DNA from: a bacterium
GTDB taxonomy: Bacteria > Bacteroidota > Ignavibacteria > Kapaibacteriales > UBA7675
Reading direction: 5' to 3'
NCBI GenBank assembly: GCA_030430495.1
Contig: JAUIKM010000035.1
Span: 1 to 64,000 of the forward strand
Length of the DNA: 64,000 nucleotides
Shown here in pieces: positions 1 to 64,000 of the stretch (its first letter is position 1; each line of letters begins with the position of its first letter). The position numbers were made by a program, and so were the translations under genes. The notes under the pieces are model-generated. The model worked only from the letters and a program-made list of their open reading frames with translations, was not told the DNA's origin and searched no databases.

Positions 1-254
1 CGCGGGCGTGGATTTGATCCGGCGGGGCGATGGTCGCCTGAGCGACAAATACGTTGAGAAGGCATCCGGCCCCGTGATTACGTCCAACATGTTGCTCAGC
101 GGCGCGGGCGTGGATTTGATCCGGCGGGGAGATTGTCGCCTGGGCGACAAATACGTTGAGATCGAATCCGGCCCCGTGATTACGTCCAACATGTTGCTCA
201 GCGGCGCGGGCGTGGATTTGATCCGGCGGGGAGATTGTCGCCTGAGCGACAAAT
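1..254. repeat. 102-bp tandem repeat, about 2.5 copies, cut by the window edge
   Basis: Copies begin at positions 1, 103 and 205. The period is exactly 102 bases, a multiple of three (34 codons). The copies differ by only a few substitutions, and the third diverges near 254. Several frames stay open through the unit on both strands, so the period fits a coding repeat but does not settle the strand. The array continues past the left edge, so its copy number is unknown. The units are contiguous with no unique spacers, so this is not a CRISPR array. Confidence 0.9.
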
Positions 255-295
255 ATGGTGTGATTGAGTTTGAAGCGCGGTATAAAGATTTCTGA
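2..295 (+). CDS. possible C-terminal end of a 34-residue-repeat protein (partial)
   Basis: A frame open from the left edge reads through all repeat copies and stops at 293-295. It gives a 34-residue repeat containing DLIRRGDCRLSDKYVE, then a unique tail ending EARYKDF. I do not recognise the repeat. Support is limited to the in-phase period and the absence of stops. Other frames on both strands are also open through the unit, so this may equally be a non-coding minisatellite. No start is visible. Confidence 0.25.
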   Translation, partial: AGVDLIRRGDGRLSDKYVEKASGPVITSNMLLSGAGVDLIRRGDCRLGDKYVEIESGPVITSNMLLSGAGVDLIRRGDCRLSDKYGVIEFEARYKDF

Positions 296-450
296 CCTTG
301 AACCGGCTTTTGACTCGAAGCCTGGAAGCGGGCTCAATGACTTGCAGCTTTGTGGCGCGGCGGCGGACTTGCGGCTCTGTGGCTCGACGACCGACCTGAA
401 ACGGGATGAAATGTCGACTCAAAAACCGGCTCGTGGACTTGCGGCTTCGC

Positions 451-496
451 GCGCGCTGACGAACAAAAAAATCAAGCGAGCCTGAGCCGCAGGCTC
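451..496 (-). terminator. probable terminator and copy of A-rich/hairpin intergenic repeat
   Basis: Arms GAGCCTG (478-484) and CAGGCTC (490-496) form a perfect 7-bp hairpin. Seven A residues lie at 464-470, which read as a U-run on the minus strand. This suits termination of the leftward gene at 536-862. The flank CGCTGACGAACAAAA resembles four other intergenic sites (9371-9422, 22994-23040, 41421-41470, 54405-54435), so it also belongs to a dispersed repeat family. Confidence 0.5.
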
Positions 497-535
497 AAAG
501 CGGTCATGGAATCAGCGGAAACTGGTCGGCCTGCG

Positions 536-862
536 TCAGGAGTTTTTATCGCGGTAGTCGACGTCGCGGATTTCGCCCTGGTCCATTTTATTGAGGCGGT
601 TGATGGTTTTTCCGCCCTTGCTGCGTTCTTCCTTGTGCGCCTTGCCCCGCAGCACCACCACGTCGTCGCGGTCGTAAACCACGTCGTCCTTGTCGTTCCT
701 GGTTTTGCCCCGGCGGCCCGCGTTGAAATTGGTGTGGAAGGAGAAACCCGACTGGCGACGCGTCGAGATGCCGAGCATGCGGCGGATGGCGCCGAGCACC
801 CAGCCCGTGGCGACGACGATGCCGATGATGATCGCAAAAAAGATGAGCAGAATCTTGGCCAC
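536..862 (-). CDS. DUF4834-like small membrane protein
   Basis: This encodes 108 residues from a GTG start. One hydrophobic helix spans residues 4-26 (MAKILLIFFAIIIGIVVATG). A basic, polar middle follows, and the tail (GEIRDVDYRDKNS) ends in acidic residues. One N-terminal helix plus a short GE-x-x-D-x-x-Y tail is typical of the DUF4834 proteins of Bacteroidota, whose function is unknown. The upstream AGG is a weak ribosome site. The gene follows the ECF sigma gene on the same strand, but a terminator lies between them. Antisense frames over this span are shadows. The family call rests on pattern, not on a search. Confidence 0.6.
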   Translation of the reverse strand: MAKILLIFFAIIIGIVVATGWVLGAIRRMLGISTRRQSGFSFHTNFNAGRRGKTRNDKDDVVYDRDDVVVLRGKAHKEERSKGGKTINRLNKMDQGEIRDVDYRDKNS

Positions 863-946
863 GATACACTACCTGAAGTTGATGTGAAGTTGACGAGACA
901 TACGGACGGATTCGGCGATTGTTGTAGCACCGCACAGCGCCGCAAT

Positions 947-980
947 AAAAAAAGCCCGCTCACACATTGTGTAAGCGGGC
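947..980 (-). terminator. rho-independent terminator of the ECF sigma gene
   Basis: GCCCGCT (954-960) pairs with AGCGGGC (974-980). The intervening bases ACACA/TGTGT extend the stem. Seven A residues at 947-953 become a U-run on the minus strand, just downstream of the sigma gene stop at 1008. Confidence 0.85.
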
Positions 981-1007
981 CATTTATGCATAGTCGTATG
1001 CTTTTGT

Positions 1008-1574
1008 CTATTCGTTCGAATTAACCGATTCGTACAGTTCCGTCAACTTCTTGCGCAGATGCAGGACAGCATAGCGTTTGCGGGCCAGCAGCGTATTGAT
1101 ATTTACGCCCGTCTCCTCCGCGATCTGGCGGAAGGGAATACCCTCGAACTCATTCTGTTCGAACACTTCGCGCTGTTCCTTGGGCAGTTCCTTCAGTCCG
1201 TCCTGTACGGCTTCCCAGATGGTTTTGCGCATCAGAGCGCTTTCGGGACTGGCCGAAAGATCGGTAATGAAGTTTTCAAAAGTGTCCATGCCGTCTTCGG
1301 CTTGACCCGGAAGCTGCATGTCAGAAAACGTTTCCGCACGTTTCTTGCGATAAGAATCGATAATTCGGTTGCGCACCGCGGTAAAAACCCACGAAGCGAT
1401 GTTCTCAATCGGTTTGGATACGTTTGCCGAGGCTGCGAGTACATTCGTGAACACGTCCTGCAAAATGTCTTCCGCTTCTTCCGCCGTGCGAACGCGCTGT
1501 CGAATGAAGCCGAGGAATTTCTTCCGGTCCGTCCTGAACAGGTGTTCAATCTGAAGAGCCAAATCCATTGCCAT
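1008..1574 (-). CDS. ECF-type RNA polymerase sigma factor
   Basis: This is 188 residues with both ECF domains. Region 2 lies at about residues 18-80 (EDILQDVF, then SWVFTAVRNRIIDSYRKK). Region 4 lies at about residues 120-178 (LPKEQREVFEQNEFEG, then FRQIAEETGVNINTLLARKR), a helix-turn-helix for -35 recognition. I chose the start at 1574 because AGGGAGGT sits six bases upstream of that ATG, although the frame stays open further upstream. No anti-sigma gene is adjacent. It is divergent from pdxA across a 436-base gap that holds a long palindrome, which may be its control site. The trigger and regulon cannot be told from sequence. Confidence 0.9.
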   Translation of the reverse strand: MAMDLALQIEHLFRTDRKKFLGFIRQRVRTAEEAEDILQDVFTNVLAASANVSKPIENIASWVFTAVRNRIIDSYRKKRAETFSDMQLPGQAEDGMDTFENFITDLSASPESALMRKTIWEAVQDGLKELPKEQREVFEQNEFEGIPFRQIAEETGVNINTLLARKRYAVLHLRKKLTELYESVNSNE

Positions 1575-2010
1575 AATTACCTCCCTAGACTGAGTATCAT
1601 CCTCGAATATGTTCGTCGTAATTCCACCGGAATCGTCGTCAATACTACCTATCATCATCTTGTGTCGTGCTTGACAGCTAACCATCAAGTGCCTTGTTCG
1701 GTTCCTTGTTCCAACAATATTTGTTAGAACAAATATCTGGCCGATAAATTGACGCGAAAATACGAATTATTGAATCCTGTGTCAAGTATTCCGCCTTCAT
1801 GTTCAAAGAACTTCGACTCGTATCCTTTTGTGTCCAGCCGCCGTCGCGTCCGCTTGCGCGGCTGACGGGCTTCAAACATCGGGCGCGTTATCTCGTCGTC
1901 AATGCGCTAACTACGCCATTAATCCTGAAAAGTTCGATTTTTTTGGCGTCAATCGACATCAGACCGGCGTGGCCCACGCGCCCGGATGTAGTGAGGAGGC
2001 GCGACAGCCC
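1575..2010. other. divergent intergenic region between the sigma gene and pdxA
   Basis: This 436-base gap contains the sigma gene ribosome site (complement of 1575-1590), an AT-rich palindrome at 1706-1732 and the pdxA ribosome site (GAGGAGG near 1993-1999). Both promoters must lie here. I could not pick convincing -35/-10 boxes. Short frames in the gap lack coding features. Confidence 0.6.
1706..1732. promoter_or_regulatory. 27-bp palindrome, candidate operator
   Basis: TTGTTCCAACAA at 1706-1717 is the inverse of TTGTTAGAACAA at 1721-1732 except for one base, around the centre TAT. It lies about 130 bases upstream of the sigma start and about 280 upstream of pdxA, in an AT-rich stretch. No U-run follows, so an operator is more likely than a terminator. 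Confidence 0.5.
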
Positions 2011-3027
2011 ATGAAAGTTGCAGTCAGTTGCGGAGATATCAACGGCGTCGCCCTGGAAGTGTTCCTCGGCGCGCTGCAAATTCACGCGCCGCAGGTGCTG
2101 GCGGAGCAGGGCGTGGAGCTCCTGCTAGCCGCAGAAACGCAAACTCTGCTGGCCGGCCTGAAGTTCCTGGGCGTCGAGGCGGAAATCCACAATCAGGTCC
2201 TGAAGGTGCACGGCCACAGCATCACCCTGATCGAATGCAGCAGCGCGGCGCAGCTGCGACCGGGCGAGCTGCAGGCGGACGCCGGCGCGCTGGCGCTCGA
2301 AGCGCTCGAACGCGTCGCCGATCTGGCGCTCGACGGCACGGCGCAGGCCGTGCTCACCCTGCCCGTCAACAAAAAAGCGCTGCACCTGGCCGGCGCGGAC
2401 TTTCCCGGCCAGACCGAATTTTTTGCCGGCCGCGCCGCCGTTGATCATCCCGTCATGATTCTCTGTTCGCGGGAACTGCGCGTCGGGCTCGCCACGATCC
2501 ACATTCCGCTGCGGCGCGTGGCCGAGGCCGTAACGCGCGCCGCCGTCGAACGCGGCGTCACCCAACTGGACCTGAGCCTGCGGCGCGACTTCGGTTTTGA
2601 GCATCCGCGCATCGCCGTGCTGGGGCTGAACCCGCACGCGGGCGAGGAGGGCGACATCGGCCGCGAAGAAATCGAAGTTATTTCGCCCGTGATTGAATCG
2701 ATGCGCCGAACTGGTGTTACTCTCGAAGGTCCGTTTCCGGCCGACGGCTTTTTTGCGCACGGCGCCTGGCGCAATTTTGACGGCGTCCTGGCCATGTATC
2801 ACGACCAGGGCCTCATACCGCTCAAAATGCTGGCCGGCGGCGGCGGCGTCAACGCGACGGGCGGACTGCCTTTTGTGCGCACCTCGCCCGACCACGGCAC
2901 GGCATTCGGGATCGCCGGCAAGTCGCTGGCCGATCCGCGCGCCTGCGCCGAAGCGCTCATGCAGGCCGTGCACATGGTCGCCGCGCGCGCCGAATTCGAC
3001 GCGCGACCGGGGCGGGGGAGCGACTGA
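2011..3027 (+). CDS. pdxA: 4-hydroxythreonine-4-phosphate dehydrogenase
   Basis: The protein (338 residues) should oxidise 4-phosphohydroxy-L-threonine with NAD in pyridoxal phosphate synthesis, together with PdxJ. The family landmarks are in order: CGDINGVALEVF near the N-terminus, PVNKKALHLAG then FPGQTEFFA, GLNPHAGEEGDIGREE, YHDQGLIPLKML, and GGLPFVRTSPDHGTAFGIAGK near the C-terminus. The length fits the family (about 330). I used the ATG at 2011, which begins the conserved domain and follows GAGGAGG; the frame also opens upstream at 1828 without homology. No other pyridoxine gene is adjacent. The TTAA word is absent from the gene, unlike its right-hand neighbour. Confidence 0.93.
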   Translation: MKVAVSCGDINGVALEVFLGALQIHAPQVLAEQGVELLLAAETQTLLAGLKFLGVEAEIHNQVLKVHGHSITLIECSSAAQLRPGELQADAGALALEALERVADLALDGTAQAVLTLPVNKKALHLAGADFPGQTEFFAGRAAVDHPVMILCSRELRVGLATIHIPLRRVAEAVTRAAVERGVTQLDLSLRRDFGFEHPRIAVLGLNPHAGEEGDIGREEIEVISPVIESMRRTGVTLEGPFPADGFFAHGAWRNFDGVLAMYHDQGLIPLKMLAGGGGVNATGGLPFVRTSPDHGTAFGIAGKSLADPRACAEALMQAVHMVAARAEFDARPGRGSD

Positions 3028-3114
3028 ATCTCCGCGGTCTGAAAATTTGCATCCATCCATGATCGAGCCGTCGCCGCCGCTTTCCGGCGCGGCGGCAAAA
3101 CCGGGTTTTACATC

Positions 3115-4044
3115 GTGAGCCAGAACCGAATATTTCTCGTTCCCGGCAGCGAGCGCCGCTTCACCCTGGGCGCCGTCCTGCTGACGCTCGGCGTCGTCTG
3201 TTCCGTCTACCTCGGCTACCAGATGGGCGGCGGACTGCTCAAAATCGCGTCCGAGAAATTAATGCCGGATTTCCCGGTCGCCTGGGTGCTCGGATTCAGC
3301 CAGCTGGCATTTCTGATGTTTCCCGCCGTCCTCATGTTAATGTCGGATCGCCGCGGTTTCAGCGGCGTACTGGCGCCGCGTGTGGCGGCCGCCGACGGCG
3401 GAATGCAGGTATCGTTGCCGACGTCGCAGCACTATCTGATCGGTTTTGTCTGCGTTGTGGCCATTCAGTTTTTCAGCGCGTCGTTCACGCCGGTGCAATA
3501 CGATTTGTTTCCGCCGGACTGGGCCGAGGCGCTGCGCGGCTTCAGCGAGCTCTCGCAGGACTATTTCTTCGAGATCTTCGGCGAGTTAAACGCGGCGAAT
3601 TTTCTGCGTTCGTTGTTAATCGTGGCGGTGATTCCGGCTTTGGCGGAGGAGACGCTGTTCCGCGCATATCTGCAGCCGATGCTTGCGCGACGCTGGTCGC
3701 CCGTGGCGGCAATCCTCGTCACTGCTCTGCTCTTTGCGACTTTACACTTTAATCCGGACGCCTTGATTCCGCTCTTTCTGGTTGGCGTTTTACTGGGGCT
3801 TGCGGCCTGGCACACGGGCGGCATTCTGCTGTCTGTCGTGCTGCACTTTGTTAACAACGCCATGGCCGTGGCGGTCTACTTTGCCATGCCGGACCTGAGC
3901 GACACTTCGGCGGACGAGGGCTCCTGGGGCGTCTCGCTGCTGGCGCTGATCAGCCTCGGATTTTTGCTGGCCGCCTTTGTGCGTTTAACGCCCGGAGCGG
4001 GCCGCGAAAGCGTGGCGGAAGGCGAGCTTCACTCCGATGTTTAA
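3115..4044 (+). CDS. CPBP-family intramembrane metalloprotease
   Basis: This is a polytopic membrane protein of 309 residues with a GTG start. The CPBP (CAAX protease/bacteriocin-processing, Abi) motifs are present: EETLFRAYL with the Glu pair near residues 178-179, HFNPDALIPLFLVG with the metal His, and LHFVNNAMAV near residue 243. Family members cleave membrane-anchored substrates or act in self-immunity; the substrate here is unknown. The gene starts 87 bases after pdxA on the same strand, with no good ribosome site. Its last codons touch the converging orphan T9SS tail. From 3258 onward it is rich in TTAA (eight by eye), whereas none occurs in the 1.2 kb before. Confidence 0.85.
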   Translation: MSQNRIFLVPGSERRFTLGAVLLTLGVVCSVYLGYQMGGGLLKIASEKLMPDFPVAWVLGFSQLAFLMFPAVLMLMSDRRGFSGVLAPRVAAADGGMQVSLPTSQHYLIGFVCVVAIQFFSASFTPVQYDLFPPDWAEALRGFSELSQDYFFEIFGELNAANFLRSLLIVAVIPALAEETLFRAYLQPMLARRWSPVAAILVTALLFATLHFNPDALIPLFLVGVLLGLAAWHTGGILLSVVLHFVNNAMAVAVYFAMPDLSDTSADEGSWGVSLLALISLGFLLAAFVRLTPGAGRESVAEGELHSDV

Positions 4045-4165
4045 GGCGGGATTGTCACTGTAGCCGCGGAGACTTTTCCATCGGCACGTAAACGCAGGAC
4101 GTACACACCCGATCCCTGCAAATCCATCTTGTTAGTCGCGCGGTGATCACCGGCGGGTAGACGCG
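4041..4165 (-). pseudogene. orphan T9SS C-terminal sorting tail (gene remnant)
   Basis: The minus-strand frame ending at 4041 reads LPAGDHRATNKMDLQGSGVY then VLRLRADGKVSAATVTIPP. This is a clear relative of the last 40 residues of the next gene (FPAGEHCVTNKMDVQTAGVY then ILRLSVDGKV), and the DNA aligns over about 120 bases (4045-4164 against 4341-4462). Upstream of 4165 the similarity stops and no secreted-protein body or signal peptide precedes it. It is best read as the leftover 3' end of a duplicated or deleted T9SS cargo gene. Confidence 0.7.
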
Positions 4166-4255
4166 TTGCCGGCCTGTTTGTCTTTGTGCCTCTGTGAGTC
4201 GAATGATTCAGTCGTAGCGAGTCTCTGAGTTCGGGGTTTAATGGGCAGAAAAAAA

Positions 4256-4306
4256 GAGCTGTGAACCTCAATGGCACACAACTCTTGTGTAGTTTTACGT
4301 ACTCCG
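4256..4306. repeat. dispersed intergenic repeat, copy C (hairpin plus TAGTTTTACGTA)
   Basis: It starts GAGCTGTGAACC, continues to GGCACACAACTC (an imperfect hairpin) and then TGTAGTTTTACGTA. The order and wording match copies at 41311-41361 and, inverted, 46552-46602. Partial copies are at 22914-22938 and 28974-29002. Confidence 0.65.
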
Positions 4307-4340
4307 CTCCAATCGCATTCTACGCCGCGAGGCCCGATGT

Positions 4341-5699
4341 TTAACGCAGGATCGTCAGCGGCGTGCTGCACACCTTGCCGTCGACGCTTAAACGCAGGAT
4401 ATACACTCCCGCCGTCTGCACATCCATCTTGTTCGTCACGCAGTGCTCACCGGCGGGGAACACGCGCTGAAAAACTTGTTTAACAAGGCGTCCGCGCACG
4501 TCGAACAATTCGGCCGTCACAAGTCCCTGAGTCTCAACGCTGAAGTCCACCGCAAACTCGTCCGTCGCTGGGTTGGGCGTCAGCCGCACCGCCGACCCGC
4601 CGTCCGCCGCTGTGGCCGCCGGCGTTTCGTCCTCAACATCGGTGACCGAATAAACGGGATTTTGAGAGCGGAACATTTCCTTTGGGCTGGCGACGTAAAC
4701 GTATCCGGCCGAATCCAGCTCCACTATTGCAATGCCTTTGTATAAAGTGTCGGCCGTAAAGTTGATGTCCGTACCGATCTGACGCCATTCCACGCCCAGG
4801 TTGTCGGTGTACCACAGTTGCTGTATTCCGTTTACAAAGAAGTTGTTGTGGCGGTCGCGGCGAATAACGGTATACAGTCTGTCCGATGGATCCGGGCCTT
4901 CCGTCCCGCTGAAACTCCAGGTTGCGCCGCCGTCACTCGATCCGAAGTATCGCGAGTCGGGATTGTCCGTCGCCAGCAGGATGTCGCCGCGATTGTTGAC
5001 TTCCAGGAACGTCGGGTGCCACGGTCCTTCGCCATGCTGACCGGCTTTGAGCAGGGTGTCGCGTTTCTCTTTGTTGTCGGTGAGATCGAAGGTCAGCAGG
5101 CTGCCCGGAAAGGAGCCGGCTATAAGGAGCTGATTGCCGTTGCGCAGCGCCGCTTTGGACAAGCTGTTGTTGGGTCTGCCGTAGTGGCGCGGAACGGTCC
5201 ATTGTGTTCCACTTTCATCGCCAACTGACAGGTGCCCGCCTCCGAAAAAATAATCGAAGACCTCCGCCAGAATTTTGCCGCCCGGTTCTTGTTTTAAATC
5301 CACATAATCCAGGTTGTCTCTGCCCCAATCCGGAGATGGGTCCTCCAAAAGGGGGCTCCAGGTCGGGCCGTTGTCCTCTGATTGAAGAATGCTCGTCCCC
5401 AGGCCGATAAGTATCCGTCCGTCGCACAGCGCGGTCAAGCTGTACAAAATACTCTTTGGCAGTGACTCGACCTTTTTCCAGCTTTCGCCGTGATCGTCGC
5501 TGTAAAAGACGTAGTCGGCTCTCCCCCAACCATCTGAGACTTTCAGCAGGAGGCGGCCGTTCGGTGCGCTCAGCACCTGTTCAATTTCCACATCGCCCGC
5601 TTCGGGCGGCAGTTCGATCTTGATCCAGTTGGAATTTTGCGAGAAGGCAACAAACGGATAGGCGCAAAGCATCAGCGCCATGCCCAGGAGTTTTTGCAT
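4341..5699 (-). CDS. secreted BNR/Asp-box repeat protein with T9SS sorting tail
   Basis: This is 452 residues from the ATG at 5699, chosen because it begins a signal peptide (MQKLLGMALMLCAYPFVAFS); the frame extends 31 codons further upstream without one. The body carries Asp-box motifs of the S-x-D-x-G-x-T-W type: YSDDHGESW, QSEDNGPTW, SSDGGATW and the weaker YTDNLGVEW. They suggest a beta-propeller like sialidase or photosystem-stability-type folds; enzymatic activity cannot be inferred. The C-terminus (from about residue 370: LTPNPATDEFAVDF, FDVRGRLVKQVF, GVYILRL) is a type A T9SS sorting domain, so the product should cross the outer membrane and be surface-attached or released. It is co-oriented with the larger T9SS gene upstream. 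Confidence 0.82.
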   Translation of the reverse strand: MQKLLGMALMLCAYPFVAFSQNSNWIKIELPPEAGDVEIEQVLSAPNGRLLLKVSDGWGRADYVFYSDDHGESWKKVESLPKSILYSLTALCDGRILIGLGTSILQSEDNGPTWSPLLEDPSPDWGRDNLDYVDLKQEPGGKILAEVFDYFFGGGHLSVGDESGTQWTVPRHYGRPNNSLSKAALRNGNQLLIAGSFPGSLLTFDLTDNKEKRDTLLKAGQHGEGPWHPTFLEVNNRGDILLATDNPDSRYFGSSDGGATWSFSGTEGPDPSDRLYTVIRRDRHNNFFVNGIQQLWYTDNLGVEWRQIGTDINFTADTLYKGIAIVELDSAGYVYVASPKEMFRSQNPVYSVTDVEDETPAATAADGGSAVRLTPNPATDEFAVDFSVETQGLVTAELFDVRGRLVKQVFQRVFPAGEHCVTNKMDVQTAGVYILRLSVDGKVCSTPLTILR

Positions 5700-5855
5700 G
5701 TCGGGTCCGTACAAATGGTGCAAAACGGTGCGCGTTCCGTTTTTGGGCAATGCCGCAAGTATAACAACAAATGCCCGGACAAAAAAGGGCAAAAACTCAT
5801 GCCGCTCTCTCGGAGCCGTGCGCTTGTTTCGATTTGCCGCGCTCCTGCGCCGGGC

Positions 5856-8800
5856 CTATTCGCTCACAATCATCGTCTGCGTGCCGACGTACGGTCCGGC
5901 CTGCAGACGCAACAGATACAGTCCGCCGGCCAGCTCCCGCGGCAGTTGTGCCTCGTGTTCGCCCGCTGCCATTCTTCCGCCCGCAAGTTCGGCCAAGACT
6001 TCGCCGAGCGTATTGTACACCTGCAGGTGAGCCTCCGTGTCAAAGCCCAGTTCAAAGCGCACCGTCGCGCCGGGGCCGCCCGGATTGGGATGCGGCGCGT
6101 GCAGCGCAAACGCGCCCGCGCCGATCGTCAGCAGGCGTGCGTTGCCCAGACAGAAGGCCGAGTACTGCAAATCGTCGCTTGTCAGCCCGCCGGCGCTAAA
6201 ACAGTCCGAATCGCTTGTTAAATCCATGCCTGCCGCTTCGATCAGAATGATTCCGTCCTCGTTCAACTCCACCAGCAGCACATGTGTTTGCCACTGAAGC
6301 AGTTCGGCGACGTCCGTCGGCGGGCCTTCGCCTCTGATGTTTAACAGGCCGCCGCTCACGTCCGGCGTCAGTGTAAACGTCCAGCCCGGCGCTGTAACAA
6401 TCGATTCCGGAATGATGCGCGCCGCCTGCTGATTGAACGCCAGGTCGATGTTAATACCGTTGACCACGCCGCGACCGCCCACCTGCGTCAGTCGCCAGGT
6501 GATGCGGTCGCCCGGCAGAACATTCGTTTCGTCGATGGATACTTTAATGTCTGTCCTCATCGGCGCGGAAACTACCAGTGTGATCTCTTCCGTTGTCTCA
6601 CAGCCGTCTGCGCTCGTAAACCTTGCGGTCAGAGTTTTGCTGTCATTTAATGTCAGCATCGGCGTGAAACTCGTCGCGTCGTCCAGTCCCGCCGCGGGCG
6701 TCCAGACAATCGTGCCGGGCCGGTCGGCTGCTGCGTTTAACTGTACTTCCGTGCCGCGGCGACAGATCAGGCGCGGCGGTTCGTCAATTGCCAGATGCGG
6801 CTGTGGAAACACTTCAACAAAGGTCGAGTCAAAAGCCGAACATCCATTGCGGTCGGCGTGCAGATACACCCAGCGCGATTTCGTCAATCTCAGGCCCGGA
6901 CTTGCACTGCCGGGATCGTTAAACAGGTCCGCCGGCGTCCATTGCAGCGCCGCGTCGGCCGGGACCTCGGCCTGCAATTCAACTTCTTCGCCCGCACAGA
7001 CCGCCGCGGGTGTGTTGATAATTATCTCCAATGCATCGTTAACGCTTATGTCGATCGACGCCTGCGCACTGCACCTGCCGTTCCAGACGGTGATTGTATA
7101 TCGGCTGGGTCCGGTCGGCCTGACCGTCGGCGCGGGACTCATCGGGTCGTCGAAGTCTTCCGGATTATCCCATGCAAATCGCTCAACTTCGGTCATCAAT
7201 ACCCGCAGTTGCACTTCCTCGCCCGGGCAAACCACAAGTCGATCAGCGACAATCTCGACAGTCGGTCCCGGCGTCACCTGGACAAAAACGGAGTCGCGCG
7301 CCACACAGCCGTCGGCTGCGCCGACCTCAACAACGTACCAGCGCGAAGCCGGCGGGCTGACCGTCGGAGTGTTGGAGTTGACATCGTCAATGTATTCGTC
7401 CGCGGGTGTCCAGCGCAGCTCGCCGCCGCTCGATTCAGCCCGCAGTTGTATCGCTTCGCCCGCGCAGATTGAAAGGTCCGCGTTGACAATGTTAACCGAC
7501 GGCGGCGAGTCGACGCGCACAAAAACGGAGTCGCGCGCCGCACAGCCTTCAGTCGAGACGACGTCCAGATAATACCAGCGCGAAGTCGGCGGACTGACCG
7601 TAGGCGCAAGTGACTTAACATCGTCGATGTATTCGTCGTTGGGCGACCACACAAACTCATCGCCGACCGCCTCGGCGTTTAACTGAACTGCGCCGCCTGC
7701 ACACAAAGCCACGTCGCCGCCGGCGTCGGCTACAGGCGCGGGATAAACAAATACCGTGCGCGTGTCTTCATGCGCGCCCCATTTATTCGATCCAACCAGG
7801 TGAATCCTGTACTCGCCGGCCTCCGGAAAACACACCGTGCCGGGGTTGCGCACATTCCAGTTGCGAACGTCGCCGTCATGTTCAATCGTCCACGACCATT
7901 CGTCCGGATGGAACAGACTTGCATCGCGGATGTTAATGCATTCTCCCTGACAGATCGTGGAGTCGGAGAGCTCGATCCTGACCTCGGGCCCCATGCACAG
8001 GTCGGACGCCACGCTCGAATTCCAGCTCATTACCTGGTTCGGCGGGGTGGAACACACAAATGGCGCGCCTTGAATCAGGATCTCTTTAGTGTTAAAATCA
8101 CAGGCCGCGCCGACCGCATTGGGATTCCGAATAGCGCCGACCCATTGATCGCGCCCGTTGGACTCAGTCTGATGTGTGCCGAAATATATCTTGCCGTCCG
8201 GCGCGAGTTGCAGGTCGCAGATTCCGACAGAATTTTCGTTAATTATCGGCGATTTCAGTACCGTTCGTCGATTAAACACTTCGTCGCCGTCGCTCAGACT
8301 TAAATCCAACTGTATGATGCACTGTTCCTGTTTCCAACTGCCTGACAGATAACACTTTGTTTCGTCGGGTGAAAACGCGACATGCGGATTAACTCTGTAC
8401 TCGAAGTTCTTATCGGTCAGTCCCAGCGCTTGTGTTAATTCGCCGCTGCCCGTGTCAAATTCAAATATTTCAAAAATGCCGGGTGTCAGCGGCGTGTTGT
8501 AGAATGGGTCCCAGGTTGTCATAGCCAGGTAATTGCCGCCGGGAGAAAAGTACAGTCCGCCGACCCAGGCCCAGTGGTTGCGCGATTCAACAACTGCCGT
8601 CGGCCCGATGTCGCTCACGACCGGTTCGTGATCGACGCCTTCAGACGTTAATTTAAAACTCAGATAGCGATTGCCGTACTGTTGACGCGAAACGATCCAG
8701 AAAAAGTTGCCTTCGCAGTTCCACGTGGCGGCTACCCGCTCGGTCGCCAGCGAGTCTATTAACACATTTTTCTGCACGATGAATTCTTCTTCTGTCGCGG

Positions 8801-9239
8801 CTTCAATATCGACCACGGAATAAAACAAACCGCGCAACGCGCCATGCGGAACCGGCAGACCGTCAGTGTGAAAAATGTAGTAGTAGCGCTTTGATCCGGG
8901 CAACGGCGTGATCACGGAGCCCTGCATCGCGGTTCTTGAGCTGAACAACGTATGTCCGTTTTCAAAGCCGCTTTGTCGCCCCCGGTACAACTCATAACCA
9001 TCGAACAGCAAAAGCAACTCGCCGCTGTCCGGATCGGCTATCATGCTTTGTCCTTCCCCTTGTTCTACCGGCCCGTCCAGCAATATTGTCGGCGGGGAAT
9101 TGTTAAAGTCCAGCCCGCAGATATACCGCCAATACCAGATGTTGTTGTATTTGGGTCGTTTGTTTAGCTGTGCATTCAGCGTGGGCAGGCAACAGATTGT
9201 CAGAAAAAAAAGCGTTAACAGTCGGGCAAGGCTACGCAT
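5856..9239 (-). CDS. large secreted PKD-like repeat protein with T9SS sorting tail
   Basis: This is about 1127 residues from 9239, where a signal peptide begins (MRSLARLLTLFFLTICC); an ATG two codons earlier is possible. The N-terminal third (WYWRYICGLDFNNSPP, SGELLLLFDGYELY, YYYIFHTDG) resembles the propeller-like region of Bacteroidota gliding-associated surface proteins. Next come about five PKD-like Ig domains of about 75 residues, each with a C-A-G-x-x-x-x-L motif, an xWxPxDEYIDD-type strand and a final GC-xx-DSxFVxV. A cohesin-like segment follows (ITWRLTQVGG, INIDLAFNQQAARIIPES), then a type A T9SS tail (HPNPGGPGATVRFELGF, GGLYLLRL). It is probably cell-surface or extracellular; the ligand is unknown. 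The first two PKD units are very similar, suggesting internal duplication. Confidence 0.85.
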   Translation of the reverse strand: MRSLARLLTLFFLTICCLPTLNAQLNKRPKYNNIWYWRYICGLDFNNSPPTILLDGPVEQGEGQSMIADPDSGELLLLFDGYELYRGRQSGFENGHTLFSSRTAMQGSVITPLPGSKRYYYIFHTDGLPVPHGALRGLFYSVVDIEAATEEEFIVQKNVLIDSLATERVAATWNCEGNFFWIVSRQQYGNRYLSFKLTSEGVDHEPVVSDIGPTAVVESRNHWAWVGGLYFSPGGNYLAMTTWDPFYNTPLTPGIFEIFEFDTGSGELTQALGLTDKNFEYRVNPHVAFSPDETKCYLSGSWKQEQCIIQLDLSLSDGDEVFNRRTVLKSPIINENSVGICDLQLAPDGKIYFGTHQTESNGRDQWVGAIRNPNAVGAACDFNTKEILIQGAPFVCSTPPNQVMSWNSSVASDLCMGPEVRIELSDSTICQGECINIRDASLFHPDEWSWTIEHDGDVRNWNVRNPGTVCFPEAGEYRIHLVGSNKWGAHEDTRTVFVYPAPVADAGGDVALCAGGAVQLNAEAVGDEFVWSPNDEYIDDVKSLAPTVSPPTSRWYYLDVVSTEGCAARDSVFVRVDSPPSVNIVNADLSICAGEAIQLRAESSGGELRWTPADEYIDDVNSNTPTVSPPASRWYVVEVGAADGCVARDSVFVQVTPGPTVEIVADRLVVCPGEEVQLRVLMTEVERFAWDNPEDFDDPMSPAPTVRPTGPSRYTITVWNGRCSAQASIDISVNDALEIIINTPAAVCAGEEVELQAEVPADAALQWTPADLFNDPGSASPGLRLTKSRWVYLHADRNGCSAFDSTFVEVFPQPHLAIDEPPRLICRRGTEVQLNAAADRPGTIVWTPAAGLDDATSFTPMLTLNDSKTLTARFTSADGCETTEEITLVVSAPMRTDIKVSIDETNVLPGDRITWRLTQVGGRGVVNGINIDLAFNQQAARIIPESIVTAPGWTFTLTPDVSGGLLNIRGEGPPTDVAELLQWQTHVLLVELNEDGIILIEAAGMDLTSDSDCFSAGGLTSDDLQYSAFCLGNARLLTIGAGAFALHAPHPNPGGPGATVRFELGFDTEAHLQVYNTLGEVLAELAGGRMAAGEHEAQLPRELAGGLYLLRLQAGPYVGTQTMIVSE

Positions 9240-9673
9240 GGGCATACCGCGATCGAGATCGTTAAACAAGGGCGGGAGCCGCTGCGGGGACGGGAAGAGC
9301 GGCTCCGTGAACTTCGAGCTGCCCTAAAGACTCAGGAAACAAAATTTGGTCCCGCCCGCCGAGAAAACCCACCGCTGCGCCCTCGCTTCGCTTCCGGCTG
9401 GCTCTTTTTTTTTGTTTGTCATTGTGTTAGTAGTTTTCAGCCCTCGAATCGAACATCCAGAGGAACCGCAAATAACACATTCCGCAAGTTTACCGGAAAT
9501 GACTATTTTTAGCGTTGCAAGCTGAACGAGCCGATCCAGGCCGCAAGCACTCAGTTCAGATTCATGAACCAACAGATGACCGGGGTCGGACATGGCTTGG
9601 AAGCGCTGTAGCGTGTTTCAACCTGTATAAGATCGACCATGTTTGAACACCAGCAAACGAGAGAAACTGTTGA
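9240..9673. other. intergenic region upstream of the TIR gene array
   Basis: This 434-base gap separates a leftward T9SS gene from the rightward TIR array. At 9371-9422 it holds an inverted copy of the A-rich/hairpin repeat seen at 451-496, 22994-23040, 41421-41470 and 54405-54435. A run of nine T at 9404-9412 lies in it. The right half is AT-richer and must hold the promoter of the TIR genes. I see no convincing gene. Confidence 0.55.
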
Positions 9674-10963
9674 ATGTCAAATCCGAAGCATATCGAAATT
9701 TTGAAAAGCGGAGTAGAAGAATGGAATGCCTGGCGGGAAGAGAATCCGGAAGTGAGGCCGGATCTTATGGGAGCCGATCTTTCGAGAGCCAATCTTGAAG
9801 TTGCCAATCTTTATGGTGCCAATCTTGAAGGTGCCAATCTTAAAGGTGCCAATCTTTATGGTGCCAATCTTAAAGGTGCCAATCTTGAAGTTGCCAATCT
9901 TTATGGTGCCAATCTTTATGGTGCCAATCTTTATGGTGCCAATCTTGAAGTTGCCAATCTTTATGGTGCCAATCTTTATGGTGCCAATCTTGAAGGTACC
10001 CATCTTGAAGATGCCAATCTTAAAGGTGCCCATCTTAAAGGTGCCCATCTTGAAGGTGCCAATCTTTATGGTGCCAATCTTTATGGTGCCCATCTTGAAG
10101 TTGCCAATCTTTATGGTGCCAATCTTAAAGGTGCCAATCTTTATGGTGCCCATCTTCAATTCTGTCGTTTGCAGCGTGCTGGTTGCACAAAAACAATATT
10201 CAAAAATGCTTTTTTTGGAGGGTCCGTAATCGTCGATTGCGACCTCTCAGAAAGCATTGGTCTGGACCACTGCGAACATTTTGGCCCGTCTAGCATAGAC
10301 AACCAGACAATTATTAAATCGCGAGGCCTCCCGGCTGAATTCCTCAAAGGCTGCGGCTGGCAGGACTGGGAGATTGAATCCGCCAAAATGTACAATCCCA
10401 ATCTGAGCGCTGCGGAGCTCGGCGAAATCAACAACCGCGTTTATGAGCTGCGTCACCAAAACAAACTGCAATTGGCCAGTTTGTTTATTGCCTATGCACA
10501 TGCCGATGTGAAATTTGTTGAACAGATGGAAAAACGACTCGAGAACAGCGGCATCCGCTTCTGGCGGGACATTCACCATTCCATTGCCGGGCCGATGGAC
10601 AAAGTCATCAAGAAAGGCATTCACGATATGGGGACCGTTCTGTTGATTCTCTCGCGCAACTCGGTCAACAGTGAATGGGTTAAATACGAAGTCAGCGCCG
10701 CGCGCGATAAACAAAAAGACTCGCCGATTCCAACCCTTTGTCCGATTGCACTGGACGATTCATGGAAAGAGTGCAGGTGGCCGGACGATCTGCTGCGCGT
10801 TGTCAAAAGCTACAATATCCTCGATTTCTCTCAGTGGAAGCAAAGCGAAGACTCCAGGTCCAGACTGTACGAACGTTTACTTAAGGGCCTGCACATCTTC
10901 TACAGTGAGCCCAAAAAGTCGGACGACGAGTCAGATAGCCACTGGAAGCCCATGGGTGCTTAG
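9674..10963 (+). CDS. pentapeptide-repeat/TIR-domain protein 1
   Basis: This is 429 residues. Residues 1-31 form a conserved leader (HIEILKSGVEEWNAWREENP). Residues 32-166 are about 27 pentapeptides (A-N-L type), which should fold as a right-handed quadrilateral beta-helix. A linker follows (EFLKGCGWQDWEIESAK), then a TIR domain from about residue 270 (LFIAYAHADVKFVEQ, IRFWRDIHH, LLILSRNSVNSEWVKYE). Glu339 in W-V-K-Y-E is at the position of the NADase glutamate of SARM1 and bacterial TIR enzymes, so NAD+ hydrolysis is plausible but unproven. It is the first of three tandem paralogues. The repeat DNA is unusually uniform, so its length may vary between strains. Such fusions occur in many bacteria; I know of no defined role. 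Confidence 0.88.
   Translation: MSNPKHIEILKSGVEEWNAWREENPEVRPDLMGADLSRANLEVANLYGANLEGANLKGANLYGANLKGANLEVANLYGANLYGANLYGANLEVANLYGANLYGANLEGTHLEDANLKGAHLKGAHLEGANLYGANLYGAHLEVANLYGANLKGANLYGAHLQFCRLQRAGCTKTIFKNAFFGGSVIVDCDLSESIGLDHCEHFGPSSIDNQTIIKSRGLPAEFLKGCGWQDWEIESAKMYNPNLSAAELGEINNRVYELRHQNKLQLASLFIAYAHADVKFVEQMEKRLENSGIRFWRDIHHSIAGPMDKVIKKGIHDMGTVLLILSRNSVNSEWVKYEVSAARDKQKDSPIPTLCPIALDDSWKECRWPDDLLRVVKSYNILDFSQWKQSEDSRSRLYERLLKGLHIFYSEPKKSDDESDSHWKPMGA
9797..10156 (+). repeat. 24 near-identical 15-bp units inside TIR gene 1
   Basis: The units have the form AATCTTxxxGGTGCC with TAT, GAA or AAA as the variable codon (pentapeptides YGANL, EGANL, EVANL, KGANL). Of 24 consecutive units almost all belong to these classes, showing recent expansion or homogenisation. 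Because the unit is 15 bases, changes in number keep the frame. The complementary strand is also open here, only as a by-product. Confidence 0.92.
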
Positions 10964-11033
10964 CGCAGCGGCTTGATCCGAGTAGCTGAAACAGAAATGT
11001 GTGTTTGTTGAACAACTTCTCTTGCAGGCTGAA

Positions 11034-12428
11034 ATGGCAAATCCGAAACATGTTGAGATTCTGAAGAGCGGCGTTGAGGAGTGGAATGCCTGGCGAAAAG
11101 AGAATCCGGAAGTGAGGCCGGATCTTAGTCGGTCAAGTTTGGTGGATTTCAATCTTGGTGATGCCAATCTTTCCATCTGCAATCTAAACGGAGCTGACCT
11201 GAAATCAGCAAATCTTTCCGGTGCAAATTTGTCTGGTGCAACTCTTAGAAATTCTAATCTCGAGAAGACAGATTTTCTCATGGCCAATTTGGCAGGCGCT
11301 TGTCTCGACAAGTCGTTTCTATTTCGGGCAGTGCTTTGGGATGTGAATCTATCAGGTGCCTCTTGCAAAGAAGCTAAGTTTGTGAGGCTTGAGTTTGCAA
11401 ACGCAGAACTAATTGACGCTAGCTTTCTTGCTGCGGAGTTTCGCGATGTAACTGTACGAGAATCTACAATAGCAGCAACATTTCATACTGCTGTATTCCG
11501 CAATGTTCAGATACGGGACTCTGTATTAACGGCAGTTACGTTTGAAAAGGCTTTGCTCTCGCAGGTCATTTTCTCCGGAATCGAGTTTTCCGATGTGAGA
11601 CTTAGTGACGCAAAACTGGAAGGAGTTGCCATTGTTAAATCAAGCCTGGTTAGAGCTGAAGGGCTGAGTTCATGTCAACATTTGACACCAACCGCAATAG
11701 ATAGAATATCCGTTGTAAACTCTGATAAAATTCCCGATGCCTTTTTAAAAGGCTGTGGCTGGCAGGACTGGGAGATTGAGTCCTCCAAGCTGTATAATCC
11801 CGAATTGGCAGCCGATGAAATCGCCGAGATCAATAATAAGGTCTTTCAGCTGAGACACAAGACCAAACTTCAGATTGCCAGCCTGTTTCTTTCCTACTCG
11901 CGCGACGACGGCGAGTTTGTTGATGGACTTGAGGTATATCTCAATGCAAGCGGTATCAGATACTGGCGCGACATCCACGACGCTACAGCCGGCCCACTTG
12001 ACAAGGTCATTGCGCGTGGCATAGACGTGTCGGGTACTGTCCTTCTGGTCTTGTCCAAACAGTCTGTCAAAAGCGACTGGGTGAAGTACGAAGTCAAAAA
12101 GGCAATCGATAGACAGCATAAGTCTGTAGTGCCTGTTCTGTGCCCAGTAGCTTTGGATGATTCCTGGAAAAACTGCCGCTGGCCAGAGAATGTGCGGAGA
12201 TCAGTCGAAGAGTTTAATATCCTCGACTTTTCTCAATGGAACGAGAGCGAAGAAACACGTGCGAAGTTGTACAAGAAGTTGATCGACGGTCTGCATATTT
12301 TTTATAGTGAGCCGAAAAATCACTCGGTCTTTAACGCTTTTCTTGGGGAGGATGTCTTGACTCCAGAAATGCGGCAAGAGTTCGATCAAAACACTTTGAG
12401 GAAATTACTTGGCAACAAGCAAAGCTAG
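11034..12428 (+). CDS. pentapeptide-like/TIR-domain protein 2
   Basis: This is 464 residues. I chose ATG 11034 because it aligns with the starts of its paralogues (MANPKHVEILKSGVEEWNAW); the frame opens 11 codons earlier. The repeat region (about residues 30-215) is much more degenerate than in copy 1, with only some clear A-x-L pentapeptides. The linker (FLKGCGWQDWEIESSKLYNP) and TIR domain (LFLSYSRDDGEFVDGLEVYL, IRYWRDIHDATAGPLDK, LLVLSKQSVKSDWVKYE) are well kept, and Glu353 is the catalytic candidate. A C-terminal extension of about 30 residues is unique to this copy. It lies 70 bases after gene 1, on the same strand, so co-transcription is likely. Confidence 0.87.
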   Translation: MANPKHVEILKSGVEEWNAWRKENPEVRPDLSRSSLVDFNLGDANLSICNLNGADLKSANLSGANLSGATLRNSNLEKTDFLMANLAGACLDKSFLFRAVLWDVNLSGASCKEAKFVRLEFANAELIDASFLAAEFRDVTVRESTIAATFHTAVFRNVQIRDSVLTAVTFEKALLSQVIFSGIEFSDVRLSDAKLEGVAIVKSSLVRAEGLSSCQHLTPTAIDRISVVNSDKIPDAFLKGCGWQDWEIESSKLYNPELAADEIAEINNKVFQLRHKTKLQIASLFLSYSRDDGEFVDGLEVYLNASGIRYWRDIHDATAGPLDKVIARGIDVSGTVLLVLSKQSVKSDWVKYEVKKAIDRQHKSVVPVLCPVALDDSWKNCRWPENVRRSVEEFNILDFSQWNESEETRAKLYKKLIDGLHIFYSEPKNHSVFNAFLGEDVLTPEMRQEFDQNTLRKLLGNKQS

Positions 12429-12454
12429 GTTATAAAAAATGGTGGAGAGGGTGA

Positions 12455-13513
12455 ATGGCAAATCCAGAACATGTCAGAATTCTTAAGAGCGGTGTTGAGA
12501 AGTGGAATGCCTGGCGGAGAGAGAATCCGGATGTGAGGCCGAATCTTACGAGAGCCGATCTTGAGGAAGCCAATCTTTCGGGAGCCAATCTTACGGGAGT
12601 CGATCTTGAGGGAGCCCAACTTTCGAGAGCCCAACTTCCGATAGCCCAACTTTCGAGAGCCAATCTTTTTAGAGCCCATCTTGAAGGTGCCAATCTTTAT
12701 GGTGCCCATCTTGAAGGTGCCAATCTTCGATTATGTCGTATGCACAGTGCTGGTTGCACAAAAACAATATTCAAAAATGCTTTTTTTGGAAAGTCCGCAA
12801 TCGTCGATTGCGACCTCTCAGAAAGCATTGGTCTGGAGCACTGCAAACATCATAGACCGTCAAGTATCGACAACCAAACAATCATCAATTCCGGCGGCCT
12901 CCCCGCTGAATTCCTCAAAGGCTGTGGTTGGCAGGACTGGGAGATTGAATCCGCGAAACTGTTTAATGCCGATCTGAGTGCTGAAGAAATTGCCGAAACA
13001 ACCAACAATATTTATCAACTACGACACGAGACGACCTTGGAAATTCCCAGACTGTTTATCTCTTACTCACATGCCGATCGCGAATTTGTGGATCAACTGG
13101 AACAACGCCTGGAAGCTGCACGCATTCGTTTCTGGCGCGACAAACGCGACGCCACGGCGGGTCCGCTCGACAAAATTATCAGCCATGCAATTGATTCCAG
13201 CGGTACCGTCCTGCTCATCCTGTCGGAAAAGTCCATCAACAGCACCTGGGTGAAGTTCGAAATGGACAAAGCCAACAGCCGCTACTTCAAGAGCGAGATT
13301 CCCGTGCTGTGCCCGATTGCGCTGGATGACTCCTGGACAAAAGGTCGCTGGCCGGAAAACCTGATGCGCACATTAAAAGAGTTTCACATCGTCGATTTTT
13401 CGAGCTGGAACGAGAGTGAGGCGCAACAGGACATCCTGTTTAAAAAGTTGATCGACGGTTTGAAGCTGTTTTACAGCCAGTCCAAAGACGCAAAACGGAA
13501 AGGGGGTGAGTGA
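12455..13513 (+). CDS. pentapeptide-repeat/TIR-domain protein 3
   Basis: This is 352 residues, the shortest of the three, starting 26 bases after gene 2 behind GGAGAGG. Residues 30-95 hold about 13 pentapeptides, including units of the copy-1 type (EGANLYGAHL). Residues following them are almost identical to copy 1 (AGCTKTIFKNAFFG, VDCDLSESIGL) at both DNA and protein level. The TIR domain runs from about residue 200 (LFISYSHADREFVDQLEQ, IRFWRDKRDATAGPLDK, LLILSEKSINSTWVKFE), with Glu269 as the catalytic candidate. This gene closes the array; the converging TonB receptor gene ends 56 bases downstream. Confidence 0.88.
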   Translation: MANPEHVRILKSGVEKWNAWRRENPDVRPNLTRADLEEANLSGANLTGVDLEGAQLSRAQLPIAQLSRANLFRAHLEGANLYGAHLEGANLRLCRMHSAGCTKTIFKNAFFGKSAIVDCDLSESIGLEHCKHHRPSSIDNQTIINSGGLPAEFLKGCGWQDWEIESAKLFNADLSAEEIAETTNNIYQLRHETTLEIPRLFISYSHADREFVDQLEQRLEAARIRFWRDKRDATAGPLDKIISHAIDSSGTVLLILSEKSINSTWVKFEMDKANSRYFKSEIPVLCPIALDDSWTKGRWPENLMRTLKEFHIVDFSSWNESEAQQDILFKKLIDGLKLFYSQSKDAKRKGGE

Positions 13514-13569
13514 AACTGCAAATGCGGAATAAATTCCAGCAGATCAAAGCATGGACATATATGAGTCCC

Positions 13570-15783
13570 TCACAACTTCACCTCCGCCTGAAGCGTCACG
13601 CTGCGCATCGGCGCCAGGTTGGCGATTATTTCCGTGTAGTAATAGTTGAAAACATTTTTGGCGTTGAGCGTCAAACGCAGGGGCATGTTCGTGACGTTGT
13701 ACAGATTCGCGATTAAACGCATGTCGAAGACATGGATGTCCGTGCGCGCGTCCGCATTGCGCACCGCAAAAATGATCTCCTCGTCGATGTTGTCAAAACG
13801 CGATTGATATCGGTAGTCGGTCTGAAACTCCAGCCAGCCGAATGGAATTATCACGCGGCCCTGCGCCAGCCACTTCGAGCGGTACTTCAGAATTTCGTCC
13901 GTGTCCAGGTCCGTCGGGTCCATCGCCGTCAGCGCCAGCTCCAGCGCGGCGAAACGCCCCGGCAGCCAGCCCTTGACGCCCAGCTCCGCACCGGCGATGC
14001 GCGCGCGCGTGATGTTGATAAACCGGATGTTCGGCTCGTTGGCGTCCGGAAACTGCGGCTCGATCAGATCGCGGAATTGATTGTAAAACACGGCCAGATC
14101 GAGCTCCCAGTCCAGCTCGTCCGTTAAACGCGTCGCGCCGCCAAGTTCCAGCGACCAGCTTTTTTCCGGGTCCAGGTCGGGATTGGCCGCAACGGTTAAA
14201 CCGCCGAATTGCAGCGAGGAATAACGCTCGCCCAACGTCGGAGACCGAAAACCGACGCCAAAAGATGAACGCAGGCGCGTGTCCTCGCTCAGGTGATACG
14301 TCGCGCCGAGCTTGGGACTGAACTGCAACTCGCTGTCGCGTCCCGTCGTGCTCTCGATGTCAAAACGCCCGCCGCCGGTTAAAATCAGCGCGGGCATCGG
14401 CGTGTACTCGGCCTGTAGATATGCCGCGCCGAGACGCTGATTCTGATCGCCCAGGAAACCCTCGGTGATGCTGTTTAACGCGCTCGACAAACCCGCCGTC
14501 AGGATTAACTCCTCGTTCAGGATTGTGTTTAACTGCAACTCATTGCTGATGGCGTACGACGTCGAACTCAGCTGGTCGTTGGCGCTGCTCTCCAGCCGCG
14601 GCTCGGTCGCAAAAGCGGTGCGGAACACGCCGCTGCGCAGAATCAGAAATGTTTTATCGCCCAGGCGGTGTTCAAAGGAGAGCGCCGCGCTTAACTTGTC
14701 GGACACGATGCGCTCGTCGGGGTTGGCATCGTCCGGCGGGCTGGTGGCCGCGCGCAGACTTTTCCAGAATACGAAGTTTTCGCGTTCCTGGCGCGCGACG
14801 TTAACAATGCCCTTCACGCGCGTGTAGTCCGTCAGGTCCGCGCCGAACTTCACAAAACCGTTCCAGTTGCTCGTGCGCAGGTAGTCGTGGTGGCCTTCGT
14901 TGCGTTTGTAACCGCCCGCCGCCAGCAGGTCGACTCCGGCGAGGCGCCGCGAATACGACGCGTCGACGCCGCCCAGAAATGGCGCGGTTTCGCGGTATTG
15001 CCATTCTTCGCGCGGCAGGGTGTATCCGCCCGCAAAAGCGCGCACGCGCAGCTCCGGCGTCTCGCTCGGATCCGCTGTCAAAATGTTTACCACGCCGCCG
15101 AGCGCGCCCGTGCCGTAGAGCGCCGATCCCGCGCCTTTAACAACTTCGATGCGTTTAACGTTGAAAATCGGCAGCGCGTCGAATTTCACCTCGCCGTTGT
15201 CGCCGGAGAGCAGCGGGAAATCGTCCAGCAGGATTAACACGCGCGAACCGAGACCGAGCGAAAAACCGCTGGAGCCGCGCACGTTAATCTGGTCCTTGCT
15301 GACATATACGCCCGGGATGTAACGCAGCGCGTCGTCCAGGCGCGTAATATTGCGCTGCTGCAACTCCAGCTGATCAACTGTTGAAATACTGACCGGCACG
15401 TCCTGAACGGCCTGCACGCGCTTGCCGGCGGAGACCACGACTTCACTTGTCTGCACCGAACTCTGACGCAGGCTGAGGATGATTCCCTTGTTTTGCCCGC
15501 TTGTAACTTCCAGTTCGCGTTCGAGCGGTTCGTAGCCGACGAGCGACGCTCGCAGCGTCAGGTTGCCAACCGGCAGATTGTTTAACTCCCAGGAGCCGTC
15601 GGCGCGGCTGATCGCTCCAAACTGCGTGCCGACGACGCGCAGTGTGACGCCCGCCAGCGCGCGGCCGTCGTAGCCGTCGCGGACTTCGCCCGCAAGACTC
15701 GCAGTTCCCTGCGCGAATGCCGGAGACATTAAACAAAGACAAACAAGAAGGGATTGAAAAGCCAGGCGCAGGCCTGAGCGCAT
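13570..15783 (-). CDS. TonB-dependent outer-membrane receptor
   Basis: This is 737 residues from ATG 15783, which starts a signal peptide (MRSGLRLAFQSLLVCLCLMS, then AFAQ); upstream in-frame ATGs lack one. An N-terminal carboxypeptidase-regulatory-like beta-sandwich follows (GEVRDGYDGRALAGVTLRVVG). The plug domain (VVVSAGKRVQAVQDVPVSIS, RYIPGVYVSKDQINVRG, IEVVKGAGSALYGTGALGG) and a 22-strand-type barrel then run to the end (VTLQAEVKL). This matches SusC-like and siderophore/vitamin receptors; the ligand is not evident and no riboswitch or Fur box was seen upstream. The lipoprotein gene 122 bases upstream on the same strand is probably co-expressed, as in many receptor-lipoprotein pairs. Confidence 0.92.
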   Translation of the reverse strand: MRSGLRLAFQSLLVCLCLMSPAFAQGTASLAGEVRDGYDGRALAGVTLRVVGTQFGAISRADGSWELNNLPVGNLTLRASLVGYEPLERELEVTSGQNKGIILSLRQSSVQTSEVVVSAGKRVQAVQDVPVSISTVDQLELQQRNITRLDDALRYIPGVYVSKDQINVRGSSGFSLGLGSRVLILLDDFPLLSGDNGEVKFDALPIFNVKRIEVVKGAGSALYGTGALGGVVNILTADPSETPELRVRAFAGGYTLPREEWQYRETAPFLGGVDASYSRRLAGVDLLAAGGYKRNEGHHDYLRTSNWNGFVKFGADLTDYTRVKGIVNVARQERENFVFWKSLRAATSPPDDANPDERIVSDKLSAALSFEHRLGDKTFLILRSGVFRTAFATEPRLESSANDQLSSTSYAISNELQLNTILNEELILTAGLSSALNSITEGFLGDQNQRLGAAYLQAEYTPMPALILTGGGRFDIESTTGRDSELQFSPKLGATYHLSEDTRLRSSFGVGFRSPTLGERYSSLQFGGLTVAANPDLDPEKSWSLELGGATRLTDELDWELDLAVFYNQFRDLIEPQFPDANEPNIRFINITRARIAGAELGVKGWLPGRFAALELALTAMDPTDLDTDEILKYRSKWLAQGRVIIPFGWLEFQTDYRYQSRFDNIDEEIIFAVRNADARTDIHVFDMRLIANLYNVTNMPLRLTLNAKNVFNYYYTEIIANLAPMRSVTLQAEVKL

Positions 15784-15905
15784 GACAAGGGAGAGCGGCG
15801 ATGCAAACACCTGCGTCGGATACGCGGAAACGGTCTTGTGTTTAAACGTCATGTGTGCAGTCCTGATAAACTGGAAGTGCTGTTTAATCGCCTGCGGACG
15901 GAATG

Positions 15906-16418
15906 TCAAAAAGGCTGCGGCGGCAGGTCGTCAAAGTCAACCGTAAGTACAATGTCTTCAATGATCGCGCCGGGCTGCAACTGAATGACCGTCGGTTGAT
16001 CGCGTTGGTCCGCCGGAGCATGGACGCCGACGGCTATCCAGTCCTCGAAGATGTTGGGGCCGTTCTGCATCGCCACCACCAGATAGGCGATGCGCGCCGG
16101 GCCGGGCGAGGGGATCGTGATTTCCCAGTCGACCGATTCCTGGAAGGTGGCCAGGCTGTCGTCCGTGAACCAGGCGCGCTGCTCCACGATGTCGCCCACC
16201 AGGCTCTCCGGCGGGTATTCCTGAAAAGCCGCCACGCGCAGGTCGTAAATGCTATCGCGCTCCGGCCAGCTGTCGACGCCGCCGGCAAAATCGACGCGCC
16301 CGCGCAGGATGACGTCGCCCTCCAGGGGCGGTTCGAGGCCTTTGTCGCAGCCGCCGAGCAGGACCGCGAACAGGCCGAAGAGGGGCCAAAAGAGGCTGAA
16401 AGTGCTGAGTCGTTTCAT
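15906..16418 (-). CDS. predicted lipoprotein upstream of the TonB receptor
   Basis: This is 170 residues from ATG 16418, chosen because it begins a lipoprotein signal (MKRLSTFSLFWPLFGLFAVL, lipobox LGGC); the frame opens six codons earlier. The mature part contains GDVILRGRVDFAGGVDSW, DLRVAAFQEYPPE and a C-terminal segment ending DIVLTVDFDDLPPQPF, suggesting a beta-sandwich. I do not recognise a family. Same strand and position just before the TonB receptor suggest a surface accessory or substrate-binding partner. Confidence 0.7.
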   Translation of the reverse strand: MKRLSTFSLFWPLFGLFAVLLGGCDKGLEPPLEGDVILRGRVDFAGGVDSWPERDSIYDLRVAAFQEYPPESLVGDIVEQRAWFTDDSLATFQESVDWEITIPSPGPARIAYLVVAMQNGPNIFEDWIAVGVHAPADQRDQPTVIQLQPGAIIEDIVLTVDFDDLPPQPF

Positions 16419-16555
16419 GGATGCGAATATACACATGCGGAATAAATGGACCGGCCGTACACCCTGAATCGGGCAGAGACGTCTACTGCAAAATTGTTGC
16501 GGAATTTGTAGATTAGCGGTCTTGTGCTCACACGGGCCGCTCGCGGGAGGAAACT

Positions 16556-16828
16556 ATGGCGCAAACTTTATCCAGCATTCGCAAGAAACAGGCGCGCGGA
16601 CTGAAAATGTCCGTCGGGACAAAGATCTTTGCAAGCCTGATATTCCTGGTCGCCTTTTTTGTGACCGGCGAAATCTGGTGGCTGGGGGCGATGGTGGTCG
16701 TCCTGGCGGCCGGTATCGCAATGACGCTCTTCATGCGGAAGATCAACGCCAAACTGGATGCGGGCGCCGCGCCCAAAACCGCCGCGAATGCCGCGTCCAA
16801 AGCGGCGGACGACTCCGCGCAAACCTGA
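16556..16828 (+). CDS. small two-helix membrane protein
   Basis: This is 90 residues. GGGAGGAAAC precedes ATG 16556 at good spacing. A basic start (SIRKKQARGLK) is followed by two hydrophobic helices at about residues 22-38 (KIFASLIFLVAFFVTG) and 42-60 (WLGAMVVVLAAGIAMTLF), then a short Ala-rich polar tail. No family is recognised. It lies 71 bases before the aldehyde dehydrogenase gene on the same strand. The strong ribosome site and clear topology are the reasons to accept it. Confidence 0.65.
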   Translation: MAQTLSSIRKKQARGLKMSVGTKIFASLIFLVAFFVTGEIWWLGAMVVVLAAGIAMTLFMRKINAKLDAGAAPKTAANAASKAADDSAQT

Positions 16829-16898
16829 CGTCCACGGACGCAACCACGCACGCAGTAAATCAACATTCCAGCCAATAACTGATTCCAAAGATTCAATC

Positions 16899-18599
16899 AT
16901 GCACGATATTTCGAGTCTGATCAACAAACACCAGCCCGTCCTGGAAGAAGCCCTGCGTTCGAATGCCGAGCGCAATCAACTCGTCAGCTGGCCCAAAAGC
17001 CTGCGCATCAACATCCTGAAGGATGAGGAAGCGCGCAATGCCGGGCAGGCCGCCTTTGAGGCGCACATCAACTCCGAGTTCGGCGCGCTCAACATCGAAG
17101 GCGCCACGGAATTTTTCGGGGCGGAAGAATCGCCCTACGGTTTTTCGCTGGAAGTTTCCTATCCGCTGCAGGACATCGACGCCGTTGTGCACGCCGGGCG
17201 CGACGCCATGAAGGAATGGCGTTCGCTCTCCGTCGCCGCGCGCGCCGCAGTGCTGATGGAATGCCTGGAGCGCGCCGCCGACAAAGCCGCGGAAATCGGT
17301 TTTGCGACGATGCACACGACCGGCCAGGGTCTGATCATGGCTTTTCAGGCTTCGGGCGGCGACGCCTTTGACCGCGCGCTGGAAGCCGTGGCGATGGGGT
17401 ATCGCGAGCTGAGCGCCTTTGTGCCGAGCAACACCTGGACCAAACAGGTCGGCCGCGAAGAATTTGTGACGGTGCACAAGAGTTTCCACGCGGTGCCGCG
17501 CGGCGTCAACCTGGTGGTCGGCTGCTCGACCTTCCCGATCTGGAACAGCACGCCTGGCATGTTCGCCGGCCTGATCACCGGCAACACGGTGGTCGTCAAG
17601 CCGCATCCCAAAGCGATCCTGCCGATCGCCATTTTTGTGGCGAGCATGCGCGCCACGCTGGCGGACCTGGGGCTGAACCACAACATCGTGCAGCTCTTTG
17701 TCGACACGGCGGGCGACCCGAAGACGATGGACCTTGCGATGCATCCCGACGTCAAACTGATCGACTACACGGGCAGCAGCGCCTTCGGCGACGAACTCGA
17801 AAAAATCGGACACGCGAACAACAAAGCGGTGTTCACCGAGAAATCCGGCGTAAACTCGGCCATCATCGAAAGCGCCGACGACCTGGACGCGATCCTCGAC
17901 AACATGGCCTTTTCGATGGTGCTCTACAGCGGACAGATGTGCACCGCGCCGCAGACGATCTTTATCAACGGCAAAGGCGTGACCGTCGGCGATGAAACGG
18001 TGCCCTACGGCGAAGTCGTGGACCGCCTGACGGAGAAGGTGATGAACCTCTCGCGTCATCCCAAAATCGGCGCGGCCACGCTGGGCGCGCTGCAGAATGA
18101 AGCGACGGAAGACCGCGTCGCCGCCGCGGCGGACATGGACGAAGGCCGCCTGCTGCTCGAAAGTGAGCGCGTGGGCCAGCCCGGTTTCCCGCAGGCGCGC
18201 ACGGTGACGCCGACCATCATCGAACTCAAAGCCGACAAGAGCGACGTCTACGGCCGCGAGTGGTTCGGCCCGATCTACTTTGTCGTGCCGACCGACGGCT
18301 TTGAACACAGCCTGAACCTGATGACGGATCTGGTCAAACGCGTCGGCGCGTTGACGACCAGCGTTTATTCCACGGACGCGGAGCAGCGCGCCCTGGCGGA
18401 AGAACGCATTGTGTTTGAGGCGGGCGCTCCGCTGGCCTTCAACTTCGTCGGCAAGCTGTGGGTCAATCAGTCCGCGGCATTTTCGGACTTCCACGGCGCG
18501 GGCGCGAATCCGGCCGGCACGGCGACGTTCAGCGACGTGTCGTTCATCTCGAATCGTTATAACATGGTCGGCGTGCGCGACATGACGCCGCGCGCCTGA
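16899..18599 (+). CDS. paaN: PaaN-like aldehyde dehydrogenase superfamily protein
   Basis: This is 566 residues from ATG 16899; the frame extends 47 codons upstream into the preceding gene without homology. It matches the PaaN branch of aldehyde dehydrogenases. Landmarks are TGQGLIMAFQASGGDAFDRA, VPRGVNLVVGCSTFPIWN, GNTVVVKPHPKAILPIA, IDYTGSSAFGDELE, EKSGVNSAIIESADDLD and YSGQMCTAPQ, whose Cys is the expected nucleophile. PaaN proteins are tied to phenylacetate degradation, but no paaABCDE, paaG, paaZ or paaK gene is near, so the substrate here is uncertain. Codon choice is strongly C/G-ending with no TTAA, and the antisense strand stays open for over 3 kb as a side effect. Confidence 0.82.
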   Translation: MHDISSLINKHQPVLEEALRSNAERNQLVSWPKSLRINILKDEEARNAGQAAFEAHINSEFGALNIEGATEFFGAEESPYGFSLEVSYPLQDIDAVVHAGRDAMKEWRSLSVAARAAVLMECLERAADKAAEIGFATMHTTGQGLIMAFQASGGDAFDRALEAVAMGYRELSAFVPSNTWTKQVGREEFVTVHKSFHAVPRGVNLVVGCSTFPIWNSTPGMFAGLITGNTVVVKPHPKAILPIAIFVASMRATLADLGLNHNIVQLFVDTAGDPKTMDLAMHPDVKLIDYTGSSAFGDELEKIGHANNKAVFTEKSGVNSAIIESADDLDAILDNMAFSMVLYSGQMCTAPQTIFINGKGVTVGDETVPYGEVVDRLTEKVMNLSRHPKIGAATLGALQNEATEDRVAAAADMDEGRLLLESERVGQPGFPQARTVTPTIIELKADKSDVYGREWFGPIYFVVPTDGFEHSLNLMTDLVKRVGALTTSVYSTDAEQRALAEERIVFEAGAPLAFNFVGKLWVNQSAAFSDFHGAGANPAGTATFSDVSFISNRYNMVGVRDMTPRA

Positions 18600-18698
18600 T
18601 TTTTCGGCCCGCTCGAAACGACCAACAGCGCCGTTTGCGCCGCAGCAGAGGCGGAAACGGCGCTTCCTACACTGCACACTCCCCAGGATAACAACTGT

Positions 18699-19538
18699 AT
18701 GGCTTGGTTCCTGCGACCCAAACAATATCCCAAAGGTCCGCCCCAGCGCGAAATGCCCGACGGTCTTTTCACAAAGTGCGACAACTGCGACACCGTTATC
18801 TACAAACGGCAGCTGGAGGACTATTTTTTCACCTGTCCCAACTGCGATGAGCACTTTCGCATCCACGCTGAACAATACGTTCAGCTGATCTTTGACCAGG
18901 GATCGTTTGAGGAGATGGATCAGAACATCCGCTCGGTCGACCCGCTGGGATTCATCGACAGCAAACCCTACGAAACGCGTCTGGAGGCGGCCTACTCCAA
19001 AGGCGTCAGCGACGCAATCACGGTGGGCGTCGGCGAAATCCACGAACGCCGCATTTCCTTCGGCTGCCGCAACTTCAACTTCATGGCCGGCACGCTGGGC
19101 TCGGCGGTGGGCGAGAAAATCACCCGCGCAATCGACCGCTCTCTCGATGAAAAAATTCCCCTTTTGCTTATCTCCGCGTCGGGAGGCGCGCGTATGCAGG
19201 AGGGTGCGCTGTCGCTGATGCAGATGGCCAAAACCAGCGCCAAGCTGGCGCAGCTGGCGGAGGCGAAGATTCCCTACATTTCGCTGCTGACGGACCCGAC
19301 GACGGGCGGCGTATCGGCGTCCTACGCCATGCTGGGCGATCTGAATATCGCCGAGCCGCGCGCGCTGATCGGCTTTGCCGGCCCGCGCGTGATCGAGCAG
19401 ACGATCCGCAAAAAACTGCCGTCCGGCTTTCAGCGCTCGGAGTTCCTGCTGGAGCATGGATTCCTGGACAAGATCGTGCACCGACGCGATCTGCGTTCCA
19501 CGCTGCACCAACTCTTCTCGCTTCTGGCCGACCAATAA
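18699..19538 (+). CDS. accD: acetyl-CoA carboxylase carboxyltransferase beta subunit
   Basis: This is 279 residues, the usual length. A four-Cys zinc finger sits near residues 27-49 (CDNCDTVIYK, then CPNCDEHF). The carboxyltransferase crotonase-like core follows (SFGCRNFNFMAGTLGSAVGE, SASGGARMQEGALSLMQM, LLTDPTTGGVSASYAMLGD, IGFAGPRVIEQTIR). With AccA it transfers CO2 from biotin on AccB to acetyl-CoA, forming malonyl-CoA for fatty acid synthesis. accA is not in the window. The start follows AGGATAACAACTGT. It is co-oriented with the arginase gene 30 bases downstream. Confidence 0.95.
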   Translation: MAWFLRPKQYPKGPPQREMPDGLFTKCDNCDTVIYKRQLEDYFFTCPNCDEHFRIHAEQYVQLIFDQGSFEEMDQNIRSVDPLGFIDSKPYETRLEAAYSKGVSDAITVGVGEIHERRISFGCRNFNFMAGTLGSAVGEKITRAIDRSLDEKIPLLLISASGGARMQEGALSLMQMAKTSAKLAQLAEAKIPYISLLTDPTTGGVSASYAMLGDLNIAEPRALIGFAGPRVIEQTIRKKLPSGFQRSEFLLEHGFLDKIVHRRDLRSTLHQLFSLLADQ

Positions 19539-19568
19539 TTTCAGATCTCGCAATTCAGGAGAGCCCGC

Positions 19569-20492
19569 ATGCCTGCTTTCGAAAAGGACATACACGTACT
19601 CGGTTTTCCGATGGACCTGGGCGCGGGACGCCGCGGGGTAGACATGGGGCCGTCGGCGCTGCGCATAGCCGGCATCGTCAATCGCCTGCGCGACGAACTG
19701 AATCTCTCCGTCAAAGATCTTGGCGACATTGTGATCCACACGGCCGAGAGCGAGGAAGCGGGCGACGAGAGTCTGCGTTATCTGAACGAAATCGCGCGCG
19801 CGAGTGAGCAGCTCTGCGGCCGCGTCAAGTCGATTATGGACGACGGTCATTTCCCGCTGATTCTCGGCGGCGACCACTCGATGAGCATCGGCTCGATTGC
19901 CGGCATAGGCGCGCATTGTGAGGAGCGCGGCAAGCGCCTCGGCGTGATCTGGGTCGACGCGCATTCGGACGTCAATGTGCCGCAGACCACGCCCTCGGGC
20001 AATATTCACGGCATGCCGCTGGCCGTCGCAATGGGTTTTGGTCACGAGCGCCTCACCGCCATCGGCGGCACATTTCCCAAAGTGGCCGTACGCGACGTGG
20101 CGATCATCGGCGCGCGCGACATCGACGCGGGCGAGCGCGAACTGATCCGCACCAAGGGCATTCCGACCTACACGATGTACGAGATCGACCGCGACGGCAT
20201 TTATTCGATTATTAAACGCGTGCTGGACCGCATGCGGCGCGACGTGGACCATATTCACGTGAGTTTTGACCTGGACAGCGTCGATCCGACGGTGGCCAAA
20301 GGCGTCGGCACGCCCGTGCCCGGCGGCCTCTCTTACCGCGAGGCGCACATGATTATGGAAACGATTGCCGAATCCGGCAAACTGGGGTCGTTTGAAGTGG
20401 TCGAAGTAAACCCGACGCTGGACGACATGAACCGCAGCGCCGAGTTTGCGGTGGGCTGCACACTCTCCTGCTTCGGCAAACGCATTCTCTGA
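19569..20492 (+). CDS. rocF: arginase
   Basis: This is 307 residues of the ureohydrolase family. The Mn-binding motifs are complete: LGGDHSMSIG, WVDAHSDVN and SFDLDSVDP. The arginase-type signatures PMDLGAGRRGVDMGPSALR at the N-terminus and EVVEVNPTLDDMNRSAEFAV at the C-terminus favour arginase over agmatinase. It hydrolyses arginine to ornithine and urea in the cytoplasm. AGGAGAGCCCGC precedes the ATG. It may be co-transcribed with accD and is followed by panC after 54 bases. The TTAA-free block ends inside this gene (first TTAA near 20213). Confidence 0.92.
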   Translation: MPAFEKDIHVLGFPMDLGAGRRGVDMGPSALRIAGIVNRLRDELNLSVKDLGDIVIHTAESEEAGDESLRYLNEIARASEQLCGRVKSIMDDGHFPLILGGDHSMSIGSIAGIGAHCEERGKRLGVIWVDAHSDVNVPQTTPSGNIHGMPLAVAMGFGHERLTAIGGTFPKVAVRDVAIIGARDIDAGERELIRTKGIPTYTMYEIDRDGIYSIIKRVLDRMRRDVDHIHVSFDLDSVDPTVAKGVGTPVPGGLSYREAHMIMETIAESGKLGSFEVVEVNPTLDDMNRSAEFAVGCTLSCFGKRIL

Positions 20493-20546
20493 GCCGACGT
20501 TCCGACTTAAACAAGCACATTCAGATTAAACAGACGGCGGTTAACA

Positions 20547-21419
20547 ATGGCGACGGCAATTGAAACCATTTCGCATCCCGACGCCATGCGTCGCTTCAGC
20601 AAACAACAACGCCGCGCCGACCGCACCGTGGCGTTCGTGCCGACGATGGGCGCGCTGCACGAAGGTCACGCCTCGCTCATCCGCCGCGCCGCCGAACGCG
20701 CCGACTGCGTTGTCACGTCGATATTTGTTAACCCCACGCAGTTCGGCCCCAACGAAGACTTCGAACAATACCCGCGCACGCTGGCGGCCGATCTCGACGT
20801 AGCGGCCGCGGCCGGTTGCGACGTGGTGTTCACGCCGGACACCAAAACAATGTACCCTGACGGCGTGCACTGTTCCGTGCACGTCAAGGGCGCGATTGTC
20901 GAGAAATTTGACGGCGCATCGCGTCCTGGGCATTTTAACGGCGTAGCCACAATCGTGGCCAAGTTGTTTAACATCGTGCAGCCGGACATTGCCGTGTTCG
21001 GTTTAAAGGACTTTCAGCAGACGCGCGTCGTCAGCGCACTCGTGCGCGACCTCGACTTTGATGTCGAACTGGATCTGGCGCCGACGAGCCGTGAGGCCAA
21101 CGGTCTGGCGCGCAGTTCGCGCAACGCCTACCTGACGGACGAGGGGCGCGCCCGCGCGGCGCTCATCTATAAAACGCTGCAACAGGCGGCGCGGGCCGCC
21201 GCCGCGGGCGAGGGAAATCGCGGCAGGCTGGAACAGCTCATGGCGGAAGTGTTAAGCGCCGATACGGGCATTCGTCCGGACTACGCCCAGGCGGCGCGCG
21301 CGCACGACCTGAGCACGGCGGACGAGTACGCCGCCGGCGAAGAGATCGTATTTCTGCTGGCGGCGCATCTCGACAATGTCCGCCTGATCGACAATATTAC
21401 CGCGCGCATCGGCGCATGA
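20547..21419 (+). CDS. panC: pantothenate synthetase
   Basis: This is 290 residues and condenses pantoate with beta-alanine using ATP. Landmarks are VAFVPTMGALHEGHASLIRR (the nucleotidyltransferase MGxLHxGH motif), IFVNPTQFGPNEDFEQYPRT, HFNGVATIVAKLFNIVQPD, FGLKDFQQTRVV and ARSSRNAYL. The C-terminal dimer and lid region is present. Start 20547 sits after GGTTAACA with no strong Shine-Dalgarno site. No panB or panD is adjacent. The gene stops 12 bases before the glycosyltransferase start, so the two may be translated from one transcript. Confidence 0.95.
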   Translation: MATAIETISHPDAMRRFSKQQRRADRTVAFVPTMGALHEGHASLIRRAAERADCVVTSIFVNPTQFGPNEDFEQYPRTLAADLDVAAAAGCDVVFTPDTKTMYPDGVHCSVHVKGAIVEKFDGASRPGHFNGVATIVAKLFNIVQPDIAVFGLKDFQQTRVVSALVRDLDFDVELDLAPTSREANGLARSSRNAYLTDEGRARAALIYKTLQQAARAAAAGEGNRGRLEQLMAEVLSADTGIRPDYAQAARAHDLSTADEYAAGEEIVFLLAAHLDNVRLIDNITARIGA

Positions 21420-21430
21420 GGGCCTGACGC

Positions 21431-22813
21431 ATGTCCGCTCTCACACCAAATTCCGGCCAACGGCACACCGACCCGCCGGCGCTTCTGCGTCGCATGTTTC
21501 TGACGCGTTTTGACCTCTGGGTTCTGGGCTGGATACTGCTTTCCCGCATTGTTGTAATTCTGTTTGTCGCTCCCGACCAGAGCCGCATGTTTAACGGCGA
21601 CTCGCCGCAGTACGACTGTCTGGCACAGACGCTGGCGGCAGGCGGCAGCTACGAATGCCCCGAAGTGGCGGAATTCAGCAGCGTATTGCGGCCGCCCGGA
21701 TACCCGCTGATTATTGCCGCCTGTTACGCCGTGTTCGGCGCGGGCGGCTGGCTTGCGGCGATTTGTTTAAATATTCCGGCCCTGATGCTTTTGTACATCG
21801 GATTGCTGCGTCTGCTGCAGGCGGCGGGCGCGCCGGCGGCATCGCGCTGGGCGGCGCTGGTAATTGTCGCCGAGCCGCTGATGCTCCTGTACTCCAAGGA
21901 ACTTGTGCCCGAACCGATTTTTACGGCGCTGTTGGTCTGGAGCGCCGTGCTGGTGCTGCGCGGCGGACTTAAACAGATGGTGTTCGGCGCGGTGCTGCTG
22001 GGAATTGCGACGCTGGTTAAACCCGTCGGCCTCTACCTGGTGATTCTCTGGGCGCTGTTTGTTTTATGGCGGCGCCGGTCGTTGATTGCTCCGCTACTTC
22101 TTGTTGTGGTGTTCGGCGCGGCGATTGCTCCCTGGCTGTTGTTTGTACACTCAAAGACCGACAGCTGGACGTTTACCTCGACGCAGAGCAAAAACCTGGG
22201 CGTGGGACACACGTCCTACGTGCGCGCCGAAGTCGAAGGACTGACCTACTTTGAGGCGCACATTGCGGTGCAGGAGGAGATTGAACGCCGCGCCCAAAAT
22301 CTGCCGCGGCGCGACTACAAAAGCATGGACAGTCTGTGGGCGGCCTACGCGGGCGAATACCTGAGCGCACATCCTTTTGTTTATGCGAAAACGATTCTGA
22401 AGGGCATGGCGATCACGATCTACGATCCGGGGCGTCTGGTACTTAAACGCACGCTGCACGGCGACGACAGCTCGGAGCTGGGGTTGACGAACATCATCGC
22501 TACGGAGGGGCTGTGGGGCGCGTTCATGCGGCTGTTCACGCAGGAGCCTGTGATGGCGGTCGTGCTCCTGTTTAACCTGCTGTTGATGGTTTTGTTAACT
22601 CTGGCCGTTCTCGCGGGATTGAAGACGTTCTGGCTTCGGAATCGGACTGTCATGATTTTCACAGGTATGACGCTGATGTACTTGTGGGTTTTGGGCGGCC
22701 CCAACGGCTACGCGCGTTTCCGGCTGTACCTGATGCCCTTTTTGCTTGTCATTGCGAGCTACGGTTTTGAGTGGCTGTTGAGTCGGCGGCGCGGGGGAGC
22801 GAAGTCCGACTGA
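21431..22813 (+). CDS. GT-C membrane glycosyltransferase (family 39-like)
   Basis: This is 460 residues with roughly ten hydrophobic helices. The extracytoplasmic loop after the first helix carries the acidic GT-C signature (NGDSPQYDCLAQTL) and RPPGYPL, followed by a second acidic site near KELVPEPIFTALL. This fits dolichol/undecaprenyl-phosphate-sugar dependent transferases of the ArnT/PMT type, which glycosylate lipids or proteins on the outer face of the inner membrane. Donor and acceptor are unknown. It probably shares a transcript with panC, with no obvious functional link. Confidence 0.75.
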   Translation: MSALTPNSGQRHTDPPALLRRMFLTRFDLWVLGWILLSRIVVILFVAPDQSRMFNGDSPQYDCLAQTLAAGGSYECPEVAEFSSVLRPPGYPLIIAACYAVFGAGGWLAAICLNIPALMLLYIGLLRLLQAAGAPAASRWAALVIVAEPLMLLYSKELVPEPIFTALLVWSAVLVLRGGLKQMVFGAVLLGIATLVKPVGLYLVILWALFVLWRRRSLIAPLLLVVVFGAAIAPWLLFVHSKTDSWTFTSTQSKNLGVGHTSYVRAEVEGLTYFEAHIAVQEEIERRAQNLPRRDYKSMDSLWAAYAGEYLSAHPFVYAKTILKGMAITIYDPGRLVLKRTLHGDDSSELGLTNIIATEGLWGAFMRLFTQEPVMAVVLLFNLLLMVLLTLAVLAGLKTFWLRNRTVMIFTGMTLMYLWVLGGPNGYARFRLYLMPFLLVIASYGFEWLLSRRRGGAKSD

Positions 22814-22913
22814 AGCGAGCAACAAGTTTTCCACAGCTTGAGGTGAATTTCTCAACGGGCGGCTTTGGAGGCTGAGTGACCGACAATCAGCGACGAGCGG
22901 AGTGAGAACTCTT

Positions 22914-22938
22914 CAAATTACGTAGTTCTACGTAGAGC
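22914..22938. repeat. dispersed intergenic repeat, copy E (partial)
   Basis: CAAATTACGTAGTTCTACGT then AGAGC matches the inverted-orientation end of the family (46552-46576: CAAATTAGGTGAAACTACGT). Here ACGTAG and CTACGT form a perfect 6-bp palindrome around TT. The hairpin half seen elsewhere is missing. Confidence 0.5.
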
Positions 22939-22993
22939 CCCCAAATCCCCAAGTCGCAGTCTCCAAATCCACCCGAAGTCTGCGCACCTCAAA

Positions 22994-23040
22994 CCCGCTG
23001 ACAAACAGAAGAGAAAAACAAGCCACGCAGCGCAGCGAGG
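22994..23040. repeat. A-rich/hairpin intergenic repeat, copy 3
   Basis: It begins CCCGCTGACAAACAG, passes through an A-rich run and ends in a GC-rich segment (CAAGCCACGCAGCGCAGCGA). The beginning matches 41424-41437 and 54405-54420 and the overall plan matches 451-496. It lies between two rightward genes, so the minus-strand terminator role proposed for some copies does not fit here. Confidence 0.45.
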
Positions 23041-23107
23041 GGCGAAGTGATCAGACGGGTGTTAGCTGAAACCCGTTTCGATGTATATTGCCTGCCCGGG
23101 AGGTAAA

Positions 23108-23914
23108 ATGACAATTTTCCTGTTAACAGATTTTGGCCTGAGCGACGTGTACGTCGGCGTCGTAAAAGCCGTGATGTGCGGGCTTGCGCCCGATGTGCGC
23201 ATGATTGATCTGACGCACGAAGTACCGCCCCAAAACGTGCCGGTGGGTGCGTTTCGCCTGGCCTGCGCGATGCCGCATGTGGGCGATTCAGCCATTTTTC
23301 TGAGCGTCGTGGATCCGGGCGTGGGCGGTGAACGACGCAAAATCATTGTGCGCTGCGGCGGTCACCTGCACCTGCTGCCAGACAACGGACTGATAAGCGG
23401 ATGCGCGGAACTGGCGCAGATAGACGAAGCCTGGGAAATTAACGAAAGTGTGTTGCCGCAGCGCGCATTGTCAAATACCTTTCACGGTCGTGATGTGTTT
23501 GCGCCGGCCGCGGCCTGGTTGTCGCGGAACGGCGGTCGCGTCGGGGCGCTGGGAAAACCAATTCCCGTCGGCAGCGTGCAGCGCCGGGACTGGTTTCACG
23601 TCACGAGAGCAGGTCAATTTCTCAGTGCGGCCGTGCTGGACATCGACAGTTTCGGCAATGTGATTACAGCTGTTAAACAGTCGGACATTGTCGGGATGGA
23701 CCATGCGGCGCTGCGCGTGGATTGTGAATCATTCTCCGCGCCGGGACTTAAACGACAATACGTCGACGTGGACGACGGCGATGCCCTGGCGTACGTCGGC
23801 AGCAGTAACTACGTGGAACTGGCGTTGCGCAATGGCGATGCCGCTGCGAAGTTTAACATCCGCGTCGGCGACCCCGTTATCGTCAGCCTGCCGGAGGAAG
23901 AGTCGGGCGGCTGA
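23108..23914 (+). CDS. SAM hydroxide adenosyltransferase / SAM hydrolase family (DUF62)
   Basis: This is 268 residues from ATG 23108, preceded by GGGAGGTAAA; an upstream ATG at 23081 has no ribosome site. The family motifs are present: LLTDFGLSDVYVGVVKAVM, SVVDPGVGGERRKIIV, LPDNGLIS, SNTFHGRDVFAPAAAWLS and DIDSFGNVITAV. Characterised relatives split S-adenosylmethionine with water into adenosine and methionine and are related to fluorinase. The role in the cell may be SAM turnover, which would touch the metK-ahcY cycle encoded 6-8 kb to the right. Confidence 0.88.
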   Translation: MTIFLLTDFGLSDVYVGVVKAVMCGLAPDVRMIDLTHEVPPQNVPVGAFRLACAMPHVGDSAIFLSVVDPGVGGERRKIIVRCGGHLHLLPDNGLISGCAELAQIDEAWEINESVLPQRALSNTFHGRDVFAPAAAWLSRNGGRVGALGKPIPVGSVQRRDWFHVTRAGQFLSAAVLDIDSFGNVITAVKQSDIVGMDHAALRVDCESFSAPGLKRQYVDVDDGDALAYVGSSNYVELALRNGDAAAKFNIRVGDPVIVSLPEEESGG

Positions 23915-23963
23915 AGCAGCCGGCGGGAGATCGTTTCCCCTGTTGACATTTTGGTGAAACGAA

Positions 23964-24911
23964 TCACAGAAAACCATCGGGCGAGAAAATGCGAATGCCG
24001 ATACTGAATACGGTCTGCTCGCCGGGCACGGGATTGATCTCCGCATCGTGAAAGTGCTCCAGCCGCGCGCCGATATGCATCAGTGACGCGCCGCGAATCT
24101 CCAGTCCCGCCTCTATATCGCCGCTCCAGCGCGCATGCGCAATCGACCCCAGCCGATCGCTGAATCCCGGATCCTTCCCGAAAAAGTTAAGCGAGCTCCG
24201 CGTGCGGGCGTAGAATCCAATGCTGCCGCCTCCGCCGTGCCAGTGCGCCGAAAAAGCCAGTGAAGCCGCGAGTTGTTCAAAGTCCAGGCCGGCCTCCTCG
24301 GCGATGCCCGGGATGCGGTCGTCCGCCAGTAAGGTATAAACATCCGTGCGCAAGGCCGCCGCCAGATCGGGGCGCGGTGTGTCCCCGGCCGTTACGATCA
24401 GCCGCCCCGAAACCGAGCCGTAGATCAAACCGCGCTGCACGTTCTGCGTCAGGTTGTCCAGGTCGTGTTTGCAGCGGTGGTTGTAACCCAGCTGCCAGAG
24501 CCAGCCGTCCTGGCGCTGTGTGTAGAGAACATTCTCCTCAAACCAGATGGCGCGCGGGTTGAAGTTGATTGAGTTGTTGGGATCGGCGACGAATTCCAGA
24601 TTGGTGTTAAACGACAGCGATTGATCGGGTGAAAAACGAAGCAGCTCGGCCGTGTACATCAGGCGCTGGCTCCAGGCCTGCACCGTGTCGTTAAAGCTGT
24701 AAAACAGCTCGCCGAAGGCCGCGCCGCCCGGCAAAAACTGCGGTCCGTCCATCTCCGCGTCGGTCGGACTGTTAAACAGCGGATTGGTGATGAAACCGCG
24801 GTCGACAAATCGCTGCGCCCGCAGCGACACCGCCGATGTCAAGCCGAAAATAACAACAAAAACGGTTAAGAGCCGAGCTGTTAAACAACTGTTGTGAGGT
24901 GAAGGCGACAT
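23964..24911 (-). CDS. exported protein, probable outer-membrane beta-barrel
   Basis: This is 315 residues. A signal peptide (RLLTVFVVIFGLTSAVSLRAQ) is followed by amphipathic strands with many aromatic residues (WLWQLGYNHRCKHD, GLIYGSVSGRLIVTAG, SIGFYARTRSSLNFFG) and a terminal strand-like segment (VFSIGIRIFSPDGFL) ending in a hydrophobic residue. This suggests a barrel in the outer membrane. I do not recognise a named family. It converges on the SAM hydrolase gene and is divergent from the Ppx/GppA gene. Confidence 0.65.
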   Translation of the reverse strand: MSPSPHNSCLTARLLTVFVVIFGLTSAVSLRAQRFVDRGFITNPLFNSPTDAEMDGPQFLPGGAAFGELFYSFNDTVQAWSQRLMYTAELLRFSPDQSLSFNTNLEFVADPNNSINFNPRAIWFEENVLYTQRQDGWLWQLGYNHRCKHDLDNLTQNVQRGLIYGSVSGRLIVTAGDTPRPDLAAALRTDVYTLLADDRIPGIAEEAGLDFEQLAASLAFSAHWHGGGGSIGFYARTRSSLNFFGKDPGFSDRLGSIAHARWSGDIEAGLEIRGASLMHIGARLEHFHDAEINPVPGEQTVFSIGIRIFSPDGFL

Positions 24912-25054
24912 GGAGTTTTATCCCGCGTTGGTTTGCGTTTGACGGCAGGACAATTTAGACCTGCGCGGCGGCCCCGCCAAGGCCGAAATGCGTGCATATG
25001 TGCGCATTTAGCCGTAAGTTGGGCCTTTCCTGCGGCACTTATGGAGTCTGATCA

Positions 25055-26611
25055 ATGACCTCACGGTCCCTCTACGCGGCCATTGACGTCGGTACCAACT
25101 CAGTTCACATTGTCATTGCGTCGATCAGCACCGAAGGCGTGCTGACGGTGCACAGTAACGACAAGGAAGTTGTCCGGCTGGGGGAAATGACCAGCGACAT
25201 GCGTTATCTGACGCCGCAGGCGGCGTCGCGCGGCGTCCTGGCCCTCAAGCGTTTTGTCGCCATGGCGGAAAACCAGAACGCGGAAGTGCGCGCCATCGCG
25301 ACCAGCGCCCTGCGCGAAGCCGACAATGCCGATCTGTTCGTCAAAGAAGTGCGCAACGAGACCGGCGTATCGGTTGAAGTGATTTCCGGCGTGGAGGAAG
25401 CGCGTCTGATCTACCTGGGCGTGTTGCAGGCGCTGCCGGTGTACGACAACCGCACGCTGATCATCGACATCGGCGGCGGCAGCACGGAAACGGCCATCGG
25501 CACCGCGGGCGATCTGCACGCCGTTTACAGCCACAAACTCGGCGCCATCCGCCTGAGCCGCCGTTTCCTGGCCAAGTCGACCTTGACCGACAAGGCTATC
25601 CGGCAGTGCCGCGAGCACATCCGCGGGGAGATCGCTCCCGCGATTCGCACGCTCAAAAAGACAAAATTCGATACCGTCGTCGGCAGTTCGGGTACGATCC
25701 AGACCATCTTTTCCATGGTGGCCCTGCGCGACAATCCGACCAATCCGCCGGACAAGTTCAACGGCATGGAGATAACGGGTCGCGACGTGCTGTGGGCGGT
25801 GGGCCAGCTGCTCGAACACAAGACCGTCAAGAAACGCTCCGGCATTCCGGGCATGGACCCCAAACGCGCGGACATCATCGTCGGCGGCGCTCTCATCCTC
25901 GAACAGCTCGTGCAGGAGCTGAAAATCAGGACACTGCGTTTTTCGCACTACGCCCTGCGCGAAGGCATCCTGCTGGACACGGTGCAGAAACGCCGCAACA
26001 TCCGCAAGTACCACCACCTCAATCGGCTGCGCTACGAGTCGGTGCTGCACCTGAGCGAACACTGCCGCGTGAATCTGACGCATGCCAAACACGTCAAACG
26101 CATGGCCTTGCGCCTTTTCGACGCGCTGCAGGCCGACCACGGCTACGGAGATGAGGAACGCGAAATTCTGGAAGCCGCGGCCTGGCTCCACGACGTCGGC
26201 TACGTGATTTCCGCCCAGGCGCACCACCGCCATTCATACTATATCATCAAGAATTCCAACCTGCTCGGTTTTACCAACAATGAAATTGAGCTGATCGCCA
26301 ATGTGGCGCGTTATCATCGCAAAAGTCATCCCAAACCCAAACACGATTCGCTGCAGCGGCTGCCGCAGGACCTGCACGAACGCATGTGCTGGATGGCCGG
26401 CATACTGCGCATCGCCGAGGGCCTGGATCGCCGTAGACTGCAGAACGTCATCAGTCTTTCAGTGAAGAAAAAAGCGCGTTACACCCTGATTTCAGTCCAG
26501 AGCAGGAAAACCGGCCCGTCGCCCGATATTGAGGTGTGGGGCGCTTCGCGCAAACAGACCCTGCTGGAGCAATGCCTGGGGCGGCCGATCCGCATAGAAA
26601 TCACCGTTTGA
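25055..26611 (+). CDS. ppx: Ppx/GppA exopolyphosphatase-family protein
   Basis: This is 518 residues. The N-terminal ASKHA phosphatase fold shows AAIDVGTNSVHIVIASI, RAIATSALREADN, IDIGGGSTETAIG and VGSSGTIQTI. The C-terminal HD-like domain at about residues 330-480 includes HVKRMALRLFDALQ, EAAAWLHDVGY and HHRHSYYIIKNS. Members hydrolyse polyphosphate or pppGpp; sequence alone does not separate the two. The gene stands alone between an exported protein and a T9SS protein. TTAA is absent. Confidence 0.9.
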   Translation: MTSRSLYAAIDVGTNSVHIVIASISTEGVLTVHSNDKEVVRLGEMTSDMRYLTPQAASRGVLALKRFVAMAENQNAEVRAIATSALREADNADLFVKEVRNETGVSVEVISGVEEARLIYLGVLQALPVYDNRTLIIDIGGGSTETAIGTAGDLHAVYSHKLGAIRLSRRFLAKSTLTDKAIRQCREHIRGEIAPAIRTLKKTKFDTVVGSSGTIQTIFSMVALRDNPTNPPDKFNGMEITGRDVLWAVGQLLEHKTVKKRSGIPGMDPKRADIIVGGALILEQLVQELKIRTLRFSHYALREGILLDTVQKRRNIRKYHHLNRLRYESVLHLSEHCRVNLTHAKHVKRMALRLFDALQADHGYGDEEREILEAAAWLHDVGYVISAQAHHRHSYYIIKNSNLLGFTNNEIELIANVARYHRKSHPKPKHDSLQRLPQDLHERMCWMAGILRIAEGLDRRRLQNVISLSVKKKARYTLISVQSRKTGPSPDIEVWGASRKQTLLEQCLGRPIRIEITV

Positions 26612-26992
26612 GACCAAAAACGGCCGCGTGCGGTCGTGCAATAACTCCGGGCGCCGGATATGGACTGCGATTATGTGGTATGTATGTGGTGACCGCGCGT
26701 TTGAGCGGTATTATATTCGAACGTGAAGAAGCACCGGAACGATTCGAATGAGTGATTCGTTATTCGGGCCGCAACTTCGATAACAGGTACTCAAGCTCCG
26801 GCGCTGAATCAGCCGCAGTATTTTCAACTTCGACTGAAAAGTGATAAATTTACGGTTTGGTCTCCGCTACCAAACGCTCAAAGACCGGGGACATGGAGCC
26901 TGAAGAGTCTGATACCAATGGTAAAACTGACTCGACAACCAGACACATTCGACTTCATTCATAAACTGCATGTCTGTTTTTAAGGAGTTACT
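26612..26992. other. intergenic region upstream of the T9SS protein gene
   Basis: This 381-base gap holds a weak inverted repeat just after the phosphatase stop (ACGGCCGCGTGCGGTCGT) that could end transcription, then AT-richer DNA that must carry the promoter of the downstream abundant-looking exported protein. The ribosome site TAAGGAG is at about 26981-26987. No RNA gene or additional frame is convincing. Confidence 0.5.
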
Positions 26993-28519
26993 ATGCTGAA
27001 AAAGTCTACTATAGTGCTTGCTATGCTGATGATGGGCGGTCTCTCGACGGCTTATGGTCAGCGCGCCATTCGCTACGGCAATGCCGACGTGAGCCACATT
27101 CACCCGTCGATGCTGTCGGCCGATCGCCCCAGCTTTGACATGATTGAAATGGGCGAAGGCCTCGTGCCGCAAAACGCGGAACAAACCGCTCTGCCGCCCT
27201 ACATGCTGCCGCGCGCGGAATACGTTCCGAGCAACGACGCTCTGGCGGTGCCCGAGTACGATCCGTTCTTTGGTTACACGGCCAAAATCGACACCTACTT
27301 CGACATTTATCCCGAGGGTACTCAGGATTCGTCCTTCATCCTGACGAACCCGGACGTCCTCGATCCCGAAACCGGCGAACCCGAGCGTCTGTTCCTCGTT
27401 CCCTTCGGCGATCTGCCGACCGAGTTTACGGATGATGCCGGCGACGGCTGGCGCGCTTTCGGCGCTTGCCAGGTCATGCCCGCATGGAACAGCAGCGATG
27501 CTGAAGCCACGGTGCGCATCGACTCGATCATGCCCCTGATGATCGTTCCCGGCGGCGTGTTCGGTTCCGAGCGCCCCCCGATTTCCGTCAACTGGTTCAT
27601 GTTCCCCTTCCTGATCACGCCGGAAAACCGCGACCTGTTCTCGACCGAGCAAGGCTCGCAGGCGCGTCTGCTGGACCGCATCTTTGACGACGTTGGTGTC
27701 GAAGATCAGGAACCGCCGGCACGCCTCCAATTTATGGACGTCAACGACGGCCGCGGCTACTACGAAATTCCCGCTCAGGACATCAACTCGGCTATCGAAG
27801 TGAATGCGGCCGGCGACATCATCTCCATCAACCGCCTGAAAATCGAAACGCCCGAGCTTGAGTTCCCGGCCCGTTATCCTATCGTCTTCGTTTTTGTTCC
27901 CGAAAACTACGATGACCTCGACGCCGGTTCCAACACGGAAGAGCGCGTTCGTATCATCGGCGGTTGGGAATGGTTCTTCGGCAACAACGCCAACTGGGCG
28001 CTCGGCGGTCTGTATCGTCGCGACCTGGAAAACAACCAGCCGTTGGAAGGCACGGACATCATTATCGACATGTTCAACATGGGCTTCCGTTGGAATGCCG
28101 CTCCGGCTATCCCGGCTTTCCCGCACATGCGTCGTCAGCCGCTGCGTTTTAACCTGGACATCGCCATCTTTGGCGAGTACATGGGCGACGACAACGTCGA
28201 CGCGTGGCCCTGGGAAAATACCACCGGCGTGCGTGAAGATGAGTCCGGCCGCGTCAACGGCCTCGCACTGGGTCAGGTCTTCCCGAACCCGGTCTACGGC
28301 ACGGCCAACATTCCTTTCGGTCTCGATCGTCCGATGGACGTGACCCTGCAGGTCACCAACATCCTGGGTGAAGTGGTCTTTGAAGAGCACCGCCCGATGA
28401 TGGACGCCGGTTCCTACGTCTGGGATGTCCAGACGGCGAACTTCACCGAAGGCACGTACATCTACACGATGTCGGCCGGCGGCAATAAGTTCAGCGGCAA
28501 AATGACCGTGATGCGTTAA
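26993..28519 (+). CDS. secreted protein with T9SS sorting tail
   Basis: This is 508 residues with signal peptide MLKKSTIVLAMLMMGGLSTA, then a body I do not recognise (VSHIHPSMLSADRPSFDMIE, FDIYPEGTQDSSFILTNPD, EFPARYPIVFVFVPENYDD). The C-terminus is a type A T9SS domain (LGQVFPNPVYGTANIPFGL, VTNILGEVVFEEH, GTYIYTMSAGGNKFSGKM). AAGGAG precedes the start at good spacing, codon use is very uniform and C/G-ending, and a strong terminator follows. These three traits suggest a highly expressed surface or extracellular structural protein. It is monocistronic. Confidence 0.8.
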   Translation: MLKKSTIVLAMLMMGGLSTAYGQRAIRYGNADVSHIHPSMLSADRPSFDMIEMGEGLVPQNAEQTALPPYMLPRAEYVPSNDALAVPEYDPFFGYTAKIDTYFDIYPEGTQDSSFILTNPDVLDPETGEPERLFLVPFGDLPTEFTDDAGDGWRAFGACQVMPAWNSSDAEATVRIDSIMPLMIVPGGVFGSERPPISVNWFMFPFLITPENRDLFSTEQGSQARLLDRIFDDVGVEDQEPPARLQFMDVNDGRGYYEIPAQDINSAIEVNAAGDIISINRLKIETPELEFPARYPIVFVFVPENYDDLDAGSNTEERVRIIGGWEWFFGNNANWALGGLYRRDLENNQPLEGTDIIIDMFNMGFRWNAAPAIPAFPHMRRQPLRFNLDIAIFGEYMGDDNVDAWPWENTTGVREDESGRVNGLALGQVFPNPVYGTANIPFGLDRPMDVTLQVTNILGEVVFEEHRPMMDAGSYVWDVQTANFTEGTYIYTMSAGGNKFSGKMTVMR

Positions 28520-28547
28520 TCGCCATCCGGTTCACTGGTCAGAATTT

Positions 28548-28590
28548 CAACGGCGCCGGAGTTAACATTCCGGCGCCGTTGTTGTTTTAA
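28548..28590 (+). terminator. strong rho-independent terminator
   Basis: CAACGGCGCCGGA (28548-28560) pairs perfectly with TCCGGCGCCGTTG (28569-28581), followed by TTGTTTT. It ends the T9SS protein gene transcript. Confidence 0.92.
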
Positions 28591-29151
28591 ATCGCTTGAT
28601 CGCGTCTACCTGCGGTACGCTTCTCTGAAAGGCATTCTTGTTAACCACCGCGTCGTATTGTACAATCCTGCGTTCCAGGGGCCGGGCCACCGGGTCGAGT
28701 ATCGGGTTTGCGCACAGTCTTGCTGCTGCCGTGCCGCGTGGTTTCAGTTTGGTGCAGTCAACACATATCGCCGAACCAGCTTCGATTCCATCCTCCCCGG
28801 CGGACGGCGTTCCGCATGCAGTGCAGAAAACACCTCGCCGGAACTGCCCGCATGGATACTTGATTTCTGACTCTGGGACTTACTTTGCGGCGGGTGTGGC
28901 GTGGTGTAGCGGCGTCAGGAGTGGACGGACGGTATTTCCGTCTGAACGGGAAAATTCACCTGAAAAAGCCCTTGAGCTGTGTGCCCCGAAGGCTCATTGC
29001 TCAAGGGCAAAAACGCGACATTTTTACCGCTCAAAGCCCAAAACTGCCCGTCTGACCCCAAATCCGAAAAAAACAGCAAATCCACCAGGCTCCAAAGCAG
29101 AAATCCCAACCTGACGTCGACGCATCGCTACGGACAAGGCCCAAAAACACA
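28591..29151. other. 560-base gap with no convincing gene
   Basis: The gap lies between two converging transcripts that end at 28519 and 29239. The open frames here (for example a 158-codon one) lack ribosome sites, domains and normal composition. It contains the hairpin half of a dispersed repeat (28974-29002) and A-rich, Lys/Pro-biased low-complexity stretches. Confidence 0.6.
28974..29002. repeat. dispersed intergenic repeat, copy D (hairpin half)
   Basis: GAGCTGTGTGCCCCGAAGGC then TCATTGCTC corresponds to the hairpin half of the copy at 46574-46602. The adjacent TACGTA half is not recognisable. Confidence 0.5.
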
Positions 29152-29190
29152 AAACGGCCGCTCCCCAAAAAAGGGAGCGGCCGTTTCTCG
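29152..29190. terminator. bidirectional-looking terminator after ahcY
   Basis: AAACGGCCGCTCCC (29152-29165) pairs perfectly with GGGAGCGGCCGTTT (29173-29186) around seven loop bases. On the minus strand it lies 53 bases past the ahcY stop and the stem itself ends in U residues. It should end the ahcY transcript. Confidence 0.88.
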
Positions 29191-29238
29191 TAATTACTTC
29201 AGCACACAGACGGCGCGCCGAACTCCGGTCTCATTCGA

Positions 29239-30609
29239 TCAGGTGCCGGCGTTGTAGTCCGTGATGTAGCGCTGCTGCTCTTCCGTCAGCTCGTCGATGT
29301 TCGTGCCGAGCGTCTTCAGTTTCGTTTGAGCGATGTACTGATCCTGCTCCACCGGAATGTCCAGCACTTCAATCGGGAACTTGTCGCCCGAAGTATGCGC
29401 TTCGGCAAGGCGGATGTGGCTCATGAACTGGTTGGCGAAGGACATGTCCATCACTTCCGACGGGTGGCCTTCCGCGGCGGCCAGGTTGACCAGGCGGCCT
29501 TCGGCCAGAACGTAGAGGCGACGGCCGTCGGCCATCGTGTACTCCTGACAGTTCTTGCGGATCGTGCGTTTGCTTTTCGCAATTTCTTCCAGCTCTTTCA
29601 GGTTGATTTCGGCGTCGTAGTGGCCCGTGTTGCACACGATCGCGCCGTCTTTCATCACCTCGAAGTGGCGCTTGCGGATCACGTCCTTCACGCCCGTGGC
29701 CGTGCAGAAAATATCGCCGATCGCGGCGGCTTTGTCCATCGGCAGCACGTCGTAGCCCTCAAGCACGCCTTTCAGCGCCGCCGTGGCTTTCACTTCCGTG
29801 ATGATCACATCCGCGCCGAGGCCGGAGGCGCGCTTGGCGACGCCTGAGCCGCAGTGGCCGTGACCGGCAACGACGAATTTTTTACCGGCGATCATGACGG
29901 ACGTGGCGCGGATGATGCCGTCGATCGTCGACTGGCCCGTACCGTACACGTTGTCGAAGTCCCACTTGGTTTCGGCGTCGTTGACCGCGATCACCGGGTA
30001 GTAGAGCTGGCCGGCTTCGGAACGAGCGCGCAGGCGTTGGATACCCGTCGTCGTTTCTTCCGTGCCGCCGATCACGCGCGTTTTGGCGTACTCGGCATGG
30101 CGCTCGTGCACCGTATTGATCAGGTCGCAGCCGTCGTCCAGCGTCAGGTCCGGCTCCTGGTCGATCGTGCGATCGATGCACCAGTAGAAGTCCGGGCCGT
30201 TGCCGTACCAGGCGTAGATCGAGATGCCTTCTTCGGCCAGTGCGGCGGCGACGGCATCGTGGGTCGACAGCGGGTTGCAGCCGGACCAGGTAACTTTGGC
30301 GCCGGCGGCTGCCAGCGTGCGGATAAGAACCGCCGTTTCTTTCGTGACGTGCAGGCAGCCTGCAATCGTCAGGCCTTTGAGCGGCTGCGTCTTGCTGTAT
30401 TTTTCGCGCAGCGTCAGCAGAACCGGCATGCGCGATTCCGCCCAGTCGATCAGGCGGCGGCCTTCGTCTGCCAGCGAGATGTCGCGTACGCAGTATTGGC
30501 CTTCTACTTCGCTGAAATTACCCTGCTCCGCGCGCGGCGGAATCACGTCGGGTTTAACCTGAATGCCGTTGGAATGAACGGCGGCCGTAGTGTTCGTATC
30601 AGAACTCAT
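29239..30609 (-). CDS. ahcY: adenosylhomocysteinase
   Basis: This is 456 residues. It reversibly hydrolyses S-adenosylhomocysteine to adenosine and homocysteine and clears the inhibitor of methyltransferases. Landmarks are VRDISLADEGRRLIDWAE, IAGCLHVTKETAVLIRTL, the NAD-binding VVAGHGHCGSGVAKRA, DIFCTATGVKDVI, VCNTGHYDAEINLK and EGRLVNLAAAEGHPSEVMD. AAGGGAG precedes the start. It lies 86 bases downstream of metK on the same strand, giving a methyl-cycle gene pair. Only one TTAA is present (near 30550). Confidence 0.97.
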   Translation of the reverse strand: MSSDTNTTAAVHSNGIQVKPDVIPPRAEQGNFSEVEGQYCVRDISLADEGRRLIDWAESRMPVLLTLREKYSKTQPLKGLTIAGCLHVTKETAVLIRTLAAAGAKVTWSGCNPLSTHDAVAAALAEEGISIYAWYGNGPDFYWCIDRTIDQEPDLTLDDGCDLINTVHERHAEYAKTRVIGGTEETTTGIQRLRARSEAGQLYYPVIAVNDAETKWDFDNVYGTGQSTIDGIIRATSVMIAGKKFVVAGHGHCGSGVAKRASGLGADVIITEVKATAALKGVLEGYDVLPMDKAAAIGDIFCTATGVKDVIRKRHFEVMKDGAIVCNTGHYDAEINLKELEEIAKSKRTIRKNCQEYTMADGRRLYVLAEGRLVNLAAAEGHPSEVMDMSFANQFMSHIRLAEAHTSGDKFPIEVLDIPVEQDQYIAQTKLKTLGTNIDELTEEQQRYITDYNAGT

Positions 30610-30695
30610 GGCTGTTTCTACTCCCTTGTATGATCAATGACAATCTGTTGTACTTTGTCCCGCCGAATGCACACCGTTGGGCCGCTTGCGCCGCT

Positions 30696-31835
30696 TCAGA
30701 GTAAAGTCGCAAATTTGTCGACCAGATTCAGTTGTTCCCAGGGGAACTCATCGCGTCCAAAGTGCCCGTAGGCGGCCGACGCGCGGTAAATCGGGCGCAT
30801 CAGATCCAGGCGCTTGATGATGCCCGCGGGCGTCAGATCAATTTCGCCGCGGATCAACTGCGCAATTTGCTGGTCGCCGACCTTGCCCGTGCCGTGTGTG
30901 TCAACAAAGATTGAGACGGGGTCCGCCACGCCGATGGCGTAGGAGAGCTGGATCGTGCACTCGTCGGCCACATTGGCCGCCACGACGTTCTTGGCCAGGT
31001 GGCGCGCCGCGTAAGCCGCCGAACGGTCCACCTTGGTTGGATCCTTGCCCGAAAATGCACCGCCGCCGTGCGGCGCCTTGCCGCCGTAGGTATCGACGAT
31101 AATTTTGCGTCCCGTCAGTCCCGTGTCCGCATGCGGTCCGCCCAGCACAAAAATGCCGGTCGGGTTGACGTGGAATTTTGTCTCGTCGTCCAGCAGTTCG
31201 GCCGGGATGATTTTGCGGATGACATGCTCAATCGTGGCGCTCACGATGTCGGCGTGTGTGACGCCCGGATCGTGCTGCGTCGAGACCACGACGGCGTCCA
31301 CGCGTTTGATGCTGCCGTCGTTGTTGTACTCCAGCGTCACCTGCGACTTGGCGTCGGGGCGCAGCCAGGGCATCGGGCCGTCGGCTCCCAGGCGGCGCAA
31401 ACGCGCCAGTTCCTGGACAATTTTGTGCGAATACATCAGCGCCGCCGGCATCAGCTCGGGCGTCTCGCGGCAGGCGTAGCCGAACATCATGCCCTGGTCG
31501 CCTGCGCCGCCGGTATCCACGCCCGCCGCAATGTCGGGCGACTGGCGGTTGATCACGTTGATCACCGCGCAGGATTCGCTGTCGAAACGGTACTCGGCTT
31601 TTGTGTAGCCGATGTCGCTGATCACCTGGCGGGCCAGCTCGGGGATGTCGATGAAAGTCGAAGTCGTGATTTCACCGCCGACGACGACCAGGCCGGTCGC
31701 GGCATAACATTCGCAGGCCACGCGCCCGTTCGGATCGTCCTTCAGTACGGCATCGAGGACCGCGTCGGAGATCTGGTCGCACACCTTGTCGGGATGCCCC
31801 TCGGAGACGGATTCAGATGTGAAGTAGTATGACAT
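30696..31835 (-). CDS. metK: S-adenosylmethionine synthetase
   Basis: This is 379 residues and makes SAM from methionine and ATP. Landmarks are [20 protein letters not shown] at the N-terminus, [60 protein letters not shown] and [20 protein letters not shown]. It is the first gene of a probable metK-ahcY unit. No SAM riboswitch is recognisable in the short 51-base upstream gap, so transcription may come from the nucleotidyltransferase gene upstream or a compact promoter. Confidence 0.97.
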
Positions 31836-31886
31836 TCGTGCGTTTCTCGCCTGTTAATATAAGTTCAGGTTTGTTTTCGTCCGGAC

Positions 31887-32870
31887 CTAACGCGAAAAGT
31901 CGATCTCACTGGAGTCGCCGACGTTCAGGCGGTTGGCGCCGCCGCGCAGAAAGGCTTTGTTGCCGATAATCGACTCGTCCAGCACGACGCTTTGTACACG
32001 TGCTTCGCTGCCGACGATCGAATTGCGGATAATGCTGTTCTCGACGATTGCACCGTCGGCGACCGTGGCGTAGGGGCCAATCACAGAATGAGAAATTTGC
32101 GCACTGGGTGCGACGTATGAGGGCGGGCAGATGATACAGCCTTCGGGCTGCGCGCCGGAATTTTTCTGATGTTCCAGCAAGTGCCGGTTTGTGGCCAGCA
32201 GCGTTTCCGGTTTGCCGCAGTCGTACCAGCCGTCCACGCCGAAGGTGTCAAACTGTGCGCCGCGGTCGATCATCACCTGCAGCGCGTCCGTCAGCTGGTA
32301 TTCCCCGCGCGTGCGGATATCCTGGTCGATGATGTGGTCCAGGCTCTCCATCAGCAGGCGCGTCTCGCGCACGTAGTAGAGCCCCACCAGAGCCAGGTTG
32401 GACGTCGGCACTTCCGGCTTTTCAATCAGCTTCGTCACCATGCCGTCGGCATTTGTTTCCGCCACGCCGAAGCGCCGCGGGTCGTCGACGTGTTTGACGC
32501 CCAGTGAACTGACGTCGCGCGCCAGCACCGGCGCAAAATCGACGTCGAAAATTGTATCGCCCAGAATGATCAGCAGCGGCTCGTCATCGATGGTTTTCCG
32601 CGCCGTCCAGATCGAATGGCCCAGTCCCTGGCGGTCCTTCTGTTCCACAAAGGTCACGTTCAGGTCGTAGTTCTCGCGCACGTACCGTTCCACCTTGTCG
32701 GCCATATAACCGACCACGACGGTGCAGTCGCGTATCTCGCGTTCGACGAGTTTGTCCAGAATATGCCCAAGAATGGGTTTGCCGGCGACGTTCAGCAGAA
32801 CTTTCGGAAGCGTATGCGTGTGGGGTCTAAGTCGCGTTCCGATTCCGGCGACGGGAATTACGGCTCTCAT
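31887..32870 (-). CDS. sugar-phosphate nucleotidyltransferase with left-handed beta-helix tail
   Basis: This is 327 residues. The Rossmann-like nucleotidyltransferase motif GIGTRLRPHTHTLPKVLL opens the protein, with metal-binding ILGDTIFDVDF and EKPEVPTSNLALVGLYYV inside. The final 70 residues carry hexapeptide-type repeats (IGPYATVADGAIVENSI, IRNSIVGSEARVQSV). This fits glucose-1-phosphate thymidylyltransferase or UDP/GDP-sugar pyrophosphorylase relatives; the nucleotide is not decidable by eye. It is co-oriented with metK 51 bases downstream. Confidence 0.85.
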   Translation of the reverse strand: MRAVIPVAGIGTRLRPHTHTLPKVLLNVAGKPILGHILDKLVEREIRDCTVVVGYMADKVERYVRENYDLNVTFVEQKDRQGLGHSIWTARKTIDDEPLLIILGDTIFDVDFAPVLARDVSSLGVKHVDDPRRFGVAETNADGMVTKLIEKPEVPTSNLALVGLYYVRETRLLMESLDHIIDQDIRTRGEYQLTDALQVMIDRGAQFDTFGVDGWYDCGKPETLLATNRHLLEHQKNSGAQPEGCIICPPSYVAPSAQISHSVIGPYATVADGAIVENSIIRNSIVGSEARVQSVVLDESIIGNKAFLRGGANRLNVGDSSEIDFSR

Positions 32871-33015
32871 TCACAATCGGGGAAGAGTCGAGAATGTTCA
32901 AATATAGAACGGCAAATATACGGATTTTACGCCGATTGCTGAAATCTCAAGGCGGATTCCAGGCCCGGCTCGCGGAGGCGTCGGGATTGCCGCTCCACGC
33001 CGTCGAAAACAAGGG

Positions 33016-33050
33016 AAAAAAAAGAGGGCGACTCCTTTGGGGAGACGCCC
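33016..33050 (-). terminator. terminator of the RND efflux operon
   Basis: GGGCG-A-CTCC (33026-33035) pairs with GGAG-A-CGCCC (33041-33050). Eight A residues at 33016-33023 become a U-run on the minus strand, 65 bases past the pump stop codon. Confidence 0.85.
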
Positions 33051-33114
33051 TTTGAACTTCAACAGCCCAAACTGCCCGGAAAGCCCGAACAGCCTTTTTT
33101 TGTTAGCCGCGCGG

Positions 33115-36100
33115 TCAGGCGTCGCCCGGCCTGCGGTTGTGCTCAGCGCGGCGGGCCCGAGCCGCAAGCCGTGCGCGGTGACGGAAGCGCCACCAGCGAA
33201 TGCTGATCACAGTGACCAGTTGGTACATGGCCGGGACAAACACAAGCGTGAGAATGGTCGAGATAAACAGACCAAAGATGATGGCCGAAGCCATCGGTTC
33301 CCAGAACGCCGTGTTGTCGCCGCCGAGGTAGAAGTTCGGGTCAAAGTCGGTCAGCAGCGTTGCAAAGTCGATGTTGAGACCGATGGCCAGCGGCACCAGG
33401 CCCAGCATCGTCGTAATGGCCGTCAGAATAACGGGCGTAAAACGCGTCTTGCCGGCGTCGATGATCGAACGTTTGATGCCCAGGCCGGCCTTGCGCCGTA
33501 TGTCGGTAAAGTCGATCAGCAGGATGCCGTTGTTCACCACAATCCCGGCGAGCGACACGATACCGACGCCGGACATGACGATGGAGAAGGTCAGGTTGGT
33601 CGCAATAAAACCGATGAACACGCCGATCGTGCTGAACACAACCGTGGACATGATAATCATGGTTTTGAGCATCGAGTTGAACTGCGTCACGAGGATGAAA
33701 ATCACGAGCAGGCCGGCGATCCCGAAAGCGGTCGCCAGGAAGATGCCCGTTTCCTCCTGCTCTTCCTGTTCACCGCCAAAGCTGAGTTCGTAGCCCGGCG
33801 GCATTTTGAAGCGCTCCATCGCCCCGGCAATTTCCGCATTGACTTCGTTGGGCGTAAAACCCGTCAGCACGTTGCTGGAGAGCGTCACGACGCGCTTGAG
33901 GTCGCGCCGGTTGATGCCGCCGAAGGTGTTGCCGAAGGAAACATCCGCAATCGACGTGATCGGCACCTCGCGGAAATTGGGACCGTCTTTCCAGGAGATC
34001 TTCAGGTTCATCATGGCATTGAGGTCCTGACGGTATTTCTCCTGCAGGCGCAGCTGCACGGGATATTCGTCCTCGCCGGAGCGGTACTGCGTGATTTCCC
34101 AGCCGTAGAGGGCGGTCCGCATCAGCTGGCCAACCTGCTGGCTGGAGATGCCTTCGCGGTTGGCGCGTTCGCGGTCGATGTCGACCACGATTTCCGGCTT
34201 GCTGACGACCAGGTCGGACTTGAGTTCTTCGATGCCCTGGATATTCAGCGAGTCGACCAGATAGCGTTTGATGCGGCCTTCCAGCGCGATCAGGGTGTCG
34301 AAGTTTTCACCCGTAATTTCGAGCTGAATCGGCTTGCCGGTCGGCGGACCGTTCTGTTCCTTGTCGACGGTAATCTGCGCTCCGGGAAGCGAGGTAATTT
34401 CGGCGCGGATCGAGTCGAGGATCTTCTGCGTCGAGTAACCGTTGCGCAGTTTGTACTCCACAAAGTCGACCGTGATGCGGCCTTTGTGGGGCGTGTTGGC
34501 GCGGTCCGGGTTGTTGGGTTCGCCCGCGCCGATACCGACGTTCGCGATGACGGATTTGACGATGGGGTTGTCCTCGCCGACGATGCGGATGATGCGTTCT
34601 TCGACGGAGTGCGTGACGGAATCGGTGACTTCCACGCGCGTGCCCGAAGGCATTTCGATGTACGTGAAAATCTGATTGGGCTCGGACTCGGGGAAGAGCA
34701 CCACCGGCGGCGGGTAGACGGACATCAGCATCATGGTGAAGATCAGAAAACCGAACACGACGAGCAGAACGCCGACGGGACGCCAGCCTCGCAGCACAAA
34801 ACGCAGCGTGGCCGTGTACATGTCGATCATCCAGGGCACGACGTGGGCCTGGAAGTTCTTGATCACCACCGGCGTCAGGAAGTACTTGTTGAGCAGTACC
34901 AGACCGATGAGCACAAAGAAGAGGTTGCCCATAATCGGTGAGCCGGAGCCATGAGCTACCAGACCGAAGAGCAGGCCGAAGATGCCGAACCAGAGAATGC
35001 CTTTCCAGTCGTCCGGCCCGTCCTTCTCAACCATGAATTTAACGGCAAAGACCGGGTTGATGATGAAGGCCACAAAGAGCGAAGCGGTCAGCGTGATGAT
35101 CAGCACCACGGGGATGTAGATCATGAATTCGCCGATCAGGCCGGGCCAGAACAGCAGCGGCACAAAGGGGCCGAGCGTCGTCAGCGTCCCGGCCAGCACG
35201 GGGCCGAATACCTCGCCGGCGGCGTACTTGGCTGCGGACGTGATTTCCATACGCTCGCGCGTGTACAGGCGATAGGTGTTCTCAATCACCACGATCGCGT
35301 TGTCGACGATAATACCGAGCGCCAGCAGGAAGGAAAATGTCACGACGATGTTAAACGAAAACTCGAGCGTCGGCAGGAAGAGGAAAGACAGGGCCGAGGA
35401 GAGCGGCACCGCCAGACCGACGAAGATGGCGTTGCGCACGCCCATGAAAAACATGAGAATGAGCACAACCAGGATAAAACCAATCAGCACGCTGTTTAAC
35501 AGTTCGGCCAGGTTGTTGCGCGTGTTTATCGACTGATCGTTTGTTTTACTCAGGATCAGATTGTCGGGGAAAGTCGACTCGCGCAGTTCGGCGATAATCG
35601 CATCGATTTTCTCCGACGCGGCGATCAGGTTTTCACCGCTTTTTTTGATGACGCTGAGCGTGATAACCGGCTGGCGGTCCAGGCGCGCAAAACTGACGGC
35701 GTCGGCATAGGTGTTTTCCACGGTCGCGATATCGCGCAGGTAGACTTTCTTGCCTTCGGCGGACACGATAATGTCCTCGATCTCGCGCATGTTCTGGAAC
35801 TCGCCGACGACGCGGAGGGTGCGGCTGAGTTCGCGCAGTTTAATTTCACCGCCGGAGAGGTTGACGTTCTCGTTGCTGACCGCTTTGGCGATGTCGTTAA
35901 ACGTGATGCCTGCGGCCTGCATTTTGTACAGATCGACGTTAATCTGGACTTCGTTTTCAGGCGCGCCGATAATGTCGACGCGCGTGATTTCCGTCAGCGT
36001 CTCAATGGCGTCCTGCAGGTCCTCGGCATAACTTTTGAGTTTGTCGAGGTCGAAGTCGCCGGCGACGTTAATCGACATAATCGGGAATTCCGAGAAGTCG

Positions 36101-36510
36101 ACTTCCTGGACGGCAGGATCTTTGTCCAGGTCGGCGGGCAGTTCGGTTTTGGCTTTGTCGACGGCGTCCTGAACGCGCTGTTTGGCGATCGAGGGTTCGA
36201 CGTCGGTTGTAAATTCAATGATAATGATCGAAACGTCCTGCACGGATTCGGACTCAATCTTTTTCACGCCGGAAATCGATTTGAGTTCTTTCTCGATCGG
36301 GCGCGTGAGCAGGTTTTCGACATCTTCGGGGGACGTCCCCTGATAGATAGTGTTGACGTAGATCGTCGGGATGACAATGTCGGGAAACTGCGCTTTTGGC
36401 AGCGTCTGGTATGTTATTATACCGCCGAGCGTAATGAGCGCCGTCAGCATGAAAACACTGACGCGATTGTCCACGGCCCAGGCGGTTGGCTTGAAGATGG
36501 ATTTCAGCAT
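33115..36510 (-). CDS. RND efflux pump, inner-membrane permease subunit
   Basis: This is 1131 residues with the two six-helix halves and periplasmic loops of the AcrB/HAE family. The N-terminus (VDNRVSVFMLTALITLGGII, YQGTSPEDVENLLTRPIEKE) is typical. Helix 4 reads LALGIIVDNAIVVIEN: the first proton-relay Asp is kept, and the second position is Asn where AcrB has Asp, as in many Bacteroidota pumps. Helix 10-11 segments (MSGVGIVSLAGIVVNNGILL) are present. It should export drugs, detergents or similar compounds with the adaptor and TolC genes just upstream. TTAA occurs about seven times in the part at 35031-36100 but never in 33115-35030. Confidence 0.93.
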   Translation of the reverse strand: MLKSIFKPTAWAVDNRVSVFMLTALITLGGIITYQTLPKAQFPDIVIPTIYVNTIYQGTSPEDVENLLTRPIEKELKSISGVKKIESESVQDVSIIIIEFTTDVEPSIAKQRVQDAVDKAKTELPADLDKDPAVQEVDFSEFPIMSINVAGDFDLDKLKSYAEDLQDAIETLTEITRVDIIGAPENEVQINVDLYKMQAAGITFNDIAKAVSNENVNLSGGEIKLRELSRTLRVVGEFQNMREIEDIIVSAEGKKVYLRDIATVENTYADAVSFARLDRQPVITLSVIKKSGENLIAASEKIDAIIAELRESTFPDNLILSKTNDQSINTRNNLAELLNSVLIGFILVVLILMFFMGVRNAIFVGLAVPLSSALSFLFLPTLEFSFNIVVTFSFLLALGIIVDNAIVVIENTYRLYTRERMEITSAAKYAAGEVFGPVLAGTLTTLGPFVPLLFWPGLIGEFMIYIPVVLIITLTASLFVAFIINPVFAVKFMVEKDGPDDWKGILWFGIFGLLFGLVAHGSGSPIMGNLFFVLIGLVLLNKYFLTPVVIKNFQAHVVPWMIDMYTATLRFVLRGWRPVGVLLVVFGFLIFTMMLMSVYPPPVVLFPESEPNQIFTYIEMPSGTRVEVTDSVTHSVEERIIRIVGEDNPIVKSVIANVGIGAGEPNNPDRANTPHKGRITVDFVEYKLRNGYSTQKILDSIRAEITSLPGAQITVDKEQNGPPTGKPIQLEITGENFDTLIALEGRIKRYLVDSLNIQGIEELKSDLVVSKPEIVVDIDRERANREGISSQQVGQLMRTALYGWEITQYRSGEDEYPVQLRLQEKYRQDLNAMMNLKISWKDGPNFREVPITSIADVSFGNTFGGINRRDLKRVVTLSSNVLTGFTPNEVNAEIAGAMERFKMPPGYELSFGGEQEEQEETGIFLATAFGIAGLLVIFILVTQFNSMLKTMIIMSTVVFSTIGVFIGFIATNLTFSIVMSGVGIVSLAGIVVNNGILLIDFTDIRRKAGLGIKRSIIDAGKTRFTPVILTAITTMLGLVPLAIGLNIDFATLLTDFDPNFYLGGDNTAFWEPMASAIIFGLFISTILTLVFVPAMYQLVTVISIRWWRFRHRARLAARARRAEHNRRPGDA

Positions 36511-36573
36511 GAAACATCACCCAAATAGGTAACGGGAAAGGGGTTCCGGTATCCCTGTGTGGAATTTCCGGGC

Positions 36574-37731
36574 TTATTGTGGATCGACAAGGACGCCGTC
36601 GGCCAGATTCTGAAATCCGACCGTCACCAGTTTCTCGCCGGCTTGCAGGCCGCGGCTCACTTCGATATTGGCATCGTAGGAAAGCCCGGTCTCAACGACA
36701 CGGCGTTCGGCGACGTAGTTGTCCCCTTTCATTTTGGCCACGTAGACAAATTGTTCATCCTTGAAGCGCTGGATCGCATTGATCGGCGCCACCAGGACGC
36801 TGTCCAGCGTGCGGTCGTTCAAACGCATGCGGCAGGTCATGTTGGGCCGGATTGAGGACGAAATGCCGTCGGCGCGGACGAATACTTCAAAGGTGCGGTC
36901 GGAGGCGTCGATGGCCTCGCTGATGGCCGCAATCTTCGTCCTGATTGTATCGAGGTCCAGGTGCGGGAAATAGATTTCAACGGGGTCGCCCTTGCGCAGG
37001 TAAGAGCGGAAGCGCTCGGAAATAGCGCTTTGAATCTGGAGGCCTTGCAGGCTGACGACCTGAAAGGAGGGCATTCCCGGGGAAGCGGCCTCGCCGACGC
37101 GCAGTTGCACCATGTCGACCATGCCGGCAAAGGGCGCGCGGATCGTCATGTCGCCAATCTGTTGTTTAAGCGTCTCGATGCGGCGCTCGAGCGTGGACAC
37201 GTCGTTTTTGGCCGAGAGATATTCGATTTCCGAGCCGACTTTTTGTTCCCACACGCGTTTGCGTTTTTCAAACACCGTCTGTGCAAACTCCAGCTGCGTT
37301 TCCGTTTCTTTTAACTGGCGTTCGAGCAGGCTCGCGTCCAGTTGCGCCAGCGGCTTGCCCTCGCTTACCCGATCGCCTTCCTTAACATACACCTGGGTTA
37401 CGATGCCGGACTGGCGCGGGCTGACCATGACGTTGCGGTCGGAAGTCACGTTGCCGAGAACATCGACGTAGTGCTCAAGTTTGGTCGGTTCGAGCATGGT
37501 TGTTTTAACCGGCACGACGCGAACGTCCGCGTCGGTTGAATCGCTTTTGAGCGCTTTTTCGATGCCGGCAATAATGGCGTCGAGGGAGTCGCGGCTGACT
37601 TGCAGCTTTTCGAGCATCGCGCGGAGTTCGGCGTCTTGGCCTTCGGGGATTTCGGGCGTGCAGGACGCAACGAGCATAAGAGTTAAACCCGTTAACATCA
37701 CCGCAAGGAATCCGCTACGTAAAGATTGCAT
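36574..37731 (-). CDS. RND efflux periplasmic adaptor (membrane fusion protein)
   Basis: This is 385 residues from ATG 37731, which begins a lipoprotein signal (MQSLRSGFLAVMLTGLTLML, lipobox VASC); the frame extends 19 codons upstream. After a short coiled segment come the lipoyl half-motifs (GIVTQVYVKEGDRVSEGKPL and IRAPFAGMVDMVQLRVGEAA) flanking a long alpha-hairpin (residues about 130-200), then beta-barrel and membrane-proximal parts. It bridges the pump and TolC. The gap to the pump gene is 63 bases. Confidence 0.92.
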   Translation of the reverse strand: MQSLRSGFLAVMLTGLTLMLVASCTPEIPEGQDAELRAMLEKLQVSRDSLDAIIAGIEKALKSDSTDADVRVVPVKTTMLEPTKLEHYVDVLGNVTSDRNVMVSPRQSGIVTQVYVKEGDRVSEGKPLAQLDASLLERQLKETETQLEFAQTVFEKRKRVWEQKVGSEIEYLSAKNDVSTLERRIETLKQQIGDMTIRAPFAGMVDMVQLRVGEAASPGMPSFQVVSLQGLQIQSAISERFRSYLRKGDPVEIYFPHLDLDTIRTKIAAISEAIDASDRTFEVFVRADGISSSIRPNMTCRMRLNDRTLDSVLVAPINAIQRFKDEQFVYVAKMKGDNYVAERRVVETGLSYDANIEVSRGLQAGEKLVTVGFQNLADGVLVDPQ

Positions 37732-37784
37732 GGCTCTGTTCACCATATATCGTGGATAAAACTTTGTGTCAGAATGTATATGCG

Positions 37785-38447
37785 TCACGACGCCGGTTTA
37801 AAACTCTGGAGCAGGCCGCGGACGATGTCGCAGGCCAATTGCTCGGAGTCGATCGGGTCGAAGTTCCCGTGCTTCTTGTTCTTGCAGTGCAGCGTCGCGC
37901 CGTGAATGGCGGACCAGATCATACGCATCGAGTACTGTGCATCGATATCTGCGCGGAAGAGTCCGATGGACTTGCCTTTTTCGATTAACGCGGCCGACTT
38001 GGAAAACTCGGCTTTTTCCTGTTCGTTCAGGCGTTTGAGGTTGTCGGAGTCGACGCGCTCGTGGATGTCGCGCATATCGCCGGCGCTGAGCGTTGAAAAG
38101 ATCGTGAAGAAGTCGTTGTGTTCCTGGGCGAAACGGTTAAACGACCTTGCTATCGCCACGATTTTCGACTCGATGTCGCTCGCTTCCGCCACCGAGGCGG
38201 CGATCATGCCGGCCAGGAGTTTAAACCCGTCTTCGATCAGCGAAACGTAGAGATCCTCTTTGTTTCTGAAGTAGAGGTAGAGGGTTCCCTTGGCCAGTTG
38301 ACTGCGTTCGGCAATCATGTCCATGGATGAATGTTTAAACCCGTGCGCAAAAAAGACTTCGCGCGCAGCATCGAGGATGTCGCGGCGCCGGCGTTCTTTT
38401 TCGCGCTTGCGGCGTTGTTTGGTGCCGCTGGTCGGTTTGTCTGTCAT
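37785..38447 (-). CDS. TetR/AcrR-family repressor
   Basis: This is 220 residues. The N-terminal HTH (RRDILDAAREVFFAHGFKHS, then IAERSQLAKGTLYLYFRNKE) is canonical; the C-terminal ligand domain is variable. The start overlaps the TolC stop by four bases (ATGA), indicating translational coupling, so the regulator sits inside the operon it presumably controls. TTATGAC/GTCATAA palindromes just before the TolC gene are likely binding sites. Inducer unknown. Confidence 0.9.
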   Translation of the reverse strand: MTDKPTSGTKQRRKREKERRRRDILDAAREVFFAHGFKHSSMDMIAERSQLAKGTLYLYFRNKEDLYVSLIEDGFKLLAGMIAASVAEASDIESKIVAIARSFNRFAQEHNDFFTIFSTLSAGDMRDIHERVDSDNLKRLNEQEKAEFSKSAALIEKGKSIGLFRADIDAQYSMRMIWSAIHGATLHCKNKKHGNFDPIDSEQLACDIVRGLLQSFKPAS

Positions 38448-39838
38448 TCGTCCGTGGTCACCAGTTCAATGTAGCGTTCGTCAATCTCGCCGCGCAGCAG
38501 GTCGAGCTCGGCCAGGGCGGACATGTAGTCGTAGATGTACTGCAGTTTGTTTAACTGCGCCAGGCGCAGCGCTTCATCCGCATCGTTGATTTCCACCTGG
38601 CTGCCGAGGCCCTCGGTATAACGCGCGCGTGCAATGTCGTAGCCGCGCTGCGCCTGTGCGATGGTGCGTTCCTGGGCGGAGATGGTCTGCATGGCGGTGC
38701 GGATGCGGCCCATAACGTTAACCACCCGGCTCTGCACGGCTTTGCGCGCCAGCATCTCCTGCTCGCGGGCGCGCAACTCGTCCACCTGCGCCTGTTCGAC
38801 GCGGGAAGAACTGCGGAATCCGTTAAACAGGTTGTACCGCAGTTCCAGGCCGACCGACGAAGCATTGCTCGTTAAAAAGTCGAAGTCGTTGGCCTGGCCG
38901 TCGAACACGTAGTTGCCGAAGAAGTCGATCGTCGGCAGGAACTCGGAACGGTAGATGTCGATGACCTGATTGTTAAACTCGACCTGTTCTTCGAGCGCCT
39001 TCAGGTCCAGGTTGCGATTGCCGGCGTCGGTCTGCAGTTCACTGACGGCAGCGGCGGGCGCGAGCGTCGAGTCGTAGACAAAGTCGTCGGTCAGTTCGAT
39101 TTCCGTCAACGGGTCGAGTCCGAGCACCACTTTCAGGTTGTTGCGCGCATCGATATAGCGATTGCGGCTGGTTTCCACCACGGGGCGCAGGTTGGCAACC
39201 TGAACCTCCGAACGAATGGCGTCGAACTCGGACACGAGGCCCTCGCCGAACAGCACGTTGACTTCGCGATAATTGGCTTCCGCGTTGGTCAGGCTCGTCT
39301 GTGAGACATCCAGGAATTCCTTGGCGAGCAGCGCGCTGTAATAGGCGTTGCGCACGTCCAGAATTGTCGTGCCGATCTGCGAGCGCAATTGCGTCCGCGA
39401 AATCTGGGCGTAGGTGCGGGAGGTCCCGACACCGTTGAAAACGGCGCCGTTGAAAATTGTTTGCCGCAGGTTCAGCCGCGCGTTCACGGCGTTGTCGGCG
39501 CCCGTGCGGAACTCGATCGGGTCCGCGCCTTCCGGGAACACAAAAAAGCTGGGAATTTCCAGATTGCGCGTGTAGCTGGCCGTCAGATCAAGGCTCGGCA
39601 GCGCATTGCCGAATGCTTCGGTCACCTGGGCGTCGGCTTTGCGCACGTCCAGTGCCGCCGACTTCAGGTTGTGATTGTTGCGTATGGCCGCCTCAATGGC
39701 TTCGTCCAGATTCATCCGGACAGTCTGCGCCTGGAATTCCATCGGCCGGGCCAGAAAAATGAGAGCCAGCACTGCCGTTGCCAGAAAACTGCGCAACAGG
39801 TCCGGTCTGCACGGGAAAAGTATCCGATGCATGGGCAT
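38444..39838 (-). CDS. TolC-family outer-membrane efflux channel
   Basis: This is 464 residues from 39838 (a second ATG lies two codons on). This start is chosen because the export signal begins here (SFLATAVLALIFLARPMEF, then QAQ) and because the frame further upstream runs through the operator palindromes. Two OEP repeats follow: LDEAIEAAIRNNHNLKSAAL with LPSLDLTASYTRN, and VRNAYYSALLAKEFLDVSQT with YREVNVLFGEGLVSEFDAIR; the second half repeats the plan near DALRLAQLNKLQYIYDYMSA-type sequence. It is the first gene of the tolC-tetR-adaptor-pump operon. Confidence 0.9.
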   Translation of the reverse strand: MPMHRILFPCRPDLLRSFLATAVLALIFLARPMEFQAQTVRMNLDEAIEAAIRNNHNLKSAALDVRKADAQVTEAFGNALPSLDLTASYTRNLEIPSFFVFPEGADPIEFRTGADNAVNARLNLRQTIFNGAVFNGVGTSRTYAQISRTQLRSQIGTTILDVRNAYYSALLAKEFLDVSQTSLTNAEANYREVNVLFGEGLVSEFDAIRSEVQVANLRPVVETSRNRYIDARNNLKVVLGLDPLTEIELTDDFVYDSTLAPAAAVSELQTDAGNRNLDLKALEEQVEFNNQVIDIYRSEFLPTIDFFGNYVFDGQANDFDFLTSNASSVGLELRYNLFNGFRSSSRVEQAQVDELRAREQEMLARKAVQSRVVNVMGRIRTAMQTISAQERTIAQAQRGYDIARARYTEGLGSQVEINDADEALRLAQLNKLQYIYDYMSALAELDLLRGEIDERYIELVTTDE

Positions 39839-39865
39839 CTTCGTCACCGCATGTTGATGAGGGAA

Positions 39866-39918
39866 TTGACTGATGGTCAGTAGTCGACCAGATGATGTAT
39901 TATGACTGTCGGTCATAA
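39866..39918. promoter_or_regulatory. TetR-type operator palindromes upstream of the efflux operon
   Basis: TTATGAC-TGTCG-GTCATAA at 39900-39918 is a perfect 7-bp inverted repeat with a 5-base spacer. TGAC-TGATG-GTCA at 39867-39879 repeats the same core and spacing. A third half-like ATGACC lies at 39920-39925. They sit 29-80 bases before the chosen TolC start, where a promoter is expected. Binding by the operon's own TetR protein is inference. Confidence 0.7.
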
Positions 39919-40112
39919 AATGACCAGTTATCGTGTTTGCTGTGGGCGCGCTTAAGCAGCCAAGGAGGAGAACAGCGGGATTTAATTTGCAAAAAGCGTC
40001 AAAGTCGAGGAGAGATGGTTATCACGGCGGAGCTTGATGAGAGGAGGAAATGGTCCCGTCCGTGAAATCGGCTGCATTGACGTCCGCAATTTGGGCGTAG
40101 TGTAGCCAATTT

Positions 40113-41276
40113 TCAAAAAAACTGAAAATTCGGCGAAAACCTGAAAATCAGCCTCGCGCGGCCGGATGAACGCAGGTCGCGGACCAGACCGATTAACCAG
40201 ACGGCATTGCGACTTCCAATGCCGCCACCGGCCGAAGCCCGTACGGGACGACCGTCAAACGACAAGCCTTCCAGCAGCGGCGAGCCCGGATCAACCTGAT
40301 CCGTCACACCGGCGTCGAACAAAACAACAAGAGCCAGTTCCTGCAGGAAAGATTCGTCGAGCGTCAATTCCCGATGCAGCATCAGCTCGGCATTAATAAG
40401 GAGCATGCGATTACCCGACAGCGAATTGCTTGCAATCGCGGGCAGACTGCCGGGGCCGCCCAACGTAAAACGTTCCGGATAACCCACTCCGCCGGCCGCA
40501 CCGAGGCGCAGGCGCGTGTGCAGGGCAATCCACGGCGACGGCAGAAACACCGCCAGCTCGGCATCCAGGCGGTCGCCGGTCGAACTGTTCAGATTGTCGC
40601 TGAAAACGAGGTTAAAACGCCAGCCGCTGCGGTAACCGTAGAGATCGATCAGATCCTGAAACTGCAAACTCAGTTCCAGGCGCGAGGTAAACTCGCTGGT
40701 GATGCCGCGCAGCGACGGATTTCTGCGGACGTCTCTCTCATAACCCATCAGGGACCAGCACACTCTGGTTTTGAGCGGGCTCCAGCTCTCATGGCTGATG
40801 CGCGCCCGCGCCAACCAGTGTTCGTCCCACTGCCAGGCGACGCCGGCGCGCAATCCCTGCAACCGGAAGTAGTCGAATTCATCGGTTCCGCGCAGCAGCA
40901 TCCAGATCGAGTTGTCGAGAACCGGCATCTTCCAGCCATCGAACGTCGCCGTCAGGTCATAGATGTCGGCGGCGACGGACAAGCCGGGTGAAAGGGAATC
41001 CAGCCCGATGTGCAAGCCGAGGTCGAACTGCGGTCTGAGCGAAGCGACACTCAGGGCTGCGGCGGCCTTCAGCCGGATGTTGCGCGGGATGAAGTCATAG
41101 TCAAGGTAGTCGCGCGACCCGATCGCGGCGATCGGTCCGTCCACGCGGTTGAGGCTGAACAGGCGCGACATATGATCGGCGCGCAGCACTTCCGGCTCCG
41201 CGGCGAGCGAAGGCCCGGCGGAGCAGAAAAGGCCTGTCAGCAGGAAAAGGGTCGGAAGAACAATGCGGTGCTGCAT
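40113..41276 (-). CDS. outer-membrane beta-barrel, Omp85/surface-antigen-like C-terminus
   Basis: This is 387 residues from ATG 41276, the start of a signal peptide (MQHRIVLPTLFLLTGLFCSA, then GPSLAA); the frame opens 58 codons earlier through a dispersed repeat. The body alternates short polar and aromatic strands (GLRAGVAWQWDEHWLARARI, SGWRFNLVFSDNLNS). The last part (NRMLLINAELMLHRELTLD, LALVVLFDAGVTDQV, RLIFRFSPNFQFF) resembles the Omp85/bacterial surface antigen barrel, ending in Phe. No POTRA domain is apparent, so it is a barrel-only relative or another barrel family. Confidence 0.65.
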   Translation of the reverse strand: MQHRIVLPTLFLLTGLFCSAGPSLAAEPEVLRADHMSRLFSLNRVDGPIAAIGSRDYLDYDFIPRNIRLKAAAALSVASLRPQFDLGLHIGLDSLSPGLSVAADIYDLTATFDGWKMPVLDNSIWMLLRGTDEFDYFRLQGLRAGVAWQWDEHWLARARISHESWSPLKTRVCWSLMGYERDVRRNPSLRGITSEFTSRLELSLQFQDLIDLYGYRSGWRFNLVFSDNLNSSTGDRLDAELAVFLPSPWIALHTRLRLGAAGGVGYPERFTLGGPGSLPAIASNSLSGNRMLLINAELMLHRELTLDESFLQELALVVLFDAGVTDQVDPGSPLLEGLSFDGRPVRASAGGGIGSRNAVWLIGLVRDLRSSGRARLIFRFSPNFQFF

Positions 41277-41310
41277 GCGGCGGTCGGCGCGAAGGATCGG
41301 GTCTTCAAAG

Positions 41311-41361
41311 GAACTGAGTGCCCGCAGGGCTCTCAGCTCGTAGGTAGTTTTACGTAATTTG
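41311..41361. repeat. dispersed intergenic repeat, copy A (full)
   Basis: GAACTGAGTGCCC and GGGCTCTCAGCTC form an imperfect hairpin (41311-41339), followed by TAGGTAGTTTTACGTAATTT then G (41341-41361). Read in reverse, the copy at 46552-46602 aligns over the full 51 bases. It lies directly upstream of the outer-membrane protein start at 41276. Confidence 0.7.
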
Positions 41362-41420
41362 CGGCGTTCAACAGAAAACCTCAACACAAAAAACGCCCCC
41401 CTCCCGGACCGACAAGCGAA

Positions 41421-41470
41421 CTCCCGCCGACTAACAAGAAAAAAAAGCAAGCCCGCAGGGCGAAGCGCTC
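41421..41470 (-). terminator. terminator-like copy 4 of the A-rich/hairpin intergenic repeat
   Basis: CTCCCGCCGACTAACAAG leads into eight A residues (41439-41446), then GCAAGCCCGCAGGGCGAAGC, in which GCCC and GGGC pair. On the minus strand this is a short hairpin followed by a U-run, 36 bases past the stop of the gene at 41506, so it probably ends that gene. Confidence 0.5.
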
Positions 41471-41505
41471 AAGCGTGGAAGCGTTGTACAAAGGCAAAAA
41501 AGAGT

Positions 41506-42447
41506 CTAAATCTCAACGCCGATGCCGACCGCGAAGGTCCCGATGCGCCAGGCGTTTTTTGCGTCCAGGCGGATGTCGTAGCTGACGTCCAGAAAATAGC
41601 GCTCGGAGAGTGTCAGGGCAAATGCCACGCCCGGGACGATCATGTTGGACTGCAAAGGCTGCTCGCGGATGTTGAATTCGCGCGCGTCCGCAAAAGTCGT
41701 CAGACTCTGGATGACGTCGAGTTTGAACTTGAAAAATGCTTCCGGTATGTTGTTGAAGCCGGCCTCCAGGTGGAAGAAAAATTCGTCCTCCAGCTCCTCG
41801 CCGCGGTGGCGGTATTTGACGGCGCCGGCCACCCAGCCGAAATCGGTCGAAAGGCCCAGTTCCAGGCCGCCGGCCACTTCAAATGCGCCGTCGCTGAGGA
41901 AGTCGTACTCGGGATTTTCCACAATGCCGTCCGATCCGCCGGGCGGAATGCGAATGGACGCCGCCAGCGAAGCCGTCATGCGGTTGCGCTGAAGGATGCG
42001 GTAGCGGCCGCCGAGACCGTAAAAAAGGAAGGACGAGATCGAGAAGTTGGAGTCGGACCGCGCTTCCTGCGGCTGCCCGTCCACGATGCGCGTGGAGCGG
42101 TATTTTTCCTTGAGCGAAAAATGGCCCCAGGGCAGGTCGGCAATGAGGGTGAAGTCGTCGGTCAGGCCGTATTCCGCGTACATGCCGACGATCAGCTCGT
42201 TGTATTCAAAGGTCAGATTGGTCACGCCCGAGGTGTCGCTCGAGCCGCTGATGTCGATGCCGGAAACGCTCTCGCCGCGCGAATCCGAGAACGATCCCGC
42301 CTCGCCCGAGGCCAGGTATATCTTGCCGAACCAGCCGCCGGCGGGACGCGTCCATGCGCCGCCGAGGAGCGCGGGTGCGTTTATCACCAACATCAATGCG
42401 AGCGTCAGCGCCCACAGGCCGCAATTTTTGCCTGATTTCAACCGCAT
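41506..42447 (-). CDS. outer-membrane porin-like protein (phenol-degradation MetA-like pattern)
   Basis: This is 313 residues from ATG 42447, where GGAG lies seven bases upstream; the ATG two codons earlier is too close to that site. A signal peptide (LWALTLALMLVINAPALLGG) precedes a beta-barrel rich in short turns: YNELIVGMYAEYGLTDDFTL then IADLPW, FLFYGLGGRYRILQRNRM, and a terminal AWRIGTFAVGIGVEI. The YGLTDDFTL/ADLPW pattern recalls the Phenol_MetA_deg barrel family; this is a pattern judgement. No catabolic genes are next to it. It is divergent from the bPH2 gene pair. Confidence 0.6.
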   Translation of the reverse strand: MRLKSGKNCGLWALTLALMLVINAPALLGGAWTRPAGGWFGKIYLASGEAGSFSDSRGESVSGIDISGSSDTSGVTNLTFEYNELIVGMYAEYGLTDDFTLIADLPWGHFSLKEKYRSTRIVDGQPQEARSDSNFSISSFLFYGLGGRYRILQRNRMTASLAASIRIPPGGSDGIVENPEYDFLSDGAFEVAGGLELGLSTDFGWVAGAVKYRHRGEELEDEFFFHLEAGFNNIPEAFFKFKLDVIQSLTTFADAREFNIREQPLQSNMIVPGVAFALTLSERYFLDVSYDIRLDAKNAWRIGTFAVGIGVEI

Positions 42448-42741
42448 GTCCATTCTCCGCAAAAGAATCCGTTCCGTGTGTGGGCCCGCGGGCGTCCGCG
42501 CCGCCGAGAAGTCCAGCGCGCTTTTCAAGATACGCCGTCGTTGGCGAATGTGCTACCGGGCCGCAGCGCAGCGCCGGCAAATGGACACCGCGCCGGCAGA
42601 ACCGGTTACCGCCTGAATAAATTCCCCAAAGGCCATTTTGTTTGTCGTCGGGTGCAAGGCTGCGCGCCGCCGGGCGTCGTCTTTCACCTGGCAGGGGAAT
42701 TGCGTACTTTTGTGTTTTGCAGAGAAAATGCGCGGGGGGCC

Positions 42742-43212
42742 ATGTACCATCTGGATTCGTCAATCAAAGCTGTGTGGAGCATCCGCTACATCGTGTGGGC
42801 GTTGCTGCTGAGCGCGGGAGCGTTCTATCTGGAATGGCAGCGCCCGGACGCCGCTTTTCTCGACGTTTTGCCCTTCGGCATGTTGACGGGGCTGGTGCTG
42901 CTGGCGGGCCTGGCGCTGGCGGCGGTCGTACCGATGATCCGCTACCGCCACTGGGCTTTTGAGCTGCGGGCGGAAGAGCTGGTGGTGCAGCACGGCGTCT
43001 TCAACCGCGTGCGCACGGTTGCGCCGGTGCGGCGCGTGCAGCATATCGACGTCTCGCAGAACGTGCTGGAGTCCATGTTCGGCATCGGCAAGCTGATTAT
43101 TTACACCGCCGGGACGCGCGGCGCGGACATCGTGATTCCCGGTCTGATCTACGAATACGCCGAAGACCTGCGCGACCAATTGAAAAACAACACGCTCGAA
43201 GACGCCGTATGA
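42742..43212 (+). CDS. bPH2-domain membrane protein (YdbS-like)
   Basis: This is 156 residues. ATG 42742 follows GCGGGGGGCC, and the upstream open frame has no domain. Two hydrophobic helices (residues about 10-28 and 43-67) precede a bacterial PH domain (HWAFELRAEELVVQHGVFNR, VRRVQHIDVSQNVLESMFGI). The stop overlaps the start of the larger bPH2 gene by four bases. YdbS/YdbT pairs occur in many bacteria; reports link relatives to envelope stress or resistance, but the biochemical role is unknown. Confidence 0.85.
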   Translation: MYHLDSSIKAVWSIRYIVWALLLSAGAFYLEWQRPDAAFLDVLPFGMLTGLVLLAGLALAAVVPMIRYRHWAFELRAEELVVQHGVFNRVRTVAPVRRVQHIDVSQNVLESMFGIGKLIIYTAGTRGADIVIPGLIYEYAEDLRDQLKNNTLEDAV

Positions 43213-44870
43213 GCAGTGCCGCTGGAGCGCATCAATTCACCGAGCCGCGGCGGCTGCATCCGCTGACCATGTTTTACAAAGGCATCGTCAGCATGCCGGG
43301 CGTCATCATTGCCCTGTATTTCTCGGCTCGCGGCGGCGAGTTCTGGCTGCTGGTGCTCGTGACGATCGCCACGATCGTACTGACCATTCCGGCCATTATT
43401 CTGCGCTACCTCTACTTTACGTTTTACGTGACGCACGACGAAGTCGTGATCGACAGCGGCGTTTTCTCCAAACGCTCGCGCAATATTCCGATCGAGCGAA
43501 TCCAGAATGTGGAAATGCGCCAGAACTTCCTGCAGCGCATGTTCGGCATCGCGCAGGTGCAGCTGGAGACCGCCGGCGGCGACAACACCGAAGGTGTGTT
43601 TGAATTCATTTCGATTCAGGACGCCGAGGCGCTGCGTCTGCTGATCCGCGAACAACAGGCGGATCAGGAGCATGAACAGGCGGCGCAGGATGTTAACACG
43701 GGCGCCGGATCGGCGGCGTCAGTTGCCGGCGGCGTTAAACACGGCGCGGGCGCGCCGCAGGGCGAAGAGGTTTTATACGAGATGCCGAAGCGCACGCTGT
43801 GGCTTTTCGGCATGTTCCGCATTTCGTTCTGGTTTCTTGCCGCGGCGCTGACCGTGGCGCAGACGCTGGGCTACAATCCCGAGGAATTTATCAACTCACA
43901 TCCGGAGCAGCAGCTGCTGCAGTTAAACGGCGGCGAGGCGGAGTCCCTCTGGCTCTTTGGTTTGCTCGCCGGTTTGGGCATGCTGCTGATTGCCTGGGTG
44001 TCCGGCATGCTGTTCACTGTTAACCAGTTCTACAACTTCCGGCTGACGCGCGACCGCGGCAAGCTGTTTAAACAACACGGATTGCTGGCCGTGTCCAAGG
44101 CGACCATTCCGCTGCGCAAGGTGCAGTCGATGGTGTTGAGCTCCAGTCCGGTCATGCGCGCTTTCGGCTACGCCGCCCTGGAAGTGCAGACGGCCGGTTT
44201 TGGACAGGACAAACGCGGCGCTGAAGTGGCCGTGCCGATGGCGGAGCGCGACAAAGCGGTGGAGCTGATTCAGGAGATCATGCAGGTTGAGGTGCCGCAG
44301 GAGTTTGAGCCGATTTCGCGTCTGGCGATCCGGCGCGCATTTATCCGCATGCTGATTCTGTGGCTTGTAGTGGCGGTCGGGCTGTTTTTCTGGCTCGGTT
44401 TTGGCGCGCTGTTGTTTGCGCTGGCGCTGCCGCTGTTGTACAAGGCTGCGCTGCTGCGCTGGGAATACCGCGGCTACAACATTTCCCGGGAAACCGCTTT
44501 TGTTCGTCACGGATTCTGGCGGCGGCGGGTCAGCGCGATTCCGCTGCAAAAAATCCAGACGCTTTCGATGATCCAGTCGTTCTTCCAGCGCAGGCTGGGC
44601 CTGGCGTCCGTTTACATCGACACGGCGGGGGCGGGCGGTATTGACGATGCGCGCATCGACGACGTGGCGATTGAGGATGCGGAGCGCATTCTGGCCGAGA
44701 TTCAACAGGCGTTTAACTCGCTGCACGGCGTTGTGGCGCCGGAGGCGGAAATAGAGAAAGAAGAGGCGGCGACCGCAGACGGCGGCCCGCAGGTGGAACA
44801 ATCGAAGGACGGCGCAAGCGCGCCGGACAGCAATGCCGCAGAAGGGCAAAAGGACTTAAACAATGAGTAA
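43209..44870 (+). CDS. multi-bPH2-domain membrane protein (YdbT-like)
   Basis: This is 553 residues. Three PH units each contain an IPxxxIQ/R motif: SRNIPIERIQNVEMRQNFLQ, KATIPLRKVQSMVLSSSPVM and VSAIPLQKIQTLSMIQSFFQ, each preceded by a hydrophobic hairpin. The C-terminal 40 residues are acidic and low in complexity. It starts inside the YdbS stop (ATGA overlap) and its own end overlaps the Era start by eight bases, so the three genes are translationally linked. Confidence 0.88.
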   Translation: MSSAAGAHQFTEPRRLHPLTMFYKGIVSMPGVIIALYFSARGGEFWLLVLVTIATIVLTIPAIILRYLYFTFYVTHDEVVIDSGVFSKRSRNIPIERIQNVEMRQNFLQRMFGIAQVQLETAGGDNTEGVFEFISIQDAEALRLLIREQQADQEHEQAAQDVNTGAGSAASVAGGVKHGAGAPQGEEVLYEMPKRTLWLFGMFRISFWFLAAALTVAQTLGYNPEEFINSHPEQQLLQLNGGEAESLWLFGLLAGLGMLLIAWVSGMLFTVNQFYNFRLTRDRGKLFKQHGLLAVSKATIPLRKVQSMVLSSSPVMRAFGYAALEVQTAGFGQDKRGAEVAVPMAERDKAVELIQEIMQVEVPQEFEPISRLAIRRAFIRMLILWLVVAVGLFFWLGFGALLFALALPLLYKAALLRWEYRGYNISRETAFVRHGFWRRRVSAIPLQKIQTLSMIQSFFQRRLGLASVYIDTAGAGGIDDARIDDVAIEDAERILAEIQQAFNSLHGVVAPEAEIEKEEAATADGGPQVEQSKDGASAPDSNAAEGQKDLNNE

Positions 44871-45780
44871 AAAAACAGGCGCATCCGCTGCGCGCCGCGC
44901 GGGATTTGTCGCCATCGTCGGCGAGGCCAACGTCGGCAAGTCGACGCTGTTAAATCAGATTCTCGGCGTTAAACTTTCGATTGTGAGCAAGAAGCCGCAG
45001 ACAACGCGCAAGCGCGTGCTCGGCATCCACTCGGACGACAACGTGCAGATGGTTTTCATGGACACGCCGGGCATCCTGACGCCGCGCTACGAGCTGCACC
45101 GCTCGATGATGGAATACGTGCGCGACGCGATTGAAACCGCCGACGTGATCCTGCTGCTGCTCGACGCCTCGCAGGCGATCAACTCGCTGGAATACGTCGA
45201 GAACAAGCTGAAAATCGCGTTGGCGGAAATGCCGCGTCCGGTGGTGATCGGCTTGAACAAGGTGGACCGCGTGCACCTGAAAAAGTCAATCCTGCCGATC
45301 ATGCAGGAATTGCTGGCGGTACAGACCGTGCGCGAGGTTGTGCCGATCTCCGCCCTGGCCGGCGACAACGTCGCGGCCCTGTTAAGCGCCGTGCAGAAAC
45401 ACGTGCCGGAGCACGAGTTCTACTACGATCCGGAAGACCTGAGCGAACTGCCGCAGCGCTTTTTTGTGGCGGAAATGATCCGCGAGACGGTGTTCCGCGA
45501 GTTTCGCCAGGAAATTCCGTATTCAACCGAAATCGTAATAAACGAATTTAAAGAACGCGAAACGGGCAAGCTCTATATTAACGCGGATATCGTTGTAGAG
45601 CGCGACACCCAAAAAGCCATCGTGATCGGCAAGGGCGGCAGCAAACTGAAGGAGCTGGGGCAGCGTTCGCGCAAAGCCATCGAAGCTCATCTGGGCATGC
45701 CGATCTATCTGGAGTTGTTTGTGAAGGTGCGCGAGGACTGGCGCGACAACAAAAACCATTTGCAGTCTTTTGGCTATTAA
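44863..45780 (+). CDS. era: GTPase Era
   Basis: This is 305 residues and helps mature the 16S rRNA 3' end in the 30S subunit. The G1 motif reads GEANVGKST (usually GxPNVGKS); KPQTTR, DTPGI and NKVD follow as G2-G4. The C-terminal KH domain (AIVIGKGGSKLKELGQRSRK) binds RNA, and the protein ends in the usual ELFVKVREDWR segment. Overlap with the bPH2 gene indicates coupled translation. Confidence 0.96.
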   Translation: MSKKTGASAARRAGFVAIVGEANVGKSTLLNQILGVKLSIVSKKPQTTRKRVLGIHSDDNVQMVFMDTPGILTPRYELHRSMMEYVRDAIETADVILLLLDASQAINSLEYVENKLKIALAEMPRPVVIGLNKVDRVHLKKSILPIMQELLAVQTVREVVPISALAGDNVAALLSAVQKHVPEHEFYYDPEDLSELPQRFFVAEMIRETVFREFRQEIPYSTEIVINEFKERETGKLYINADIVVERDTQKAIVIGKGGSKLKELGQRSRKAIEAHLGMPIYLELFVKVREDWRDNKNHLQSFGY

Positions 45781-45802
45781 ACACCGATTGGGATTATTCA
45801 TT

Positions 45803-46423
45803 ATGTCCGTACCACACAACAACGGCGTTGCCGAGTCCGAAGCTTTTCCCTGGGCTGGGCGGCACGACGCGCCGGGAAACACCGAAGCAAAACGCGTCCT
45901 GAGAGCCTCTCAGGATGCCGCCATGCGGCGACTGATCGAGGAATACGGGAGCATAGAAGCGGCTGAGCTGTTCAGCGTTGCGCGCCTGAAGGAGATACAC
46001 CGCCGCATTCTCGGCGACGCGGACCCGCAAGCGGGGCGTCTGCGCGACGCGCCGATTCGTCTGTCCAAACACATCCCGCCCCTGCAGACCGCGGACGAAC
46101 TGGAGCATGCCCTGAGCGGCTACTGCGACGACTGCCGGACGCGTGTACAACTGACGGCAAAAAAACCGGCGGCACTGGCCGCCCTGCTCGGTTTTGCCTT
46201 CTGGAAACTGGTGTACATCGCACCGTTCGCGGACGGTAACGGCCGCGTGGCGCACGCGGTGATTCAGATACTTCAGTCCACGTACGGCCGGACGCCGGCG
46301 GCGTTGTACGAGCGCGGCCGGGTTGACTACCCTCGTTTTCTGGACACGTTGCGTGCCTACGACGCGGGCAATGCGACGCCGTTTTTTGAGCTGTTGCGGG
46401 AGAATCTGGGGTTGGAGGGTTGA
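45803..46423 (+). CDS. Fic/DOC-like protein with altered active site
   Basis: This is 206 residues from ATG 45803 (an in-frame ATG inside the era end at 45770 is less likely). The region PFADGNGRVA is the Fic core loop, but the preceding residue is Ala (YIAPFADGNGRVAHA) where active enzymes have the catalytic His (HPFxDGNGRxxR), and the final Arg is His. The upstream part (FSVARLKEIHRRILGDADPQ, ELEHALSGYCDDCRT) fits the Fic helical fold. AMP transfer by the normal mechanism is unlikely. It follows era by 22 bases and may be co-transcribed. Confidence 0.8.
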   Translation: MSVPHNNGVAESEAFPWAGRHDAPGNTEAKRVLRASQDAAMRRLIEEYGSIEAAELFSVARLKEIHRRILGDADPQAGRLRDAPIRLSKHIPPLQTADELEHALSGYCDDCRTRVQLTAKKPAALAALLGFAFWKLVYIAPFADGNGRVAHAVIQILQSTYGRTPAALYERGRVDYPRFLDTLRAYDAGNATPFFELLRENLGLEG

Positions 46424-46760
46424 GGTTTGTGTGTGGAGTAATCAAGCCCGAAGCCTGAAGTTTTTTTGTGTCGGGCAGAGTTGAGAATTGAACTGTTCAG
46501 AATTTGGTGTTGAACGGCTTGTTTTAAGGTCTGAGCGGTCAGCGGCATCGTCAAATTAGGTGAAACTACGTATGAGCTGTGTGCCCTAAGGGCTCGCAGC
46601 TCAAAAACTTTGCGTGCCAAAAATTGTCGTGTTCCACACTCGACGTCAAACGGCCAGTTTCAAACGATTAACGTGACACAGAGGAAACGAGTACCCGGAC
46701 TCAGGCGCTGCCGACTACCAGCGTCAACACCAGAGCAACGCATCCGCCATTCTCACCCGC
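46424..46760. other. gap between converging genes
   Basis: The gap holds dispersed repeat copy B (46552-46602) and otherwise AT-richer, gene-free DNA. No clear hairpin with U-run was seen for either neighbour. Confidence 0.55.
46552..46602. repeat. dispersed intergenic repeat, copy B (full, inverted)
   Basis: CAAATTAGGTGAAACTACGT then AT is followed by the hairpin arms GAGCTGTGTGCCC and GGGCTCGCAGCTC (46574-46602). Its reverse complement aligns end to end with copy A at 41311-41361, with matching changes in the two stem arms. Confidence 0.7.
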
Positions 46761-48053
46761 TTACTCCACTCCCCGCAGCATAAACACCTCGGGCGCAAAC
46801 AACACAGCCAGAAGTACCGCTACCTGCAAGAGAATAAATGGAGTTACGCCGCGGTAAATCTGTCCCGTCGTCAGTGCGTCCGGCGCCGCGCCCTTCAGAT
46901 AAAACAGTGAGAAACCAAAGGGCGGAGTCAGAAACGAGGTCTGCAGGTTGAGCGCGATAAGTATCCCGAACCACACAGGGTCCAGCCCGTAACTCACCGC
47001 GATCGGGGCCAGGATGGGAACGACGATATACGAGATTTCAACAAAGTCGATGAAGAAGCCCAGCAGCATGATCGCCAGCATGGAGATGATCAGGAAGCCC
47101 CACTCGCCGCCGGGCAGATTGGTCAGGAAGGTGGCCACTGCCTCCTCGCCGCCGGTAAACGAAAAGACCATCGAAAATGCCGTTGCGCCGATCAGGATCA
47201 TGAAAATCATGGCTGTCACTTTTACCGTCTCGCGCGCGGCTTCGAACAACATGCGGAAGGAAAAACGGCGGTACACAATCGCCAGTGCGACCGCGCCGAC
47301 GACGCCGACCGCGGCGGATTCCGTCGGCGTCGCCAAACCGCGGAAAATTGATCCGAGTACCAGGACAATCAATACCAGCGGCGGCAGAATCGCCTTGAAT
47401 GCCTCGCCGTAGCGTGTAAACAAGGGACGCTTATCCGGCGGCAGGGCAGGTGCGACCGAGGGACGGAAAAATGAAATCGCCAGAATGTAAATGATGTAGA
47501 TCAGCGCCAGACAGAGTCCGGGCAGCGCCGCGGCCTGGAACAGATCGCCGACGGGAACCTGAAGGACTTCGCCCAGGATGATTAACACAATGGAGGGAGG
47601 TATTATCTGGCCCAGCGTGCCCGAAGCACAGATGGTGCCGGCCGCCAGCTGTGGATCGTACTTGTATTTTAACATGACCGGCAGCGCGATCACGGCCATC
47701 GCCACAACGCTTGCGCCCACCACGCCCGTCGACGCAGCCAGAATAGCGCCGACCACCACGGTTGAGACGGCCACGCCGCCGCGCACGCGGCCAAAGAGCG
47801 TGCCCATCGATTCCAGCAGGCGCTCGGCCATGCCCGATTTCTGCAGGATGATGCCCATCAGAATAAACAGCGGCACCGCCATCAGCGTGATGTTTGTCAT
47901 CAGCGACCAGATGCGATAAGGCAGCATGCGGAACAGGTCCATGCTGTCCGTTAACATCGCGTAAAACAGCGCCACGCCGCCGAAGCTGAAGGCCACCGAG
48001 AATCCAATCAGCAGGACGAGAAAAGCGAGTCCAAAAAGGAGCAGTCCCTTCAC
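46761..48053 (-). CDS. dctM: TRAP transporter large permease subunit (DctM family)
   Basis: This is 430 residues with about twelve hydrophobic helices. Landmarks are FILMGIILQKSGMAERLLES, GVVGASVVAMAVIALPVMLK, SGTLGQIIPPSIVLIILGE and ALNLQTSFLTPPFGFSLFYL. It uses an ion gradient to import substrates, often C4-dicarboxylates or other organic acids, delivered by a periplasmic binding protein. It overlaps the small permease gene by four bases. No DctP binding-protein gene is in the neighbourhood, so the substrate is unknown. Confidence 0.93.
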   Translation of the reverse strand: MKGLLLFGLAFLVLLIGFSVAFSFGGVALFYAMLTDSMDLFRMLPYRIWSLMTNITLMAVPLFILMGIILQKSGMAERLLESMGTLFGRVRGGVAVSTVVVGAILAASTGVVGASVVAMAVIALPVMLKYKYDPQLAAGTICASGTLGQIIPPSIVLIILGEVLQVPVGDLFQAAALPGLCLALIYIIYILAISFFRPSVAPALPPDKRPLFTRYGEAFKAILPPLVLIVLVLGSIFRGLATPTESAAVGVVGAVALAIVYRRFSFRMLFEAARETVKVTAMIFMILIGATAFSMVFSFTGGEEAVATFLTNLPGGEWGFLIISMLAIMLLGFFIDFVEISYIVVPILAPIAVSYGLDPVWFGILIALNLQTSFLTPPFGFSLFYLKGAAPDALTTGQIYRGVTPFILLQVAVLLAVLFAPEVFMLRGVE

Positions 48054-48598
48054 GCGTGGCCCTCCGCTTTGTCATCGTACTGTTGCGGCGCCCCGGTTTT
48101 GACCTGCCGCAGATTGCGCAGGAAAAAAGCGATGCCCGATAAAAATGTTAAAACAAATGCCAGCGGAATCATGGCTTTGATCAGATACGTAAAGGGCAGG
48201 CCGCCGGGGTCCGGCGACGTCTCGCCAATCTCAAACGAATACTCGACGAATGACCAGGAGTGCACGACTATCAGCGTCGACAGCGGTAGGACAAAGAGCA
48301 GCACGCCCAGCATGTTGATCAGCGCCTGAGCGCGCGGCCGCAGGCGCGTGTAGAAGACGTCGACGCGCACATGTGCATCGGACCGCATGGTAAAACAAAT
48401 GCCCAGCAGGAAGATCGTGGCGTAGAGGTGCCACTCCATTTCCTGCATGGCGATTGAGCCGCTCTCGAAATAATAGCGCAGTACAACATCGACAAAGGTC
48501 ACGAGCACAAGCGCAATCAGCAGGACCGCAGCCACATTGCCGACGATGCCGGAGAGTCGGTCGATAGCCCTTTCAAGGGAAGAAGTCATTAAATGCAT
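48050..48598 (-). CDS. dctQ: TRAP transporter small permease subunit (DctQ family)
   Basis: This is 182 residues with four helices: AAVLLIALVLVTFVDVVLRY, MEWHLYATIFLLGICFTMRS, LLFVLPLSTLIVVHSWSFVE and the last near LAFVLTFLSGIAFFL. The motif MRSDAHVRVDVFY between helices 2 and 3 is a family hallmark. Start 48598 is used; an ATG three codons later is possible. It is the first gene of the dctQ-dctM pair. Confidence 0.9.
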   Translation of the reverse strand: MHLMTSSLERAIDRLSGIVGNVAAVLLIALVLVTFVDVVLRYYFESGSIAMQEMEWHLYATIFLLGICFTMRSDAHVRVDVFYTRLRPRAQALINMLGVLLFVLPLSTLIVVHSWSFVEYSFEIGETSPDPGGLPFTYLIKAMIPLAFVLTFLSGIAFFLRNLRQVKTGAPQQYDDKAEGHA

Positions 48599-48771
48599 TG
48601 CCCCGGATGTTCAAAGGCCAAACCACCAATTTACCATCTCATGCCAGAGAATCACAAAGACCGCAGCGCAAAGCGGCAATAGAAGACAGCTGTTTTTTGC
48701 CGTTCGCGCGGCAATGCGTAAACTTGCGCACATTGCACAACTGCCCTTTCATACCTGCTTCAGGATACCAT

Positions 48772-49314
48772 ATGCGAATCCAGAAAGACAAAACCTGCGC
48801 CGTCGTGGTCGACATGCAGGAGCGCCTCTTCCCGCACATCCACGATAATATTGACCTCGAAGCCAAAATGGTGACGCTGCTGCGCGGCCTGCGCGAGTTG
48901 AACGTTCCGACACTGATAACGCAGCAGTACACCAAAGGGCTTGGACCGACCATTCCGGCGGTGACGGAAACGCTCAACGATTTTACGCATATCGAAAAGA
49001 TGAGCTTCAGTTGCTGGGGTGAGCCGCACTTCCACGAAGCGCTCGAAAACCTCGGCCGCGACCACGTTATCCTGATGGGCATTGAGACGCACGTCTGTGT
49101 GCTGCAGACGGCGCTGGACCTGCTGGCGAACAACTACACGCCGGTCGTGATCGCGGATGCGGTTTCGTCGCGCTCGCAGTCCGACCGCGAGCTGGCCCTG
49201 GCGCGCATGCGGCAGGCCGGAGCGATTGTTACCAGCGTGGAGTCGATCCTCTTTGAACTCTGTGTCGTTGCCGGTACACCGACCTTCAAGGCCATTTCCA
49301 AACTTGTCAAATAG
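48772..49314 (+). CDS. isochorismatase-family cysteine hydrolase
   Basis: This is 180 residues from ATG 48772 (AGGA seven bases upstream); the frame is open from 48598 without homology. The triad is visible: Asp14 in VVVDMQERL, Lys77 in HIEKMSFS and Cys109 in GIETHVCVLQTALDLL. It is close to the compact ISOC-type members rather than siderophore isochorismatases. Substrate unknown. It lies 84 bases before the acyl-CoA synthetase-like gene on the same strand. Confidence 0.88.
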   Translation: MRIQKDKTCAVVVDMQERLFPHIHDNIDLEAKMVTLLRGLRELNVPTLITQQYTKGLGPTIPAVTETLNDFTHIEKMSFSCWGEPHFHEALENLGRDHVILMGIETHVCVLQTALDLLANNYTPVVIADAVSSRSQSDRELALARMRQAGAIVTSVESILFELCVVAGTPTFKAISKLVK

Positions 49315-49397
49315 CCCGTGGCGACATCCGTCCCCACGGTCCACGACGGAGCGTCTTCCTAAGCCGCGCTCCCTCTCCCAACATCTGGCCGGCAACA

Positions 49398-51311
49398 ATG
49401 GAACGTCTCATCAATGAATCCCGCACGCTGACTCCGCCGGAATCCCTGCGCGAGGCGGCCGTGATTCAGGATTACGAAGCGCTTTACCTCCATTCCATCA
49501 GTTTTCCCGAGCGATATTGGGACAGCGTGGCGCGCGAACTGACCTGGTTCAAGCCCTGGTCAAAAACGATGAACTTCAATCCGCCGCGCCACGAGTGGTT
49601 CGTCGGCGGACAGTGCAACATCACCGTAAATGCGCTCGACCGCCACGCCAAGGGACGCGACCGCAACAAGGTAGCGCTGATCTGGACGACGGAAACCGGC
49701 TACGAGGAGCTGATAACCTACGGACGTCTCCTGCGTCGCGTCTGCCAGCTGGCCAATGCCATGAAAGCGGTCGGCGTCGGCAAGGGCGACCGCGTGCTGA
49801 TCTACATGCCGCAATCGCCCGAGGCCATTGCGACGATGCTGGCATGTGCGCGCATCGGCGCCATTCACACGGTTGTGTATGCGGGCATGGGCGTGCAGGC
49901 CGTACGCGCGCGCATCATCGATTCCCAGCCGAAGCTGATATTCTGTGCCGACGTCAATTACCGCGGCGGCAAACTTTTACCGCTTAAATCGATCGTGGAA
50001 GCCGCCTGTGACGACCTGGACGGTATCGAAAAAATAGTGGTGCACCGCCGCCAGACGCCGCAGATTGAGCTGATGTCCGATCTGGAAATCGACTTTTTCG
50101 ACTTTATCGAACACCAGCCGCAGTGGATCGAGCCCGAGGTCATGGAGGCGAATGATCCGCTCTGTATACTCTACACCAGCGGCACCACCGGCAAACCCAA
50201 GGGCGTCGTGCACGCCCACGGCGGATACATGGTCGGCACCTACAACCTGGCGCGCACCTTCTACGATCTGGGGCCGTCGGACGTGATCTGGTGCACCTCG
50301 AACATTGCCTGGATTGTCGGCCACAGCTATATCGTCTACGGCCCGCTGCTGTGCGGCGCGACGGCGCTGGCGCGCGAGGGCAGCCTGGACTATCCCAATA
50401 CGGACGTCGTCTGGCGCAACATCGAACGCCACGGCGTCAACATCCTGTTCACCGTGCCGACGGCCATCCGCAAGTTTATGCGCGGCGGCGAGACCACGGA
50501 ACAGGCGCTCGAAAAATTCGATCTGTCCAGCCTGCGATTGATTGCCAGCGGCGGCCAGCCGCTCAATCCCGAAGCGCATATCTGGGCTCAGGAAAACATG
50601 CTCGGCGGCAAGGGGCACGTGATCGACAACTGGTGGCAGACCGAAATCGCCGCGCCGGTGCTCGGCACGCTGCCGGGCATGACCGCCAAACTCGGCAAAG
50701 TCGGCAAACCCATGCCCACCGTCGTGGCCAACATCGTCGACGAAAATCACCAGACGGTCGATCCCAACACTACCGGCCGCCTCGTGCTGCGCCGTCCCGT
50801 GCCGTATATGATGACCGGCATCTGGAACAACGACGAACTCTACCGCGGCTACTGGGAGGAAATCCCCGGCTTTTACGATACCGGCGACGTCGCTTTCTAC
50901 GATGAGGACGGCTATTTCTGCGTGCTTGGCCGCCACGAGGACGTGGTCAATATTTCCGGTCACAGCATCCGCGTGGCCGAGGTTGAATCGACGCTGATGA
51001 CGCACCCGCAGGTCAAAGAGGCGGCGGTTATCGGTCTGCCGGACGACGTCACCGGCGAGCAGATGCGCGCATTTGTGGTGCTCAAACCGGGCATTGAAAA
51101 ACGCGACAACCTGCAGAGCGTGCTGCGCGATCACGTCCGGCGCGAGCTGGGTCCTATCGCCACGCCGCAGGAAATTCTGACGCGAGACTCACTGCCGCGC
51201 AACAGCAACGGCACCGTCATGCGCCGCCTGCTGCGGGCCGAATCCCTGGGCGTCGACCCGGGCGATACGTCCGCCGTACAGTTTTCCGAACAGCGCGACG
51301 CACCGATCTGA
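49398..51311 (+). CDS. acetyl-CoA synthetase-like protein lacking the A10 lysine
   Basis: This is 637 residues, the length of Acs. Adenylate-forming motifs are mostly intact: YTSGTTGKPKGVVHAHGGYM (P-loop), DNWWQTEIAAPV (the Trp that limits acyl size to acetate in Acs), YDTGDVAFYDEDGYFCVLGR and EDVVNISGHSIRVAEVE. The A10 motif, normally PKTRSGKxMRR, reads PRNSNGTVMRR, with Thr606 where Acs has the adenylation Lys609. That residue is needed for acyl-adenylate formation in characterised enzymes, so activity is doubtful, restricted to the thioester half-reaction, or altered. This also removes the regulatory acetylation site. Confidence 0.85.
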   Translation: MERLINESRTLTPPESLREAAVIQDYEALYLHSISFPERYWDSVARELTWFKPWSKTMNFNPPRHEWFVGGQCNITVNALDRHAKGRDRNKVALIWTTETGYEELITYGRLLRRVCQLANAMKAVGVGKGDRVLIYMPQSPEAIATMLACARIGAIHTVVYAGMGVQAVRARIIDSQPKLIFCADVNYRGGKLLPLKSIVEAACDDLDGIEKIVVHRRQTPQIELMSDLEIDFFDFIEHQPQWIEPEVMEANDPLCILYTSGTTGKPKGVVHAHGGYMVGTYNLARTFYDLGPSDVIWCTSNIAWIVGHSYIVYGPLLCGATALAREGSLDYPNTDVVWRNIERHGVNILFTVPTAIRKFMRGGETTEQALEKFDLSSLRLIASGGQPLNPEAHIWAQENMLGGKGHVIDNWWQTEIAAPVLGTLPGMTAKLGKVGKPMPTVVANIVDENHQTVDPNTTGRLVLRRPVPYMMTGIWNNDELYRGYWEEIPGFYDTGDVAFYDEDGYFCVLGRHEDVVNISGHSIRVAEVESTLMTHPQVKEAAVIGLPDDVTGEQMRAFVVLKPGIEKRDNLQSVLRDHVRRELGPIATPQEILTRDSLPRNSNGTVMRRLLRAESLGVDPGDTSAVQFSEQRDAPI

Positions 51312-51312
51312 C

Positions 51313-52464
51313 GTGTCCCGCCCTCGCAACAAACGCCCCTTGAAGCCGCTGCGACGCTCCGGCGGCAAGGAACTGGAAATTCGACTTCGGCGGCTTTTTC
51401 TTGGTCGTCTCGCTGACGGCGGCAAGGCGCAGATGGTCGAGTCGCCCGCGCCGGAAATACCGCTATCGAGTCCGCCGCGTATAGTCCTGCTGCGCCAGGA
51501 TAAAATCGGCGATGCGCTGATCTCAATACCCGTCATTCGGGCGCTGCGCCGCAAGCTGCCGGAGGCGCGTATCGACGTGATCCTCGGCACAAAAAACCGC
51601 GCCATCGAACCGGCTCTGCTTCCCTTCGTTGATCACATCCATGTCTATCACAAAAAACTCTACATGCTGCCGCGCCTGGCGCGGGATCTGCGCATGCGTC
51701 GCTACGACGTGGCGATCGACCTGATGGACAACCCCTCCGTCACGTCCTCGGCGCTGCTGCGTCTGAGCGGCGCGCGCCATCGCCTGGGGATCGACAAAAA
51801 CAACGCCGGAGTGTACACGTATCTGGTGCCGCCGCGCGACCGCGCCACCGTGCACATCGTCGAGCGTATCGCGCAGTTGCTGCTGCCTTTTGACATCGAT
51901 CCGGCCGCGGCCGACCTGCGCATGGAATATCCCCTGCACGAAGCCGACCGCGCTCTGGCGGCCGAGCGACTTGGGCGGCGGCGCGGCGCGCTGCGCCTGG
52001 CGGTCAACCTTGCGGGCGGCAGCCCCACGCGCTACTGGGGACGCGACAATTTCATCGGACTGCTCAAAAATCTGCGCGTGCAGTTCCCGGGCGTGGAAGT
52101 CATGCTGTTTGCAGATCGCCATTACGCCGACGAGCAGGCCGCGATCGCCGAATTGGTCGGCGTGCGCCGCGCGCCCGTCGTATCCGGTTTTCACGAGTTT
52201 GCGGCGATGCTCTCGCAGTGCGACGCGCTGTTCACGCCGGATACGTCCGCTGTGCACCTGGGCGCGGCTTTTGGACTGCCGCAGGTGGCGCTTTACCTGC
52301 ATCGCGTCAAGAGCCTGCTGCCGTGGACGCCCTTCGGGACGCCGCACATCGCACTCACAACAGATGCGCCGCACATTTCGTCTATCGCGCGGTCCGAAGC
52401 GCAGGCGGCGCTGGCGCAACTGCTGCACACTCATTTTTCCGACAAACTGCGGGCAAGACATTGA
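51313..52464 (+). CDS. family 9 (heptosyltransferase-like) glycosyltransferase
   Basis: This is 383 residues from GTG 51313, one base after the previous stop. The GT-B signature of family 9 is seen: IVLLRQDKIGDALISIPVIR (N-terminal GD pair), VNLAGGSPTRYWGRDNF and LFTPDTSAVHLGAAFGLPQV. These enzymes add heptose or other sugars to lipopolysaccharide core. The first 50 residues are basic and not part of the fold. The coupled ABC exporter downstream supports a role in lipopolysaccharide or other envelope glycolipid assembly. Confidence 0.88.
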   Translation: MSRPRNKRPLKPLRRSGGKELEIRLRRLFLGRLADGGKAQMVESPAPEIPLSSPPRIVLLRQDKIGDALISIPVIRALRRKLPEARIDVILGTKNRAIEPALLPFVDHIHVYHKKLYMLPRLARDLRMRRYDVAIDLMDNPSVTSSALLRLSGARHRLGIDKNNAGVYTYLVPPRDRATVHIVERIAQLLLPFDIDPAAADLRMEYPLHEADRALAAERLGRRRGALRLAVNLAGGSPTRYWGRDNFIGLLKNLRVQFPGVEVMLFADRHYADEQAAIAELVGVRRAPVVSGFHEFAAMLSQCDALFTPDTSAVHLGAAFGLPQVALYLHRVKSLLPWTPFGTPHIALTTDAPHISSIARSEAQAALAQLLHTHFSDKLRARH

Positions 52465-54287
52465 AGCTGTTTCTGCGTGTACTTCAATTTGCACGACCGT
52501 TTCGCACGCTGTTCATCCTGACATTTATTGTCAACGGTTTGTACGCGGCCACCACGGCGGCGTCGATCGGCCTGATTAAACTGCTCATGCTGGTTTTTGA
52601 GGTCGAAGGCGGCGCACAACCCGCCCCGACCGGCGCCGACACGCCCGGCAGTGAATTTCTGGAGCCGATCGTGCAGGGCGGTTTTGATGCCGTGTTTAAC
52701 ATGATCCATGCCGAGAGCGAGATGCAGACGCTGTTAAATCTCAGCCTGCTGATTGTCGGTGTGTTTGTAGTCAAAAACATCTTCAAATACCTGGGTGCAT
52801 TGGTTAACGTGCGCCTGGAAGAGGGCGTGATCAAATCGATTCGCGATCGGCTGTTCAAACGCATGAGCGCGCTTTCGATGGACTATTATTCGCAGCGCAA
52901 AAGCGGGACCTTGATTTCGCTTGTCACCAACGACGTCAGCCAGGTTAACCAGAGCATCACGCCCACCTTGCTTTCGATTACACGTGAGCCGATCGAAGCG
53001 TTTATCATGCTCGCCATTCTGCTTGGTTTGTCGATGAAACTCACGCTGATCGCCTTCAGCACGAGTATTATCAGTCTGCTGTTAATTCAGCTTTCGACGC
53101 GTTATTTGCGGCGCTACGCTTCGCGCATGCAGACGGCCATGGCGGACTTTACCAGCGTGCTGCAGGAGATGGTCGGCGGAATAAAAATTGTCAAAGCATT
53201 TGGTCTGGAGAAACTGTCGAACGAACGTTTTACCGAGCAGACGAGCCGCTACGTGCATTCGGCGATTAAACACCGCAAGGTGATTGCGCTGGTGCCGGGC
53301 ATTAACGAGCTCTTTGCGATTGCCGCGCTCTGCGCCGTTTTGTTCGTCGGCGGGGGAGAAGTGTTCGAGGATAAAATGCCGGCCAGCGACCTGATCGCTT
53401 TTTTGTTTTATCTCTTTGCCATTATGTCGCCAATTTCGCGCATGGCGCAGATCCCGACGCGCATCCAGCGCGGCCTGGTCGCGGCCGAGCGCGTGTTTGA
53501 GACGCTGGACCTGACGCCCAAAGTCAAAAGCGGCAAGGAGCCGATCGAGACGTTTGAGAATGCGCTGACAGTTGAAAATCTGGGTTTTGCGTACAACGAC
53601 GACGCCGTGCTGAGCGAGGTGAACTTTTCGCTGGAGCGCGGCCGCAAAATCGCCTTCGTCGGCCCGAGCGGCGGCGGCAAGTCCACGATGGCCAACCTGC
53701 TGATTCGACTGTACGATCCGCAGGAAGGCGCGATAAAAATTGACGGGCGCGACATCCGCTCGCTACAGGTGGGCGACTACCGCGGTCTCTTCGGCGTCGT
53801 GGCGCAGGAGCCGACTCTGTTTAACGACACGGTGGCGAACAATATCCGCTACGGCAAACCCGAAGCCACGGACGCGGAGATCAAACACGCGGCGGAAATC
53901 GCCAATGCGGCGGAGTTTATCGAGCGGCTGCCGCAGGGCTACGAAACGCCGATCGGCGACCGCGGGACGATGCTTTCCGGCGGCCAGAAACAGCGCCTGG
54001 CGATAGCGCGCGCGCTCGTGCGCGACCCGGCGATTCTGATTTTTGACGAGGCCACTTCGGCGCTCGACTCCGAGTCGGAAAAACTGGTGCAGGACGCAAT
54101 CAACCGCGTGCTGCGCGACCGCACGGCCGTGCTGATAGCGCACCGACTTTCGACTATCGCCGACGCTGATCAGATTCTGGTGTTTAAAGGCGGGCGCCTG
54201 GTGGAGCAGGGCAATCACGCCGAACTGTTAAGCCGGAACGGCGTCTACAAAAACCTCTGCGACGTGCAGTTCATGGGCCAGGTCTGA
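52461..54287 (+). CDS. MsbA-type ABC exporter (fused membrane and ATPase domains)
   Basis: This is 608 residues if translation starts at TTG 52461, which overlaps the glycosyltransferase stop as TTGA; the frame extends upstream but only over the previous gene. Six membrane helices occupy residues 1-330. The ATPase domain has Walker A GPSGGGKST, signature LSGGQKQRLAIARAL, Walker B ILIFDEATSALD and the switch His in IAHRLST. Family members flip lipid A-core or other lipids across the inner membrane. Coupling to a heptosyltransferase-like gene supports lipid A or lipooligosaccharide export. Confidence 0.92.
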   Translation: MKLFLRVLQFARPFRTLFILTFIVNGLYAATTAASIGLIKLLMLVFEVEGGAQPAPTGADTPGSEFLEPIVQGGFDAVFNMIHAESEMQTLLNLSLLIVGVFVVKNIFKYLGALVNVRLEEGVIKSIRDRLFKRMSALSMDYYSQRKSGTLISLVTNDVSQVNQSITPTLLSITREPIEAFIMLAILLGLSMKLTLIAFSTSIISLLLIQLSTRYLRRYASRMQTAMADFTSVLQEMVGGIKIVKAFGLEKLSNERFTEQTSRYVHSAIKHRKVIALVPGINELFAIAALCAVLFVGGGEVFEDKMPASDLIAFLFYLFAIMSPISRMAQIPTRIQRGLVAAERVFETLDLTPKVKSGKEPIETFENALTVENLGFAYNDDAVLSEVNFSLERGRKIAFVGPSGGGKSTMANLLIRLYDPQEGAIKIDGRDIRSLQVGDYRGLFGVVAQEPTLFNDTVANNIRYGKPEATDAEIKHAAEIANAAEFIERLPQGYETPIGDRGTMLSGGQKQRLAIARALVRDPAILIFDEATSALDSESEKLVQDAINRVLRDRTAVLIAHRLSTIADADQILVFKGGRLVEQGNHAELLSRNGVYKNLCDVQFMGQV

Positions 54288-54582
54288 GGCGTGCGTGCGG
54301 CGGCGCTCGCACTGCGCCGGTGCGGATCGGACCTCTGGCGCATATCGCCGACGTTGAACGCCCGACGCGGCGGCTCGGGGCTGCTGCGGGACCTGAGGTT
54401 TCGCTCCCGCTGACAAACAAAAGCGGCCTTTTTATCATCAGGTCGGCAGAGGAAAGATCGAGGGGCCGCGCAGAACAAAAGCGCCTGCAGAAGGCGTTGA
54501 AGCGGCGGCCGGCGAAAAAATCTTGCGTAAAAGGCGTGCCGGTCGGATATTTGCAGTTCGTTCCGGCCAGTCGGAACGTCCC
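54288..54582. other. gap between the ABC exporter gene and tRNA-Ser
   Basis: No gene is seen here. At 54405-54435 it carries copy 5 of the A-rich intergenic repeat (CCCGCTGACAAACAAAAG), followed by CGGCCTTTTTATC, a possible weak terminator. The tRNA promoter should lie in the last 100 bases. Confidence 0.5.
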
Positions 54583-54665
54583 GGAGGGTTCGCATAATTG
54601 GTATTGCAGCGGTCTTGAAAACCGCCGGGCGCAAGCCTGTGGGGGTTCGAGTCCCTCACCCTCCG
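54583..54665 (+). tRNA. tRNA-Ser (anticodon TGA)
   Basis: Acceptor arms GGAGGGT (54583-54589) and ACCCTCC (54658-54664) pair fully, with discriminator G. The anticodon stem GCGGT/ACCGC encloses loop CTTGAAA, giving anticodon TGA. The variable arm is long, as in class II serine tRNAs, and the T arm carries GGTTCGAGTCC. CCA is not encoded. The AT-rich mobile region begins right after it, so its 3' end is the likely attachment site. Confidence 0.96.
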
Positions 54666-54679
54666 CTTCTAAAACATCT

Positions 54680-54712
54680 AAGCCCTTGTAAATCAATGAT
54701 TTGCAGGGGCTT
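54680..54712. repeat. long inverted repeat just inside the element
   Basis: The 16-base arms at 54680-54695 (AAGCCCTTGTAAATCA) and 54697-54712 (TGATTTGCAGGGGCTT) pair with two G-T wobbles around a single central A. It lies 15 bases past the tRNA and is followed by TATGTTTTG. It may terminate the tRNA transcript, or be part of the recombinase site (attL arm or core). Confidence 0.7.
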
Positions 54713-54932
54713 TATGTTTTGAGTCATACATATTTCATACACTTTGAGCGTGTTTTTTGAGCAATTGAAAATTTCTGCATTTTTTTTCAATTCGCCCGCA
54801 CATTCCCAGCAATTTCAATCTCATTTGCGGAACTGCTACGAATTTCTCCGATACCAGCGACGGTTGCTACAAACAAAAAGAGCCGATCAAAAAGACCAGC
54901 TCTCTGTTCCTAACCATCATAATGCCTATTTC

Positions 54933-56510
54933 TCAGGCTTGCTCCACCTTCTGCGCTCGCAACAATCGCCGCTTCATCCGACGGTTTTCAAACCACCGTT
55001 TCATCGTCAACCGCACCGGTTTTAAGTTCCGGTAGACATACAATGCCTCATTGTCCTTGAGTCGCCGTACCTCGTCCGGCGTCATAAGTTTGCGTTGTGA
55101 CAACCGTTCTCGCGCTGGACTGTCCGTCCCAAATCCGTCCTCGTTGTACGTAACGGTTGCGTCTCCGGCAATACGGCTCAAGCGTTCTGCAGTGTCTATG
55201 TCGACACCTGGCAACACCAGCAAGGAACTACAATTGCTCTGGATGGTCTTCGCTTCACTGTCTCCGTAGCGGTTCAACTGCGCAAGCGACTGTACACCCA
55301 ACAGCAAACTGACACGGTACGACCGCGCCAATGTGATCGTATTGGCAAAATCAGGTATCGGAGGAATATTCGCGAACTCGTCCAACAGAAAGAAAATCGA
55401 ATGGTCGTCCTCTGCCGGTTCCTCTAAAGCAAAGTCCAGCAGTTGTTTGTACAAGATCGTAAACAAGAATCCAAAATCGCCCATACGCTTTGGCGGCACG
55501 TTGAGAAACAACACTGCTCCATTTGGTGCGGTTCGCAATGCCTCGAAATCCAAACTGTCTTTGCCCTCGGTTACCGCTTGAAAGATAGGATCATTGCACG
55601 GATCAAGTGCGACTCTTGCGTTTGATAAAATTGACCCTCTCGGCTCTGGTGGCTCATTCAAAAAAGCCTGATACGTTTGCATGAGTTTGTCCGGTAAATA
55701 CTGTGCCAGAATCCTGTCCAATACTTTTTGCTCCGGAGTGCCGATCAGCTCAAGCCAGAACGCCACCGTCGACAAGTTGCGTAAATCAACCTCATCTAAT
55801 TTCCACGCGGCAAATAGCAAGATTGTCACAACCCTTTCTGCCCCCTTCGTCCAGTAGGAGTCTTTTTGTTTTCCGGTGCTAAAACTTGCTGAAATCAGGA
55901 TACGAGACAACTGCTTTATATCAGAAAGATCGCGACATCTATGCAGCGGATTAAACACCGCTGACTTGGTCGTATCGGATAAATTGAGTGTCAACATTTC
56001 GTAGCCCTGTGCACGCAGATATGGTGCGGTTAACTGCTGTATTTCGCCCTTAATATCTGTTATCACCATCGAATGCCCGTGCCTCGCTAAATACACCACA
56101 TTCGGAATAAAGACTGACGACGATTTACCGCTGCCCGATACACCGACCATTAACATGTGGTGAAACGAACGTTCTTCAGAAAGTCGCTTCTTTTTGCCGT
56201 CTAAGAGTAAACCTTTGTTTTTGCGACGAAAAAACTTCCGCATTTCTCGCCTGCTCAGCCAATCGGCTGAACCGTACAAGTCACTGACCTGGGGTGAGCC
56301 GGATACGAGTTGTTTTACCAGTCGAAACAAGGAAACGAAAAGCCATTTGATACACTTGAATACCCACTTGAACAGCCAACGAACGGGCTTCAGTAAGCCC
56401 CATACGCCACCAACCCGTTTGGTAAAACGAGGAAAAAGCCAGTTCACAATCAGCGTTAAGAAGAAGTACAGTATCAATGCCGTCAGAATAATTTCCAGCC
56501 ATGAAGTCAT
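54933..56510 (-). CDS. type IV coupling protein (VirD4/TraG/TraD family)
   Basis: This is 525 residues. An N-terminal membrane helix (LEIILTALILYFFLTLIVNW) precedes a hexameric ATPase domain: Walker A MVGVSGSGKSSSVFIPN, then MVITDIKGEIQQLTAPYLRA, and Walker B FFLLDEFANIPPIPDF with the sensor-like LGVQSLAQLNRYGDSEAKTI. The protein links the relaxase-DNA complex to a type IV secretion channel. Its start overlaps the relaxase stop by four bases. It is the last gene before the tRNA end. Confidence 0.93.
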   Translation of the reverse strand: MTSWLEIILTALILYFFLTLIVNWLFPRFTKRVGGVWGLLKPVRWLFKWVFKCIKWLFVSLFRLVKQLVSGSPQVSDLYGSADWLSRREMRKFFRRKNKGLLLDGKKKRLSEERSFHHMLMVGVSGSGKSSSVFIPNVVYLARHGHSMVITDIKGEIQQLTAPYLRAQGYEMLTLNLSDTTKSAVFNPLHRCRDLSDIKQLSRILISASFSTGKQKDSYWTKGAERVVTILLFAAWKLDEVDLRNLSTVAFWLELIGTPEQKVLDRILAQYLPDKLMQTYQAFLNEPPEPRGSILSNARVALDPCNDPIFQAVTEGKDSLDFEALRTAPNGAVLFLNVPPKRMGDFGFLFTILYKQLLDFALEEPAEDDHSIFFLLDEFANIPPIPDFANTITLARSYRVSLLLGVQSLAQLNRYGDSEAKTIQSNCSSLLVLPGVDIDTAERLSRIAGDATVTYNEDGFGTDSPARERLSQRKLMTPDEVRRLKDNEALYVYRNLKPVRLTMKRWFENRRMKRRLLRAQKVEQA

Positions 56511-57382
56511 GTGTGTCTCCGTTGAGAATGGGTGAGAGATTGGTTCTGAGTGATGGAGTCCAATTGCCGCATACGCTCTTCATAAGTGTTGAAGCGTTGG
56601 TGCATGCGGTTGTAATCTTCTTGCAATTGCAAGGTGCGCAGTCTGGCGCGGATACCGTCAAAATGAGCCGTGATAGTATTGCCGCGTTGAACTAATTGAA
56701 TCTGGTGTTCATTGAGAACTTGTTCCAATTCTTCAAAAGTAACTAAAGATGAATCAGCGAATACCTCGGTTAACACTTCCTTCAGTATGTCTTTCTTGCT
56801 AGGAGCTTTCGTTCGGTCTTTGAGAAAATATTCCTTGTCACCGATGGAGTGCGTTTGTGCCTGTTCTTGCTCCTGCTCCTGCTGATTGTACCGTGTCGGC
56901 AATTCCAGTTCCGGAAATTTTTTCTGAACAAAGCGTTCCATTTGACACTTTATGACCTGAAGCTGCTGTGGCGTAATGCGTACCTTCTGTTTGCTGCCCA
57001 CAAAATTTGGTGAACTGAGAATGTGATAGTGGATATGCCCCGAATTAACATGCAGTGCACCGTAGCTCAAAACGTCACGCCAATAGGTATCCGTGAAGTA
57101 TTGCGCCGCTTCGGTTAGTATCTCGCATTGCCGTTGTAATGGTATCTTCTCAACTCTCTTGAGAGAAAAGATATTGTGCCGCAAGCGGACACCGTTTTTA
57201 CGCTTGGGGACATATTTCCGATCGTTTTCAATAAATCGTTTCGCAATGGCGGCCTGATCCATATGGTCAACCAGATTGAGATTGCGGGATAGGTAGTGCC
57301 CGCCCTGATCGTGATCAAACAAATACTGCACCATAAAGGTGAAGTTCGTCCGCTGCCCTTGTGTTAAGAGTTTGATAATCAT
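56507..57382 (-). CDS. relaxase (MobA/VirD2-like nuclease)
   Basis: This is 291 residues from ATG 57382 (MIIKLLTQGQRTNFTFMVQY); the frame runs further upstream inside the MobC-like gene. The three-His metal motif is clear: ALHVNSGHIHYHILSSPN (about residues 115-130). The catalytic Tyr should be among the N-terminal residues near FMVQYLFDHD. After the nuclease domain comes a Gln-rich linker (RYNQQEQEQEQAQ) and a helical C-terminus. It would nick oriT and lead the strand into the recipient. It overlaps both neighbours by four bases. Confidence 0.87.
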   Translation of the reverse strand: MIIKLLTQGQRTNFTFMVQYLFDHDQGGHYLSRNLNLVDHMDQAAIAKRFIENDRKYVPKRKNGVRLRHNIFSLKRVEKIPLQRQCEILTEAAQYFTDTYWRDVLSYGALHVNSGHIHYHILSSPNFVGSKQKVRITPQQLQVIKCQMERFVQKKFPELELPTRYNQQEQEQEQAQTHSIGDKEYFLKDRTKAPSKKDILKEVLTEVFADSSLVTFEELEQVLNEHQIQLVQRGNTITAHFDGIRARLRTLQLQEDYNRMHQRFNTYEERMRQLDSITQNQSLTHSQRRHT

Positions 57383-57801
57383 TGTGGTGGCGTTTGTGTG
57401 AAAATGAGAAACTGTTTTTCCAGACGATTCAATTTGGAGTGAATCTGTTCTAAAGTGCGGCGCACTTCTTTGGGTAGATAATGAAACTGTCCGGTCTTGG
57501 CTTCGGCGTTGTAATTCCTCGCAATCTGATTTACAAGATTGCCATAGTTGCGCAGTATTCGGATAACATGTTGCAACGACTCGGCGGTCGTGCACGGCAC
57601 GACAAACGTGCCATTGTGATAGGCAACAGCAAATTGCTTTAACAACTTCGCCACTGATGTTTTCTCCTTGTTCGCCGCGCTATCGAGCGTGGCAAATTCT
57701 TTCACCGACAACGTCACCACTACCCGCCGCCGGCGGTTTTTATTCTTTTGGTAGTATTCTCGCTGGTAAGCCTGCTGCTGATCTTTGTTTTTGTATGGCA
57801 T
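57379..57801 (-). CDS. MobC-like mobilization accessory protein
   Basis: This is 140 residues. A basic N-terminus (QREYYQKNKNRRRRVVVTLS) is followed by a ribbon-helix-helix-like segment and the phrase IRILRNYGNLVNQIARNYN, typical of MobC/relaxosome proteins (NxLNQIARxxN). Such proteins melt oriT DNA beside the nick for the relaxase, whose gene follows with a four-base overlap. AAGGAAA precedes the start. Upstream lies the candidate oriT. Confidence 0.82.
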   Translation of the reverse strand: MPYKNKDQQQAYQREYYQKNKNRRRRVVVTLSVKEFATLDSAANKEKTSVAKLLKQFAVAYHNGTFVVPCTTAESLQHVIRILRNYGNLVNQIARNYNAEAKTGQFHYLPKEVRRTLEQIHSKLNRLEKQFLIFTQTPPQ

Positions 57802-57989
57802 GATCGTGTTTCCTTTAGTGGTGATGTTGTGAAGAGGGTTCGAGGGAAACTTCCCTCGCCAGTGTACAATTTGCTGCGTTCATCCGACGCTCTGCGATTG
57901 GGTTTGACGCCAAATTGTTAACTGGCTGTGCATGGAAGAATTGGCGGACTGTGGGAGTGTCCGCCAATATCTGCATGCACTGTCTGAAG
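57802..57989. other. candidate origin of transfer (oriT) with two hairpins
   Basis: The gap directly upstream of the mob genes contains CGAGGGAA/TTCCCTCG (57841-57858, loop AC) and ATTGGCGGAC/GTCCGCCAAT (57940-57968, nine-base loop), both perfect. Between them is AT-richer DNA with GTTCATCCGACGCTC, which could hold the nick. The second hairpin could instead terminate the gene at 57990-58385, but no strong U-run follows. Confidence 0.5.
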
Positions 57990-58385
57990 CTATTGTCTCA
58001 TGCGTTGCATGAGCTGTTGTTCCTGCGTCAGTCGACGCGATTCGCTCCATTCATCGAACAATGTCTGAACCTCGGCACTGCGAAACCAGAAATGTGAATC
58101 AAGATAGTTTGTGTAAATCTCATACTCTGGGGGATACACTTCGCTATAGCCGGTGCGTTCAAACAGGACTTCGGATTGTTCTCGCAGAAACTGCTGAGCA
58201 ATGCTGTCGAATGCCTGATATATCAAAACATTGATGTCCTCGATCTTTCCATTAGAAAGCTCTCGGGCTTGTTCGATATTGCGCTCTAGGTCGATGTCAT
58301 TGGCGTCATACAGGTCAAGCAAGAATTCAAGATCAAGCGAGCCGCATTGGAGCAAATCACAGAGCAGCATGTCTTGTGTATTCAT
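57990..58385 (-). CDS. hypothetical acidic protein of the mobile element
   Basis: This is 131 residues and largely helical by composition (LLQCGSLDLEFLLDLYDAND, NVLIYQAFDSIAQQFLREQS). Acidic residues predominate except for a basic Gln-rich end (SRRLTQEQQLMQRMRQ). No family is recognised. It lies between the excisionase-like gene and the mob genes on the same strand, so a role in excision, transfer or its control is possible but unsupported. Confidence 0.65.
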   Translation of the reverse strand: MNTQDMLLCDLLQCGSLDLEFLLDLYDANDIDLERNIEQARELSNGKIEDINVLIYQAFDSIAQQFLREQSEVLFERTGYSEVYPPEYEIYTNYLDSHFWFRSAEVQTLFDEWSESRRLTQEQQLMQRMRQ

Positions 58386-58463
58386 GTGGATTGGTGGTTA
58401 AGGATGGTGTAATCGTATCGGTTAAAAACCATTTAAAAATGGCAGATAGTGAACTATTTTCGA

Positions 58464-58775
58464 TCAGCTATTGCCGGTGATTTTAGCGGCAACCGGCAAC
58501 GCCATCACCTCGGAACGCTTGAAATACACTTTTCTTCCGATGCGATAGAATGGCAGGCGTTTTTCTCGCTTCATCTTGTGAATAGTCGGTTTGCTTACCC
58601 GTAGAATTCGGCATACTTCCGCGATGGTGATGTAGTCATCATCTGCGGGTGGTTGCAGTTTCAGATTTTCAATGGTGATTTGAACGGTCTCCTGTACGGT
58701 CTCAAATACGATCGCTCTGAACTCATCGAGCGTGAGCGATACGAACATGGCGGGCGTGTTTTGGGTATTGAACAT
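58464..58775 (-). CDS. excisionase-like helix-turn-helix protein
   Basis: This is 103 residues. After an N-terminal helical stretch (LDEFRAIVFETVQETVQITI) comes a MerR/Xis-type winged HTH: YITIAEVCRILRVSKPTIHK, then KREKRLPFYRIGRKVYFKRS. AAGGAG precedes the start at good spacing. Proteins of this HTH_17 type in Bacteroidota conjugative elements control excision or mobilization genes. It is divergent from the TPR/LuxR regulator. Confidence 0.82.
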   Translation of the reverse strand: MFNTQNTPAMFVSLTLDEFRAIVFETVQETVQITIENLKLQPPADDDYITIAEVCRILRVSKPTIHKMKREKRLPFYRIGRKVYFKRSEVMALPVAAKITGNS

Positions 58776-59012
58776 GTCAGTCTCCTTGTCGATGGTGGTT
58801 CAAATGTTCGGCATTGGTGGTGCCTGTCGCTGCTGGTTCGCTGGGTGAAGCGGAAAAATTCGCAACGTAGTTCTGCACTACAGAAGAAAATACAGGATAA
58901 TTATTGAAAAGAATCAACCAAAAAAAGCCTGTCGTTGCATGATTTCAGAAAAATGGTGCAAATTCAAAGCTATAATGACTCACTCAGATGCTCAATTTTT
59001 TCAGGTGCCAGA

Positions 59013-60653
59013 ATGGTGAGGAATAGAAATCAACAAAACATGGAGCTTCAGGCACTCTTGGCCGAAGCACATGAATTTCATTCGACCGATCCCCACAAGT
59101 CAATAGCTGCAAGTGCCAAGTCTCTGGAGCTGGCCATAAAAATCGGGGACAGACAGGGTGAAGCGCAGAGTCACATGTACATCGGAATTGCGAAAATAAT
59201 CTTGGGGCAGTTCGACGCTGCGGTGAATATTCTATCCCATGCTATCTCAATTTTCCGAGAACTTGATAATTGGCTATACCTGGCAAAGTCATTCCGTCAC
59301 AAAGGAACTGCTTATCTGATACCGGGAAAATACCTACCCGCAGCACAATGCTTCTTGGAATGCTGCTCTGCGAGTCAGGCACTTGAGACGAAAGATGAGT
59401 ATCATCTGGCTCGACTTTCTTTAGGACAAATACACAGCGTACTCCAAGACCATGACAAAGCATTGAAACTCACTTACGAGAGCTATCAATATTTTCATGC
59501 AACACAAAATCGTAAGTATCTGCCCTTGAGTTTGAAGAATCTGGCAAGCTGCTACTACAATATCAATGAATTTAAAAAGGCTCTTGAGTTCCAAAATATT
59601 GCAAACAAACTTCGGGACGCTAATCCTTGGCATGTTTCAAGTGATCTCCTCAATCTGGCAATCATGTACGTCAAGACCGGTAAACCGGTAAAGGCACTCA
59701 AATATTTCCACAAAGCGTTGGATCATAACGCAAAGCACGGTTTTGATGCGCAACGGGCTTCAGTCTATTTTAACATGGGAGAGCTTCACAGAAAGTATTT
59801 GAAGAATCCGGATGAAGCACTTTCAGCATATACGAAAGCCTTGTCAATTGCTGAAGAGCACAACAACAAAAGAGATGAGGTATACATTCGCAAAGGACTA
59901 GGACAGCTATTCATTGCGAAACAACAGTGGGGGAAAGCCGAAGAACAACTCCAAAAAACCTTGAGGCTTGCTGAGTCTTCAATTGAACCGATTGTGTGTA
60001 GCTCGGCAACCTATCTGCTCGCAACAGTGTATGAAAATCGTGGTGATTTTGATCAAGGGTACAGATTTCTCAAGGAGCACATTAAATATCTGGAACAATT
60101 GAATGATGAAAGTAAACAAAGAGCAATCACACTGTCTCAAATCGCGACCTATCAGGCTGAACAGCGGAGAGAGTTGACTGAGAAACAACTAGGTGAGCTA
60201 GCCAGTAGGCTACGTTCTCAAAGAACCTCGCTCCAAAACACCGCCAGCCTTCCGGCTATTGTTCAAGCGTTGCAAAGTGTTGTCGATATGAAGCCTGAAC
60301 GAATACGCGGCGAGCTATCCTCACTCATTGCAAAGTTTGAACAGGAGAATGATGCTGCCACAAATCAAGGAATCGGCTTTCTCTGGCAAGACCTACGGGC
60401 TTCCGTTGCTGATACGATAGCGCAGGCGATCACCAAGAAATTTCCTGAAGTTGGTCTCTCACCTCAAGAACAAAAGGTCTGTGTTCTATTGCGAATGGGA
60501 TTCACCAACGAAGAGATCAGGACTGCTCTTGACATCCCGTCGGTACGAACGGTCGAAACATTCAAATACAGAATCAAGAAAAAGTTGAAAGTCGAAAAAG
60601 GACAGAATTTGTCCGTCGTCATCATGTCAGTGCCATTGCACGGGGAATACTAG
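59013..60653 (+). CDS. TPR-repeat regulator with LuxR-type HTH
   Basis: This is 546 residues from ATG 59013 (AGG eight bases upstream); the frame opens 26 codons earlier. About nine tetratricopeptide repeats occupy residues 10-400 (for example GEAQSHMYIGIAKIILGQFD, SVYFNMGELHRKYLKNPDEA). A helical linker and C-terminal HTH follow: VGLSPQEQKVCVLLRMGFTN, EEIRTALDIPSVRTVETFKY, RIKKKLKV. No membrane helix or sensor domain is visible, so it is probably a cytoplasmic DNA-binding regulator that responds through the TPR surface. It stands divergent from the excisionase-like gene. Confidence 0.85.
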   Translation: MVRNRNQQNMELQALLAEAHEFHSTDPHKSIAASAKSLELAIKIGDRQGEAQSHMYIGIAKIILGQFDAAVNILSHAISIFRELDNWLYLAKSFRHKGTAYLIPGKYLPAAQCFLECCSASQALETKDEYHLARLSLGQIHSVLQDHDKALKLTYESYQYFHATQNRKYLPLSLKNLASCYYNINEFKKALEFQNIANKLRDANPWHVSSDLLNLAIMYVKTGKPVKALKYFHKALDHNAKHGFDAQRASVYFNMGELHRKYLKNPDEALSAYTKALSIAEEHNNKRDEVYIRKGLGQLFIAKQQWGKAEEQLQKTLRLAESSIEPIVCSSATYLLATVYENRGDFDQGYRFLKEHIKYLEQLNDESKQRAITLSQIATYQAEQRRELTEKQLGELASRLRSQRTSLQNTASLPAIVQALQSVVDMKPERIRGELSSLIAKFEQENDAATNQGIGFLWQDLRASVADTIAQAITKKFPEVGLSPQEQKVCVLLRMGFTNEEIRTALDIPSVRTVETFKYRIKKKLKVEKGQNLSVVIMSVPLHGEY

Positions 60654-60858
60654 GGGGCACGATTACCCATTTTCTTCATGTACGTGTTTTGTACGTGTTT
60701 TTTATTCGAATCAGGAAGTTTCTTCGTTTCGCCGCGACGAAATCAGCACTACACCACAGATTTAGATGTAGGCATGCAAGGCAAATGTTAGATTTTACCG
60801 GTGAAAAGCCAACATGCCTTTGAAAGCTCCTTTGCACTAGAAGATGAGGTCAAACTCA

Positions 60859-61236
60859 ATGAAAAAGCCGCAAGACAGTTCGATAAAAGAACTTGGCATT
60901 CTTGAACGTGATGAGTTCGTTTTGGTGGGGCGTATTCGGTATTCCGAAAGCTATTACCGCTTGATAGGCGATAAACAAAAGCAATACCATAAGAGCATTG
61001 AGGCGATATTGGACGAATGCAACATTGATGTCGTTCTACTTCTCGATTCAACGGGATTCACCAGCCAAGTCATCGGGATCTATAAAACAAGAAAGTTAGA
61101 AAATCTCCAACTGTTCTTCTCGAAGTTAAACAAGCTAAAATATAACCGCTACGCGACCGCTGAACTCGAAATCTGTATTTGGAGGGAGTCTCAAGACTTT
61201 ATCAAAGAGTATGGCTTGGGTGAAGGCAATGGATAA
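60859..61236 (+). CDS. hypothetical protein of the mobile element
   Basis: This is 125 residues from ATG 60859, chosen because GAGG lies eight bases upstream; an earlier ATG at 60844 lacks a site. The product (ERDEFVLVGRIRYSESYYRL, NIDVVLLLDSTGFTSQVIGI) alternates strands and helices. I recognise no family. Its end overlaps the next gene by eight bases, implying a functional pair. The upstream gap contains GTACGTGTTTT twice in tandem (near 60677-60700), a possible control site. Confidence 0.65.
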   Translation: MKKPQDSSIKELGILERDEFVLVGRIRYSESYYRLIGDKQKQYHKSIEAILDECNIDVVLLLDSTGFTSQVIGIYKTRKLENLQLFFSKLNKLKYNRYATAELEICIWRESQDFIKEYGLGEGNG

Positions 61237-62164
61237 GTCGCTCCAAGAGATAGTTGACAAATTCAATGTCTTTCTCATTGCACTTGCCAACAGGGATCGG
61301 AAAACCCTGCACACAAGATACATTGATCCTGAGAATAACACTCAGGACATTGATATTGCACACGATGATCCTGAGACCATAAGAGCCAAAGCCGTATTCA
61401 TCAGTTGTAGTGCCCGATTTCTCATGGGGAATTATGGTATCGACATCCCCTATAAGCTGCGAGACATCTTGATTCAGTTGGATGAAGCCGGTGAACCGAT
61501 GTACCGAACAGCTTCAGAATATTACATGTTTCTGTTCTACTCTTACCGCAACTACCCCGAAGACGCCAAGCAAATGTTTTCTGTCTTCAGTTCAAGTGAG
61601 CATTCTATGGAGTTTCTAAAACAAATGCTGGCAGTCACCTGCAATTCTCACTACACCGTTAGCAAGATCATTAAAAGAAGAATAGAAGTTGATATACTCC
61701 GGCACCAATACGTAAAGTTGCTGAATGATGTAGACAAGACGCAAAAAGTAAAAAAGAATAATCGTTCATACTATGAAACACTTCCAGATACTCATGCGGA
61801 GATTCGAGAAGTAGTCAAGATATTCAAAGACACTAGAAAAAAGCTTAAATTCTACGTTATGGATGAATTTCGTAGAATAACTTTTGAAAATCAGCACTAT
61901 GCCGACTTGTCTCAATTTGTACACAACGAAACAATCGAACTGAGATTTCTACTAGCTGAGCATCTTGAGCTTCGTCAGGACGAATGTATCGCCGTTTGTT
62001 TCAAACTACTTGGAATAGATGAAAAAACAGCCTCGGTCTTGCTAGGAATTTCTCTTAGTGGTTTCAAAAGACATAACAGAAATGCGAGAAGTAAAGTAGA
62101 TTTAAAGACAGATGAGAAAAATTATGATGTCTTTTTGGACAAGCTCCTAGAATACGACGTTTGA
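61229..62164 (+). CDS. hypothetical protein with C-terminal sigma-4-like HTH
   Basis: This is 311 residues from ATG 61229; ATG 61211 in the same frame is an alternative. The protein is mostly helical and charged. The C-terminal segment ELRFLLAEHLELRQDECIAV, CFKLLGIDEKTASVLLGISL and SGFKRHNRNARSKVD reads like a region-4/GerE helix-turn-helix, so DNA binding is plausible. No enzyme motif was found. It is translationally linked to the preceding small gene. Codon use is AT-rich like the rest of the element. Confidence 0.7.
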   Translation: MDKSLQEIVDKFNVFLIALANRDRKTLHTRYIDPENNTQDIDIAHDDPETIRAKAVFISCSARFLMGNYGIDIPYKLRDILIQLDEAGEPMYRTASEYYMFLFYSYRNYPEDAKQMFSVFSSSEHSMEFLKQMLAVTCNSHYTVSKIIKRRIEVDILRHQYVKLLNDVDKTQKVKKNNRSYYETLPDTHAEIREVVKIFKDTRKKLKFYVMDEFRRITFENQHYADLSQFVHNETIELRFLLAEHLELRQDECIAVCFKLLGIDEKTASVLLGISLSGFKRHNRNARSKVDLKTDEKNYDVFLDKLLEYDV

Positions 62165-62250
62165 CATGCCTTGTACCAATTTTACACCACAATTGGGTCT
62201 TTTCTGATCTCCCTCCAATCGCTTGTTATCCATACCTTGCATTCACATAG

Positions 62251-62485
62251 TTAATAAGCCCCCACTCAATGAGCGGGGGTGGCAGGCTGGGCGAAGTTGG
62301 TGGAACAACTTTGCCAATCAGTCTCAAGCGAGTTGAAGATTCGTGCTTGAAAACTGAATCCCGTTGCCGATATTCATGGCAGTAGCTGAACCCAAAGCTA
62401 CGCATGGAATACGGAACGTTAAAGGCTTAGACCTACCATTGGCGACACTACACCGAATTTAACGCCACGTCAAGGTCTGACCTCG
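62251..62485 (+). ncRNA. structured RNA, HEARO / IscB omega-RNA-like
   Basis: The gap holds an ordered set of complementary segments: CCCCC-x-CTC/GAG-x-GGGGG (62259-62279); GGCGAAGTTG/CAACTTTGCC (62290-62315, six-base loop); TCAGT/ACTGA (62318-62322 with 62353-62357) enclosing CAAGC/GCTTG (62325-62349); CCGT/ACGG (62361-62364 with 62411-62414) enclosing ATTC/GAAT and GTAGCT/AGCTAC (62382-62401); TTAGACC/GGTCTGA (62427-62433 with 62474-62480) enclosing GGCG/CGCC. Nested helices of this density indicate a folded RNA. The layout and phrases such as GTGGCAGGCTGG recall HEARO RNA, which guides IscB nucleases, but no IscB gene follows. The alternative is a leader of the gene at 62574. The strand is inferred from that resemblance. 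Confidence 0.55.
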
Positions 62486-62573
62486 GTACTTCATGTTTCT
62501 CACCGCATCTGTCACTCGCTTGAGTCTGCCTTCAGCCGCCATTTCAACCAATCTTTATGTTGGAGATAATATC

Positions 62574-62759
62574 ATGCCCGTCATGTATCGTTTCTGGACA
62601 TTCCGGCGTGCAATGATCGCGACACTCACCCTGTTGCTCATCCTGTTAACTGTCTGGGCAACCATCGAAGTACTCGGCACGCCCCTGCTCACCCTCACTA
62701 CCACGTTAACAAACCTGTTCGCAAGCAATCCGCATACCGGCAACGTCCAGATATTGTAG
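62574..62759 (+). CDS. small single-helix membrane protein
   Basis: This is 61 residues from ATG 62574, with GGAG eight bases upstream. A basic start (MYRFWTFRR) precedes one hydrophobic helix (MIATLTLLLILLTVWATIEV, residues 14-33) and a Thr-rich tail. No family is recognised. The ribosome site, topology and position before the next two membrane-associated genes support it as real. Confidence 0.6.
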   Translation: MPVMYRFWTFRRAMIATLTLLLILLTVWATIEVLGTPLLTLTTTLTNLFASNPHTGNVQIL

Positions 62760-62773
62760 GGTCACCGCATCTC

Positions 62774-62812
62774 GTCCCCGTTCCGGCTCTTGGTCGGTGC
62801 GGGGACATTTTT
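62774..62812 (+). terminator. hairpin with U-run between two element genes
   Basis: GTCCCCG (62774-62780) pairs with CGGGGAC (62800-62806), followed by ATTTTTC. It could terminate or attenuate transcription between the small membrane protein and the next gene. Confidence 0.6.
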
Positions 62813-62841
62813 CAACCACTTCTTAAACAAAGGAAATAATT

Positions 62842-63702
62842 ATGTCAGACCATCAAAATGACAACATCCGCATCGAGTATTCGCCTTATCATACCGCCCG
62901 CAAATGGTGGCGGCGTTTTTTCTGGAGCGCAGTGATTTTCATTGTTTTGTGCCTCATGGTCGCCTGCACCGACGAGAACCAACCGCGCCCGAAAAAGATA
63001 GCCACAACTGTCCCTGCGGTCAGTGTCTTTTTCGACATCTCCGGTTCGTTTCACAAAACGTCCAGTGAAGCGCCGACCGACAGCCTCGCAATCGTTATCA
63101 GTCCGCTTTTGGATCAGGTGCAGCAAACAGGCGGGGCAGTCCTGGTCGGCTTGCTCGACCAAGACTGCCGCCATCATGCCGCCATCGTTTTCGATCGCTC
63201 GCAATGCCCTGTCGCGCCGCAGCGAAACGATGTTCGCAACGACTGGACGTTCTATGATGCCCGCGACCAATACGTACTCGACAGTCTGAGCTTTGAAGAC
63301 TCGTACGCATACGAATGCAATCGGCAACGCACCCGATTTGTGAACGAACTGAAACACCTGCTACGCCTATGCGGCAATGCTGCCGCTCAAAGCAACTACA
63401 TGAGCGCATTACAGGTAAGTGACCGATTCTTCACAAGCGTCCGGCGTCAGCTCACAAGTCAGACCATTACACCGGTCGTGGTCATCGTTGGCGACGGGCT
63501 ACATGATGTGAAGAAAACCGTAGCTATCGACTCAATGGTCTCTATCGACGACGTGGTATTAGTTCACGGTAATAGTCCAACGCATGATTGGACAAGCCGC
63601 GTTGGAAATCTCATTCCCGCAATGAACATCGAACAGGCAATCCAGATTGCCATGAACACTCACGAAGCTATGAACCAAAACAGAAAAGTTAACAATGAAT
63701 AA
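62842..63702 (+). CDS. membrane-anchored VWA-like protein of the mobile element
   Basis: This is 286 residues; AAAGGAAATAATT precedes the ATG. After a cytoplasmic basic segment (HTARKWWRRFF) there is one membrane helix ending in Cys (WSAVIFIVLCLMVAC), which may be a signal anchor or lipobox. The outer domain contains VSVFFDISGSF, resembling a MIDAS DxSxS site of VWA domains, then ISPLLDQVQQTGGAVLVGLL and VVVIVGDGLHDVKKT, which fit the alternating strand/helix order of that fold. Function unknown; a surface or conjugation-channel adhesion role would be a guess. It overlaps the next gene by eight bases. Confidence 0.65.
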   Translation: MSDHQNDNIRIEYSPYHTARKWWRRFFWSAVIFIVLCLMVACTDENQPRPKKIATTVPAVSVFFDISGSFHKTSSEAPTDSLAIVISPLLDQVQQTGGAVLVGLLDQDCRHHAAIVFDRSQCPVAPQRNDVRNDWTFYDARDQYVLDSLSFEDSYAYECNRQRTRFVNELKHLLRLCGNAAAQSNYMSALQVSDRFFTSVRRQLTSQTITPVVVIVGDGLHDVKKTVAIDSMVSIDDVVLVHGNSPTHDWTSRVGNLIPAMNIEQAIQIAMNTHEAMNQNRKVNNE

Positions 63703-64000
63703 ACGTACCAAACCGAACAAGTCTTCTCCCGACAAGGGAATTGCCAAAGAGTTTATTGCCGCCATGAAACAAGCCCACAAAAGCGTATCAGAAACTATCG
63801 CACAGTGCATGGGACTCGCTCCCGTTTCCAACGCGACAAGGTCGCCTCAAGATGAAGAACCGATGGTGTTTAATAACCTGATGGTTGTGGTTGTCTTCAT
63901 AGCCGACGTAATAGGTATCGCGCATTTAATGATGTTCTGGGATGGTGGTGCACATTCGTGGGGAATACTGGCAACGCTGGTGATCCCTATACTGTTCCTT
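63695..64000 (+). CDS. hypothetical membrane protein (partial, runs off the right edge)
   Basis: A frame of 102 codons from ATG 63695 is open to the window edge, so no stop is visible. It starts inside the end of the VWA-like gene (ATGAATAA overlap). The N-terminal 60 residues are basic and soluble (MNKRTKPNKSSPDKGIAKEF, MKQAHKSVSETIAQCMGL). Then come hydrophobic segments NLMVVVVFIADVIGIAHLMM and WGILATLVIPILFL, suggesting two or more helices. No family is recognised. Translational coupling suggests it works with the VWA-like protein. Confidence 0.65.
   Translation, partial: MNKRTKPNKSSPDKGIAKEFIAAMKQAHKSVSETIAQCMGLAPVSNATRSPQDEEPMVFNNLMVVVVFIADVIGIAHLMMFWDGGAHSWGILATLVIPILFL

Follow-up and report, generated by a model that had tools for sequence, protein, structure and literature searches.

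Results

Three genes join pentapeptide repeats to a TIR domain

The window analysed here is the whole stretch of 64,000 nucleotides. It contains three intact open reading frames on the forward strand, at 9674-10963, 11034-12428 and 12455-13513, which are separated by 70 and 26 bp and may form one operon. The encoded proteins have the same layout: a 29-residue N-cap (MxNPxHxxILKSGVExWNAWR), a pentapeptide beta-helix, a linker carrying the motif FLKGCGW, and a TIR_2 domain. In genes 1, 2 and 3, the Pfam models Pentapeptide (PF00805; E=7e-46, 2e-21 and 3e-18) and TIR_2 (PF13676; E=2e-18, 1e-17 and 2e-20; 64.7-73.8 bits for a cut-off of 28) all exceed their cut-offs. The three co-oriented paralogues of the preliminary description are thus confirmed, and alignment bears out the positions it gave for the WxxxE glutamates, E339, E353 and E269.

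Gene 1 (429 aa) comprises a repeat array of 25 units of 15 bp (9788-10162, from TRF and the analysis of units), the linker (10163-10471, from the alignment) and the TIR domain (10472-10906, PF13676), with the Glu339 codon at 10688-10690. Gene 2 (464 aa) has more degenerate repeats at 11124-11648, delimited by Pfam and the structure model, a TIR domain at 11874-12308 (Pfam) and the Glu353 codon at 12090-12092. A longer version of this gene, starting at GTG 11001, was dropped in favour of ATG 11034, because the common N-cap (MANPKH..EEWNAWR) begins there. Gene 3 (352 aa) has a short repeat part (12539-12748), a TIR domain (13043-13477), both from Pfam and the AlphaFold model, and the Glu269 codon at 13259-13261. 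All these features are on the forward strand.

The AlphaFold model of protein 3 (mean pLDDT 78.8) consists of a beta-helix, mostly above 90, and then a less confident TIR-like fold in which residues 229-245, the active-site loop, fall below 50. Foldseek matched this model to pentapeptide proteins and to the TIR domains of MyD88 and RPS4. The degenerate repeats of protein 2 are still modelled as a beta-helix, and its linker and TIR domain are poorly modelled.

The array occupies a variable chromosomal site. In a genome with related genes (G002), the genes encoding a TonB receptor and a CPBP protease are 117 bp apart, followed in the same order by PdxA and a sigma factor. In the window the same flanks enclose 9.5 kb (4045-13569) with two T9SS-type genes and the array, a stretch that was either gained in this genome or lost in G002. 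The array genes have a GC content of 0.46-0.49 (GC3 0.47-0.52), versus 0.57-0.62 (GC3 0.59-0.80) in their neighbours.

The architecture is widespread

Searches of 395 genomes of the phylum and 194 of the cyanobacterial class, followed by retrieval of loci, provided 49 full-length members of the linker-TIR family, including the three of the window, and nearly all have an N-cap and repeats ahead of the linker. Their hosts are cyanobacteria and, we infer, Bacteroidota (sensu GTDB); one host family (f33) is probably Chlorobiaceae, judging in part from gene content. Sixteen pentapeptide proteins were reported in Pelodictyon (PMC4606965). Tandem arrays recur, with two genes in one locus (L082) and three in another (L091), the third of which has a different TIR type. 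G002 has a gene pair plus further copies, one of these genes has an in-frame stop, and two of its contigs probably join because they have 98 identical terminal bases in common. In the tree of the linker and TIR, the three genes of the window fall into a single clade (100/99), with two G002 genes in a separate one (97/81), and therefore the arrays either expanded independently or became homogenised. The only other TIR_2 match in the genome of the window is a partial TIR at a contig start.

The layout is thus not rare, given 49 members and recurring arrays. The earlier remark that no described system has it holds for the open-licence literature, in which we found no paper describing a pentapeptide-TIR architecture as a system, but not as a sign of singularity. 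Elsewhere, a search of the phage GenBank collection with the gene 3 TIR found nothing, and genome contigs scanned with short patterns gave only pentapeptide proteins without TIR. Matches in plasmids were almost all to pentapeptides; the one TIR match listed was unfused and close to pentapeptide and transposase genes.

Repeats turn over faster than the TIR domain among glutamate-bearing relatives

In gene 1, TRF finds 24.6 copies of 15 bp with an 86% match. Its units show no synonymous differences at positions i-2, i-1, i and i+1, and at the outward i+1 position Y, E and K predominate (pN 0.45). In five other arrays of the family, pS is at least 0.25 at every position. This difference argues that the array of gene 1 is a recent amplification from few unit types; we make no claim of selection on these units because the independent changes are so few. 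The most similar DNA of genes 1 and 3 is located where the repeats end and the linker begins (up to 95% nucleotide identity, third-position identity 1.00), whereas third positions of their TIR domains are near saturation (identity about 0.4). Such a mosaic of near-identical and saturated stretches points to gene conversion. A signal of positive selection in their repeats (dN/dS 1.31) was set aside, since the repeat alignment is unsafe.

The contrast between diverging repeats and conserved TIR domains, which had been drawn from these three genes, is weak within the window and strong among relatives. For pairs 1-3, 1-2 and 2-3, the identity is 0.57, 0.36 and 0.43 in the repeats and 0.60, 0.53 and 0.54 in the linker and TIR. 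Across the family, the linker and TIR cover 217-278 aa (sd 13) and the part ahead of them 38-319 aa (sd 78), the latter including a few N-termini that were called too long or are truncated where a contig stops. The glutamate is retained by 43 of the 49 members (Glu+), and the other six are Glu-less, with WxxxT, WxxxA or WxxxM. Among Glu+ pairs with at least 0.70 TIR identity (36 pairs, not independent), mean identity is 0.77 in the TIR and 0.43 over aligned residues of the repeats, with a mean length difference of 40 aa; in Glu-less members the corresponding values are 0.79, 0.82 and 1 aa.

The cleanest comparison sets G246 against G302, a single genome pair, at loci with common flanking genes. 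There, the Glu+ pairs are 0.45 (dN 0.55) and 0.41 (dN 0.55) identical in the repeats and 0.85 (dN 0.10) and 0.82 (dN 0.12) in the TIR (L088/L093 and L089/L094, respectively), whereas the Glu-less pair (L130/L095) is 0.84 identical in the repeats (dN 0.09) and 0.78 in the TIR (dN 0.12). More generally, close relatives at the same chromosomal sites, Glu-less members apart, are 82-86% identical in the TIR versus 41-45% in the repeats, whose length has often changed. Two cyanobacterial members with common flanks (L109/L112) have repeats of 58 versus 222 aa and a TIR identity of 0.86; one cyanobacterial pair that is almost identical (L115/L117) shows conservation over its whole length, as its low divergence would lead one to expect. 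At the hypF-hypE site of family f33 we found, across several genomes, two distant TIR lineages (L089/L094/L103 versus L096/L100) and a broken copy (L105). Given this turnover of repeats and exchange of lineages at fixed sites, Glu+ genes resemble accessory alleles that can be swapped, and the Glu-less gene resembles part of the core genome. Repeats that change at unchanged sites while the TIR stays constant are what one would expect of a family of immune sensors.

Neighbouring genes and viral contigs

Enrichment in defence islands, an expectation of the preliminary description, was not borne out. In the 141 genes situated up to three genes away from 27 members, PADLOC (1e-10) matched 14 families, each at one member, and 141 control genes had no fewer defence matches, although the longer control list consists mostly of helicase and methylase models matched by single proteins. 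The Pfam domains of the neighbours are housekeeping ones, with a notable excess only of HTH_3 (4) and pentapeptide (4) genes. The idea that diverging sensors share one TIR output keeps the support of variable repeats, a constant TIR and a retained glutamate among relatives, but not that of defence-island enrichment.

Two scans of viral contigs revealed seven distinct contigs with family members, all seven with WxxxE. Phage-type genes occur on five: terminase subunits, including the large one, and a prim-pol (L165); an integrase, a primase, an SSB and a protein resembling the terminase large subunit (L166); a prim-pol as the only such gene (L167); a tape measure gene (L168); and a major head gene with a terminase large subunit (L169). 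Structural or packaging genes thus accompany the member in all of these except L167. The two other contigs show no phage hallmark: one has an ORC-CDC6-like ATPase gene directly upstream of the member (L164), and the genes viewed on the other were inspected by eye only (L170). In conflict systems, ATPases of the ORC-CDC6-like type have been connected with both pentapeptide and TIR domains (PMC10853773).

Discussion

A candidate one-protein sensor-effector

We propose, by analogy with known systems, that these genes encode single-gene sensor-effectors engaged in conflict with phages, akin to SpbK, with the rod serving either as a variable sensor or as a scaffold and the TIR as a predicted NADase activated by clustering; we regard the odds of this proposal as even. 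Each protein of the array would combine sensing and killing. The N-cap and the pentapeptide solenoid would build a rod with an outward face that recognises a cue inside the cell, or is gathered into clusters by it; this cue is most likely a component of a phage. In such clusters the TIR domains would meet head to tail, the WxxxE glutamate would then cleave NAD+, and the cell would stop before phage release. Tandem copies with differing repeats might widen recognition, and the repeats may be renewed by amplification of 15-bp units, exchange of modules and gene conversion.

The observations behind this proposal are the architecture itself, the conservation of the glutamate, the turnover of repeats at common sites, the presence of members on contigs bearing phage genes, and the variable chromosomal site. 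The phage ligand, the clustering, the cleavage of NAD+, the arrest of the cell and its protection are what we infer. Several points speak against it. First, the neighbourhoods of 27 members show no defence-island enrichment, and WxxxE is also present in TLR2. Second, repeats can vary through neutral slippage or replacement. Third, the viral contigs are few (seven), two of them without phage hallmark.

The closest precedent is SpbK of Bacillus subtilis, a TIR NADase in which the phage portal draws the N-terminal parts into clusters (PMC12847820). It too places an N-terminal sensor and a TIR in one protein, and clustering on a phage component is what we propose for the family. Sensing in SpbK falls to an N-terminal domain that binds the portal, whereas the N-terminus here consists of an N-cap and pentapeptides, and the NADase activity and ligand of SpbK are proven where those of the family are predicted. 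ThsB and Swarozyc are TIR or TIR-like proteins of phage defence (PMC11312562 among the sources). Swarozyc/DUF4062 is likewise a TIR-like NADase in phage defence triggered by the portal, but it belongs to another TIR-like family, is found in defence islands, and is described in a text without pentapeptide repeats (PMC13174449). In the excerpted text of PMC7159879, PMC8195603 and PMC10853773, pentapeptide conflict systems also pair repeats with immune-type domains, the partners being vWA/VMAP, TRADD-N or the ORC-CDC6-like ATPase, as found beside the member on L164; those excerpts do not describe a one-gene protein made of N-cap, pentapeptides, linker and TIR. The stand-alone pentapeptide proteins HetL, Rfr and NP275 have the beta-helix of the family without a TIR domain.

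Alternative explanations

The repeat rod could instead be a scaffold and the TIR a non-enzymatic assembly module that brings in partners for signalling or for organising the cell, without killing. Among solved structures, the nearest TIR sequences belong to TLR2 and TLR15, and TLR2, which is not known to be an NADase, has WCKYE at the equivalent place of the glutamate. WxxxE alone is therefore no demonstration of NAD+ cleavage. The lack of defence-island enrichment and the existence of a conserved Glu-less subgroup would also fit a scaffold. Yet the glutamate is retained in nearly all other members and in those on viral contigs, the profile also matches the NAD hydrolase AbTIR (E=2e-9), and a fixed scaffold has no need of hypervariable repeats; we consider this explanation unlikely.

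Neutral turnover, where pentapeptide arrays grow and shrink by slippage in proteins with a housekeeping role, is suggested by the fresh 15-bp minisatellite of gene 1 and by the housekeeping neighbours. This seems improbable, because the repeats of the Glu-less clade hold at 272-274 aa across the same divergence, and the units of two Glu+ arrays (L099 and L112) are old and synonymously diverged (pS up to 0.72), so slippage alone is insufficient to account for the turnover.

A signalling role as in Thoeris, with the TIR producing a cyclic ADP-ribose messenger and another protein being activated by it as the effector, would agree with the TIR fold common to ThsB and these proteins, with the ThsB_TIR Pfam model, above its cut-off in all three array proteins, and with weaker ThsB matches in PADLOC. 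TIR_2 is the better-fitting model, however, and the array TIRs differ from ThsB in being fused to pentapeptide repeats. The ThsA-type partner was not found: the genome of the window has no match to SIR2_2, nor to STALD (a weak point, as the STALD control was silent too), and the neighbours scanned include no ThsA-like gene. We thus hold this role to be quite improbable.

Gyrase-targeting pentapeptide proteins are acidic DNA mimics, and a protein of this kind (Qnr/MfpA-like) with an added TIR would have the same beta-helix fold, but it is very hard to reconcile with the net charges of the repeat parts (-4, -3 and -1), which are close to neutral.

Implications

The sensor-effector proposal may extend to the family as one of immune receptors, whose pentapeptide rod is a quickly rewritten recognition surface attached to a constant TIR killer, and whose slow-evolving Glu-less sister lineage has lost the killing role; we advance this broader reading tentatively. 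The parts and the probable working principle are already known, and we found no description of the combined architecture. If this reading is true, many proteins labelled just "pentapeptide repeat" would be single-gene immune receptors with a sensor that simple changes in the repeats can reshuffle, and bacteria would have a counterpart of the variable-repeat receptors of plants and animals. In gene 1, the recognition surface would consist of a few residue types varied on 15-bp units that otherwise do not differ. Pentapeptide repeats, about whose role little is known, would gain a testable function as recognition surface. With the Glu-less lineage, nature has already supplied a group against which Glu+ members can be compared.

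Variants and relatives of the pentapeptide/TIR family

Family members whose TIR domain lacks the WxxxE glutamate (loci L095, L106, L126, L128, L129 and L130) have a repeat part of fixed length, 272-274 aa, and are housed in a single conserved locus; these proteins may act as a non-enzymatic scaffold. The TIR domain is missing altogether from seven pentapeptide genes arranged in tandem in Phormidium (L008:6818-10478), which have a related N-cap in common. In the family relative G002, the product of a gene directly downstream of a pentapeptide/TIR gene (L122:1490-3184) combines a long pentapeptide region with an N-terminal part that apparently spans the membrane, and this protein is a possible partner of its pentapeptide/TIR neighbour. 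One further relative is broken within the repeats (L098:7599-8724), its N-cap and TIR ORFs lying in different frames, which reflects either a real frameshift or an assembly error.

Repeats and low-GC DNA in the window

The stretch missing from G002 has a 124-nt direct repeat (4034-4157 and 4334-4457, 75% identical) at its left edge, and the window itself starts with a tandem repeat (1-255; 102-bp unit, 2.5 copies, 95% match). At the right end, a tRNA-Ser gene (54583-54666) is followed by low-GC DNA (GC 0.43-0.52), in which a coupling protein of the TraG/TrwB type is encoded at 54933-56510; a TPR-LuxR gene and ORFs without a match are also present. This region (54583-64000) looks like an integrated mobile element.
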